From contig JAFXVT010000059.1 in NCBI GenBank assembly GCA_017534835.1, positions 1 through 44,331 on the forward strand: 44,331 nt of DNA, in the 5' to 3' direction. Position numbers and translations under genes: made by a program. This DNA is from Ruminococcus sp. GTDB taxonomy: Bacteria; Bacillota; Clostridia; Oscillospirales; Ruminococcaceae. This document shows positions 1-44,331 of the stretch, piece by piece. Within the stretch, counting starts at the first letter, position 1. Each line of letters starts with the position of its first letter. The notes under the pieces were generated by a model. The model saw only the letters and a program-made list of their open reading frames with translations, was not told the DNA's origin and ran no database searches.

Positions 1-22
1 CGCTGACAGATTCAATATTCTG

Positions 23-162
23 TCTTACTTTGCTGACGTGACCCCATAGGAGGGGAAAAACGGAGTTAAAAGTTTTAGGAAAGGAGTTTGAGGAAGAACC
101 CTTTTTCAAAAGGGTTTTCCTCAATAGATACGCGTAAAGCTTCTGTAAGAGTACAACAGTTA
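23..162 (+). repeat. Left arm of perfect 140-bp inverted repeat
   Basis: This stretch is identical, base for base, to the reverse complement of 44192-44331. It carries an imperfect hairpin at 90-122 whose core is AACCCTTTT, a TC loop and AAAAGGGTT. No reading frame is evident. The right arm runs to the last base of the window, so the true repeat may be longer. It is most simply a copy of a dispersed intergenic element at which an assembly stopped. A role as a transcription terminator downstream of the minus-strand phosphofructokinase gene is possible. Confidence 0.9.
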
Positions 163-240
163 TGAGTACCGCTGTTTTTACTGTTCAGTCTGATTTGTCA
201 TTTGTTCTGCTCAGCGCAGCGCACTGGCACGTTGCTGTTA

Positions 241-1458
241 TTATCTCAGCAGCGATTCCTGTATCGTGAAGTGCTTGGGTATGCCCATATCCATACGGAT
301 ATTCAGGTCGCCCTGTATCAGCGGCAGGAAATAGCTGAGTGCGATGTCGTTGATGTTGTTGTCCTCGGAGTTGATGTACTCCCTCGGCAGGAACTTCTCC
401 TCGTTCGCGATGAGCTCAGCGTCCGCGGATTCGATGACCACTGTGTAAGGCATATCATTTACACGGCGGAATACCATTACCTTGCCTGTACCGCCGTCAA
501 GAGCACATCTTACGCCAGCAGCTCCGATAGCCTCGGATTCGTCGATGTCCGTCTGCGAGCAGAGGTGAGACGAGCAGCGCTGCATTACATTGAGCTCGAT
601 AGAGCGCACCTTGCAGCCTATCTGTCTGCGTACCTCCTCCTCGAGGTACTTGCCTATGCCCGAGAGATACTTGTGTCCGAAATTGTCGACAACTCCCGAC
701 TGTACGCCCTCCGGCACCTCCGTTCCCTCAGATACGGCAACTACGACAGCCTTGTGCTTAGCCATCTGATTGCGGACGTCATTGAGGAACTTGTCCAGCG
801 AGAACTCAGCCTCGGGAACGTATACAAGATGCGGTGCCGTCTCGCCGAGAGCGTGCAGAACAGCGCTCGATGCCGTGAGCCAGCCTGCATGGCGTCCCAT
901 TATCTCTACGATAGTTACAGAGGGTATGCTGTATACCGAGCTGTCGCGGACTATCTCATGCAGCGTCGCGATAACATACTTTGCCGCTGAGCCGAATCCG
1001 GGTGTGTGGTCGGTAACGCAGAGGTCGTTGTCGATGGTTTTGGGTATGCCGATGACCTTGATGTCGATAGAATGCTCGGCAAAATAAGCTGAGAGCTTGT
1101 TTACGGTATCCATCGAGTCGTTTCCGCCGATGTAGAAGAAAGCTCCGATACGGCGCTGTTTCAGCGTCTTCACTATCTTCTTGTAGACCTCCTCGTCATC
1201 AGCGCTGTCCGGCAGCTTGTATCTGCACGAGCCGAGGACAGTTGACGGAGTCTGACGCAGAAGCTCGAGATCCTCATTGGTGTTGATAAGAGTTTTCAGG
1301 TCTATGAGGTGGTTTGAGATTATTCCCTCGATACCGTTCACAGAGCCGAAAATAGCGTCGATCTCGGGTACCTTGAGAGCCTCTCTGAACACGCCAACAA
1401 GTGAAGCGTTTATCGCACAGGTCGGTCCGCCCGACTGCGCTACTGCAATATTCATCAT
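241..1458 (-). CDS. pfp: 6-phosphofructokinase, probably PPi-dependent
   Basis: This 405-aa protein belongs to the PfkA superfamily and phosphorylates fructose 6-phosphate in glycolysis, in the cytoplasm. The N-terminus has the phosphate-binding QSGGPT segment. Near residues 111-114 it reads GGND, where ATP-dependent enzymes have GGDG. Near residues 138-144 it reads PKTIDND, where the ATP enzymes have PGTIDND. In this family Asp and Lys at these two places go with pyrophosphate as phosphoryl donor, so a reversible PPi-linked enzyme is likely. Length fits the roughly 400-aa clade. The start has a GGAGGG ribosome site 8 nt upstream; the next codon is also ATG. It is monocistronic, with a promoter at 1500-1528. 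The donor assignment is from two residues only. Confidence 0.9.
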   Translation of the reverse strand: MMNIAVAQSGGPTCAINASLVGVFREALKVPEIDAIFGSVNGIEGIISNHLIDLKTLINTNEDLELLRQTPSTVLGSCRYKLPDSADDEEVYKKIVKTLKQRRIGAFFYIGGNDSMDTVNKLSAYFAEHSIDIKVIGIPKTIDNDLCVTDHTPGFGSAAKYVIATLHEIVRDSSVYSIPSVTIVEIMGRHAGWLTASSAVLHALGETAPHLVYVPEAEFSLDKFLNDVRNQMAKHKAVVVAVSEGTEVPEGVQSGVVDNFGHKYLSGIGKYLEEEVRRQIGCKVRSIELNVMQRCSSHLCSQTDIDESEAIGAAGVRCALDGGTGKVMVFRRVNDMPYTVVIESADAELIANEEKFLPREYINSEDNNINDIALSYFLPLIQGDLNIRMDMGIPKHFTIQESLLR

Positions 1459-1499
1459 ATAATGATCCCTCCGATGTCGAAATACGTACTCATATGTCT

Positions 1500-1528
1500 A
1501 TTATATCACAGCAGTGTGAGAATTTCAA
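1500..1528 (-). promoter_or_regulatory. Sigma-A promoter of pfp
   Basis: On the minus strand the -35 TTGAAA (1523-1528) and -10 TATAAT (1500-1505) are separated by exactly 17 nt. They lie about 40 nt upstream of the pfp start codon. Confidence 0.7.
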
Positions 1529-1592
1529 CAGTAATAATGAATTTTTCAACATCAGATCCGAAAAATGGCGGACAAAGAGAGTACACCCAAGC

Positions 1593-1688
1593 GAGCTATC
1601 CTTAGCGGAATTTGTGGGCTACCGAGCCGTAGGGTTACGGCACCATATTCGGTATCCTGCTAAACCGGCTGAAGGGACACCATTTAGT
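1593..1688 (+). repeat. Structured repeat, copy A
   Basis: First of two tandem copies of a ~90-nt hairpin-forming repeat. The shared core starts CTTAGCGGAATTTGTGGG and continues GCTACCGAGCCGTA. The element folds by pairing GGCTACCG-type and CCGTA-type segments with their complements about 20-30 nt downstream. Copy A ends in GGCTGAAGGGACACC, the same 3' arm as the inverted copy near 40960-40975, while the other complete copies end in CCGCCAAAGGGGGCTCC. Confidence 0.8.
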
Positions 1689-1780
1689 GAGCTTCCCTTA
1701 GCGGAATTTGTGGGCTACCGAGCCGTAAACCAACGGCTCATATCCGGTAGCCTGCGAAACCGCCAAAGGGGGCTCCCCTT
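1689..1780 (+). repeat. Structured repeat, copy B
   Basis: Second tandem copy of the hairpin repeat. Its outer arms CTTCCCTTAGCGG and CCGCCAAAGGGGGC pair imperfectly, and the inner arms GGCTACCG and CGGTAGCC pair perfectly. The rest of the pfp-cotJA gap (1459-1592 and 1781-1876) holds the pfp promoter and the cotJ leader; no other gene is visible. Confidence 0.8.
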
Positions 1781-1825
1781 TTCGTGCTGTGTCAGCTTCC
1801 ACTCTCCGTGCATAGTATGAAGTGT

Positions 1826-1854
1826 GCGGAGGTCATCTGCACGATGTCCTCCGC
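1826..1854 (+). promoter_or_regulatory. Hairpin in the cotJA leader
   Basis: GCGGAGG (1826-1832) pairs perfectly with CCTCCGC (1848-1854), about 20 nt before the cotJA start. No T-run follows, so it is a leader structure or mRNA stabiliser rather than a terminator. The sporulation promoter expected for a cotJ operon (sigma-E in Bacillus) could not be identified with confidence. Confidence 0.4.
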
Positions 1855-1876
1855 CGACTACGAAAGGAGGAACCTT

Positions 1877-2122
1877 ATGAACCTTAACCTGTTTGACAAT
1901 ATAGATGGGCTCGTTCTGAGAAGTTCGGACGATGTTCCCTATGCAGATAAAGACGAACGTATGGATATGACTCCCGGTGATATGCCCGCCAAGCCTCAGC
2001 TCGCTATGGCTTATGTGCCCTTCCAGCAGTGGGGCGACGCTATGGAGCCCGAAAAAGCTCTCAGCTGCGGCACTCTCTTCTCAGACCTCGTTTTCCCGTT
2101 CGAGAGAGGAGGCGGCAGATAA
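1877..2122 (+). CDS. cotJA: Spore coat-associated protein CotJA
   Basis: This 81-aa protein has the CotJA family signature AMAYVPFQQWGD followed by PEKAL..GTLF..L..PF. In Bacillus the CotJ proteins are made in the mother cell and lie in the inner spore coat; CotJA and CotJC depend on each other for assembly. The ATG at 1877 was chosen over an in-frame upstream ATG because it has an AAAGGAGG ribosome site 6 nt away and restores the usual family length. The stop overlaps the cotJB start in a TAATG arrangement, implying translational coupling. Presence of the whole cotJABC set implies a sporulating lineage. Confidence 0.9.
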   Translation: MNLNLFDNIDGLVLRSSDDVPYADKDERMDMTPGDMPAKPQLAMAYVPFQQWGDAMEPEKALSCGTLFSDLVFPFERGGGR

Positions 2123-2370
2123 TGGATGCAAGACGCACTCTTCTCCGCAGAATAAAGCAGTACGACTTCTCACTCAAGGAGCTGAATCTCTACCTTGATA
2201 CTCACCCTACCTGTCAGCGTGCGCTTGCAATGTTCGCAAAGTATAAAAAGCTGCGCGAGCAGGCGATCTCCGAATTCAACGCAAAATTCGGACCGCTGAC
2301 TCCCGAACAGAACACCGACCTTCAGCGCTGGGACTGGATCGCTGATCCGTGGCCCTGGGAAAGGAGCTAA
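2122..2370 (+). CDS. cotJB: Spore coat protein CotJB
   Basis: This 82-aa protein matches CotJB in size and layout: an N-terminal LLRRI..YDFSL.ELNLYLDTHP segment, a charged helix, and a C-terminal WDWI.DPWPWE tail. It is thought to be a coat component working with CotJC. The ATG overlaps the last base of the cotJA stop codon, and the cotJC start follows 3 nt after its own stop, so the three genes form a tight operon. Confidence 0.9.
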   Translation: MDARRTLLRRIKQYDFSLKELNLYLDTHPTCQRALAMFAKYKKLREQAISEFNAKFGPLTPEQNTDLQRWDWIADPWPWERS

Positions 2371-2373
2371 GCT

Positions 2374-2916
2374 ATGTGGCAGTATGAGAAAAAATTGCAG
2401 TACCCTGTAAATATCAAGAATCCTGACCCGAAAATGGCTAAGATCATCATTTCTCAGCTCGGCGGTCCGGACGGCGAGCTCGCAGCTTCCCTGCGCTACC
2501 TTAATCAGCGTTTCGCAATGCCCTACGCAGAGGTGAAGGGGCTGCTGACAGACATCGGCACCGAAGAGCTCGCACACGTAGAGATGATCTCGGCTATCCT
2601 GTATCAGCTTACGAAAAACCTCTCAACTGAGGATATCAAGGCGAGCGGATTTGACACCTACTTTGTCGACCACACAACAGGAATATATCCCGTTGCAGCC
2701 TCGGGAACCCCTTTTACCGCAACATACTTCCAGTCAAAGGGCGACATCATCACCGACCTTCACGAGAACATGGCTGCCGAGCAGAAGGCTCGCACCACCT
2801 ATGACAACATCCTCAGGCTCGCAGACGATCCCGACGTGCGCGATCCTATCCGCTTCCTCAGGCAGCGCGAGATCGTGCATTATCAGAGATTCGGCGAACC
2901 GTATCGTACAAGATAA
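2374..2916 (+). CDS. cotJC: Spore coat protein CotJC, Mn-catalase family
   Basis: This 180-aa protein belongs to the manganese-catalase-like ferritin fold family that includes CotJC. It starts MWQYEKKLQYPV, typical of CotJC, and contains the metal-ligand segments IGTEELAHVEM near residue 68 and a helix with ENMAAEQKA near residue 130. It may destroy peroxide at the spore surface or have only a structural role. It has an AAGGAGC ribosome site within the end of cotJB. It ends the operon; a hairpin follows at 2940-2971. Confidence 0.92.
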   Translation: MWQYEKKLQYPVNIKNPDPKMAKIIISQLGGPDGELAASLRYLNQRFAMPYAEVKGLLTDIGTEELAHVEMISAILYQLTKNLSTEDIKASGFDTYFVDHTTGIYPVAASGTPFTATYFQSKGDIITDLHENMAAEQKARTTYDNILRLADDPDVRDPIRFLRQREIVHYQRFGEPYRTR

Positions 2917-2939
2917 CACAAAGAGCTGCCGGTAAAAAA

Positions 2940-2971
2940 ATCCTCATGCATCGGTTATGATACATGAGGAT
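2940..2971 (+). terminator. Probable terminator after cotJC
   Basis: ATCCTCATG pairs with CATGAGGAT around a short loop, followed by AGTGTTTTA. The T-tract is weak, so termination may be inefficient. Confidence 0.55.
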
Positions 2972-3102
2972 AGTGTTTTATGTCACGTGAAAACGGCTAT
3001 ATTAGACTTATTGTGATACATTACGGCTGGATAGGCTTCGGAATATCCTGAAATTATCAGTTCAGAGCTTGATTTCCGACTCGGAATATAACCCGATAAA
3101 AC

Positions 3103-3140
3103 AGCGGCAAAGGAAAGCCTATTCGCTTTCCTTTGCCGCT
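3103..3140 (-). terminator. Terminator of the matrix/sortase operon
   Basis: A perfect 15-bp stem (AGCGGCAAAGGAAAG with its complement) and an 8-nt loop lie 8 nt past the last gene of the minus-strand operon. On the minus strand the stem is followed by GTTTTATC. It may also stop readthrough from cotJC. Confidence 0.85.
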
Positions 3141-3148
3141 ATTTACTG

Positions 3149-3796
3149 TTACGGTGCGTTCCACTGTCTTGTTGCAGCTGCGTCTCCCGAACTCTGTATC
3201 GCATCCGCAAGAACATCAAGCCTGAATACATAATCTTCAGTTAATGCATATGCAGCTGAATTCAGTTCAACGCTGTCTAATAACTGCGCTGTCAGCTTGC
3301 TGTTATCCAATGCCCCAGTGTAATAAAAACAACCATCTCCGGATGGATCAGCATTTGGATCACTGTAGCTCCAGCCGTTTTGCTCCCAACCAGATATCAT
3401 TTTCAGCGTAATTGTCTTGACGCCATCCGTATATGTGAAGGAATTGCCACTCTGCATCGGCTGACTGCTGAAATCGAAGACATCGCAAACATTGCCTTCG
3501 CTGTCATACCAAACCGGTATGAAGCTCGCTCTCAGAAGCTCGTCGGCAGATGTTCTTGTGTCCTTGATCTCAACGGGCTTGTCGACAGACTTTGTGTCAC
3601 TGTCAATGATGAGAGTCTTTGTGAGCTCCTCGCTGTGAATCGAACCCTCCTTGACCTCGATATCGACGCTGCCGGGAGCAAATCCATTCTTTCGCGTATC
3701 GCTGCTGTAAAGCACGGCAAATACGATAAGAGGAGCGATGAACAGCGCAGCAACGCCGCTGCTTATCAGCACGGCTCTTTTTTTCAGCTTCCTCAT
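3149..3796 (-). CDS. Small SipW-dependent (TasA/BsaA-like) surface protein
   Basis: This 215-aa protein starts MRKLKKRA, has a hydrophobic segment at about residues 8-32, and then SSDTRKNGFAPGSVDIEV. That pattern, in which the hydrophobic core runs into a D..xN.F..G.VDI strand, is the signature of SipW-processed TasA, camelysin and BsaA proteins. The tail resembles the end of the 430-aa protein of this operon (RLDVLADAIQSSGDAAAT compared with LTVVLDSIQTTPNEA), which supports a shared fold. The start has an AAAGGAGGAG ribosome site. It is the last gene of the operon, 17 nt after the giant adhesin. It is probably exported and could be a minor or tip component of a fibre. That role is inferred. 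Confidence 0.65.
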   Translation of the reverse strand: MRKLKKRAVLISSGVAALFIAPLIVFAVLYSSDTRKNGFAPGSVDIEVKEGSIHSEELTKTLIIDSDTKSVDKPVEIKDTRTSADELLRASFIPVWYDSEGNVCDVFDFSSQPMQSGNSFTYTDGVKTITLKMISGWEQNGWSYSDPNADPSGDGCFYYTGALDNSKLTAQLLDSVELNSAAYALTEDYVFRLDVLADAIQSSGDAAATRQWNAP

Positions 3797-3813
3797 TCAG
3801 CACTCCTCCTTTC

Positions 3814-6800
3814 TCAGTTGCGTTTGATGGTGTTCTCGGCGTATGCCTGCGAGCTCAGGTAAGCATATTCGGTCTCGGTATTGGTGAAGCTTGCAGCCGC
3901 TGCATTAGCCTTGTCTGTATCGGTTTCTGTAATACGGAAGGCAACGAACGGAGCATTTCCGTCCATAGCCGAGGTGCCCTGCTTTATGAGCTTTGTATTG
4001 TCTGTGTAGATATTTGAGCCGGTCCAGAAGTCATAGTCGGTATTCGACCATTCTGTGACTTCAGTGACCTTGTAAATACCCGTCTGTGTGACCTTGACGG
4101 TCTGTTCTCCGCTGTATATCGAAGCCGGGAATGAATAATCCTCACCGTCAGCGCAGATGACAGTCATCATATGCGTATCAGGATCATACTCATGCCCTGA
4201 AAATGCGGCCAGAGAACCGGGATAGCTTGTTTCAGCCGTTTCGCAGTTAAGTGTGACATAGAATGTATTCTGCACTGAATGCATATCAGTATCGTCGACG
4301 AGGAAGCGCTCGACCTTGAATACGAACTTCTGCTCGCTGTCGGAGCTGTCTCCGTGGATATACTTGTCAAGGAAGGCAAGCTTCCTTATGTTGAAATAGT
4401 AGTCGTGAGCTCCGGAGGTATTTGGCACGCTGATAGTGAACGAGCCGCCTGTTTTGGTAAGATAGCTGCTCTGTGAGCTGTATGCTGCCTGAAGTTCCGG
4501 CTTCAGGGAGGCATACTTGGGATTTCCGTTGCTGTCAGCCCCATTTGGCATACGGACGTCGCTTCCGATAGTGATATTGCCAAGCTCGTCGATACGGAAA
4601 AGAATGCTGTGCTGGATACCGGTGTAGTTAGCCGGCGGCTTTTTTTCTGTGAGGAAGTAGGTATCCGGCGGAAGTTTCTGCGTTATCAGCGGAATAACAC
4701 CGTCTGCTCCCGATCTGAGCTGCTTTATCACATCGTCGTCGTCGAACGGGTCATTGCAGTTCTTGCATTTCTTTGGCGGTTTTGTCGGATCATCAGGCAC
4801 CTCGCCGCAATGGTCGCACACATACAGATCCAGCGGGTAATAATCCTGGATAATGTAGCCCGCACTGCTGACTATACCGCGATAAAGCGCAAATTCCGCG
4901 CCCGGAAGTGAAGCGCCGGTACTGCTGTCTGTTTTGATTGCCCTAAGAGTGAACGGCTTGTTGTGTATATCAACGAAGCCCTTGTAGGTATGGGTCTCGT
5001 CGGTAGTGTCATGGTCTGCCCAGCCGGTGTCGTTTTCGTCAGTGACAATGGTAACAACGCCGTCCTCTCCTGAGCCTACGGTAAACTCGATTGGCTTGCT
5101 CATGCCGATATAGCCGTTTGGTGCGCCGACCTGCTCAAGAATAAATGTACCAGTGCCGATGTCGCCGTATAGTATCGCAACTATACCGTTGCTGCTCGAT
5201 GTGTACGTATCGATATCCTTCACTTTATATATCGGGTCGCCATTGTCATCTGTGCCTGTCTGTTCCCTGTGCCTGAGCTTGAAAGTACCGCCGGCGAGGG
5301 GATGTGTCTTTGTGGGGTCGTCCCAGTCGAACAGACGTATAGCTACACCGCCTTCGCGGATATTGGTTACGGTATCTCTTCTGGCATTATTGATAACGCC
5401 TTCGAGCTTGCCCTGATCGTAATGAACATTGTAGGTGTATTCTGTTGAAGTGCCGCCTGTCGGAACAGCGTTGATCTGCGTTGAGGTATCCGGATCGACA
5501 GGCTGGATGTTACTGTAGATGGGATTGCCGGTTACTGGGTCAACGGTCTTAACGGCTGTCACCTCGCGGACCTGATAGTCATTCAAGGACAGAGTCTCGT
5601 CATAGAGCGCTTCGTCATCAAAGAAGTATCGCTGAGTCAGCTTATCGTTCGTGATCTCTCTGACAGAGCCCTCCTTGAGCACACCGTTGACATATACTGC
5701 GATATAGATCGTATCGTGCATATCGGTATAATCCGCATCGCTCCATTTCTTTGTGACCTCTATACCGAAGCCGCGCTTGTTTGTTATGAGCATTGACGGA
5801 GATGATGCTTTGATGACAGTACCTGTGTTGATGTTATTTCCATCTTCTACCTGATACGAAGGCTGAGAAGTATCGTCGTCATTCACACAGGTATATCCCT
5901 CCAGCTCGTAAACATCGTAACCGATAGGATTGTCTTCCTCGCGCTCCTCTACCTTGAATCTCATGCCGTTGATAAGATCAGGCACCTTTACCTCATATCC
6001 GACCGGTATCTTTGATATCTGACCGTTCGGCGAGGTCTGGAAGGTGTACGGAGCTATCTCTTCATGTGAAAGGTTGTTTAAGTTGCTGAAAGGAGCTGAG
6101 GGATCCTCGACAAAACTGCCGGATTCCCATTTGCAAAGAAAGCCGTTACGAGATACAACGTAATACTTATGGATGTATGCAGCCTTCAATTCCCTTGTTT
6201 CCACGGTTTCCTGGCTCGGATTGCCATGCTCATCGGTAGTGTCGATAGTTTTAGCGACGGTCTGCTCAAGGAAAAGGCGGAAGTTGAATGTTGTCTGGTC
6301 GTCGTTTATTACGATACCGTTCCGTCCGACAAGCTTCTTTTTGATAGTCAGAGTCTTTACGGCGTTAGGATCGACTTTGTTAGTCAGCTGGACATTCGGA
6401 CGGTCATGAACGCTTGCCTCAACGATCTTGAAATCCTTGCCGCTGCCAATGTCGGTTCCCTGAGTGTTATCCGGATCTCCGTTGCATTCAACGGTTTCGT
6501 ATACCTCTCCGTTAAGGCCGCATTCCATGATATAATACTGTATAGTATCTGCCGGGAAGCTTATGGAAACGTCCTTTCCCGGAGTCAGGAAATAAACATC
6601 TTCGTAAATCTCATTATTAGACGGTGATCTGTACCTCGGATAATAGTTGGCTTCTCTTTTAGGATTCAGATAGTAAACGCCGAAGTTTTCAGTAGTTGGC
6701 GTCAGTCTGTACCACTGTACGCCGTTGCCGTCGCCCTTATCCTCCTGATACCAGATCTGGTAAGGATATTTGAGCAGTGAATAATCGATCTCGCCGGCAC

Positions 6801-9800
6801 CGCTGACGTCCTTGCTCATAAGAACGCTTCCGGGAGTTATATAGCTGAGGTTGAAGCGCATATGGAGGTTTGAAGCACCTGCGCCTCGCTCCATATAGAA
6901 TATCTTCATAGTATGCGTGGAATAGTCCTTGAAGATATCCTCACCGTCGTTGAAATACTTTGAAAGCTCAGTCGCAATTTCGCTTTCGCTCATTCCGCGT
7001 GCACGATAGTTTGCCTCGAATATTTCACGGAGCGTTTTGGTCTGTCTGACAATTCTGTTATTAACATTGTTGTCAACGGTGACGGCGCCGGTCGCAAAGT
7101 TGACACTGCCGTAAAGTGCGCTGTGGATACCGCCGAGGTCAATGATGAGCTCATCGTCGACATATAACCAGAAGTCGTCGTCTCCGGTGAATTCAAATAT
7201 GATATCGTGCCCCCAGGCGTCATGGCCGTTCGGTGTCTGAACGAATCCGGCTGAGAGCTCAGTGCCGTTATAGCAGTTGGGCTCATTACTTCCTGAATCA
7301 TTGCCCGAATACTGTAAGAGGTAAAGTGGTTCGCCTCTTCGCGGATCGTCTGGAGAAAGCGGATTTTTTAATGCATCATAAAGGTTTTCGGGATTATTCG
7401 GAGAGATATGATGGTGATTGGCATAAAGGGAGGCTTCATCTGTAGGAACAATAGTGTTATATGGGAAGAACTGTCCGTGCATATGAGTGACATTACCGGG
7501 CTTGTTATCCGTTGCGAGCTCTCTGTAGACTGTGAAAGCGTACATCGGCTCATTCGGAACGCCTTCTGAGGAAGCCTCGGTGGTGAGCTTGCCGTCCTTG
7601 TCAAGATAGAGCGGATTTCCTTCATCATCCTTCTGTCGAGCAAGTGTAGTACCGTCTGGTACTAATGTGGCAGTATTCTGACAGCTGTCGAACTCAAAAT
7701 AGCCAGAAGCCTCATAGGTGCTCTTGATAAACAGGTGATTTACAGCAACTCCGCCATAGTTGCCGCCTGGATTATCAAACAGATCTTTAAGACTTCTGCC
7801 GGGAACATAGCCGGATAAGTTGCTGCTCGCAAGAGCAGTCGTAGGATAGCCATCAGCTCCTAAGTTGGTAGAGAGCAGCCCCTGTTTCGGGGCAACATCT
7901 GCGCCGCCGCTGTTGTCCCCGAGAAAGTTGCTTTCCTTGGAACGGACAGAGAAGTCTACCATTCTCATGGAGATACCGTACTGCGTATTATCTATCGTCT
8001 CGACAGTGTGGAGTTTCGCGGCTTCGTCAGGTTCCGGCTCAGGCTCCATTATCGCGAAATAGAAGTCTGCGCTCTCGTCCTTCTGTTCAAGTTCGGTATC
8101 CTTTCGTGATAAGACCTTGCCGTGAGAGGGATCGGCATAGAACGCGAAGAATGCGTATTCGTCGTCGTCCCAGGATACGATCCTTGTGTAGTATTCTTCA
8201 TATCCCTCGACACGTCCTCTGAGGTTGATACCGACAGGCTCGTTCGAGAGGATCTTCCCGTCCTTCATCGGAACGAGATACTTTCTTGAATATGGGTTAT
8301 ACAGCTCATAATAGCCTGTTGAAGTGCCATCGGGATATTGGTAATCAGTAAAATCCCACAGGAGAGTGTTTATCTGGCTGCCCATCCACATTATGCTGTC
8401 GCCGCTCTCATAGCAGGGGACGAGCCTGCCGAGGTGGTCTATCGCATAAAAATCGTATCTTTTCTCTGATTCGTTCCAAACACGGGTGTATACGATTATC
8501 TGAGTGCCGTTTGTAACGACATATTCCTGCTTGGGCTCTCCAGTGTCAGGGTCGATGGACGTCGTTTTGTCAGAAACGCCGACCTTTGTGGCAGAATACG
8601 GGATGAAGTCGCCCTCAGTCAGCGCCGACTTCTGAACGAGATCCAGCCATGTACCTGAGGTGCCTGCCGTGAATGAGTTGTTGCTTAATGTTATGATTTT
8701 TCCGTTAGCAGAGAGCTGTATCTTGTGCGCGTTGGCATCGGCACCGGGCGTGACCTTCAATGGTGTCGCATCCTCAGCAGAATCGGTCAGCGAAACTCCG
8801 TCGGAGGTAAGAACGAGGTATTTCCCGTTGTCAGCCTCGAGAGTATAGTAGTCCTCGCTGGTGCTGTGGAAGGTCCACATGGTGATATCAGCATTATTGT
8901 CGACATAAAGCGTTCCGCTCGGGTCGATAGTGCTGCTTCTAATTTTCAGCTCGTGCGTCGAAATGGTGCTGTCGCCGGCGACCATGCCGTATCCGGTGGT
9001 CGTATTGTTAGCCGCATTGTGGTACATGAGACCGTAGGTCTTGCCGTCGAGGTCGAAGGCATCGTTTGGCACCACAACATCCTCGAAATACCAGAGATAT
9101 TCGATATTGTTGCCATTTCCAACCAGCAAATAATCGTTGCCAACTTTTTGAGATTTCCAAGTAGTTGAGCCTGATGTGTTTGGTACAGGTCTGAATTTAT
9201 CAGCATTAGTTGTTGAATTGAATATGGTAGCCTCGTCCTCTGATTCGACCAACTCGATTTTTGGACCGGTCTGCTTGATGTATTTCTGTCCGTCGTCAAG
9301 GCAGTAGATCTTATACTGCATACCGGAGGTGTTGACAAAATAGAACTTGGAGGCAACTTCTCTGTTGGAAACGAGGGACAGACCTGTATTGCCGCTAATG
9401 GTGCGTTCCTCAGCCTTTACCCATAATGAAGTGCTGCTGTTCTGGATATAGAGCCCAACTCCGTCATATGTCTTCAGCGTGGCTTCACCGCCATTATCAA
9501 TGATCCTTATTGCTTCTCCTTCAGGAATAGGTTCGAGAGCAGAGATATCCTCCGCCGGAACTATCTCGTAAACAGAGAAACCAGTCGCATAGAATCTGAC
9601 CGAGCCTTCAACAACATAGAGATCGAAGATCTGCTCTCTTGTGCCGTCGTCGAGGATATGCCAGAGCGTGATATCCTCTGTTATCACGGGGTCGTTTATC
9701 TCGACGAGGATAGGGTTCTCCTCGCCGGGCTGGTAGTCGTTTTCGCCGTCGGTTATTGTGATATCGTAGGCAGCGATACCGTCGTGCTCGTCGGAGACAT

Positions 9801-10041
9801 CGACAGCCGTAGCCTCGGCGCCCTCGGGCATGAGACCGTCGAGAGTAACGACCTGCTCCGCCTCCTCGCCGTTGGGATAGAGCTCGAGGCTCTGGAAGGT
9901 GAGGTCGTTCACTTCCGTTGCAGCCTCTGTTGAAGGCTCCGTTGTGACGATGTCCTCAGCGTAGACCGGCGAGACGCTCGATGAAGCCATAACTATGGCA
10001 GCCAAAAGACTGACTGCTTTTTTTGCTAATTTTTCAAACAT
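3814..10041 (-). CDS. Giant SpaA/fibro-slime surface adhesin, 2075 aa
   Basis: Secreted multi-domain protein. A Sec signal peptide ends near VYAED (about residue 29). An N-terminal beta-rich region covers about 30-180, and ricin/fascin-like segments (GLYIQNSSTSLWVKA) start at about 197. A fibro-slime-type module lies at about 945-990 (DDDFWLYVDDELIIDLGGIH). Then come prealbumin-like domains: KTLTIKKKLVGRNG (~1227), EVTKKWSDADY (~1425), IRLFDWDDPTKTH (~1570) and LRAIKTDSSTGASLPGAEFAL (~1705). The last contains a CDHC...CKNC insert at ~1739-1765. Such domains often carry Lys-Asn isopeptide bonds. No LPXTG-like signal or C-terminal membrane segment is visible, so anchoring must be indirect. An upstream in-frame ATG exists, but the chosen ATG has AAAGGAAG 8 nt before it and avoids overlapping the previous gene. 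Confidence 0.85.
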   Translation of the reverse strand: MFEKLAKKAVSLLAAIVMASSSVSPVYAEDIVTTEPSTEAATEVNDLTFQSLELYPNGEEAEQVVTLDGLMPEGAEATAVDVSDEHDGIAAYDITITDGENDYQPGEENPILVEINDPVITEDITLWHILDDGTREQIFDLYVVEGSVRFYATGFSVYEIVPAEDISALEPIPEGEAIRIIDNGGEATLKTYDGVGLYIQNSSTSLWVKAEERTISGNTGLSLVSNREVASKFYFVNTSGMQYKIYCLDDGQKYIKQTGPKIELVESEDEATIFNSTTNADKFRPVPNTSGSTTWKSQKVGNDYLLVGNGNNIEYLWYFEDVVVPNDAFDLDGKTYGLMYHNAANNTTTGYGMVAGDSTISTHELKIRSSTIDPSGTLYVDNNADITMWTFHSTSEDYYTLEADNGKYLVLTSDGVSLTDSAEDATPLKVTPGADANAHKIQLSANGKIITLSNNSFTAGTSGTWLDLVQKSALTEGDFIPYSATKVGVSDKTTSIDPDTGEPKQEYVVTNGTQIIVYTRVWNESEKRYDFYAIDHLGRLVPCYESGDSIMWMGSQINTLLWDFTDYQYPDGTSTGYYELYNPYSRKYLVPMKDGKILSNEPVGINLRGRVEGYEEYYTRIVSWDDDEYAFFAFYADPSHGKVLSRKDTELEQKDESADFYFAIMEPEPEPDEAAKLHTVETIDNTQYGISMRMVDFSVRSKESNFLGDNSGGADVAPKQGLLSTNLGADGYPTTALASSNLSGYVPGRSLKDLFDNPGGNYGGVAVNHLFIKSTYEASGYFEFDSCQNTATLVPDGTTLARQKDDEGNPLYLDKDGKLTTEASSEGVPNEPMYAFTVYRELATDNKPGNVTHMHGQFFPYNTIVPTDEASLYANHHHISPNNPENLYDALKNPLSPDDPRRGEPLYLLQYSGNDSGSNEPNCYNGTELSAGFVQTPNGHDAWGHDIIFEFTGDDDFWLYVDDELIIDLGGIHSALYGSVNFATGAVTVDNNVNNRIVRQTKTLREIFEANYRARGMSESEIATELSKYFNDGEDIFKDYSTHTMKIFYMERGAGASNLHMRFNLSYITPGSVLMSKDVSGAGEIDYSLLKYPYQIWYQEDKGDGNGVQWYRLTPTTENFGVYYLNPKREANYYPRYRSPSNNEIYEDVYFLTPGKDVSISFPADTIQYYIMECGLNGEVYETVECNGDPDNTQGTDIGSGKDFKIVEASVHDRPNVQLTNKVDPNAVKTLTIKKKLVGRNGIVINDDQTTFNFRLFLEQTVAKTIDTTDEHGNPSQETVETRELKAAYIHKYYVVSRNGFLCKWESGSFVEDPSAPFSNLNNLSHEEIAPYTFQTSPNGQISKIPVGYEVKVPDLINGMRFKVEEREEDNPIGYDVYELEGYTCVNDDDTSQPSYQVEDGNNINTGTVIKASSPSMLITNKRGFGIEVTKKWSDADYTDMHDTIYIAVYVNGVLKEGSVREITNDKLTQRYFFDDEALYDETLSLNDYQVREVTAVKTVDPVTGNPIYSNIQPVDPDTSTQINAVPTGGTSTEYTYNVHYDQGKLEGVINNARRDTVTNIREGGVAIRLFDWDDPTKTHPLAGGTFKLRHREQTGTDDNGDPIYKVKDIDTYTSSSNGIVAILYGDIGTGTFILEQVGAPNGYIGMSKPIEFTVGSGEDGVVTIVTDENDTGWADHDTTDETHTYKGFVDIHNKPFTLRAIKTDSSTGASLPGAEFALYRGIVSSAGYIIQDYYPLDLYVCDHCGEVPDDPTKPPKKCKNCNDPFDDDDVIKQLRSGADGVIPLITQKLPPDTYFLTEKKPPANYTGIQHSILFRIDELGNITIGSDVRMPNGADSNGNPKYASLKPELQAAYSSQSSYLTKTGGSFTISVPNTSGAHDYYFNIRKLAFLDKYIHGDSSDSEQKFVFKVERFLVDDTDMHSVQNTFYVTLNCETAETSYPGSLAAFSGHEYDPDTHMMTVICADGEDYSFPASIYSGEQTVKVTQTGIYKVTEVTEWSNTDYDFWTGSNIYTDNTKLIKQGTSAMDGNAPFVAFRITETDTDKANAAAASFTNTETEYAYLSSQAYAENTIKRN

Positions 10042-10075
10042 ATCGCCGCTTCCTTTCATAAAACTTCTGTGGCTG

Positions 10076-10855
10076 TCAGAACTCGCCCTTTGCCTGCTCA
10101 ACGGTCATGCCGTCGGGGTATTCATCTGAAAAGGCAGATACGGGGATTCCCTCTGCCGTGAGGTTGATCTCGAATTTCTGGTCGAATACGCCGAGATAAT
10201 CCTTCTTGAATATCGGGATATCGAGGTGGTCGAAGAGAGCCGTGGTGGACTCTCCGGGCTTTACAGCCTTCATTTTCTGTCCGGTGTCACCACCGGTATA
10301 GTAAAAATAGTACACGGTCTTGTCGGTATCGGTATCAGTGACCGTATCCATGATGAAATTATCATTGTTCGTGAAGCTTCCGTTCAGAAACTCCGTGCCA
10401 TCCGCGAGCTTTATAGCGCTGAGGATATTGTTCAGCCGCCTTTCCGAGCGCTCGGCGTTCTTGGAATTCGTATCAGGATCATAATTGTCCTTGAAATTGT
10501 CGATATATTCCTGAGTTTTGCCTGTTTCATCGAAATCCTTGAGGTCTACAGTCATTTTCAGCCTTATGAACACGTCCACTTGTCCGTTGTTCACTCCGGA
10601 CGGGTCTTTTTCAATTTTCATACCAGGCTCCATAGCCTTTGCTTTATCATGTCCGAGGCTGTCCCAGCCTGGCTCCTGTATCGCTACAGAGCCACTCTTG
10701 CCTTCAAGCCTGTTGGAAACGGTGTCCTCGCTGTGAAAGTAGGCAAATATCCCTGACAGCAGCATTACATAAACTATAAAAGCAGCAGACAGAACGGTTA
10801 TACGCTGTCTTTTTCTTCCGCTCAGCGCTTTTTTTGCAAATGCTTTGAGCTGCAT
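10076..10855 (-). CDS. SipW-dependent BsaA/TasA-like protein
   Basis: This 259-aa protein has a basic N-terminus (SGRKRQR), a hydrophobic stretch at about 20-40 and then AYFHSEDTVSNRLEG, the SipW-type signal. The following EPGMKIEKDPSGVNNGQVDVFIRL matches, position by position, the equivalent part of the 430-aa BsaA-like protein at 12944-14236. In TasA/BsaA proteins this strand precedes polymerisation into biofilm fibres. The ATG at 10855 was chosen because AAAGGAGG lies 8 nt before it; an ATG six codons earlier has no such site. It lies between the SipW-type peptidase (14 nt away) and the giant adhesin (34 nt away). A role as matrix fibre subunit or adaptor is inferred. Confidence 0.75.
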   Translation of the reverse strand: MQLKAFAKKALSGRKRQRITVLSAAFIVYVMLLSGIFAYFHSEDTVSNRLEGKSGSVAIQEPGWDSLGHDKAKAMEPGMKIEKDPSGVNNGQVDVFIRLKMTVDLKDFDETGKTQEYIDNFKDNYDPDTNSKNAERSERRLNNILSAIKLADGTEFLNGSFTNNDNFIMDTVTDTDTDKTVYYFYYTGGDTGQKMKAVKPGESTTALFDHLDIPIFKKDYLGVFDQKFEINLTAEGIPVSAFSDEYPDGMTVEQAKGEF

Positions 10856-10869
10856 AGATATTCCTCCTT

Positions 10870-11358
10870 TCATTCAGACTTATAGAAACAACCGAGAAGT
10901 AACAGCAGAACGCCCCCCAAAGCTATAGCTATCTTTCCCGCGAGCGACTGTGCAAAGCCGAGCAGTCTGCCGCCGTATGGCAGTGCAAACAGCGTTTTTC
11001 CGATGTATTTATCGCGCGTTACTGGGTCAGGGTCCGGGGAATCGTTCATATCCCCCTTTGTGATGATACCGTCAGATGTTATCTCTATTGCCCGGTGAGT
11101 GACACGGATATCGGCAACTCTGAAAGAAATCACATCACCGGCTGTAATTTTGTCATAGCTGCTGTAGGTGCTGACAAAACAGACACTCCCAACAGAAAAA
11201 AGATCATCCATCGAGCCTGACCGGACCTGATACATACGTATGCCACAGATATGCAGTATCGCAAGTATCACGCCTATGACTATCACAGCCGTTGAAATGA
11301 TCTGATAGGCTAGCCTGAGCAGCCAGCTGATATGCTGTTTTACGTCATGCTCTCTCAT
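10870..11358 (-). CDS. sipW: SipW-type (ER-like) signal peptidase I, short form
   Basis: This 162-aa membrane protein cleaves signal peptides of exported proteins. It has a transmembrane segment at about residues 18-42, the catalytic-serine motif SGSM (Ser49), the VTHRA motif with a His (His88) in place of the bacterial Lys, KGDMNDSPDP (about 101-110), and a second hydrophobic segment near the C-terminus. The Ser-His-Asp layout is that of the archaeal/ER branch, which in Firmicutes includes SipW. It sits immediately before a SipW-type substrate. A second peptidase of the same branch begins the operon, so the two may have different substrates. Confidence 0.85.
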   Translation of the reverse strand: MREHDVKQHISWLLRLAYQIISTAVIVIGVILAILHICGIRMYQVRSGSMDDLFSVGSVCFVSTYSSYDKITAGDVISFRVADIRVTHRAIEITSDGIITKGDMNDSPDPDPVTRDKYIGKTLFALPYGGRLLGFAQSLAGKIAIALGGVLLLLLGCFYKSE

Positions 11359-11393
11359 ACTATCAGTTCTTTATTGCAAATTTACAGTCCTTG

Positions 11394-12155
11394 TCAGTCA
11401 ATGATTCCGACAAGGATACCTCTAGCGTCATCGAATTCGTAGGTACAGGTCGAAAGCAGCAGGAGGTGCGGATCCTCGCCCAAGTCCTCTTTTTTTATAT
11501 TCTGAGTGTGCTTAGCCTCATCAAAGATGTAGCTGATATAGTCGTTTTTGTCCTGCGGAACAGCAAACACAGCACGGTACGCAGGAGCAGTGCTGTAGGT
11601 GTTGAGGTACGCAAAGAACCGTACTCTATGCACGCCATCCTTCAGAGTCAACGAACCCTCGGGGTGCTGCTGCATGAAGTCAGCGTCCGCAAACAGCGAG
11701 ATATCGGCGAACATACGACGATTTGTGATATGGTGACCGTAGACTATCGAATTGAAACCGGAAAAGTCTCTTGTGCACCTGTAATCCAAAAACGGACAGC
11801 CCAAATCATAGTTGTACTGTCCGTTCACGCCGTTATGAAGATAAAAATCGTTATCCTTCCCCTGAACCACAGGGAGGTCAATATTAGTATCGGGAATATA
11901 TATCCAACCGACAGTATCATCATTTACATCTTCACATGACGTAAGCAGATTTTCGGTATTATCAGAGCCTTTTGACACAACCTGCAGCGGTTTTATTCTG
12001 TCGATGATATCTTGCTGCTCTTCAAAAGCCTCATCAAGCTGTTTGTCTGGAAGGATATTGTCTGTGTAGTATCTGTAACCGCAGAACGCTCCGGTAATGG
12101 CAAACACGAGCAGAACAGCTGCCGTAGTTATTTTACGTTTCATCAGTCTTTTCAT
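11394..12155 (-). CDS. srtB: Class B sortase
   Basis: This 253-aa transpeptidase has an N-terminal membrane anchor (about residues 8-26) and the sortase catalytic set: His141 in YGHHITN, Cys237 in LLSTCTYEF, and Arg245 in DARGILVG. The TxxTCxYEF context and the DDTVGWIYIPDTNIDLPVVQ segment identify class B. Class B sortases of clostridia, such as C. difficile SrtB, accept (S/N/P)PXTG signals; the gene just upstream encodes a protein with PPKTG. It may attach that protein to the wall or join fibre subunits. Its start overlaps the end of the substrate gene; ATG at 12155 or 12143 are both possible, neither with a strong ribosome site. Confidence 0.88.
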   Translation of the reverse strand: MKRLMKRKITTAAVLLVFAITGAFCGYRYYTDNILPDKQLDEAFEEQQDIIDRIKPLQVVSKGSDNTENLLTSCEDVNDDTVGWIYIPDTNIDLPVVQGKDNDFYLHNGVNGQYNYDLGCPFLDYRCTRDFSGFNSIVYGHHITNRRMFADISLFADADFMQQHPEGSLTLKDGVHRVRFFAYLNTYSTAPAYRAVFAVPQDKNDYISYIFDEAKHTQNIKKEDLGEDPHLLLLSTCTYEFDDARGILVGIID

Positions 12156-12900
12156 TCTGTTTCTTCTTGAGGAACACAAGCACCAGCATTCCACTGGTCA
12201 TGACAGCGAGCACCGCGATTGCGAACAGCCATACGTTATTTCCAACCGAAAACAGACCGGTCTTCGGGGGAACATAGTCCTCGTCCACAGCGGCATAGAA
12301 AATCCACTTGAACTCTATCTCGCCCTGCACATATCCGGATTCCTGTGATCCCACCAGCACATGCTCGCCGTTGATGTCCACAAGCCTGTGACCGTTATCG
12401 GCTCCGACCAGTACATCGAGGTCGTTCCAGATCACTGAGCATTTGAGTGTGTGGGAATCACCCGGCTGATAGAGACCGCAGTCATAGACCTGCTGGGTGA
12501 GGTCGATATTGCCGTCACCGGTGACAGTGCCTTTGTAGAACTCCTGACCGTCGAGCCAGAAGGTACATTCGCATCCTTTTTCGAGATCAATCTCGCCATC
12601 TTTGTAGAGAGGTTCAACATAGAAATAGATGTGGTACGCCTTGTCGTCACGCAGATTCATGAGCTGGACGTCCTTTGTGTATGTGACGCCGTAGTCCATA
12701 TTCTCCACACGGAAGAAGTATTCTCCTGTCGAACTACTGACGGCATTGCCATCAGAGTCCATAGCAGTCAGCTTCTCCGGAAGTCCCTTTACCGCACCTT
12801 CGGGTAAAGCGACCTCCGCATAAGCTGCCATCGGGCAGCAGTTTGCAGAAAGAAACAGGAGACAGCTTAACAAGGCGGTCAATAACTTCTTTGCACGCAT
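12133..12900 (-). CDS. Surface protein with PPKTG sortase signal
   Basis: This 255-aa secreted protein has a signal peptide (residues 1-28, ending MAAYAE), a beta-rich ectodomain with two or three Cys, and a C-terminal wall-sorting signal: VPPKTG, a hydrophobic helix (about 226-247) and the basic tail KKKQNEK. PPKTG suits the class B sortase encoded directly downstream, whose start lies inside this gene. The ectodomain segment DVQLMNLRDDKAYHIYFYV is reminiscent of accessory proteins in sortase-SipW loci, but I recognise no named family. It could be the wall anchor for polymers of the BsaA-like proteins. That is inference. Confidence 0.8.
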   Translation of the reverse strand: MRAKKLLTALLSCLLFLSANCCPMAAYAEVALPEGAVKGLPEKLTAMDSDGNAVSSSTGEYFFRVENMDYGVTYTKDVQLMNLRDDKAYHIYFYVEPLYKDGEIDLEKGCECTFWLDGQEFYKGTVTGDGNIDLTQQVYDCGLYQPGDSHTLKCSVIWNDLDVLVGADNGHRLVDINGEHVLVGSQESGYVQGEIEFKWIFYAAVDEDYVPPKTGLFSVGNNVWLFAIAVLAVMTSGMLVLVFLKKKQNEKTDET

Positions 12901-12943
12901 TGTGCTGTCCCCTTTCCGTAAGATTATCGTGTTATATCAGCTA

Positions 12944-14236
12944 TTATGTCCAGCTTACAGTCGTGCCGTCATAACCTGCTGTCGCACCCCAAGAAGCACC
13001 ATTCACACCAACAACTATGCTGGTATTGGACTTAGCTTCATTAGGAGTTGTCTGAATACTGTCGAGAACCACGGTCAGATCATAAACCAGTTCTTTATAA
13101 GCATCCTGTGTGACATCCTTGTTGAGCGTCACGCTGTCAACAAGCTTCTCTGTTGTTGCGCCAGGTGCAAGGAGCTTGTTATAGAAGAAATACCCCGCAT
13201 CATTTGTGCCGTTAATCTTTGTGCTTGTAGCTGCTTTGTATGTCCAGTTTGTGCTCCAGCCGGATGCAAGGTTAATGTCAATCACAACATCGTCAAGCGC
13301 CTTGTTTGCAGAAGAATCATCATCACCTACATAAGTCAGGCGAATGATAGCAGCATCGGAAGCACCGGCAGTTGCAGCTGTACCATCAGACTTCACCCAT
13401 GTAATATTGAATGCAGGTGTTGTACCAGCGTTTGCAATTGTTACTTCCTTAGTTGCAGCAAGCTTAACATTGTCAAGTGCTCCGGCAGCCAGCGTCACAA
13501 CGCCAGTATCACTTTCTGTGATTGCATCCGAAGCAAGATTTGCGATATAAACCGTGCCTGGCTCATGCTCAAGCTCATAGAACTTTTTATTCGTTGCATC
13601 ATAGTAGTAACCGGAATACTTCACACCGTCGGTAACATTGCGCTTGAAGATATACAAACCGCTGCCATACTGCTGTGCATAGGTCTTTGCCGGATCTGCA
13701 ACAGTCTTCGTCGTGTCAGGATTAAACTGCCCCGAGCCGGAATAATCAGTATTTGTAGAAGAATCGTCGCCCGAGCGAACGTTCCAAGCGTCAGAAGGCG
13801 AAACTGCCTGACCGCCTGCGATAACGAGCGTACCGCCAGCCTGAAGGAGAGTCACCTCGTTGGCCGTGCTTCCAGAAGCAGCTGTTTTCAGCTCCACCAA
13901 TTTGGTTTTATCAGCACTGGCAAATCCAGACGGAGCTACACCGGTGTCCTTAACAGTCAGAGTTGCGTCATACAACAGACCGAGACGAACGAACGCATCC
14001 ACATTACCTGTATTAACAGCGGAAACATCCTTATTGATTTCCTGTCCAGGTGTCCACTGCTCAGGCGGAGTAAAATCCTCGGCAATCGCTACATTATAGT
14101 CCGCGCTTGCCGTCAGACGGTTCGTAACCTCATCCTTGCTTGTGAACCACGCAAAGGTCGATCCTGCGACAGTAACGGCTGCGACAGCTATAGCGCCAAC
14201 AAGAATTCTGCGATCCTTCTTATTGTTTTTTCTCAT
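12944..14236 (-). CDS. BsaA-family SipW-dependent biofilm matrix protein
   Basis: This 430-aa protein begins MRKNNKKDRRILVGAIAV, followed by a hydrophobic core and GSTFAWFTSKDEVTNRLTA, a textbook SipW-type signal. It continues TPGQEINKDVSAVNTGNVDAFVRLGLL. This is the BsaA/TasA pattern of Clostridium perfringens and Bacillus matrix fibre proteins. The mature part is rich in Ala, Thr and Asp and nearly free of Cys. Its AAAGGAGTG ribosome site overlaps the last codons of the upstream peptidase gene, giving coupled synthesis of peptidase and substrate. It is the likely major subunit because it is promoter-proximal. Subunit rank is inferred from position. Confidence 0.85.
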   Translation of the reverse strand: MRKNNKKDRRILVGAIAVAAVTVAGSTFAWFTSKDEVTNRLTASADYNVAIAEDFTPPEQWTPGQEINKDVSAVNTGNVDAFVRLGLLYDATLTVKDTGVAPSGFASADKTKLVELKTAASGSTANEVTLLQAGGTLVIAGGQAVSPSDAWNVRSGDDSSTNTDYSGSGQFNPDTTKTVADPAKTYAQQYGSGLYIFKRNVTDGVKYSGYYYDATNKKFYELEHEPGTVYIANLASDAITESDTGVVTLAAGALDNVKLAATKEVTIANAGTTPAFNITWVKSDGTAATAGASDAAIIRLTYVGDDDSSANKALDDVVIDINLASGWSTNWTYKAATSTKINGTNDAGYFFYNKLLAPGATTEKLVDSVTLNKDVTQDAYKELVYDLTVVLDSIQTTPNEAKSNTSIVVGVNGASWGATAGYDGTTVSWT

Positions 14237-14240
14237 AAAA

Positions 14241-14903
14241 TCACTCCTTTATATTCTCTGAGGTTTCCTTTTCTGGGATTGTCCCCTGATTTTTTTCGGA
14301 AATCTCACCTATATCTTCAACAGCATTGCTTTCGCCCTCGCTCCTATCAAAATAGAGTTGCATAAGGTAGAAGAATACTGCAATAAGCACAATTATCGGT
14401 ATTATGAAATACCATCTTAGCTGTATGAAACGAATAATGTAGCCGAGAAACGGCACATGGAACTTTACTACGCCGATGACGCGCTTTTCGTCGATAAGGA
14501 ACGAGTCCTCGGCATCATTGGCGTCGCCCTTTGTCCGGAAGCATGTAACGCCGGTTCCCTGATAATCTTCTAATTTCTGTGTGACACGGTGGGTCAAATA
14601 AGCCTCGCTGTCCTCTGATGGGTTGAAAGTAATGATGTCATTCTCACTGATATCATTTGCCCCGCAAAGCTTAACGAAAACCATATCCCCCGGACTGTAT
14701 ACAGGCTCCATTGAGGGAGTCAGTACAGTGTAATAGCGGAATCCGAACAGTGATTTGCTTGGGTTCTTGCTTGAGGCAAACAGCAACGCACCGATAATAA
14801 TAGCGGCAGCCAGTATGTAAACCATGACAGAGCGAACGATTGAAAACACCTTATATCCAGCGCTTTCGGGTAAAGCCGACTGTTCAGTTTGTTCATTTTT
14901 CAT
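14241..14903 (-). CDS. sipW: SipW-type signal peptidase I, long form
   Basis: This 220-aa membrane protein is the first gene of the operon. It has a transmembrane segment at about residues 24-44, TPSMEP with catalytic Ser64, LTHRV with His105, TKGDANDAED (about 124-133), a second hydrophobic segment at about 163-187 and a charged C-terminal tail. His in place of the bacterial catalytic Lys puts it in the ER/SipW branch. It should process the three SipW-type substrates encoded downstream. It differs from the short peptidase at 10870-11358 by its longer N- and C-terminal tails. Confidence 0.88.
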   Translation of the reverse strand: MKNEQTEQSALPESAGYKVFSIVRSVMVYILAAAIIIGALLFASSKNPSKSLFGFRYYTVLTPSMEPVYSPGDMVFVKLCGANDISENDIITFNPSEDSEAYLTHRVTQKLEDYQGTGVTCFRTKGDANDAEDSFLIDEKRVIGVVKFHVPFLGYIIRFIQLRWYFIIPIIVLIAVFFYLMQLYFDRSEGESNAVEDIGEISEKNQGTIPEKETSENIKE

Positions 14904-14943
14904 CTCTATAAATTACCACCGCCATTCTCACCCGAGGATTATT

Positions 14944-15152
14944 ATTCAATCTTACCATACAGTATAACACTATTTTTACGAATTGTCAACACTTTTTTCA
15001 CCGTAATACTACCATTCTGAGCGATTTTAGTGCTTTCATCCTTCAATCCGCAGAGTGCCAACCGTTCTATTGCATCAATGAACTCTTTGCCTGTATATGC
15101 ATCTGTACTAACGGAATTAGCAAAAACATCATAGCCTAATGCCGATAATTGT
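14944..15152 (-). pseudogene. Possible gene remnant overlapping the operon promoter
   Basis: One minus-strand frame stays open for about 66 codons and reads as protein-like sequence, with pieces such as LSALGYDVFANSVSTDAYTG and FIDAIERLALCGLKDES. It has no start codon and begins right after a stop. I do not recognise the family. It may be a decayed 3' end whose AT-rich tail now supplies the sigma-A promoter, or it may be chance. Confidence 0.25.
14961..14989 (-). promoter_or_regulatory. Strong sigma-A promoter of the matrix/sortase operon
   Basis: On the minus strand the -35 TTGACA (14984-14989) is a perfect consensus. The spacer is exactly 17 nt and the -10 is TATACT (14961-14966). It lies about 58 nt before the first gene. 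No other strong promoter was seen within the eight-gene run, so the whole cluster may be one transcript. Confidence 0.88.
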
Positions 15153-15510
15153 TTATTTTAGCCCAAATTGTATACTGAAATGGTACCAATTTTACCATGA
15201 GACTGGTGGAATCTAAGAAGATCAGGAATAATGATATTTCCAACCGCATCTCATTATAAACCGGTATATACCTATTATAATGCTCCCGCTGTTTTCGCCC
15301 CTTGGTGTTTTAGGCAACTGCCAAATTTTAGCATAATATGAACAACTAATCGAAGCAAGCACTTCAAAGTTTAATCTTTTACTATCAGTCCAATGTGAAA
15401 TTTTTCTTCGTCAGCAAAAAAGCAGCTCAAGCAACCACTTGTAAAATATACGCAAGAATATACCGTTTGTAATTTCGCGTTTTTCTTCAAAAAATTTTAT
15501 AAATACTCAT

Positions 15511-15661
15511 ATAAAAAATAGGAGTAAAAGAGCCCACTTTTAACAGTACTGTCACCATATTTTCACATATAAACTTAAATCATTGTTAGAAATGACAATC
15601 AAGTCAGAATTACAACACGCATTTATCAAGGAGTTACCCAAAATCAACTCCTATTTTTTAT
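15511..15661. repeat. AT-rich segment with 15-bp perfect terminal inverted repeats
   Basis: ATAAAAAATAGGAGT at 15511-15525 is the exact reverse complement of 15647-15661. Inside the right end, AGGAGTT (15629-15635) pairs with AACTCCT (15646-15652), followed by ATTTTTTA, so the right end is also a terminator-like hairpin. The segment could be a tiny MITE or a bidirectional terminator. The surrounding gap from 15153 to 15716 is very AT-rich and holds no recognisable gene. Confidence 0.4.
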
Positions 15662-15662
15662 G

Positions 15663-16088
15663 TCTGTTTTCACAGAAGACTTTTTGATATTATAACCTAC
15701 ACAGGAGCGATGATCAGTGGTTAAGTGCGCCGTTCACGTCACGCAAGGCGGAACAGAAGGAACGGTACTGCGCAAGGGCTATGGCAAAAAGATTGCTAAC
15801 TTGCTACCAAATGGGTTCAGGCGGCGATATATCTTTACTTCCGCTGATAGCAAAAGCGGTAGTTGTGAGTTAGGCGACAGCAGTTTGCTAACACCGAAAA
15901 AGCTCTGTATCAGTTGGTTTGACCGCGCTTGGTAGTTTGTTAGTAAAATCATAGATGCAGGACGCCGTGCCGCGAGTTTGTGCGCGTTTTGTGCCGTTCT
16001 GCGGTGAAAGGAGGGATAACTACACCACACGGGCTCCCGGAGCAATCCTGAGGGCAAATAGAGCGAGTTTGGAAGAAAGGATGTGAAG
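15663..16088 (+). other. Leader region of the recombinase cassette
   Basis: No convincing gene. Base composition changes from AT-rich to about even here. A 72-codon frame (15717-15935, GTG start with AGGAG about 9 nt before it) could encode a small basic protein, but nothing in it is recognisable. The region may instead be a structured leader or the left end of the mobile cassette. Confidence 0.3.
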
Positions 16089-16433
16089 ATGACTGAAAAC
16101 AACATTTACAACGAGCCGTACTGCGTCAAGGACGGCTGTCTCTATGAGACGGTCGAGAGAAAAGGCTTCATCGGTTTCGAGGACGACAACTTCTACTATC
16201 TCATCATGAATGCGGCGTTGTCTGAGGTTGTGAAGCTGTCGAAGGAAATGGGTGAGAGCTTCTCCATTGGCAAGAACAGTCTGATACAACAGCTGGTCGA
16301 TGACGGTATCATGGTCGTGAAGGGCAAGCGCAACACAACGACTGTCCGTGTGACCGATGACCGTCAGATGAGCGTGGCGGTACTGGATAAGTCGAAGATG
16401 TTCACTGAGGCGGGAAATGCCGAAATCAGCTGA
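16089..16433 (+). CDS. Unknown small protein of recombinase cassette
   Basis: A 114-aa cytoplasmic protein I do not recognise. The first part (YNEPYCVKDGCLYETVERKG) looks like a short beta-rich module. The second (GKNSLIQQLVDDGIMVVKGKR) resembles a winged-helix end, so DNA binding is possible. A GTG two codons earlier is also in frame, but the ATG at 16089 has GAAAGG at the better distance of 8 nt. It precedes a possible DNA-binding gene and a serine recombinase on the same strand. Confidence 0.6.
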   Translation: MTENNIYNEPYCVKDGCLYETVERKGFIGFEDDNFYYLIMNAALSEVVKLSKEMGESFSIGKNSLIQQLVDDGIMVVKGKRNTTTVRVTDDRQMSVAVLDKSKMFTEAGNAEIS

Positions 16434-16577
16434 AAAGAGGTGGATTTTCGATTAGCAGGTTAAAGGCTGGCGTCAAAGCGCCCGCCGTTCCACATCGGAC
16501 GGGCAAAGCCCGCCGATATTCCGCGGTTTATGAGAATATACAAAAGGAGGCAAAATAGAAAAAGGAGGAAAAAGCTG
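16434..16577 (+). other. Hairpin-rich spacer in recombinase cassette
   Basis: Several short inverted repeats follow one another: GGCG/CGCC near 16468-16483, GCCCGCCG with CGGACGGGC around 16480-16507, and CGGGC/GCCCG near 16500-16513. No T-run follows, so this is either a structured regulatory RNA segment or a recombination-related site. It is GC-rich compared with its flanks. Confidence 0.35.
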
Positions 16578-17057
16578 ATGTCAAAAAATACGAAAAACAA
16601 GAAGAACGCCAATACTTCGGCGAATTATGAAGGAGTCTACGCTCCGAAAATACGCTTTCCTCTGTACGTTTATCCCGAGACTATGAAAACGGTGGAGAGC
16701 ATATATAAGTCGGATAATTGCAGCACAAAAACTGAGTTCATGGAGAAGGCTATTCGCTTCTACTGCGCGCACCTTATGCAGAACAAGCCTGAGCTCATCG
16801 AGTACCTTGCGCCTCAGATAGCGCACATCGTTGAAGGCTATATCATGGGAACTGAGCAAAGGTTGTCCCGTGCGATTTTCAAGCTCGCTGTTGAAGTCGG
16901 TGCGCAGACGCATATGCTTGCGGCAATAAATGATATCGAGGACAGCACGCTCTTCAAGCTCCGTGAAATGGTAACAGACGAGGTGCGCCGCATAAATGGT
17001 ATCATAAACTTTGAGAGCGCTGTCAGATATCAGCGCAGTGAGGAAGATCAAAATTGA
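16578..17057 (+). CDS. Possible ribbon-helix-helix-like protein of recombinase cassette
   Basis: This 159-aa protein has a Lys/Asn-rich N-terminus, then IRFPLYVYPETMKTVESIYK and STKTEFMEKAIRFYCAHLM (about residues 28-75). A strand followed by two helices in this arrangement recalls ribbon-helix-helix DNA-binding proteins. The remainder is helical. The start at 16578 has AAAGGAGG about 8 nt upstream; an earlier in-frame ATG runs through the ribosome site and is unlikely. It may regulate or assist the downstream serine recombinase. Confidence 0.6.
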   Translation: MSKNTKNKKNANTSANYEGVYAPKIRFPLYVYPETMKTVESIYKSDNCSTKTEFMEKAIRFYCAHLMQNKPELIEYLAPQIAHIVEGYIMGTEQRLSRAIFKLAVEVGAQTHMLAAINDIEDSTLFKLREMVTDEVRRINGIINFESAVRYQRSEEDQN

Positions 17058-17091
17058 CAAACACATCAGAATTGAAAAAGGAGGGACGAAA

Positions 17092-17253
17092 ATGCTTCAT
17101 ACGCTTCAAAAAATATTGCCTGTCCATATCATTCAGACAAGCAATGCTCCAATAGAATATAGCGGAGGCGATGTCTATTTTGGAAATAACCAGAAGCAGT
17201 CACAGCTCGGAAATATCGAACGTGATGACCGAACGCGGCGTGATAACAATTGA
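17092..17253 (+). CDS. Small unknown protein, 53 aa
   Basis: A short frame with an AAAGGAGGG ribosome site 6 nt before the ATG. It starts MLHTLQKILPVHIIQTSN and contains EYSGGDVYFGNN. No family is recognised. It overlaps the next small gene in another frame, and one of the two could be non-coding or the pair could be a single frameshifted gene. Confidence 0.45.
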   Translation: MLHTLQKILPVHIIQTSNAPIEYSGGDVYFGNNQKQSQLGNIERDDRTRRDNN

Positions 17254-17359
17254 AAACCTCACTCCCAATGGGACAAATAACGAAGTCGTAAAAGCAGCGA
17301 AAAACGAGTTATACAATATCTTTTCCAAGTACAAAAAAGAGCTGGACAAAAACCGGTAA
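17171..17359 (+). CDS. Small unknown protein, 62 aa
   Basis: This frame overlaps the 3' half of the previous one by 83 nt. The C-terminal half (TNNEVVKAAKNELYNIFSKY) looks like a genuine amphipathic helix. GGAGGCG lies just before the ATG, closer than usual. It ends 13 nt before the TTG start of the recombinase gene. Confidence 0.45.
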   Translation: MSILEITRSSHSSEISNVMTERGVITIENLTPNGTNNEVVKAAKNELYNIFSKYKKELDKNR

Positions 17360-17372
17360 AGGTGGTATACTG

Positions 17373-18917
17373 TTGGCTGCGGAGAGTTTTCCGCAGCCGG
17401 CAGCTCTGAAAGGAGCTGATATTATAATAGCGATATATGCAAGGCAGTCTGTTGACCGTGCAGACAGTATATCTATCGAGCAGCAGATAGAGCTCTGCCA
17501 ATACGAAACAAGAGGTGAACCGTTCAAGGAATACACCGATAAGGGTTACAGCGGAAAGGACACGAACCGTCCGCAGTTCACACAGATGATGAGCGACATA
17601 AGAGACGGATTTATCCACGCGGTAGTTGTCTACAAGCTCGACCGCATAAGCCGTTCGATTCTCGACTTCTCGAACATGATGGAGGTCTTCAGCAGGTACA
17701 ACGTGCAGTTCATTTCGGCGACGGAAAAATTCGATACCTCCTCGCCTATGGGCAACGCCATGCTGAACATCTGCATCGTCTTTGCTCAGCTTGAACGCGA
17801 AACGATACAGAAGCGAGTCGCCGATGCTTACTATTCGCGTAGCCAGAAAAGCTTTTTCATGGGCGGTCCTATCCCCTACGGATTCAGAAAAGTCCCGACA
17901 GTCATCGACGGCATACACACCTCGATGTACGAGCCTGTCCCCAACGAAGCAGAAGTCGTGAAGCTGATTTTCAATATGTACTCTCAGCCGAACACCTCCT
18001 ACGGCGACGTGATAGACCGTCTGAACGAGCTCGGGATAAAAAAGCGCGGCGGAAACTGGGCTCGTCCGCGGATAAGGGAAATTCTCGTCAATCCGATATA
18101 CGTCAGAGCTGACCTCGATGTCTACAACTTCTTCAACGAAAACGGTGCAGAGATAGCTAACCCGCCTGCTGATTTCATCGGCGAGAATGGCTGTTACAGC
18201 TACAAAAGCAAGAACGAAAAGAAGAAGAACTCCACGACTGTCGAGGGCAATCAGATAGTCCTCGCACCGCACAAGGGCATAGTTGATTCCGCAGTATGGC
18301 TGAAATGCCGCATGAAATGTATGTCAAAGAAGCAGATGATACCCTCGCAGAAGGCGAAAAACTCATGGCTCAGCGGAAAGATAAAATGCGGCGAGTGCGG
18401 ATACGCGCTCTTGGCGAAAAGCTTCAGCGGACGCCCACACCGCTATCTGCTCTGCTCAAACAGGCTGAATTCCAAAGCCTGCGTCGGAGCGGGAACGCTC
18501 TACACCGAGGAAGTCGAGCAGCTCGTTTACAGCGAGATGCGAAAAAAGCTCGCACAGTTCCGCACGCTTTCGCCTTCAAGAAGCGATATGCCGTGTACAG
18601 AGCAGAACGAGCTTGAGATTGAGCTTGCGGAGATAGACAATGAGATAAAAGCCCTGCTTGAAAAGGTACGGAACTCGGACAACGCGCTTTTCCGCTACAT
18701 AAACGAGCGCATAAACACTCTCGACAAGCGCAAAGCCGAAATAAGCGAGCGTATCCGTGAGCTCAGTCTGAAAAAGGACATCCCCGCTGACGAGATAGAC
18801 CTTCACCTTAAAATATGGGACGAGCTGAGCTTCGACGACAAGCGTCAGGTCGCAGATACACTCATCAGAGTCGTATACGCGACAGACCGGAAAATAGCCA
18901 TACAATGGCGGTTTTAG
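17373..18917 (+). CDS. Large serine recombinase
   Basis: This 514-aa site-specific recombinase has a resolvase domain (about 18-160) with catalytic Ser in IYARQSVDRADSISIEQQ, KLDRISRS, and the E helix LERETIQKRV. A recombinase domain follows (about 170-290, PYGFRKV...RPRIREILVNPIYV). Then comes a zinc ribbon with CGECGYALLA and a matching C-terminal Cys pair (about 335-375), and a coiled-coil segment (about 410-470). This is the family that moves integrative elements and phages. The start is uncertain. TTG at 17373 has AAAGGTGG 7 nt upstream, but a perfect GGCTGCGG hairpin and a second AAAGGAG site lie downstream, after which only ATT or ATA codons are in frame. Confidence 0.85.
   Translation: MAAESFPQPAALKGADIIIAIYARQSVDRADSISIEQQIELCQYETRGEPFKEYTDKGYSGKDTNRPQFTQMMSDIRDGFIHAVVVYKLDRISRSILDFSNMMEVFSRYNVQFISATEKFDTSSPMGNAMLNICIVFAQLERETIQKRVADAYYSRSQKSFFMGGPIPYGFRKVPTVIDGIHTSMYEPVPNEAEVVKLIFNMYSQPNTSYGDVIDRLNELGIKKRGGNWARPRIREILVNPIYVRADLDVYNFFNENGAEIANPPADFIGENGCYSYKSKNEKKKNSTTVEGNQIVLAPHKGIVDSAVWLKCRMKCMSKKQMIPSQKAKNSWLSGKIKCGECGYALLAKSFSGRPHRYLLCSNRLNSKACVGAGTLYTEEVEQLVYSEMRKKLAQFRTLSPSRSDMPCTEQNELEIELAEIDNEIKALLEKVRNSDNALFRYINERINTLDKRKAEISERIRELSLKKDIPADEIDLHLKIWDELSFDDKRQVADTLIRVVYATDRKIAIQWRF
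17375..17398 (+). promoter_or_regulatory. Hairpin at the recombinase start
   Basis: GGCTGCGG pairs perfectly with CCGCAGCC over an 8-nt loop containing TTTT. It falls between two candidate ribosome sites of the recombinase gene and could limit translation. Confidence 0.45.
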
Positions 18918-19024
18918 CTTCCGCTTGAACGCCGAGGCGAAGCGCTCCGCATAACGCAGGATAGGCTGAACTCGAAGAATTTCTACGCCTGCAACCCTTC
19001 GTTTGACAAGAACTGCGGCAAATA
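18918..19024 (+). pseudogene. In-frame coding-like tail after the recombinase stop
   Basis: Immediately after the TAG stop of the recombinase, the same frame continues for 35 sense codons to a TAA. It reads as protein-like sequence (RITQDRLNSKNFYACNPSF and DKNCGK). The recombinase already ends in a family-typical way, so this may be the 3' remnant of another gene that the cassette interrupted. Confidence 0.35.
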
Positions 19025-19040
19025 AGTCGTTCTGACAGAA

Positions 19041-19068
19041 ACAGCGGCCTCCGTATGGAGACCGCTGT
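19041..19068 (+). terminator. Possible terminator of recombinase cassette
   Basis: ACAGCGG-CTCC pairs with GGAG-CCGCTGT around GTAT. No T-run follows, so this is a weak call. The rest of the gap to 19197 shows nothing recognisable. Confidence 0.4.
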
Positions 19069-19197
19069 CTGCATTATGTGTGTGCTTTACCTACTGCCCA
19101 AACCTTTCTGTTTCTTTTTCTCCTCGGCATTATGATGTGTCAGACCCGCAAGGTCATTATGGTATTATTCCCTTAATGTCGAATTTCATCAGTATTA

Positions 19198-20463
19198 TTA
19201 CTGTGTCTCCTGTGTTCCTTCAAAAACGTACCACGCAGACCAAGCAGATGTTGAATAGTGTCTCACATATATCTTGCTTGGGTCTGTCGGCTTTATGAAC
19301 GTTTGTCTGAAGGTATTTGTACCGCTGATGTTTTCAACGGTCAGCCTGAATCCGGAACCTCCCACCGGCTTATTGTCTACATATCCGGCGTTAGTGCTAT
19401 TGCGGCAGAAATAGACTCCGAGACTGGTATAATTATCAAGATCCTGATGTTCTGCGTCAGTTCCGATTATCTCTGTTCCCGGACCGAATACTGCATCAAC
19501 AGTATTTGGACGATACGGCTGATAGGACTGTGATATATCCCAGTCAGCTTTGCTGCACACCATGAAATCACTGATAGTCATTGAATCGCCTGCGCCGGCG
19601 GTCGCACTCATTGCGGGATATGCTGTTATAGCAGAAACTGTTTTTGTCCCCGTATCGACCTCGACATTTCCACCACGTCTCTCAACAAAAATGTCTCCGG
19701 AGTTGGTCCCGTCACCGTATCTTACTACAAAATGGCTCATATCATGGTCTGTATCTGTCGTTGTCAGATCCGACCACGAGAGCACTATCTTGCCGGATAT
19801 GCTTTCTACTTCTATGCTTTTGCTGTTCCCGGTGAAAGAGATCTGGTTTTCCTTCGCTTTGTTTTTCGGGCTCCTGTCTACCATTTCTGAGAGCACAGCA
19901 TCACTTTTGACAGCAGCAGAGGTCAACTCACTGTTAGCCATACCATAGGGAACATATGCAGCCGAAATATCCCATGCCGCTTTAGTACAGAGCATTGGTC
20001 TGAACACGAGTCCGTCAACGTTCTGTCCGGCACCTATGTATATTCTCGCTGTATAATACCCTGCCGTACATTCGCTCCAATCCACATCAGCACCTGAGCC
20101 ATGATCGGAAGCGAACACCGTGCCGGTATTTCCTCCGTTCAGCAGTTCAAGCTTATATTTGCTGTCCCCTCCGTTTGCAGGACATCCGGAAAGCGTCATA
20201 TTTCCGGTCATTGCTTTTCTTTCAGAAGCGATGCAGAAGCTGGTTATATCATTCTGAGCTGTTCCGTTCAGTGATACTGAGCCGTCAGCGTTGATAGTAA
20301 ATTTCACTCCGGAAATAGTACGTGACATTTCGATGTTTGGAAGCACATTCTTGGCACCTGAATCCACAAGCTCCGCAAGAGCCGCAGTTTTTCGGCTTTC
20401 TCCCGATCCTCCCGCCTGCTTTGCTGCCATCATCACTTCAAACATATCAGTCATTGCCTTCAC
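19198..20463 (-). CDS. Phage tail-fibre-like protein
   Basis: This 421-aa protein has no signal peptide. It contains two related segments of the type NVLPN...FTINADGSVSLNGTA, found in phage receptor-binding proteins, at about 39-180 and 199-320. A C-terminal pyocin-knob-like domain reads NYTSLGVYFC...SAWSAWYVFEG (about 345-417). Such proteins bind the host surface at the tip of tails. No other tail, capsid or lysis gene is nearby except the small gene upstream, which overlaps its start. It is therefore a prophage remnant, a recently acquired fibre cassette, or cargo of the neighbouring recombinase element. Confidence 0.7.
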   Translation of the reverse strand: MKAMTDMFEVMMAAKQAGGSGESRKTAALAELVDSGAKNVLPNIEMSRTISGVKFTINADGSVSLNGTAQNDITSFCIASERKAMTGNMTLSGCPANGGDSKYKLELLNGGNTGTVFASDHGSGADVDWSECTAGYYTARIYIGAGQNVDGLVFRPMLCTKAAWDISAAYVPYGMANSELTSAAVKSDAVLSEMVDRSPKNKAKENQISFTGNSKSIEVESISGKIVLSWSDLTTTDTDHDMSHFVVRYGDGTNSGDIFVERRGGNVEVDTGTKTVSAITAYPAMSATAGAGDSMTISDFMVCSKADWDISQSYQPYRPNTVDAVFGPGTEIIGTDAEHQDLDNYTSLGVYFCRNSTNAGYVDNKPVGGSGFRLTVENISGTNTFRQTFIKPTDPSKIYVRHYSTSAWSAWYVFEGTQETQ

Positions 20464-20674
20464 CTCCGGTCTGGTTTATCCAATCTCCGGAGCTGTTGAG
20501 ACTGTAGAAATCTCCGGTAGCGATGTCGTGTGCTATCGAGCCCTTTGCAAGTGTCCTTCCGTCGAAATCGTCAGCACCGGGAAGATCGGCTGCGCTGTCC
20601 ATTTCCACATCCGCGAGCACGACTGCACGTCCGCTGCTGTAGCTGATGAATCTTTCGTTTCTTATCCAGTTCAT
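20447..20674 (-). CDS. Small phage tail-module protein
   Basis: This 75-aa protein begins MNWIRNERFISYSSGRAVV and contains ADLPGADDFDGRTLAKGS and GDFYSLNSSGDWI. That pattern resembles short proteins encoded next to phage tail fibres. The ATG at 20674 was chosen because AAAGGAG lies about 6 nt upstream; earlier in-frame ATGs are poor. Its 3' end overlaps the fibre gene by 17 nt, so the two are coupled. Confidence 0.6.
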   Translation of the reverse strand: MNWIRNERFISYSSGRAVVLADVEMDSAADLPGADDFDGRTLAKGSIAHDIATGDFYSLNSSGDWINQTGGEGND

Positions 20675-20773
20675 AATAACTCCTTTCGTGAGTGTATCCG
20701 CATAAGAGATCGGGAAAAGGGCAATTATCAACACGGACCCGTTGATTATCAGATATATTTTTTTATTTTAATT

Positions 20774-21019
20774 TTATACGGTACTGCTGTTTTCACCGAT
20801 ACGCGCCGAAATACAGGCTGTATAGCCGTCAAGAGTGATGAATGCAACAGATGTCACATTCTTCCCCGTTGAGCTGGTATGATCATCATATTTCAGCTCG
20901 TTTCCATAACGTTTGCGGAATGTGCCATATATCAGGCTGACCGTATAAACAATGCGACGAATACCGTTCTTTAAGAATAAAGGATAAATCCCCCAAAAAC
21001 GACCACATCTCCCCGTTTG
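20774..21019 (-). pseudogene. Coding-like remnant upstream of tail genes
   Basis: A minus-strand frame with no start codon is open for about 81 codons. It contains protein-like sequence (FLKNGIRRIVYTVSLIYG and TSVAFITLDGYTACISA) and ends at a TAA about 100 nt before the small tail gene. No family is recognised. It fits a truncated member of the same phage module. Confidence 0.3.
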
Positions 21020-21027
21020 TCACAACG

Positions 21028-21059
21028 TCACCCGTTCTCGTGTGGGAACGGGTGATTTT
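21028..21059 (+). terminator. Orphan intrinsic terminator
   Basis: TCACCCGTTC and GAACGGGTGA form a perfect 10-bp stem with an 8-nt loop, followed by TTTT. No plus-strand gene ends here. It could insulate the signalling operon, or be left from a lost gene. Confidence 0.75.
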
Positions 21060-21084
21060 CTGCTGCAAAAAATCAAAGTTCCTG

Positions 21085-21113
21085 TTGCATATCGGGAGAA
21101 TATATGATATACT
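21085..21113 (+). promoter_or_regulatory. Promoter of the partner-switching operon
   Basis: -35 TTGCAT (21085-21090), a 17-nt spacer and -10 TATACT (21108-21113) lie about 48 nt before the first STAS gene. Confidence 0.75.
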
Positions 21114-21160
21114 TGTATATGTATAAACAGGTACTGTCGTTTCTGAAAGGAGCTGTCATT

Positions 21161-21457
21161 ATGGAATATAATATCATCACAAGCGGAAGCAAAATTGTGA
21201 TCGAGCTGACCGGACGTCTCGATACTACTACCGCACCGAAGCTCGATGCCTTCATTCACTCATCTCTCGAAGGTATAAACGAACTTTGCATAGATATGGA
21301 ACGGCTTGAGTACATCTCATCTGCCGGACTGCGTGTGCTGCTCGCCGCTCAGAGAATAATGGATAAACAGGGCAGAATGATCATCACTGGCTGCCGTGAG
21401 GAGATAACCGAGATATTCGATATAACCGGGTTCTCGGATATACTTACTATCGAATAA
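21161..21457 (+). CDS. Anti-sigma factor antagonist (STAS domain), copy 1
   Basis: This 98-aa STAS protein belongs to the SpoIIAA/RsbV family. It binds an anti-sigma kinase when unphosphorylated and is switched off by phosphorylation of a serine, here most likely Ser54 in YISSAGLRVLL. The ATG at 21161 has AAAGGAGC 9 nt upstream. A close paralogue lies at 22129. Their active-site segments are identical, so both may be substrates of the kinase at 22445 and the phosphatase at 22864. Confidence 0.92.
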   Translation: MEYNIITSGSKIVIELTGRLDTTTAPKLDAFIHSSLEGINELCIDMERLEYISSAGLRVLLAAQRIMDKQGRMIITGCREEITEIFDITGFSDILTIE

Positions 21458-21467
21458 GGAGCAAGCT

Positions 21468-22097
21468 ATGAAAACAGACGTCATAACAGTTTACAGCGAC
21501 CTCCGCGGACGCGAAGAGGCTATGGATACAGCCGAAAGATTCGCTGCATATAACGGGATAAAAGGCAGGGAAGCAATGCATCTGCGCCTTCTCACCGAGG
21601 AGACAATCTGTATGATACACGGTATCCTTGAGGACTTCCGCGCAGATTTCTGGCTCGAAACGAATCAGACCAAAAAAGGAACGCTCTGTATGATATGCTT
21701 TTCGGCGGATAAGCAGGCAAACAGGGTTCAGGAGAAGCATATCCTCTCAGTTTCCACAAGCGGACGAAATGAGAACGCAAGGGGCATCGCCGGAAGGATA
21801 CGTGAAGTCATCCGCCACAGCCTGCAGACCTCATCGAGCGAGGAGGAAAGCTTCCTCACAAGCATCAACGATGCGTGTCTCGGTATCGGCACAGGAAGCT
21901 CGAGCTATCCTGCTCCGAGTGCGGATTACTGGTCGCTCCGCCTCTACCGTCAGAACCTGTCCGCAAAGAAGGACGCCAAGGTCGAGGAATGGGACGAGCT
22001 TGAAAAGTCGATAATCTCAAAGCTCGCAGACGAAGTCAAGGTATGGCTCGAAAACGACAGAACAGAGGTCGTTATCGAGAAATACTTCAATAAATGA
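21468..22097 (+). CDS. Unknown protein of the partner-switching operon
   Basis: This 209-aa cytoplasmic protein sits between the two STAS genes. The segment EAMHLRLLTEETICMIHGIL (about 35-54) resembles the N-box helix of GHKL/RsbW ATPases, but the key Asn is absent and no G1 or G2 box is visible. It may be a degenerate anti-sigma-type kinase that binds a STAS protein without ATP. The start follows the STAS stop by 10 nt with AAGGAGC before it. Confidence 0.6.
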   Translation: MKTDVITVYSDLRGREEAMDTAERFAAYNGIKGREAMHLRLLTEETICMIHGILEDFRADFWLETNQTKKGTLCMICFSADKQANRVQEKHILSVSTSGRNENARGIAGRIREVIRHSLQTSSSEEESFLTSINDACLGIGTGSSSYPAPSADYWSLRLYRQNLSAKKDAKVEEWDELEKSIISKLADEVKVWLENDRTEVVIEKYFNK

Positions 22098-22128
22098 ATA
22101 TTAATCAATGTAACAGGAGGAAAACACA

Positions 22129-22425
22129 ATGAATATCGAAAAAATAAAGGATTCGGACAAGCTCACCCTTAAAATAGAGGGAAGGATAGACACCAAGACC
22201 GCTCCCGAATTCGACGAGACCGTGAAATCTTCACTTGACGGCATAAGCTCGCTCATCATCGACCTGAAGGAAACAGCATATATCTCATCTGCCGGTCTGC
22301 GCGTACTGCTCATCGCTCAGAAGCAGATGAACAAGCAGGGCGAAATGAAGATAATCAACGTAAGCGAGGATATTATGGAAATATTCGAGGTCACCGGCTT
22401 TTCGGATATTCTCACGATAGCTTGA
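22129..22425 (+). CDS. Anti-sigma factor antagonist (STAS domain), copy 2
   Basis: A second 98-aa STAS protein, clearly paralogous to the one at 21161. It shares YISSAGLRVLL (predicted phospho-Ser54) and the tail FSDILTI, but differs in surface residues, which could give it a separate partner. AGGAGG lies 9 nt before the ATG. It is followed by the RsbW-like kinase after 19 nt. Confidence 0.92.
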   Translation: MNIEKIKDSDKLTLKIEGRIDTKTAPEFDETVKSSLDGISSLIIDLKETAYISSAGLRVLLIAQKQMNKQGEMKIINVSEDIMEIFEVTGFSDILTIA

Positions 22426-22444
22426 TAAAAAAGGGGAAAAAACT

Positions 22445-22867
22445 ATGAAAGAGCTGTTTATCGAAGCATTGACCGATAATCTCGACAGTGTGCTCGCCTT
22501 TGTTGACGAGCAGCTCGAGGCTACGGAATGCTCAATGAAAATACAGATGCAGATAGACCTCGCAGTCGAGGAAATATTTGTCAACATCGCAAATTACGCC
22601 TACGACCCCGAAACAGGTCCGGCAACAGTAAGGGTCGACGTTGCCCCCGACGGAACTGTCGTCACTATCACCTTCGTCGATAATGGTGTCCCCTACGATC
22701 CGCTCGCGAAGGCTGACCCGGATATCACTCTCCCGGCTGAGCAGCGCGAGATAGGCGGTCTTGGCATTTTCCTCGTGAAAAAGAATATGGACGACGTAAG
22801 CTATGAATATGTGAACGGAAGCAACATCCTCACCCTGAAAAAAGGGTTAAGGAGTGAGAAAAAGTGA
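22445..22867 (+). CDS. RsbW-like anti-sigma / serine kinase
   Basis: This 140-aa GHKL ATPase has the N box EEIFVNIANYAY (about 43-54), the G1 box DNGVPYDP (about 79-86) and the G2 box GGLGIFLVKK (about 104-113). It should phosphorylate one or both STAS proteins and sequester a partner, classically a sigma factor. No sigma factor gene is in the window, so the target is unknown. Its stop overlaps the phosphatase GTG start by 4 nt. Confidence 0.9.
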   Translation: MKELFIEALTDNLDSVLAFVDEQLEATECSMKIQMQIDLAVEEIFVNIANYAYDPETGPATVRVDVAPDGTVVTITFVDNGVPYDPLAKADPDITLPAEQREIGGLGIFLVKKNMDDVSYEYVNGSNILTLKKGLRSEKK

Positions 22868-25035
22868 AAAAGATCTGGGGGATCACATTCGGCGGACTGC
22901 ATAACAAGATACTTGCGGTGCTGCTGGTGTTCCTGCTTGCTGTTGTCGGATTCAATACAGCCGTGTCTATGTATAAGACCGTAACTCTCAGAAAGATAGT
23001 CGAGGAATCGGGCAAGGAGCAGCAGGAGGCTATCCAAAAAGTCTCGGGTGATACCGTCTATAAGTCGCTGGAGGAATCCATCACAAAAATGAGCGCTCTG
23101 CGCGCGGCAAAACTCGATGACGAATTCACAGAGATAGAAAACAATATCCGGATGCTTCAGGATATGGCAACGAATCTTTTTGAAAACGCTGACAGTCTTG
23201 AGCCTGCAAGTGTTCCTCTGCCTGACCCCGAAAACACGGATAAGCTTGAGATACATCTGTTGTTTGAAGAGGGCGTTGATTATCAGAATTCAGAATATGT
23301 CGGTATCGCGGGACATATGTCCGATACAATGCTGTCGCTGGTAGCAGCAAATGAAAAGGTGGACGGATGCTACATAGGTCTGGCAGACGGAACGCATATC
23401 GGCATAAGCAGCAGCGGCGCAGATAAATATGACGAAAACGGCAAACAGAAGCCGTTTCCTGTCCGTCACAGGCCGTGGTATGTTGGTGCTGTTGAAAAAG
23501 GTGATGTTTTCTTTACAGGTGTTGAACGTGATGCCTTCAACGGCTCAATGAACATAACCTGTGCCGCACCGGTCACTATAAACGGTAAAACAGTCGCAGT
23601 TGTCGGAGCTGACATAGTCTTCGACCAGATCGATGAATTCGTTTCTGATTCAGAAAGCAGCAGCGAATTTGCATTTCTTCTCAACGATGAAGGTCAGATA
23701 ATAGCGATCCCGGAGAATAACGGATTGTTCAGGCTCGAGGATTCCGGAACTGCCGAAGATCTCAGGGATTCGGAAAACAGGGAGCTCGCTGGCTTTATCA
23801 CAAAAGCTCTGAAAGAAAAGACCGGTCTTGAGACCATTTCATTAAACGGTAAGGAATACTATATGTCGAGCACTCCGATGGATAAGATCGGGTGGGCAGT
23901 GGTCACTGTCATCGACAAGGACGCCACAAACAGCCTTACCAATAACCTTATTTCCGAGATAGACCGAATAAACTCTGATTCCACTTCATCGTTCAGGGAA
24001 GGCGCAGGTACGCTCAGCCGCATTACCGTTATCGGTATTGTTTCTATCATTCTGATCGGCTCTGTCTATGCCCTCCTTGTTGCAAACAAGATCGTAAAGC
24101 CTATCGAATCAATGACGTCTGACATAATCGAGGGAACCAAGACCGGCAAGCTGTTCGAGATGAAGGACCTCTACCGCACAGGCGACGAGATAGAGGTGCT
24201 CGCTGAATCCTTCGATAACCTCTCGCAGGAGACAAAGAGATACATCGACAATCTCACTTCGATAACCAAGGAAAAAGAGCGTATGAACACCGAGCTCTCG
24301 CTCGCAACGCAGATACAGGCGTCGATGCTGCCGCACATTTTCCCTCCTTTCCCGGAGAGAACAGAATTCGACATCTACGCGACTATGAATCCGGCGCGTG
24401 AGGTCGGCGGAGATTTCTATGACTTCTTCCTCATTGATGATGACCACCTGTGTATGGTAATGGCTGACGTATCAGGCAAGGGAATACCGGCGGCTTTGTA
24501 TATGATGATTTCGATGGCTCTCCTCAAGAGCAATGCGATGCTCGGTGTATCGCCTTCAGAGGTGCTGACAAAGACAAACGAGCTGCTCTGCTCGGGAAAC
24601 AGCGCGGAAATGTTCGTTACAGTATGGCTCGGTATCCTCGAGATCTCTACCGGCAGGCTCACCGCATCTAATGCCGGTCACGAGTATCCTGCTATCAGGC
24701 GAAAGGACGGAAGCTTTGAGCTGTTCAAGGACAAGCACGGATTCGTCCTCGGCGGACTGGACACCGCTCACTACAAGGATTACACCCTCGACATCGCGCC
24801 GGGTGACAAGCTCTTCCTCTACACAGACGGAGTCCCCGAGGCGACCGATTCGTATGAGAAGATGTTCGGCACAGACCGTATGCTCGAAGCACTCAACAAG
24901 GACGGGAATGCCTCACCGCAGCAGATACTCGGGAACGTCGAGAATGCTGTTGATGAATTCGTTATGGAAGCAGAACAGTTCGATGACCTTACTATGCTGT
25001 GCATCGAATACAGAGGCAAGGAAGATAATAACTGA
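22864..25035 (+). CDS. Cache-HAMP-PP2C (RsbU/SpoIIE-type) phosphatase
   Basis: This 723-aa membrane sensor should dephosphorylate STAS proteins. It has a transmembrane segment at about 12-35, an extracellular double-Cache region (about 55-355, with RHRPWYVGAVEKG typical of the domain), and a second membrane segment at about 378-400. HAMP and a helical linker follow (about 400-490), then a PP2C/SpoIIE domain (about 510-715) with GGDFYDFF, ADVSGKG, SNAGHEYP, YTDGVPEA and DDLTML. The metal-binding aspartates are present. The start is GTG, overlapping the kinase stop. An extracellular ligand therefore probably controls the partner switch; its identity cannot be told from sequence. Confidence 0.93.
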   Translation: MKKIWGITFGGLHNKILAVLLVFLLAVVGFNTAVSMYKTVTLRKIVEESGKEQQEAIQKVSGDTVYKSLEESITKMSALRAAKLDDEFTEIENNIRMLQDMATNLFENADSLEPASVPLPDPENTDKLEIHLLFEEGVDYQNSEYVGIAGHMSDTMLSLVAANEKVDGCYIGLADGTHIGISSSGADKYDENGKQKPFPVRHRPWYVGAVEKGDVFFTGVERDAFNGSMNITCAAPVTINGKTVAVVGADIVFDQIDEFVSDSESSSEFAFLLNDEGQIIAIPENNGLFRLEDSGTAEDLRDSENRELAGFITKALKEKTGLETISLNGKEYYMSSTPMDKIGWAVVTVIDKDATNSLTNNLISEIDRINSDSTSSFREGAGTLSRITVIGIVSIILIGSVYALLVANKIVKPIESMTSDIIEGTKTGKLFEMKDLYRTGDEIEVLAESFDNLSQETKRYIDNLTSITKEKERMNTELSLATQIQASMLPHIFPPFPERTEFDIYATMNPAREVGGDFYDFFLIDDDHLCMVMADVSGKGIPAALYMMISMALLKSNAMLGVSPSEVLTKTNELLCSGNSAEMFVTVWLGILEISTGRLTASNAGHEYPAIRRKDGSFELFKDKHGFVLGGLDTAHYKDYTLDIAPGDKLFLYTDGVPEATDSYEKMFGTDRMLEALNKDGNASPQQILGNVENAVDEFVMEAEQFDDLTMLCIEYRGKEDNN

Positions 25036-25053
25036 CATACTCCCGTAAAAAGC

Positions 25054-25090
25054 AGCGCTGCTCCCGATAAAAGGTGGCAGCGCTTTTTTT
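25054..25090 (+). terminator. Terminator of the partner-switching operon
   Basis: AGCGCTGC pairs with GCAGCGCT, followed by six to seven T residues. Confidence 0.88.
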
Positions 25091-25131
25091 GCACCTGCCG
25101 CATAATATCCGGACGATACTCATCACGGATA

Positions 25132-25160
25132 TTGCAATATTCCCTGATATGTGCTATACT
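25132..25160 (+). promoter_or_regulatory. Promoter of the PAS/HD-GYP gene
   Basis: -35 TTGCAA (25132-25137), 17-nt spacer and -10 TATACT (25155-25160). The leader before the ATG is about 78 nt; I see no c-di-GMP riboswitch in it. Confidence 0.75.
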
Positions 25161-25244
25161 GAAAACAGTACCGGCAAATCATACGGATACTTTGACCAAC
25201 GGTAAACCAAGGACATATAGTCCGCAGACGAACAGGAATGAAAA

Positions 25245-26531
25245 ATGGATAAGCTGTACGAAATAATGATAAATAGTATGTCAGAGGGCGTCATCGTGAC
25301 GCGATTCGACGGAATGATAACCTTCTGCAACGAAGCAGCTGCTCAGGCTCTGGAATTTCCGCGCGAGCGGCTGACAGGAAGCAGCATAGCCGAGCTGATG
25401 CTCGGATTTGAGGAGAATGATGCTTTTTTTGAGCTCATTCTCGATGCGATATACACAAAGGAAAAGGTGAGCAAAAATGTTCCCTTTTTCACGAACGAGA
25501 ATATGAAATACCTTCGTGTGACCAGCTCACTGATGACAGAAAACGGCGAAAACACCGGACTCATCATCGTTATCAATGACGTGAGCGAGGAAGTCGGGCT
25601 CTTCATCACCACCAAGCGCCTTGCGAATCAGGTGCTCAACCTTATGGATTCGTTCGTAGAAGTAATGGTCACCGAGATAGAAGAAAGGTCCACATACAAC
25701 GCAAACCATACAAAGAGTATGGTCAGATATGCAACAAAGTATCTTGAGCATCTGCGTGAAGAGGGCAAGCTCACAGACGTGACGAATGATGATATACATC
25801 CCCTGCTGATGAGCATATGGCTGCACGATATAGGAAAGCTGCTCGTGCCGCCCGAGGTGCTCGACAAGGGCACTCGTCTCGGCAGCGGACTGAAGGACGT
25901 TCTCCACCGTATAGAGATCGGTCGGCTCATGCTGCGGCTGAAGGCTGCCTCCTCCCCCGATGAGAAGGGCTCCGCTGAAGCTCTGATGCGCAGGATAGAC
26001 GCTGCAAGAGAGCTCATCATCTCATGCAACTCTGCCGGCTTCCTCGATGAAGACAATCTTGCGCTTCTCCGTGATGCCGCGAAGCTCACCTGTCTGACCT
26101 CCGACGGAGAAACTGTCCCCCTTCTCACCGAAAAAGAGCTCGAGCAGCTCTCGGTCGTCCGCGGCACTCTCACCGCCGATGAAAGGAAGATAGTAGAATC
26201 ACACGTAACGTACACGAGCAAGCTCCTTTCAAAAATGGAGTTCCGCGGAAACTACAGATCCGTACCGCTGTGGGCGGCAGGTCATCACGAGCTCCTTGAC
26301 GGCTCGGGCTATCCGGACAGGCTCTCCGGCGATTCGATACCGTGGGAGACCCGCCTGCTGACGATAATAGATGTATACGATGCTCTCACGGCTGATGACA
26401 GACCCTACAAGCCTCCGCTCCCGCCGGAAAAGGCATTCGCCATACTCCGCGATATGGCGTCACAGGGCAAGATCGACACATCTATCCTTGAAAGCTTCTA
26501 TGCAAGCGGCGCATGGAAGCGCGAAAAATAA
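25245..26531 (+). CDS. PAS domain HD-GYP protein (putative c-di-GMP phosphodiesterase)
   Basis: This 428-aa cytoplasmic protein has an N-terminal PAS domain (about 1-120, SEGVIVTRFDGMITFCNEAA). The HD metal motif HDIGK follows at about 193, HV at about 322, and HHELLDGSGYP at about 346-356, with a C-terminal DVYDALTADDRPYK. The GYP motif points to the c-di-GMP phosphodiesterase branch. The distance between HDIGK and HHE is about 150 residues, longer than the classical domain, so an extra helical insert is present. It follows the partner-switching operon with its own promoter, so a functional link is possible but not shown. Confidence 0.88.
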   Translation: MDKLYEIMINSMSEGVIVTRFDGMITFCNEAAAQALEFPRERLTGSSIAELMLGFEENDAFFELILDAIYTKEKVSKNVPFFTNENMKYLRVTSSLMTENGENTGLIIVINDVSEEVGLFITTKRLANQVLNLMDSFVEVMVTEIEERSTYNANHTKSMVRYATKYLEHLREEGKLTDVTNDDIHPLLMSIWLHDIGKLLVPPEVLDKGTRLGSGLKDVLHRIEIGRLMLRLKAASSPDEKGSAEALMRRIDAARELIISCNSAGFLDEDNLALLRDAAKLTCLTSDGETVPLLTEKELEQLSVVRGTLTADERKIVESHVTYTSKLLSKMEFRGNYRSVPLWAAGHHELLDGSGYPDRLSGDSIPWETRLLTIIDVYDALTADDRPYKPPLPPEKAFAILRDMASQGKIDTSILESFYASGAWKREK

Positions 26532-26533
26532 AA

Positions 26534-26582
26534 ATATCCCCGGCTGATGCGGTCTTTACCGACAGTCGGGGATAGGTTTTTT
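26534..26582 (+). terminator. Terminator 1 after HD-GYP gene
   Basis: TATCCCCG pairs with CGGGGATA and is followed by a T-run (GGTTTTTT). Confidence 0.8.
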
Positions 26583-26587
26583 ATCTG

Positions 26588-26619
26588 CGTCCCGGCTGTC
26601 TGCTGTCGGGACGTTTTTT
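26588..26619 (+). terminator. Terminator 2 after HD-GYP gene
   Basis: CGTCCCG pairs with CGGGACG and is followed by six T residues, directly behind terminator 1. Confidence 0.8.
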
Positions 26620-26692
26620 GCCTTTGCGGTATATCTGCGGAGCAGGCTGCTTTCCGGGTGATTTTACACAACGCATCGGAGCTGCTGTTCTG

Positions 26693-26863
26693 TTATTTTT
26701 TCATTTTTTCCTTATTTATAAGACCGTCGCCCGTCACATCGAGATTTAATCTGCGCTTGACCGAAGATCTGTTCGCTTTCTCGCGCGATGAGGCTTTTTC
26801 CGATACTTTCTTCATCTCCATCGCAATCGAATTAGAAGCCTTTGTCGGGTCCTTATCAACTAC
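26693..26863 (-). pseudogene. Coding continuation after an in-frame stop
   Basis: Past the TAA that ends the 158-aa gene, the same minus-strand frame stays open for 56 codons. It reads as protein (VVDKDPTKASNSIAMEMKK, then RRLNLDVTGDGLINKEK) before a second TAA. DVTGDGLIN matches an EF-hand or dockerin calcium loop. No good start codon lies at its head. It is probably the true C-terminus of the gene, cut off by a nonsense change, or it is reached by readthrough. Confidence 0.5.
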
Positions 26864-27340
26864 TTAATCACACAGATCCACAATATCCTTCGGGCTGCTT
26901 ATCGAGCGGATAAGTCTCCTGAAATCTTTGTGCTCCTTCACTCTGACTATCTCCTCAGCAAGGACTTTCTCAACAGTCTTTCCGGAGTGATCGCCCTCCT
27001 TTATCACAGCGTCATACTTCGGTTTCTTATCATGGGGCAGGAGCACTGACTTTGCATAGACAGAAGCAAGGGTCTCCGCAAGGCACAGCTTGAGATCGGA
27101 TATATCCGCCTTCGGATCCATCGCTGAAGCATTTTTGCTCAGCTGCTTCAGGACCTGCTGTTCTTTTTCGATGATAGAGTGCTCGGTGACGAAATCTTTA
27201 TAATTGAGCTGCTCTATCTGACCGGCAGCCTTGATCCTCGTCTTACCCATTCCGGTCAACGGCTTCCAGTCGCTGTTTCCTTTATATCTGACGCTGTTTT
27301 CCTTCTTTTTGCCGATATAGAAGGCAGCAGTCTCCTTCAT
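26864..27340 (-). CDS. Unknown protein, possibly interrupted
   Basis: This 158-aa, lysine-rich protein has no recognised domain. It has helical segments (IEKEQQVLKQLSKNA, KTVEKVLAEEIVRVKEHKDF) and no signal peptide. The frame upstream of the ATG also reads as plausible protein (LDGKEAKEIDNKTLKSKIG) without a start codon, and the frame continues as coding after the TAA. The ribosome site is weak. The gene may therefore be a damaged copy of a longer one. It diverges from the gene at 27418. Confidence 0.5.
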   Translation of the reverse strand: MKETAAFYIGKKKENSVRYKGNSDWKPLTGMGKTRIKAAGQIEQLNYKDFVTEHSIIEKEQQVLKQLSKNASAMDPKADISDLKLCLAETLASVYAKSVLLPHDKKPKYDAVIKEGDHSGKTVEKVLAEEIVRVKEHKDFRRLIRSISSPKDIVDLCD

Positions 27341-27417
27341 AGTACCTATCTTCGACTTCAGCGTCTTATTGTCTATTTCTTTGGCTTCTTTTCCATCCAG
27401 ATAAGGAGCTGAAGCGA

Positions 27418-28086
27418 ATGAACGCCACTGCCGCAGAGAGCGAAACAGCTCCCGAAAAGAGCGCCGAGCCCGAAGCTTTGCAGGATACAGCTAAACCGGA
27501 CGGTATGACTTCCGAACAGGAGACAAAAGAAAAGAAGCAGAGCTCTGAGGGTGAAACACAGCCCGAGGATGACATCGACTACGACGAACAGCTCAGGAAT
27601 ATGTACGGAGACGATTACCTCGATCCCGCAAAATACACTAACCTGATGAAAACCGCAAATTTTGAAAGCTATGGCACCGAGATTGCCTCGCTTACAGCTA
27701 AAAATCTGACTGCTGCTGCCATAACCGCTCAGATAGCATTGAAAAACGGCAAACAGCCGACACGAAAAGATTTCCACAACAGTGTGGTCGACGTGGTAGA
27801 AAGCCCTGCATTCAAGACTATCATCGAAGATAACGGAAGTCCGAATCTCAACAATATCAGTCACGGAACGATACAGCGCCTCACAAATAAGCTCTCAAAG
27901 GACAACGGCAAAGGCATGATGGGCGAATACATCAAAAATACACTGTATCAAAAAAATGCCGAAAAGCAGAACCAGAAAATAAAGGAAGATGCAATGAAGA
28001 CCCGTAACCGCAGCAATGCGCTGACAAAGGAAGAAAAGACCACCACCCGCAGTCGCAGCAATGCGGTACATCAAAAGAAAATGTGA
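27418..28086 (+). CDS. Unknown acidic/basic two-part protein
   Basis: This 222-aa protein has an acidic, Glu-rich and probably disordered N-terminal third (about 1-55), a middle helical part (about 60-165) and a basic C-terminus with two similar RSNA repeats (TRNRSNALTKEEK and TRSRSNAVHQKK). No signal peptide or known motif is seen. AAGGAGC lies about 9 nt before the ATG. It is followed after 31 nt by a small basic protein, probably in one operon. Confidence 0.6.
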   Translation: MNATAAESETAPEKSAEPEALQDTAKPDGMTSEQETKEKKQSSEGETQPEDDIDYDEQLRNMYGDDYLDPAKYTNLMKTANFESYGTEIASLTAKNLTAAAITAQIALKNGKQPTRKDFHNSVVDVVESPAFKTIIEDNGSPNLNNISHGTIQRLTNKLSKDNGKGMMGEYIKNTLYQKNAEKQNQKIKEDAMKTRNRSNALTKEEKTTTRSRSNAVHQKKM

Positions 28087-28117
28087 ATGATACTGTTCAC
28101 ATCGTCGAGGAGCTATA

Positions 28118-28333
28118 ATGCGACATCTTGATAAAAATGAAATAGAACGAGCTCTTTCCGCTGCTTCAAGACAAGTTCCGCGGGCACCGTCCGCACTTGC
28201 GGAAAATATGGTCCGTACTGCAAACAAGCTCGAACGCGAACGTGAGCGGCAGGCAAAAAACAGCGGATCACCTTCCGACAGCAAGGGATCAGCTGTCCCT
28301 GATAAAAAGAAGGAGAAAGGAAAGTCGCTTTGA
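28118..28333 (+). CDS. Small basic unknown protein, 71 aa
   Basis: A short, highly charged protein (NKLERERERQAKN, then DKKKEKGKSL) with GAGGAGC about 6 nt before the ATG. No family is recognised. Its stop is embedded in a remnant of the structured repeat. Confidence 0.6.
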   Translation: MRHLDKNEIERALSAASRQVPRAPSALAENMVRTANKLERERERQAKNSGSPSDSKGSAVPDKKKEKGKSL

Positions 28334-28373
28334 AGGGTGACCCTTCAGCCTGCGATCTCCGCTAAAGAAAGCA
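28332..28373 (-). repeat. Remnant of the structured repeat, copy E
   Basis: Read on the minus strand it starts GCTTTCTTTAGCGGA and ends CAGGCTGAAGGGTCACC. It keeps both outer arms of the repeat seen at 1593-1688 but lacks the central hairpin. Confidence 0.5.
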
Positions 28374-28419
28374 GCCGGATACAAGCCGGCTATCAAAGGG
28401 AGCACGCTCATACAAATAA

Positions 28420-28458
28420 ACAGCGTCTGCAAGTCCAAAACTGCGGACGCTGTTTTTT
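28420..28458 (+). terminator. Intrinsic terminator
   Basis: ACAGCGTCTGCA pairs, with one G-T pair, with TGCGGACGCTGT, followed by six T residues. It ends the operon at 27418-28333. Confidence 0.88.
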
Positions 28459-28483
28459 ACTGCAAAAAATACCTGCCGCACTG

Positions 28484-28512
28484 TTGCTTTTTCATTTTCC
28501 AAGTGTTATAAT
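28484..28512 (+). promoter_or_regulatory. Promoter of the lipoprotein PBP gene
   Basis: -35 TTGCTT (28484-28489), 17-nt spacer, perfect -10 TATAAT (28507-28512). Confidence 0.8.
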
Positions 28513-28555
28513 ATTAACAGATGTAATTTTGTACTTACTGAAGGGTGAATTTAGT

Positions 28556-30031
28556 ATGAAAAGAACAGCAAGAATCCTGTCCGCGGTCTCAGCGGCACTC
28601 CTGCTCGGAAGTATGAGCTCGTGCGGAACTGTCGTTGAACGCGCCGGCTCGCTCGACTCCGTACCTGCAATGGCTCCCGGCACAACTTCACATACCGGAG
28701 CTTCTGCGGGTACCTCGTCGGTATCTTCCAAGACTGAGCCGGCAACCGGAACAACTACCGAAAAGGTACCCGATGTTATGCGCGGAAAGCTCTTCGATGC
28801 CAAGGGCAATGTGCTGATGTACAGCGAAAAAGGTGCTGACGGCAAGGAAGTGCGAATGACGAACGATACAAATAAGGTCGCGTTCGCAAACGTACTCAAT
28901 GAGATGTCGGAGGGACTTGACCTGACGTATGACGACATTCTCCGCACCGCAAATCCCACACCTGTAGACGGCTCAGACAAGGTGGGACAGTCTGTCCGTC
29001 TCACATTCGATGCCGACACACAGAATGCCGTTTACAGCTTTATGGCGAGCAACAATATCGCCGGATCTGCTGTCGTTATGAGAACGGACGGCTCGCTTAT
29101 GGCACAGGTGTCCTCCCCTTCCTACGACCCCGATATCTACTACGGCGTAAAGACCGACGAGGACCTCGCATGGGGCACCTACGGAAACAAGGCATTCCAG
29201 AATGCCGAGCCCGGCTCATGCTTCAAGATAATGTCCGAGGTCATCGCCGACAAGCACGGCATAACCTCTCTCTACGATGAGGGAACATGGGAATTCGACG
29301 GCGTTTCCATTGTCAACTGGGACCACGACCAGACGTGGAACTACCCCATTGCTGACAGAAGTCTCTACTCTGCGTTCATAAATTCGAGCAACATCTTCTT
29401 CGCAAAGGCATTCGACCAGATAGGCAAGGACGATGTCCTCGCCGACCTTGACGGGATCTTCCACTTCTGCTCGGATATTTCCTGCGATTTCGGAACTCTC
29501 CACAACAATGTCGAGATATACTGCGATGATGACCTCAGAAGGACTGCCTTCGGTCAGTCATACGTCCTCACCTGTCCGATCTATCTTGCTGCACTCGGAC
29601 GCGAGGCTGTTTTCGGCGATATGGTAACTCCCTTCACTATCGGGAGTATCGTTGATACCAACGACTGCGGCAAGGCCATAAAGCAAGGCACTCAGCCGAA
29701 TCAGGTCTTGTGCAGCATCCCTGCCGAATACAGGCAGAACCTCCTCAGCGGTATGTCCGGAGTGGGCGCGAATATCGGCGTTTACGTTCCTGCCGGATAT
29801 GAATTCTACGCCAAGACCGGCACTGCCGAAACGTGGAAGGGCGACTTTCTCTACATAACAGGAATTGTCAAAAATCAGGGAGACAACGGCTCCGGTCCGT
29901 ATGACTACACCAACTACAACGGCTCTTACATAATCGTTATGCAGATACAGAACCCGGGAAGCTTCGGCTTCAGCTTTGCGAGCGAATCAGCCTCGCTCTA
30001 TCAGGGACTCGTGAACACTGTCGTGGGCTGA
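28556..30031 (+). CDS. Lipoprotein penicillin-binding transpeptidase
   Basis: This 491-aa exported protein has a lipobox (LGSMSSC, Cys about 22) and a Ser/Thr-rich linker. A transpeptidase domain follows with all three active-site motifs: SCFK (Ser about 221), SSN (about 279) and KTGTAE (about 420). The segment before it (GKLFDAKGNVLMYSEK, VRLTFDADTQNAVYSF) resembles the class B PBP2/FtsI fold. It would cross-link peptidoglycan outside the membrane. Class B PBPs are normally held by a membrane helix, so lipid anchoring is unusual. The ATG at 28556 was preferred to a longer upstream frame because it begins the signal peptide and has AAGGGTG nearby. It has its own promoter. Confidence 0.88.
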   Translation: MKRTARILSAVSAALLLGSMSSCGTVVERAGSLDSVPAMAPGTTSHTGASAGTSSVSSKTEPATGTTTEKVPDVMRGKLFDAKGNVLMYSEKGADGKEVRMTNDTNKVAFANVLNEMSEGLDLTYDDILRTANPTPVDGSDKVGQSVRLTFDADTQNAVYSFMASNNIAGSAVVMRTDGSLMAQVSSPSYDPDIYYGVKTDEDLAWGTYGNKAFQNAEPGSCFKIMSEVIADKHGITSLYDEGTWEFDGVSIVNWDHDQTWNYPIADRSLYSAFINSSNIFFAKAFDQIGKDDVLADLDGIFHFCSDISCDFGTLHNNVEIYCDDDLRRTAFGQSYVLTCPIYLAALGREAVFGDMVTPFTIGSIVDTNDCGKAIKQGTQPNQVLCSIPAEYRQNLLSGMSGVGANIGVYVPAGYEFYAKTGTAETWKGDFLYITGIVKNQGDNGSGPYDYTNYNGSYIIVMQIQNPGSFGFSFASESASLYQGLVNTVVG

Positions 30032-30083
30032 TGAATCATCCGGCTTTTTCCGCAAATAATAACTGCGGAAGGAGCTGAACGCA

Positions 30084-30281
30084 ATGAGAAGGAAAAAATC
30101 TATCCCTATCCCCGTTCCCGACCCGGAAAAGCAAGGGCTCGAATACGTATGCCCGTCAGCCTCGTGGAGCGGTTTGACAGGTGTTATCCCCTCCGGCGAG
30201 AGCGATGACAAGGCAGACGTGGTCTTCAGGGACATCTTCCCTGACCGTCCGGAGCACAAGGGCGAAAGTATAAGCACTTAA
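30084..30281 (+). CDS. Small unknown protein, 65 aa
   Basis: This short, Pro- and Ser-rich soluble protein (IPIPVPDPEKQGLEYVCPSA) has a good AAGGAGC ribosome site and lies 52 nt after the PBP gene, before a strong terminator. No family is recognised. It is probably co-transcribed with the PBP gene. Confidence 0.6.
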   Translation: MRRKKSIPIPVPDPEKQGLEYVCPSASWSGLTGVIPSGESDDKADVVFRDIFPDRPEHKGESIST

Positions 30282-30301
30282 CTGGTACAAGATTAATTAA
30301 T

Positions 30302-30336
30302 AAGGCGTCCGGAGCTCCGGACGTCTTATTTTTTGT
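30302..30336 (+). terminator. Terminator of the PBP transcript
   Basis: The palindrome CGTCCGGAGCTCCGGACG, extended by AAG/CTT, is followed by ATTTTTTG. Confidence 0.88.
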
Positions 30337-30422
30337 GGATATTATGCACAACCGGAGCCGGAAAAGTTTGACTGTTCTGACAAAATCATTCTGAGGTACT
30401 TTATTTTTCACTTAAACTATGC

Positions 30423-30428
30423 TATAAT
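30423..30428 (+). promoter_or_regulatory. Extended -10 element of the lacI operon
   Basis: TGC precedes TATAAT, giving an extended -10; the -35 is poor (TTTATT at 30400-30405). A TTAATTAA palindrome follows at 30437-30444 and is a conceivable regulator site. Confidence 0.5.
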
Positions 30429-30466
30429 GATGTGAGTTAATTAATACTTCCAAAAGGTGTGTGTAT

Positions 30467-31495
30467 ATGAAGAACGGAATAAAAATGCTCGACATCGCGA
30501 ACAAGCTCGGAGTAAGCGTCGTAACGGTGTCGAATGCCCTTGCCGGACGTGACGGCGTAAGCGAGCAGATGCGTCAGAAGATCTGCGATACGGCTGAGGA
30601 AATGGGCTATAAGCCCTCAAATACCAAATCCGGCAAAAAGAAGCCGCCTGTCCCGAAGCTCGGCAAGAGCGTCGGCATAATCACGTCTGAGCGCTTCGTT
30701 GGCGCAAGAGGAACGTTCTATTGGGAGCTCACCGCGAATATCTCGAACAAGCTCTCGGCAATGAACGTCCTCACGGTATACGAATGCATAACCGCTGACA
30801 GCGAGAATAACTGCGTCCTCCCGAATATGATAGCGGAGAAGAAGGTCGACGGCATAATCGTTATCGGTCAGATACACAGGGAATACATACACCGTCTGAG
30901 TCAGATAGATCTGCCGCTTATCTTCGTGGATTTCTACGATAACCGCTATGAGATAGACTCCGTGAATTCCGACAGCTTCCACGGCGGATACATCCTCACG
31001 GACTACCTCGTGCAGAACGGTCACAGAAAAATAGGCTTCTTCGGCTCGCTGAACGCCACGAGCAGCATAAACGACCGCTTTCTCGGCTATGTCAAGTGCC
31101 TTATGGAGAACAGCCTCGAATACCGCAGCGACTGGTGCATTCCCGACCGCACGGAGCGAAGCCTTCTCCTCGACAAGATAGACTTCCCCGATGAGATGCC
31201 GACCGCCTTCGTATGCAACAGCGACGAGACCGCCTTCCGTGTCATCTCTGCGCTGAAATCAAAGGGTGTGCGCGTCCCCGAGGACATATCAGTCGTCGGC
31301 TATGACAACTACACCGTTTCAAGCATATGCATACCAACGATAACAACAGTCGAGGTAGACCTTGAAAAAATGTCCTCCGAGGCTGTAAGGATAATGGCGA
31401 AGAAGCTCTCCGACCCTTCATACAGAGCCGGCAGACGTGTCATCACGGGAAGGCTCATCGTCAAGAACAGCGTTCTCGACATCAATATGAAGTGA
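30467..31495 (+). CDS. LacI-family transcriptional regulator
   Basis: This 342-aa repressor has an N-terminal helix-turn-helix (about 5-30, MLDIANKLGVSVVTVSNALA) and a hinge. A periplasmic-binding-like sugar domain follows, with typical GFFGSLNATSSINDRFLGY, AFVCNSDETAF and VVGYDNYTVSSICIPTITTV segments. It should bind a sugar or related ligand and control nearby genes. The ATG at 30467 has AAAAGGTG 7 nt upstream; a GTG two codons earlier is less likely. It leads a plus-strand operon with the DUF5662 and nagZ-like genes, which suggests control of amino-sugar use or wall recycling. Confidence 0.9.
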   Translation: MKNGIKMLDIANKLGVSVVTVSNALAGRDGVSEQMRQKICDTAEEMGYKPSNTKSGKKKPPVPKLGKSVGIITSERFVGARGTFYWELTANISNKLSAMNVLTVYECITADSENNCVLPNMIAEKKVDGIIVIGQIHREYIHRLSQIDLPLIFVDFYDNRYEIDSVNSDSFHGGYILTDYLVQNGHRKIGFFGSLNATSSINDRFLGYVKCLMENSLEYRSDWCIPDRTERSLLLDKIDFPDEMPTAFVCNSDETAFRVISALKSKGVRVPEDISVVGYDNYTVSSICIPTITTVEVDLEKMSSEAVRIMAKKLSDPSYRAGRRVITGRLIVKNSVLDINMK

Positions 31496-31504
31496 GGTTA
31501 CGGT

Positions 31505-32053
31505 ATGCTGATACAGAATTTCTGGGGACATCTTACTACCGTTCTCCGTCATCGCCACGCAGTAATGAGGCACTGCTTCAAAGCCGGCATAATCAAGCGC
31601 GGACTTCTCCACGACCTCTCAAAATTCTCGCCGACCGAGTTTATTCCCGGTGTGCTCTACTTTCAGGGCAGCCGTTCACCGAACGAGCGTGAACGCGAGG
31701 TATTGGGCTATTCGCGTGCGTGGATGCACCACAAGGGCAGAAACAAGCACCATTTCGAGTACTGGACGGATTACAGCACCGTCACCGGTACGCTCGACCC
31801 GGTGAAAATGCCGGATATTTACATATTTGAAATGTTCTGCGACAGAGTTGCCGCATCGAAGATATACAAAAAGGATGAATACAACGACAGATGTCCGCTC
31901 GAATACTTCTTGAAGGCGCGTCCGAAGCGTGCTATCGAGCAGACGACTGCCGACAAGCTCGAATTTCTCCTGCGCCTTCTCGCCGACAAGGGCGAGGACG
32001 CAGCATTCAGATATATCCGTAAGAGAGTCAGGAAGCTTAAAAATGAAAAATAA
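31505..32053 (+). CDS. DUF5662-family protein
   Basis: This 182-aa protein has the conserved pattern LLHDLSKFSPTEF near residue 35, SPNERER, and AWMHHKGRNKHHFEYWTDY near residue 75. The spaced His and Asp residues suggest an HD-type metal site, but no activity is established. It starts 9 nt after lacI and overlaps the next gene by 11 nt, so translation is coupled. Confidence 0.8.
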   Translation: MLIQNFWGHLTTVLRHRHAVMRHCFKAGIIKRGLLHDLSKFSPTEFIPGVLYFQGSRSPNEREREVLGYSRAWMHHKGRNKHHFEYWTDYSTVTGTLDPVKMPDIYIFEMFCDRVAASKIYKKDEYNDRCPLEYFLKARPKRAIEQTTADKLEFLLRLLADKGEDAAFRYIRKRVRKLKNEK

Positions 32054-33578
32054 AAGACATAACAGGATAATGGCACTTTCACTTGCAGTCGCAGCAATGC
32101 TTGCCGGCTGCGGTCATGAGGTGCAGAACAGCGAGGAGAAACCGACCTCTGCTGTAACTGTCACAGGCTCGGAGAAGGCAACATCTCCGCAGAAGACAAC
32201 TGCCGCTTCCGGCAAGACAACAAAACCGGAAACCAGTACAACATCGCTCGCGGAGGAAAGCAGCGTCCCTGCGACCTCTGCGGCACCGGCTGATACCACA
32301 CAGGCAGAGGAGGGACCCGTTCTGACTAATGCGCCTGCCGCTGACAACAGACCCTATTCTCCCGGCATAGAGAATCCGCCCGAAACAGGCGGCGGAAACA
32401 CACAGCCATCGGGCGGTCACAGCGGCAATACTCCCCCGTCGACTACTAAAAAGACAACTGCTGCCACTAAAGCTACACGTGCGGCAACAAAAACAACTCC
32501 GGCAACTACCACAAAAGCGGCAGTTAAGCCGGCTAAGCCGACAAATGCGGACGATATGCTGAAGAATATGACGCTCCACGAGAAGGTATGCCAGATGTTT
32601 ATGGCAGCTCCCGAGGGGCTCACAGGCTACGGCTCCTTCAACTACGCAGACGACCATACATATTCCTGCTATGACAGCTATCCGATAGGCGGATACATCT
32701 TCTTCGCAAACAATCTTGTGACCTCCGACCAGACACGGAAAATGCTCTCCGACCTTCAAAGCCACGCCAGAGCAAAGGGACCGGGCGTCTTCCTTGCGAC
32801 CGATGAGGAGGGCGGAAGGATAACCCGTGTGAGCTATAAGCTCGGAGCTCCGGCAGTATACGATATGTCCTACTACGGCAGCCTCAACGACTATGACACG
32901 TCCTTCGGCGTCGGCAGCACTATCGGCACCTACCTCGCTGATTATGGCTTCAACGTCGACTTCGCCCCCGTCGCCGACGTGAACCTGAATCCCTACAACG
33001 AGCTCGGGAACCGCATTTTCAGCTCTGATCCTGCTGTTGTAGCCTCAATGTCGGGCGCAGTTGTTGACGGACTTCAGAGCGCCGGCGTATGCGGAACTCT
33101 CAAGCACTTCCCCGGTCTCGGAGCAGGCGGAAGCAACACGCACTATGGAACAGTCGTTATGGACCGTTCATACGAACAGCTCAGCAGCGCGGAATTCATC
33201 GCTTTCAAGGGCGGTATCGACGCCGGAGCCGAATTCGTTATGCTCGGTCATCAGGTAGTCACAGGCGCAGGCGACAATATGCCCGCCGACCTCTCAAAGG
33301 TAGTCGTTACAGACTGGCTCAGAGGTGACCTCGGCTTCGACGGTATCGCTATCACTGATGCGCAGGCAATGGGCGCTATCGTGAATGTTTACGGGAGCTC
33401 GGAAGCCGCGGTGCTCTCAGTCGAGGCAGGAATAGACATCATTCTTATGCCGGCAGACCTCAAAGCAGCTGTTTCCGGCGTTGAGCAGGCAGTAAGCTCC
33501 GGACGCATATCCGAAAGCCGCATCGACGAGAGCGTGCTGAGGATACTCAGGCAGAAGGAAAAGCTTGGTATACTATAA
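32043..33578 (+). CDS. nagZ: NagZ-like GH3 beta-N-acetylhexosaminidase lipoprotein
   Basis: This 511-aa lipoprotein has a lipobox (MLAGC), a long Thr/Ala/Pro-rich linker (about 30-165) and a GH3 N-terminal domain (about 170-505). The domain shows ATDEEGGRITRV, VDFAPVADVNLNPYN, KHFPGLGAGGSNTHYG (about 353) and the nucleophile segment ITDAQAMGAI (about 437). NagZ enzymes remove terminal GlcNAc from muropeptides or chitin fragments and use an Asp-His dyad on a mobile loop. Here that loop reads N-T-H rather than D-S-H, so the dyad Asp may be replaced by Asn. The start lies inside the end of the DUF5662 gene. It is followed by a terminator containing a structured repeat. Confidence 0.87.
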   Translation: MKNKRHNRIMALSLAVAAMLAGCGHEVQNSEEKPTSAVTVTGSEKATSPQKTTAASGKTTKPETSTTSLAEESSVPATSAAPADTTQAEEGPVLTNAPAADNRPYSPGIENPPETGGGNTQPSGGHSGNTPPSTTKKTTAATKATRAATKTTPATTTKAAVKPAKPTNADDMLKNMTLHEKVCQMFMAAPEGLTGYGSFNYADDHTYSCYDSYPIGGYIFFANNLVTSDQTRKMLSDLQSHARAKGPGVFLATDEEGGRITRVSYKLGAPAVYDMSYYGSLNDYDTSFGVGSTIGTYLADYGFNVDFAPVADVNLNPYNELGNRIFSSDPAVVASMSGAVVDGLQSAGVCGTLKHFPGLGAGGSNTHYGTVVMDRSYEQLSSAEFIAFKGGIDAGAEFVMLGHQVVTGAGDNMPADLSKVVVTDWLRGDLGFDGIAITDAQAMGAIVNVYGSSEAAVLSVEAGIDIILMPADLKAAVSGVEQAVSSGRISESRIDESVLRILRQKEKLGIL

Positions 33579-33579
33579 G

Positions 33580-33714
33580 AAAAAGCCATACAGAAGTTGT
33601 ACTTAGAGTGCTTCCCTTTGCGGAATTTGTGGGCTACCGAGCCGTAAATTTACGGTACATATTCGGTATCCTGCGAAACCGCCAAAGGGGGCTCCCCTTC
33701 TGTATGGCTTTTTT
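33580..33714 (+). terminator. Bidirectional terminator split by a structured repeat
   Basis: AAAAAGCCATACAGAAG (33580-33596) pairs perfectly with 33697-33713, which ends in a T-run. The ~100 nt between the arms hold a copy of the hairpin repeat. It lies between the convergent nagZ and ABC transporter operons and can serve both. Confidence 0.8.
33606..33696 (+). repeat. Structured repeat, copy C
   Basis: A complete copy beginning GAGTGCTTCCCTTTGCGG and ending CCGCCAAAGGGGGCTCCC. The inner arms TACCGA/TCGGTA and CCGTA/TACGG pair. It is nearly identical to copy B but nested in a terminator stem. Confidence 0.85.
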
Positions 33715-33739
33715 GTTTGTGAAAGTGTTATTGCAGTCA

Positions 33740-34543
33740 TCACGAACCTGTGCCGTTGTATTTCAGCGCACCGAACATCCATATCCTGTAGGCGATATAG
33801 AAGAACGCGATACCGAAAACGGGTGAGAGCCACGAGAGCAGCGGCACCTCGTCCGGTCTGAGGATAACAAGGCTCGGGTAGTAAGAGATGAACGCGATAG
33901 GGATGATGAACGTGAATATTGTGCGGAATACCGGGCTGAATATCGTTATCGGATACTTGGCGTAGTCTCTGAATTTGTAGGCAAGGTCGAGCACGTAGAA
34001 CGAATTGTTTATCCAGAAGCAGGTCGCAGCTGCGGCTGTCTGGAGCGCTATCATCACGAGCGAAGCCGTCAGCAGGAACACTGTCATTTTCAGCACCATA
34101 AGCGGTGTGAAGCCGAGTCCGAGCTTTATCCACGAATATATCACCGTGCCGAGACCGAATGCGAGCTGTCCGAGCCCCTTGACGTCGAACACCTCCGACT
34201 GGTAGTAGAAGAACAGGTTTATCGGGCGGAAGCAGTATTTGATGAAATCGCCCGTATAGACGTAGTTCCTCAGGCTCCAGTTGTTGTCAAAGAAGCACTG
34301 CGCCGGAGTCAGCGACACGAGCGAGAAGCCGTAAAGGAACAGCATCTCGTGATAGCCCCAGCCGTTTATGCTCGAGAAATTCCTGAACATTATCCAGAAG
34401 CTCACGAAGCCCGCGATATTGGTGAATATCATACCTATCGTAGATATGATGAAGTCTGCGCGGTAGCTCATCTTGCTTTTCAGATCCTGTGAAAGTATCT
34501 TGCAGTAGAGCTTTATGTAGAATAAAAGTCCTTTTCTTTTCAT
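33740..34543 (-). CDS. ABC-2 type exporter permease
   Basis: This 267-aa protein has about six hydrophobic segments and the ABC-2/DUF990 pattern (SYRADFIISTIGMIFTNIAG, RNYVYTGDFIKYCFRP, FIIPIAFISYYPS). It pairs with the permease encoded 4 nt upstream and the ATPase before it to form an exporter of unknown substrate. It is the last gene of the operon and converges on nagZ. Confidence 0.85.
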   Translation of the reverse strand: MKRKGLLFYIKLYCKILSQDLKSKMSYRADFIISTIGMIFTNIAGFVSFWIMFRNFSSINGWGYHEMLFLYGFSLVSLTPAQCFFDNNWSLRNYVYTGDFIKYCFRPINLFFYYQSEVFDVKGLGQLAFGLGTVIYSWIKLGLGFTPLMVLKMTVFLLTASLVMIALQTAAAATCFWINNSFYVLDLAYKFRDYAKYPITIFSPVFRTIFTFIIPIAFISYYPSLVILRPDEVPLLSWLSPVFGIAFFYIAYRIWMFGALKYNGTGS

Positions 34544-34547
34544 ATCA

Positions 34548-35351
34548 TCAGCCTCCGTTCACTGTTATCTGCGGAAGCGAGATCTTCCAGAAAAGCTTGC
34601 TTATCACCATTGTTACGACTACCCATATAAGCTGAGTCCCGAGCGTCACAGCAACGTCCTTAATATCGGGGTCGCCGTTGAGAAGGATAGTCAGCGGAGC
34701 GTTGTATATCGACTGGAACGGAAGATAGTAAACTATCCGGCGTATCGTCTCAGGGAAGAAGGCTATCGGTATCGTGGCGCCCGAAAGCAGCAGGACGATG
34801 ACCTGCTTCATAATGTTTATGCCCCATATCGACTCAGTGTACATACATATCGTGCCGACGAAGAAGTCAATATTATAGTTGATGATGACAGCCATCACCA
34901 CTGCTATCACAAAGTAGAGCAGGTTCATTCCGAGCGGAACAGCGCCCTTTGTGACGATGCATACCACAATGAAGGTCGGCAGGAAGGTCGTGAAGAAGTT
35001 GACCACGAAGTTTCCGGAATACGACCAGAACATATACGTCTTGTACTGCATCGGCTTCAGCAGCTCGAGCACTATCGAGCCGGACTGTATCCCCCTGCCC
35101 ATCTGCCATACCGTATACATCTCCATAAAGTTGAACAGCGACGTCGCGAGGACGAGATATATCAGCGTATCGTGGAATGTCATACCGTTCACGGAATCCT
35201 GTCCCGAAGAAGCGTATATCGCCTTCCACAGGAAGTATATGACTATCAGATACAGCAGGTTGCCGGCGCACAGCACAAGCATCGAGAGCCGGAACTGAAG
35301 CGATTCGAGAATGCCCGCACGGGTAAGGGATATGTACTTTTTAAGCTTCAT
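34548..35351 (-). CDS. ABC-2 type exporter permease
   Basis: This 267-aa membrane protein is of the same family and exact length as its neighbour, with about six hydrophobic segments (FRLSMLVLCAGNLLYLIVIY, GSIVLELLKPM, GATIPIAFFPETI). Two non-identical permeases presumably form a heterodimer. Its start overlaps the ATPase stop by 4 nt. Confidence 0.85.
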   Translation of the reverse strand: MKLKKYISLTRAGILESLQFRLSMLVLCAGNLLYLIVIYFLWKAIYASSGQDSVNGMTFHDTLIYLVLATSLFNFMEMYTVWQMGRGIQSGSIVLELLKPMQYKTYMFWSYSGNFVVNFFTTFLPTFIVVCIVTKGAVPLGMNLLYFVIAVVMAVIINYNIDFFVGTICMYTESIWGINIMKQVIVLLLSGATIPIAFFPETIRRIVYYLPFQSIYNAPLTILLNGDPDIKDVAVTLGTQLIWVVVTMVISKLFWKISLPQITVNGG

Positions 35352-36349
35352 TTTACCCCCTCCTCGTATATCTTCCTGATAACGTCCTCAGTGGAGATCT
35401 CCTCGAGCTGCATATCGCTTATGCGGCGTTTTTTCTGAAGCCCGGTGAAAACGTCCATAATGGTACTTTTCTCCTCGTCTACGAGCAGCGAGATCCATTC
35501 ATCGTCCGCAGACACCTTGAATTCGGGGAATTCCTTCGCGATAACGGCGGATTCCTTTGAAAGGTCGCCGTCAACACGTATCTTCAGTGTGCGGTATGAG
35601 CCGAAGAAGCCCTTTAGGTGCGAGATGTCGTTATCGTAGAGCATCCTGCCCTTGTCGATTATGACGATACGGCGGCAGAGAGCGTCAACGTCGCCCATAT
35701 CGTGAGTCGTGAGGATAACGGTGGTATTCTTCTCCTTGTTGAGAGCGTGGATGAGTGTGCGTATCTTCGCCTTCATCGAGACATCGAGACCGATGGTCGG
35801 CTCGTCGAGGAAGACTATCTTCGGGTCGTGCAGGAAGGCTGCGAGAATATCGCTGAGCGTGCGCTGTCCGAGCGACATCTGCCGGACGGGCTTGTGCAGC
35901 AGCGGCTCGATGTCCACAAGTGACTGATACAGCTTCATCATCCCGTCATACTGCTCATCGCTTATCTGATAGATGTCCTTGAGCAGCTTGAACGACTCCA
36001 CCAGCGGCAGAGCCCACCACAGCTGCGAGCGCTGACCGAAGACAACGCCGATATTCTGCGCATTCTTCGACCTGTTCCTGTACGGGAGCTTTCCGTTGAC
36101 GAGTATCTCGCCCGAGGTCGGCTCGAGCACTCCCGTCATCATCTTGATAGTTGTTGACTTTCCGGCGCCGTTTGGTCCGAGATAGCCGACTATCTCACCT
36201 TGTCCGATGCTCATTGTGATGTTGTCGACAGCTTTCACTATCTTGTAGTCGCGTGAAAAGAGGTCCTTTATACTGCCTGCGAGACCCTCGCGGCGGTTGA
36301 GGACTTTGAATTCTTTTGTGATGTTTTTGATGTCTATGACAGGTGCCAT
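35348..36349 (-). CDS. ABC exporter ATP-binding protein
   Basis: This 333-aa ATPase has Walker A GPNGAGKST (about 58-66), a signature-like MSLGQRT (about 152), Walker B IVFLDEPTIGLD (about 178) and the H-loop TTHDMGD. A C-terminal extension of about 100 residues follows. It powers the two permeases encoded next. The ATG at 36349 was chosen because AGAGGAG lies 8 nt upstream; an ATG three codons earlier and a TTG further up are also in frame. Confidence 0.9.
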   Translation of the reverse strand: MAPVIDIKNITKEFKVLNRREGLAGSIKDLFSRDYKIVKAVDNITMSIGQGEIVGYLGPNGAGKSTTIKMMTGVLEPTSGEILVNGKLPYRNRSKNAQNIGVVFGQRSQLWWALPLVESFKLLKDIYQISDEQYDGMMKLYQSLVDIEPLLHKPVRQMSLGQRTLSDILAAFLHDPKIVFLDEPTIGLDVSMKAKIRTLIHALNKEKNTTVILTTHDMGDVDALCRRIVIIDKGRMLYDNDISHLKGFFGSYRTLKIRVDGDLSKESAVIAKEFPEFKVSADDEWISLLVDEEKSTIMDVFTGLQKKRRISDMQLEEISTEDVIRKIYEEGVK

Positions 36350-36382
36350 TTCTTTCATCTCCTCTTTCAAAAGTATTTCTTC

Positions 36383-36411
36383 ATTATATCACAAGAATTA
36401 TTAAAAAACAA
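36383..36411 (-). promoter_or_regulatory. Promoter of the ABC exporter operon
   Basis: On the minus strand -35 TTGTTT (36406-36411), 17-nt spacer, -10 TATAAT (36383-36388), about 34 nt before the start. Confidence 0.7.
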
Positions 36412-36500
36412 TTAAATGCGCGTAATTATATAGTTACAATATTATTACAGAAAGGCAGATTCACTGCGGCAGCTTTTGCGTTTTTGTTTGACAGTATCAA

Positions 36501-36529
36501 TTGACATCTGCGTTTTTGTATGCTATCAT
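36501..36529 (+). promoter_or_regulatory. Promoter of the cupin-AraC gene
   Basis: -35 TTGACA (36501-36506), 17-nt spacer, -10 TATCAT (36524-36529). Confidence 0.72.
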
Positions 36530-36601
36530 TATATGGCATAATTCACTTGTTCGTCTACCGTAATTTTGCATAAAGCTATAACAAAAAGGAAAGTGGTACT
36601 T

Positions 36602-37555
36602 ATGAAGCTCAGGAAAGTTTACGAGCTTGAGGTCAACAGCGACAGAAGCGAGACCGTCAGATACAGCTTCACGGATATCCCCATAGGCTTCTTCAGAGGG
36701 CATCATTCCCGATATCCCAACGGCTCAGTTCCCGCACACTGGCACGAAGACATAGAGCTGTTCGTCCCAAACGAAGGCGAAGCAGTATATAACATTAACG
36801 GCAAGCTCGTCAAAGTCACAGCGGGCGAGGGACTGCTCATCAACTCCCGCAGGATACACTCCTCCTATATTGAGGATATGCGCGATTGTTATTATAACCT
36901 GCTGATATTCCACCCGATGATACTGTGTGCCTCAAAGGAGATAGAGCAGCAGATAGTCCAGCCCATAATCGGCTCGTCGTTCGACTGCATCCTCTTAAAG
37001 CGAGGAACACAGTGGCACGAGAACATACTGCACTGGTTCTCGCTCCTCAGAGAGCGCCATGTCGACAAGTCAATGCCGAAAGCATTTGCGCCCATGGAAT
37101 TCGCGCTCCTGAAGGAGAACGAGGACAAGTCCGAGAAGTCGGCGGTGATAGGGCTCGTCCACCTTATATGGAGCGAGATAGCGGGCAACATCGTCCCCGA
37201 CGAAAAGCCGCACGCGGAATGCAGCCAGCTCAACTCCATGAAGGCGATGATATCGTATATCGGTGAGCACTACGCCGAAAAGATAACGCTCGGGGACATC
37301 GCCGCGGCTGGCTTTGTCTCCAAGCGCACCTGCGGCAATCTTTTCGAGCGCTTCCTGTACATCTCTCCGATGAGATTCCTCAACGAGCACCGCCTGAAAC
37401 GCAGTATCGAGCTTCTCAGAGACACAGATATGACGATAACCGAAATAGCACTTGCGTGCGGTTTCGCGGGAGCAAGCTACTACGCCGAAGCATTTCGCCG
37501 CAGCTCGGGCAGAAGTCCGAGCGAGTACCGCAGAGCTCTCCCGCCGACAAAATAA
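36602..37555 (+). CDS. AraC-family regulator with N-terminal cupin
   Basis: This 317-aa regulator has a cupin ligand-binding domain (about 25-100, with HWHEDIELFV, GEGLLINSRRIHS) and a C-terminal double helix-turn-helix. The latter spans about 220-315 (ITLGDIAAAGFVSKRTCGNL, then DMTITEIALACGFAGASYY, AFRRSSGRSPSEYR). Such proteins sense sugars or oligosaccharides. It lies directly upstream of the dockerin-lichenase gene and could control it; the divergent ABC operon is another candidate. The start has AAAGGAAAG about 10 nt away. Confidence 0.9.
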   Translation: MKLRKVYELEVNSDRSETVRYSFTDIPIGFFRGHHSRYPNGSVPAHWHEDIELFVPNEGEAVYNINGKLVKVTAGEGLLINSRRIHSSYIEDMRDCYYNLLIFHPMILCASKEIEQQIVQPIIGSSFDCILLKRGTQWHENILHWFSLLRERHVDKSMPKAFAPMEFALLKENEDKSEKSAVIGLVHLIWSEIAGNIVPDEKPHAECSQLNSMKAMISYIGEHYAEKITLGDIAAAGFVSKRTCGNLFERFLYISPMRFLNEHRLKRSIELLRDTDMTITEIALACGFAGASYYAEAFRRSSGRSPSEYRRALPPTK

Positions 37556-37802
37556 GAGCCTCTCCTCTCCCACTACGTCAAGAAATTATCACACTCGCTA
37601 TTTGTGTAAATGATATTCGCCGATATATCGCATTTTTAAGCAAATGAATTTTTGAGCAGGTCACGATTTTACCATTTTTGTCACAATAATAATATACAGT
37701 TTTGCTTCCTCACTGTATAATATATTTGTCTAATGCATACTGCGTTAATATTCGCACAGGCATAAAATCGTTCAAATAATTATAAAGAGAGGGGTTTTTA
37801 TT

Positions 37803-39884
37803 ATGAAAAACAGCTTCAAACGCTGCCTCGCAGCTCTTTCTGCTTCTGCTATGATGGCAACAGCGATGCCCTTCGCTGCAAATGCAGACGAAACAGCTGA
37901 TGTCTTGAACTCTGACCGCATCACGATCGGTTCAGCTTCCGCAAAGATCGCTGACCAGGGCATAAAGTACGGCGACGCCAACCTCGACGGATATGTAACA
38001 GTTTCCGACGCTGTAGCTATCCTCCAGTACATCGCCAACAGGGACAAGTATACGCTCAAGCCGCAGGGTATCACAAACGGTGACGTCTTCAACCGCGGCG
38101 ACGGTATCACAGCTTCTGATGCTCTTTCGATACAGAAGTACGATGCAGGCGCTATCATTGTGCTTCCCGAATCGTATATGCCCGGCTACGTTGAGCCTTC
38201 AGAGACTACAACGACCACAACTCAGCCAACTACCACGACTACCACAACAACGACTACTACGACTCAGCCCACAACTACAACTACTACATCAACTACAACA
38301 TCGACCACCACCTCCACTACTACGACCACTACAACTACCACCACAACTACTACAACGACCCAGCCCACAACTACAACAACAACAACGACTCAGCCTCAGA
38401 ACGGTATCCCCGACCTCGGCACTCCTATGAATGCGAGCGCAACAATGGTATCCAACTTCAAGGCAGGTCAGGCAGGCGACTTCTTCGCTTCCGACGGCTG
38501 GACGAACGGCAAGCCCTTTGACTGCTACTGGTACAAGAGAAACGCCGAGATAAAGGGCGATCACCTCGAGCTTGTCATCGACCAGAAGTGGAACGCTTCC
38601 GACGGCAACCCCGACTGGATGCCTGCTTACTCAGGCGGCGAGTTCCGCACCAACGAGTTCTACCACTACGGCTATTATGAGACCTCGATGCAGGCTATCA
38701 AGAATGACGGCGTTGTATCATCGTTCTTCACATACACAGGTCCTTCCGACGTTGTGAACGGTCAGAAGAATCCGTGGGACGAGATAGACATCGAGATCCT
38801 CGGCAAGGACACAACAAAGGTACAGCTCAACTACTACCGCAACGGACAGGGCGGTCACGAGAAGATGATCGACCTCGGCTTCGATGCCTCTGAAGCATAC
38901 CACACCTACGGCTTTGACTGGCAGCCCGGCAAGATAACATGGTACATCGACGGCAAGGAAGTATGGTCGATGTCCGGTGATGTTCCGGTAACTCCCAGCA
39001 AGATAATGATGAACGCTTGGCCCGGCAAGACTGTTGATGACTGGCTCAGGGCTTACAACGGCAGAACTCCGCTCACAGCACGTTATCAGTGGGTGACCTA
39101 CGATAAGAACGGCAAGAACGGACAGAGTCAGCAGAACCCGTGGCAGGACCCCAATCAGGGTCAGCAGCAGGATCCCAATCAGGGTCAGAACAACGGCGGT
39201 ATGAACGCCAACGCAACAATGGTATCCAACTTCTCAGCTGGTCAGGCAGGCGACTTCTTCGCTTCCGACGGCTGGACGAACGGCAAGCCCTTTGACTGCT
39301 GGTGGTACAAGCAGAATGCTCAGATAAACAACGGTCTCCTCGAGCTCAAGATAGACAGGAAGTATACCAACGACCAGAACCCTGACTGGAATCCGCAGTA
39401 TTCCGGCGGCGAATTCCGCACAAACGGTTTCTATCACTACGGCTACTATGAGACAGAGATGAAGGCTATCAAGTGCGACGGCGTTGTATCTTCGTTCTTC
39501 ACATACACCGGTCCCTCTGACGTTGTGAACGGTCAGAAGAATCCGTGGGACGAGATAGACATTGAGATCCTCGGCAAGGACACAACAAAGGTACAGCTCA
39601 ACTACTACCGCAACGGACAGGGCGGTCACGAAAAGATGATCGACCTCGGCTTCGATGCATCTCAGGAATTCCACAGATACGGCTTCGACTGGCAGCCCGG
39701 CAAGATAACATGGTACATCGACGGCAAGGAAGTATGGTCGATGTCCGGTGATGTTCCGGTAACTCCCAGCAAGATAATGATGAACGCTTGGCCCGGTCTC
39801 ACAGTTGATGACTGGCTCAACCACTATCCCGGTCAGACCCCTCTCACTGCATATTATAAGTGGGTAACTTATAACAAGCAGTAA
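37803..39884 (+). CDS. Cellulosomal lichenase with N-terminal dockerin and two GH16 modules
   Basis: This 693-aa secreted enzyme has a signal peptide (about 1-28, AANADE), an N-terminal type I dockerin and a Thr-rich linker (about 133-197). The dockerin (about 55-120) carries calcium loops DANLDGYVTVSDA and DVFNRGDGITASD. GH16 module 1 (about 208-440) is joined by a QDPNQGQ-type linker to GH16 module 2 (about 468-693). Both modules have the lichenase active site DEIDIE (about 326 and 583), which hydrolyses mixed-linkage beta-1,3-1,4-glucan. The modules share long identical runs in protein and DNA, so the duplication is recent or homogenised. A dockerin placed before the catalytic modules is uncommon. 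GAGAGG precedes the ATG; a TATAAT at 37716-37721 is a likely -10. Confidence 0.92.
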   Translation: MKNSFKRCLAALSASAMMATAMPFAANADETADVLNSDRITIGSASAKIADQGIKYGDANLDGYVTVSDAVAILQYIANRDKYTLKPQGITNGDVFNRGDGITASDALSIQKYDAGAIIVLPESYMPGYVEPSETTTTTTQPTTTTTTTTTTTTQPTTTTTTSTTTSTTTSTTTTTTTTTTTTTTTQPTTTTTTTTQPQNGIPDLGTPMNASATMVSNFKAGQAGDFFASDGWTNGKPFDCYWYKRNAEIKGDHLELVIDQKWNASDGNPDWMPAYSGGEFRTNEFYHYGYYETSMQAIKNDGVVSSFFTYTGPSDVVNGQKNPWDEIDIEILGKDTTKVQLNYYRNGQGGHEKMIDLGFDASEAYHTYGFDWQPGKITWYIDGKEVWSMSGDVPVTPSKIMMNAWPGKTVDDWLRAYNGRTPLTARYQWVTYDKNGKNGQSQQNPWQDPNQGQQQDPNQGQNNGGMNANATMVSNFSAGQAGDFFASDGWTNGKPFDCWWYKQNAQINNGLLELKIDRKYTNDQNPDWNPQYSGGEFRTNGFYHYGYYETEMKAIKCDGVVSSFFTYTGPSDVVNGQKNPWDEIDIEILGKDTTKVQLNYYRNGQGGHEKMIDLGFDASQEFHRYGFDWQPGKITWYIDGKEVWSMSGDVPVTPSKIMMNAWPGLTVDDWLNHYPGQTPLTAYYKWVTYNKQ
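38199..38397 (+). repeat. ACN low-complexity tract coding the Thr linker
   Basis: About 65 codons that are mostly ACN (Thr) with a few CAG-CC (Gln-Pro) breaks. Synonymous codons are mixed, which may limit slippage. The tract separates dockerin and GH16 modules. Confidence 0.9.
38430..39884 (+). repeat. Tandem GH16 module duplication
   Basis: The segment from about 38430 to 39090 recurs at about 39211-39880. Blocks around 38740-38890 and 39515-39660 are almost identical in DNA, while the ends have diverged. Confidence 0.85.
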
Positions 39885-39898
39885 AATAAAAAAGCAAG

Positions 39899-39931
39899 AA
39901 AGCGAGGACTTCTGTCCTCGCTTCTTCTTTT
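39899..39931 (+). terminator. Terminator after the lichenase gene
   Basis: AGCGAGGAC pairs with GTCCTCGCT around TTCT, followed by TCTTCTTTT. Confidence 0.82.
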
Positions 39932-39969
39932 GCCCGTGAGAGTTTCTCCGCGGCGCGGTGTCCGCGCAG

Positions 39970-40014
39970 CCTGTTTCGCGGCGTAGTCATTCGCACCGAA
40001 AGTTTTTCGCCGCG
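39970..40014 (+). repeat. Direct repeat, copy 1 (45 bp)
   Basis: A segment starting CCTGTTTCGCGGCGTAGTCA recurs at 40064-40108 with about 85% identity. Both copies end in a CCGCG run. Confidence 0.7.
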
Positions 40015-40063
40015 GCTGTTGCTACTTCCGAGAATATATGTTATAAGCGGCGTGTCGCCGCCT

Positions 40064-40108
40064 CCTGTTTCACGGCGTAGTCACTCGCACAGGAAGTTTT
40101 TCTCCGCG
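40064..40108 (+). repeat. Direct repeat, copy 2 (45 bp)
   Basis: Second copy, starting CCTGTTTCACGGCGTAGTCA, directly upstream of the promoter of the next AraC gene. Confidence 0.7.
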
Positions 40109-40112
40109 CCTC

Positions 40113-40141
40113 TTGCTTAATCTGATTCTTTGTGTTATAAT
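40113..40141 (+). promoter_or_regulatory. Promoter of the second AraC gene
   Basis: -35 TTGCTT (40113-40118), 17-nt spacer, perfect -10 TATAAT (40136-40141). Confidence 0.8.
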
Positions 40142-40169
40142 TATCGTAACAAAAAGTTGGAGGAACATT

Positions 40170-40940
40170 ATGAACAGCTACTCCCAGCAATATCTTGCTT
40201 CACATCTCTTCTCGCGCCGTGAGGAGGATTTTGAATATGCTTCATTCGACCGTGAAATAGCTTTCTATGAGAGCATCTGCGCCGGAAACATCGAGCTCGT
40301 GCGCGTGTATGCCACGCCCCTTTGCAGCGAGGGCTACGGTATACTCAGTAAGGACCCTCTCCAGAACCTCAAATATCATTTCACTGTTTCTGCCGCACTC
40401 ATCGCACGCTTCTGCATAAAAAGCGGGATGACTCCCGAGGAAGCGTACAGTCTCAGCGACATTTACATTATGAAGGCAGACGAGTGCAGGACCGAGGACG
40501 ATGTCCACGCCGCTCACACGGAAATGATAGAGGAGTATTCGCGACGTATGAGGCTCGTCCGCAACAGCAGCATCTACTCCAAGCAGATACTCCGCGTCCT
40601 CGATTACATCAGCGAGCATCTCCACTCACGCATAATGATAAATGAAGCCGCAAAGCATTTGCAGATAAGCTCGGCATATCTGTCGCGCCTCTTCAAATCC
40701 GAGACCGGAATGGCATTCAGCGACTACGTGAACCGCAAAAAAATAGAGGAGGCATCAAGCCTCCTGCGCTTCTCGGAGTACACCGACCTCGAGATAAGCA
40801 CGCTTCTCTGTTTCAGCTCGCAGAGCTACTTCATCAAGATCTTCAAAAAATACGTCGGAATGACGCCGCGCGAATACAAAAAGCGCTACCGTCTGCCCGA
40901 ATTTGTCCCCGGAAGCGAAGCGGACAACGAAGAAGAATAA
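40170..40940 (+). CDS. AraC-family regulator
   Basis: This 256-aa regulator has an N-terminal helical domain (about 20-140, EIAFYESICAGNIE, MTPEEAYSLSDIYI). A C-terminal AraC double helix-turn-helix spans about 145-245 (MINEAAKHLQISSAYLSRLF, FSSQSYFIKIFKKYVGMTP). The N-terminal part resembles that of YesN-like clostridial regulators rather than a cupin. The ATG at 40170 has GGAGG 7 nt upstream. Target genes are unknown; the lichenase gene before it is one candidate. Confidence 0.88.
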   Translation: MNSYSQQYLASHLFSRREEDFEYASFDREIAFYESICAGNIELVRVYATPLCSEGYGILSKDPLQNLKYHFTVSAALIARFCIKSGMTPEEAYSLSDIYIMKADECRTEDDVHAAHTEMIEEYSRRMRLVRNSSIYSKQILRVLDYISEHLHSRIMINEAAKHLQISSAYLSRLFKSETGMAFSDYVNRKKIEEASSLLRFSEYTDLEISTLLCFSSQSYFIKIFKKYVGMTPREYKKRYRLPEFVPGSEADNEEE

Positions 40941-40942
40941 AC

Positions 40943-41066
40943 AAAAAGGACGTCCCTAAAGGGTGTCCCTTCAGCCTGTTTCGTGGGTCACTGAGTTCAG
41001 AACGCAAGTTCGAGGCTCGGTAGCCCACAAATTCCGCTAAGGGAAGCACTCTAAAGGACGTCCTTA
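40943..41066. terminator. Bidirectional terminator split by a structured repeat
   Basis: AAGGACGTCC (40946-40955) pairs perfectly with GGACGTCCTT (41056-41065). On the minus strand the distal arm runs into TTTTT, and on the plus strand into TTATTTC. It sits between the convergent araC and aminotransferase genes. Confidence 0.75.
40956..41055 (-). repeat. Structured repeat, copy D (inverted)
   Basis: On the minus strand it reads GAGTGCTTCCCTTAGCGG, then AATTTGTGGGCTACCGAGCC, a different central loop, and GGCTGAAGGGACACCC. The terminator arms enclose it. Confidence 0.8.
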
Positions 41067-41070
41067 TTTC

Positions 41071-42351
41071 TTACTTCATCTCGCGGAGGAGCTTTTCAGC
41101 ACTTGCGAGCTTTACACTGATAACGAAGAGCTCCATAGCCTTTCCGAGATCCTCTATCGAAGGATATGTCGGAGCTATGCGGATATTCTTGTCATCGGGG
41201 TCTACGCCGTAGGGGAATGTCGCACCTGCACCTGTGAGCGTAACGCCAGCCTCGCTGCAAAGCTTAACTATCCTCTTCGCACAGCCGTTGAGAGCGTTGA
41301 ACGATACGAAGTATCCGCCCTTGGGCTCTGTCCACTCGCCGATACCGAGCGGAGCTATCTCCTTTTCGAGCGTATTGCATACGAGCTCGAACTTGGGAGC
41401 GATGATATCCTTGTGCTTCTTCATATGCTCCTGCATATTCGCAAAAGTTCCGAAGAACTTCACGTGACGGAGCTGATTCATCTTATCATAGCTTATGATG
41501 CTGATACCGAGGTACTTCTTGAGCTCCTCGACATTCTGCTTGCTTGCGCCCATCACAGCAACGCCTGCGCCGGGGAAAGTTACCTTTGAGGTCGAACCGT
41601 ATATGTAAACGATGTTCTCGTTGCCGACCTTCTTTGCCTCATCAAGGATATTGAGAATGGGCTTGGGGTCGTCTGTGAGGTGGTGTATGCAGTAAGCGTT
41701 GTCCCAGAAGATGCGGAAGTCCTTAGCCTTGGGACGGAGATTTGCAAAGCGTCTTACAGTCTCATCGCTGTAGCAGATACCGTCGGGATTTGAATACTGC
41801 GGAACGCACCAGATGCCCTTTATGGAATCGTCCTCAGAAACGAGCTTCTCTATCATATCCATATCCGGACCTGTTGCCGTCATAGGGATATTTATCATCT
41901 CAACGCCGAAGAATTCGGTAACCTTGAAATGTCTGTCATATCCGGGAACAGGACACAGGAACTTCACCTTTTCGAGCTTTGACCACGGCTCAGAGCCGAG
42001 GATACCCTTGTTGAATGCTATCTGAACGGTCCAGTACATAGAATTCAGGCTTGAATTGCCGAATATGATGATCTCATCATCGTGAACGCCGATCATCTCA
42101 GAGAAGAACTCCTTAGCCTCGGGGATACCGTCGAGCATACCGTAGTTTCTGACGTCGATACCGTTCTCGCTGACGAAATTCCCGTCATTGAAAACATCGA
42201 GCATACCAACGCTGAGCTCGAGCTGTTCCTTGCAGGGGTTGCCTCTTGCCATATTGAGACACAGACCCTGCGCCTTGAAATCGTTATAAAGCGCCTCGGT
42301 GTCGTTCTTGAAGCTGATGAGCTGCTCCTTGTTCATTTCTGATAGATTCAT
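41071..42351 (-). CDS. Class I aminotransferase (aspartate aminotransferase Ic-like)
   Basis: This 426-aa PLP enzyme is of the subgroup sometimes annotated as Aminotran_MocR-like or aspartate aminotransferase type Ic. It has NMARGNPCKEQLELS near the N-terminus, FGNSSLNSMYWT, QYSNPDGICYSDE, WDNAYCIHHL and the PLP-lysine segment YGSTSKVTFPGAG (Lys about 256). A C-terminal substrate-binding Arg lies in NIRIAPTYP. It transfers amino groups between amino acids and 2-oxo acids; the exact substrate cannot be fixed by eye. It is monocistronic, with promoter and terminator visible. Confidence 0.88.
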   Translation of the reverse strand: MNLSEMNKEQLISFKNDTEALYNDFKAQGLCLNMARGNPCKEQLELSVGMLDVFNDGNFVSENGIDVRNYGMLDGIPEAKEFFSEMIGVHDDEIIIFGNSSLNSMYWTVQIAFNKGILGSEPWSKLEKVKFLCPVPGYDRHFKVTEFFGVEMINIPMTATGPDMDMIEKLVSEDDSIKGIWCVPQYSNPDGICYSDETVRRFANLRPKAKDFRIFWDNAYCIHHLTDDPKPILNILDEAKKVGNENIVYIYGSTSKVTFPGAGVAVMGASKQNVEELKKYLGISIISYDKMNQLRHVKFFGTFANMQEHMKKHKDIIAPKFELVCNTLEKEIAPLGIGEWTEPKGGYFVSFNALNGCAKRIVKLCSEAGVTLTGAGATFPYGVDPDDKNIRIAPTYPSIEDLGKAMELFVISVKLASAEKLLREMK

Positions 42352-42418
42352 TTACGGGACCTCACCTTTCAAATCAAAGAAAATGTCTGGCGTATCAGAG
42401 CATTGACCGCCAAATAAA

Positions 42419-42447
42419 AGTATACCATACGCCGCAGTATTTTGCAA
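42419..42447 (-). promoter_or_regulatory. Promoter of the aminotransferase gene
   Basis: On the minus strand -35 TTGCAA (42442-42447), 17-nt spacer, -10 TATACT (42419-42424). The divergent gap 42352-42686 otherwise holds only the promoter of the transglutaminase gene and short AT-rich hairpins. Confidence 0.78.
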
Positions 42448-42596
42448 GAGACAAGATAACAAATAATACGGCTAAAAACCGCATTTTTTTAGCGTTTTCA
42501 GCATATCATTTCCGGCATACGTCTATATACGGCGGCAATGTGTACGCATACCGCGGACAGGCTTTGTGTAATTTTGATGAATTTTTTCATCAAAGA

Positions 42597-42625
42597 TTGA
42601 CTTTTGTATTGTATTCTGTTATAAT
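42597..42625 (+). promoter_or_regulatory. Promoter of the dockerin-transglutaminase gene
   Basis: -35 TTGACT (42597-42602), 17-nt spacer, perfect -10 TATAAT (42620-42625). A GATGAA/TTCATC hairpin lies just upstream. Confidence 0.82.
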
Positions 42626-42686
42626 GAAGGGTAGATAGATTTTAGGGATTGGGAAGATACTGATTTTGAGATATGGAGGTTTTAAT

Positions 42687-44168
42687 ATGAAAAAATTATT
42701 CTCATCAGCATTTTCTCTTATGACTTCTGCCACCCTGCTCGTTTCAGCAGCTCCGCTCTTTGCTTCCGCCGAGGACGAGATCTCCCGGTATGAGGACGTT
42801 TCCGGCAGCGAAAGCATCACTATCAGCGGACTCAGCGAACAGGCTCTCAGCGGCAGCGGAGTCGCAAACATCGGTTCAAACTTCGATTACGAGAACGGCG
42901 CATACAATCTCGGCTACTACCTCGACCAAAACAACGCCGAGGTGTATATGGCAATGATGAAGCTCCTGAATCCGAGCACCGACGAGATCATCGTTACGCT
43001 CCCCGAGCCGCTCATCATTGAGAGCTCTTCTTCGTTCTTCAACATCAACACGGACGAGGCTTCCACAGCGATATTCTCTGCGTGCAGAAGCGGTATCCAG
43101 TGTGCATCGTTCGATATTCCCGAGCTCTTCTGGCTTGACGTGAACAGCACAAGCGTCGGAGCAAGGTCCGTTGTGAAGACCCGTCTGAGCTCGCGCAAAT
43201 ACCAGTACAAGGTTTATCAGTTGACTGTCTCCCCTGCCTATTTTGCCGGCTTTTCCGGTCTAAGCGAGATCAATGAGTACAAGACTAAGCTTGAAAATGC
43301 GGTCGAGAGCTTTGAAGTGACCGGCAGCACACGCTACGAACAGCTGAAATGTATCCATGATACTATCGCTCTCAATACATATTATGACCTTGAAGGCAGA
43401 TTTTCCAATTCCTGTCTCGGCGCTCTCGTCGAACCGGGAGTTGTCTGTGAGGGCTATTCCAAGGCATTCAAGCTCATCTGCGACCGTATCGGCATACCCT
43501 GTGTCTGCATTTTCGGCAACTATGACCCAGAAGAGGCAACGGCACATATGTGGAACTATGTCCAGATGGAGGACGGAAACTGGTACGGCATCGACTCAAC
43601 TTGGGACGATTACGACGGCAGATACGGCTATGACGTGATCTATGACTTCTTCCTCAAGGGCTCAAAGAGCTTCTTCGAGAAGCACACCGAGGGCACGGAA
43701 TATGCACTCGCCCACTTCACCTACCCCACTATATCGGTGGAGGATTATGACCCAAACAAGCCCGTAGTTACTGCCACCACAACTGCCGCCCCGACTACCA
43801 CGACAACAACAACAACTACAACTACTACTGCCACTTCCACCGCTTCAACTACCACGACAACAGCTACAGAAGAAACAACGACTTCGACAACCGAGGCAGC
43901 AACAACTTCATCAACTACAGCAACTACCGAAACGACAACTTCAACGACAACAACGACAGCTCCTGTCGAATACGAATACGGCGACGTCAATCACGACAGA
44001 ATAGTCGGCGTATCGGACCTCGTTGCGTGTGCAAGATGTGCGCTCGGCATGAAGGATTCCCACTGCTACGAGGACCTCGACGGAGACGATATAGTCGATT
44101 CCTTTGATGTTATCGCACTCCGCCGGCTGCTAACGAACGTTCTCGTCACCATCGACGAGCTCAGCTGA
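42687..44168 (+). CDS. Secreted transglutaminase-like protein with C-terminal dockerin
   Basis: This 493-aa exported protein has a signal peptide (about 1-28, LFASAED) and a beta-rich N-terminal domain (about 45-190). A transglutaminase-core fold (about 200-345) follows with the Cys-His-Asp triad: Cys about 254 in GVVCEGYS, His about 287 in AHMWNYV and Asp about 302 in GIDSTWDD. A Thr-rich linker (about 362-428) leads to a type I dockerin (about 430-490) with DVNHDRIVGVSDL and DLDGDDIVDSFDV. It should attach to a cellulosome scaffoldin. Whether it is a protease, a cross-linker or an amidase is not decided by the motifs. GGAGG lies 8 nt before the ATG. Confidence 0.9.
   Translation: MKKLFSSAFSLMTSATLLVSAAPLFASAEDEISRYEDVSGSESITISGLSEQALSGSGVANIGSNFDYENGAYNLGYYLDQNNAEVYMAMMKLLNPSTDEIIVTLPEPLIIESSSSFFNINTDEASTAIFSACRSGIQCASFDIPELFWLDVNSTSVGARSVVKTRLSSRKYQYKVYQLTVSPAYFAGFSGLSEINEYKTKLENAVESFEVTGSTRYEQLKCIHDTIALNTYYDLEGRFSNSCLGALVEPGVVCEGYSKAFKLICDRIGIPCVCIFGNYDPEEATAHMWNYVQMEDGNWYGIDSTWDDYDGRYGYDVIYDFFLKGSKSFFEKHTEGTEYALAHFTYPTISVEDYDPNKPVVTATTTAAPTTTTTTTTTTTTATSTASTTTTTATEETTTSTTEAATTSSTTATTETTTSTTTTTAPVEYEYGDVNHDRIVGVSDLVACARCALGMKDSHCYEDLDGDDIVDSFDVIALRRLLTNVLVTIDELS
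43774..43965 (+). repeat. ACN low-complexity tract coding the second Thr linker
   Basis: About 64 codons, mostly ACN with GCN, TCN and GAA breaks, joining the transglutaminase fold to the dockerin. Confidence 0.88.
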
Positions 44169-44191
44169 ATCAGTCAAAAAAGTCTGCACAT

Positions 44192-44331
44192 TAACTGTTG
44201 TACTCTTACAGAAGCTTTACGCGTATCTATTGAGGAAAACCCTTTTGAAAAAGGGTTCTTCCTCAAACTCCTTTCCTAAAACTTTTAACTCCGTTTTTCC
44301 CCTCCTATGGGGTCACGTCAGCAAAGTAAGA
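44192..44331 (-). repeat. Right arm of perfect 140-bp inverted repeat
   Basis: Exact reverse complement of 23-162, running to the last base of the window. The hairpin at 44232-44264 lies about 65 nt after the transglutaminase gene and may end its transcript. Confidence 0.9.

Follow-up and report, generated by a model that had tools for sequence, protein, structure and literature searches.

The tapA-sipW-tasA operon of Bacillus subtilis includes, to our knowledge, neither a sortase nor a giant adhesin, and we know of no wall-sorting motif in its TapA protein. In Clostridium perfringens, the available portion of the published account describes a sipW-bsaABCRSD operon, where deletion of srtB altered neither the BsaA polymers nor the pellicles, and where BsaA self-polymerised when produced in Escherichia coli (PMC7395162). 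The plant-fibre adhesion of Ruminococcus flavefaciens and R. albus is ascribed, in those sections of the literature available to us, to cellulosomes, CttA, carbohydrate-binding module (CBM)-bearing enzymes and type IV pili (PMC3672088; PMC8092306). No description in ruminococci of the operon analysed here was found among titles and the opening parts of abstracts, a search in which most subscription journals are uncovered and which counts as weak evidence.

The window, that is, the whole stretch of DNA analysed (44,331 nucleotides; Ruminococcus sp., JAFXVT010000059.1), is an entire contig, one of the 67 that make up a 2.56-Mb genome. Eight co-directional genes are located on its minus strand (14903 to 3149), with overlaps, or gaps of no more than 43 bases, between neighbouring genes, which confirms the layout in the original prediction of eight genes under one near-consensus promoter. 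The promoter (TTGACA-17-TATACT with an extended -10 TG; minus strand, 14989 to 14961) scores 11/12 and is the top scorer of 24 promoter-like sites over both strands. As this count is near the 20.0 (sd 4.2) expected by chance, the weaker sites are given no weight and internal promoters were rejected. A site scoring 11-12/12 precedes the first sipW gene, or lies near its called start, in 24 of 38 sequences, the window included. Eight bases 3′ of the last gene lies a 16-pair terminator-like hairpin (minus strand, 3140 to 3103), which the scan entered on the plus strand and whose minus-strand tail reads GTTTTAT. Profile searches identified no kinase or response regulator among the eight genes, and hence no bsaRS equivalents in the operon.

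Genes 1 and 5, sipWa (14903 to 14241; 220 aa) and sipWb (11358 to 10870; 162 aa), encode the two SipW-type peptidases that had been predicted, both of the endoplasmic reticulum (ER) type. Both exceed the TIGR02228 cut-off (Bitscores: 80 and 78.7; cut-off: 51.85) and fall far under that of the Bacillus SipW equivalog NF046067 (81.5 and 73.6; cut-off: 190). Ser and Asp are conserved in 83/83 aligned SipW proteins and the His in 82/83. Gene 2, bsaA1 (14236 to 12944; 430 aa), encodes a BsaA-type fibre subunit scoring above the cut-offs for both TIGR04090 (89.7 bits; cut-off: 60) and the SipW-type signal TIGR04088 (19.5; cut-off: 19), and sequence searches with this protein recovered no solved structures. 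The BsaA-like minor subunit encoded by gene 6, bsaA2 (10855 to 10076; 259 aa; ATG at 10855 preceded by GGAGG), and the small subunit encoded by gene 8, bsaA3 (3796 to 3149; 215 aa), score below the same TIGR04090 cut-off (36.9 and 28.6, respectively), such that only BsaA1 among the three anticipated SipW-type substrates exceeds the cut-offs of these models. Thirteen of 16 BsaA2 relatives match the BsaA-type model at 0.001, while BsaA3 is linked to BsaA1 by profile comparison (hhalign probability: 97%). At the same threshold the SipW-type signal is detected in 14/16 BsaA1, 1/16 BsaA2 and 0/14 BsaA3 proteins.

The product of gene 3 (12900 to 12133) combines an ordinary Sec-type export signal, a conserved N-terminal arm, a tentatively TasA-like predicted sandwich and a PPKTG sorting signal, and matches no Pfam or NCBIfam family above cut-off. 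The TG sorting motif is retained in 72 of 74 relatives (loci from the best 80 of 97 matches). When the predicted fold was compared with candidate PDB structures using VIA-align, TasA was nearest, with a middling score; by sequence, 11 weak matches to solved structures were obtained, with TasA not among them and a racemase as the best (0.0056). Profile links to BsaA1 and BsaA2 were not significant and were discarded. We interpret the PPKTG protein as the base of a TasA/BsaA-type fibre, held in place by the sortase; anchoring through this protein, as originally proposed, is plausible.

Gene 4 (12158 to 11394; 254 aa) encodes a class-B-like sortase, which scores above the cut-off of the general sortase model PF04203 (30; cut-off: 26.6). 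Class B, to which it had been assigned, is the best-matching class, with the TIGR03064 score (141.2) below the cut-off of 153.75, and the catalytic residues are kept (His: 61/61; Cys and Arg: 59/59, two alignment rows being gapped there). The sortase gene adjoins the subunit genes, and the giant protein encoded by gene 7 has SpaA/CnaB domains, which are common in sortase pili; both features could indicate a covalent pilus whose BsaA-type subunits are polymerised, and whose giant is attached, by the sortase. A sorting-type C terminus is, however, absent from all 62 subunits and giants inspected (BsaA1: 0/16; BsaA2: 0/16; BsaA3: 0/14, that is 0/46 for the BsaA-type proteins; giant: 0/16), the class C model yields 18.1 bits against a cut-off of 160, and in C. 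perfringens, as far as the available part of the report goes, srtB is dispensable and BsaA polymerises by itself (PMC7395162). A covalent pilus is as such highly improbable, and the earlier suggestion that the sortase joins a BsaA-like polymer is disfavoured, since neither the fibre subunits nor the giant bears a sorting signal. The sortase more likely serves the PPKTG anchor alone.

Gene 7 (10044 to 3814) encodes the giant fibro-slime/SpaA protein, whose domain content agrees with the original prediction and whose length, from the ATG at 10044, is corrected from 2075 to 2076 aa. It carries an ordinary signal peptide and no sorting motif. The fibro-slime domain (TIGR02148; residues 948-993; Bitscore: 50.7; cut-off: 45) and SpaA (69.9; cut-off: 23.1) are above cut-off, while PA14 and Cna_B matches fall just under theirs. 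The C-terminal domain (residues 1868-2076; 4443 to 3814) is predicted to be CnaB-like, with pilin and adhesin domains as its nearest folds; in the model (pLDDT: 79.4; residues 194-209 under 50) these approximately 200 residues finish in a conserved, apparently unfolded tail. The domain is found in 7/247 genomes, all seven of which also have BsaA3, although both co-occurrence profiles were built mostly from loci with the PPKTG anchor. Attachment to plant fibre is a plausible, if putative, role in view of the fibro-slime domain and of the many relatives that come from rumens.

The distribution of the operon was determined using the PPKTG protein as marker, since the sortase (matches in 187/247 family genomes at 1e-15) proved too general. 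The anchor is rare in the family (7/247 genomes) and in the order-wide (5/394, two of these being the genome of the window and a genus mate and one a weak partial match) and class-wide scans (4/341, comprising the genome of the window and three partial matches). A scan of species genomes yielded 97 relatives, the best 80 of which provided 79 loci, assigned by their titles to Ruminococcus, Oscillospiraceae and other Clostridia, many from rumens, and including R. flavefaciens FD-1, YAD2003, MA2007, Y1, SAb67 and 007c and R. albus 8. The nearest named anchors belong to a yak-rumen Ruminococcus metagenome-assembled genome (MAG; 99% identity) and the isolate Anaerotruncus sp. MC2020 (96%). Among the best 80 of 97, and where the locus extends far enough on the relevant side, sipW-bsaA1 immediately precedes the anchor in 43/59 and srtB immediately follows it in 53/75. 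The exact eight-gene order is present in nine of the 46 such loci that extend far enough on both sides (L091, L092, L096, L097, L098, L099, L116, L119 and L141), R. flavefaciens FD-1 among them, while the remaining 37 include loci truncated within the giant, with the bsaA3 position beyond the end of the locus. Excluding the near relative L091, the proteins of the exact-order loci share 27-62% identity with those of the window, rising to 54-80% for the anchor and, in two loci, 73-80% for BsaA1. The core is present in R. albus 8 (L113), with a SpaA protein of ~3000 aa in place of the giant, and several anchor loci show no giant. The prediction of an operon-like unit in which SipW/BsaA genes are combined with those for a sortase and an adhesin is borne out by a core kept together in relatives, yet the poor co-occurrence that was to count against it is partly observed, given the exact order in only nine of 46 loci and the several loci that show no giant.

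In a variant order (L150, L152 and L155) bsaA3 is placed first, and gene position is therefore no pointer to a tip role for the giant. This could favour a giant which coats the fibre lengthwise as a sheath, its length being, we infer, sufficient to span many subunits. No sequence feature favours such a lateral mount, however, and the single conserved binding-like element of the giant is its terminal tail; we consider a sheath improbable.

Locus pairs and trees were restricted to loci with the sipW-bsaA1-anchor-srtB order and a BsaA1 of at least 300 aa (36 loci from the best 80 of 97, plus the window); L102, from the same genome as L103, was excluded from the trees, all of which were quick ones. 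The window, L090 and L091 share 97-99% identity in sipWa, anchor, sortase and sipWb, whereas BsaA1 of the window shares 53% and 42% identity with those of L090 and L091, respectively, and its giant 46% with that of L091 (L090 ends within the giant). At the DNA level, identity of 92-96% extends to ~13985 and resumes at 12959 (L090) or 12916 (L091) to ~9560, with no reported match of at least 60 bases across the BsaA1 body. The first ~40 residues of BsaA1 travel with the chassis and the body does not. Identity between the window and L091 over 4102-3075 is 77.6%. Sortases at least 85% identical occur in only 6/666 locus pairs, one of them from a single genome; in the other five (three clusters) BsaA1 is 42-53% identical, near the all-pair median of 44%. 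Conversely, BsaA1 of the window shares 80% identity with its counterparts in L096 and L148, two loci with sortases only 57-58% identical to that of the window, and the L091 BsaA1 shares 82% with that of L116.

The machinery tree groups the window with L090 and L091, and L133 with L141, each with 100% support, while the BsaA1-body tree rejects the first group (AU p: 8e-56) and weakly rejects the second (p: 0.03). The machinery tree in turn rejects a group of the window, L096 and L148 (p: 1e-22). The giant tree rejects the window with L091 (p: 0.004; last 260 residues, p: 7e-5), pairing L091 with L096 (86% identity), and also pairs L097 with L141, which are far apart in the machinery tree. From these conflicts, it follows that species exchange the outer parts, namely the BsaA1 body and the giant, and that each of the two moves separately from the other. 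For the MAGs, chimeric assembly could also account for the pattern, but this does not apply to the isolates MC2020, MA2007 and FD-1. Copying from silent bsaA1 cassettes is unsupported, as all four TIGR04090 matches in the genome of the window lie in the operon; among 14 control genomes, below-cut-off matches were obtained in B. subtilis and Methanosarcina acetivorans. Such swapping of alleles suggests that selection is connected with whatever the fibre encounters outside the cell.

Because BsaA1 and the giant are exchanged independently, they need not touch, and the operon may encode two products: a BsaA matrix fibre, loosely held or released, and an unmounted adhesin. The PPKTG protein would then be the only one anchored by the sortase, and could either hold the adhesin or work independently. 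The giant is not tied to the PPKTG-type locus, with only three of the 29 family genomes (of 247 sampled, including that of the window) which encode giant homologues also encoding the PPKTG protein, and the BsaA polymers of C. perfringens are, in the part of the report available, mainly extracellular and not tightly wall-bound (PMC7395162). Against two separate products, even where the anchor is not in the vicinity (L077, L079, L080, L084, L085 and L185) giants recur beside genes for SipW and small BsaA-type proteins, and the giant C-terminal domain is paired with bsaA3. Two products appear unlikely, though less so than a sheath or a covalent pilus.

We favour a TasA/BsaA-type fibre rooted in the wall and displaying the giant adhesin, at a probability of roughly 0.55, a confidence lowered by the bias of the co-occurrence profiles. 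The two SipW-type peptidases would trim the BsaA-type subunits, freeing an N-terminal strand, while the PPKTG protein would be exported by the ordinary Sec route and fixed to the wall by the sortase. By analogy with the role of TapA for TasA, the first donor strand may then come from the conserved N-terminal arm of the PPKTG protein, and BsaA1 would polymerise on this base by strand exchange rather than by sortase action. BsaA2 and BsaA3 would be minor subunits, the latter receiving the conserved C-terminal tail of the giant and thereby mounting it, probably at the tip. More tentatively, and at somewhat less than even odds, we suggest a hybrid fibre with a donor-strand shaft, a sortase-fixed base of TasA fold and a lectin-like giant held by its C-terminal tail, where shaft subunit and adhesin are cassettes, each swappable without the other and without the chassis for export and anchoring, in the manner of serotype antigens, perhaps as an escape from phages or to alter the surface adhered to. 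The operon, complete in R. flavefaciens FD-1 and with its core in R. albus 8, would represent a candidate appendage for these isolates and suggests how a TasA-type fibre might be rooted in the wall of a Gram-positive cell.

Among known systems, the operon resembles tapA-sipW-tasA of B. subtilis in combining a SipW peptidase and a TasA-type subunit with a partner whose predicted fold is tentatively TasA-like and which could give the first donor strand. With sortase pili bearing CnaB/SpaA tip adhesins it shares the SpaA/CnaB domains of the giant and a sortase in the operon, but its subunits lack sorting motifs and its sortase is nearest to class B rather than class C. The fibro-slime domain, above cut-off, and the rumen setting of many relatives (by titles) recall the fibro-slime proteins of Fibrobacter succinogenes, which differs in being, in the available parts of the sources, a Gram-negative organism with outer-membrane vesicles (PMC8092306; PMC8865330). 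Also close is sipW-bsaABCRSD of C. perfringens where, as far as the accessible part of the report describes it, a SipW-type peptidase likewise precedes a BsaA-family subunit, with srtB nearby and secreted partners (PMC7395162). There, srtB is dispensable and sits in the 5′ flank of the operon, and the bsaRS two-component genes, absent from the Ruminococcus operon, lie within it; beyond that system, the Ruminococcus operon has the giant, a sorting-motif protein of putatively TasA-like fold, another sipW and two additional BsaA-type genes.

The bodies of two genes in the eight-gene minus-strand operon, namely those of the BsaA-type fibre subunit gene bsaA1 (13985-12959) and of the gene encoding the giant fibro-slime/SpaA protein (9559-4102), have been replaced relative to L090 and L091, two loci in other genomes with otherwise near-identical operons. 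The borders of both replacements are sharp, and the alleles in the replaced bodies match alleles from other species. The SpaA part of the giant (3814-10044) furthermore contains a CxxC...CxxC zinc-ribbon-like insert (residues about 1740-1765), which scored below the cut-off against NF045720 (11.7 bits; cut-off: 45) and was not found in the 13 other giants aligned.

Just upstream of the operon's promoter region, the window carries about 1.5 kb (15372-16858) of additional DNA compared with L090, where the two flanks of the missing stretch are joined and share 95.5% and 96.5% identity with the window. At 17373-18917, some 2.4 kb away from this promoter, lies a gene for a large serine recombinase with Resolvase, Recombinase and zinc-ribbon domains. 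Elsewhere in the window, a GH16 family protein (37803-39884) shows a weak dockerin match (20.7 bits), below the cut-off of 22.9.

In Ruminococcus flavefaciens FD-1, a second set comprising bsaA1, the PPKTG anchor gene and the sortase gene srtB (L160) is located downstream of the complete operon (L097) on one contig, with its anchor gene broken into three open frames. Small BsaA-type genes also adjoin giants at six loci elsewhere in the family (L077, L079, L080, L084, L085 and L185), four of which (L079, L084, L085 and L185) have a SipW-like signal peptidase gene close by. Neighbourhoods combining a giant with BsaA-type genes thus recur without the anchor.
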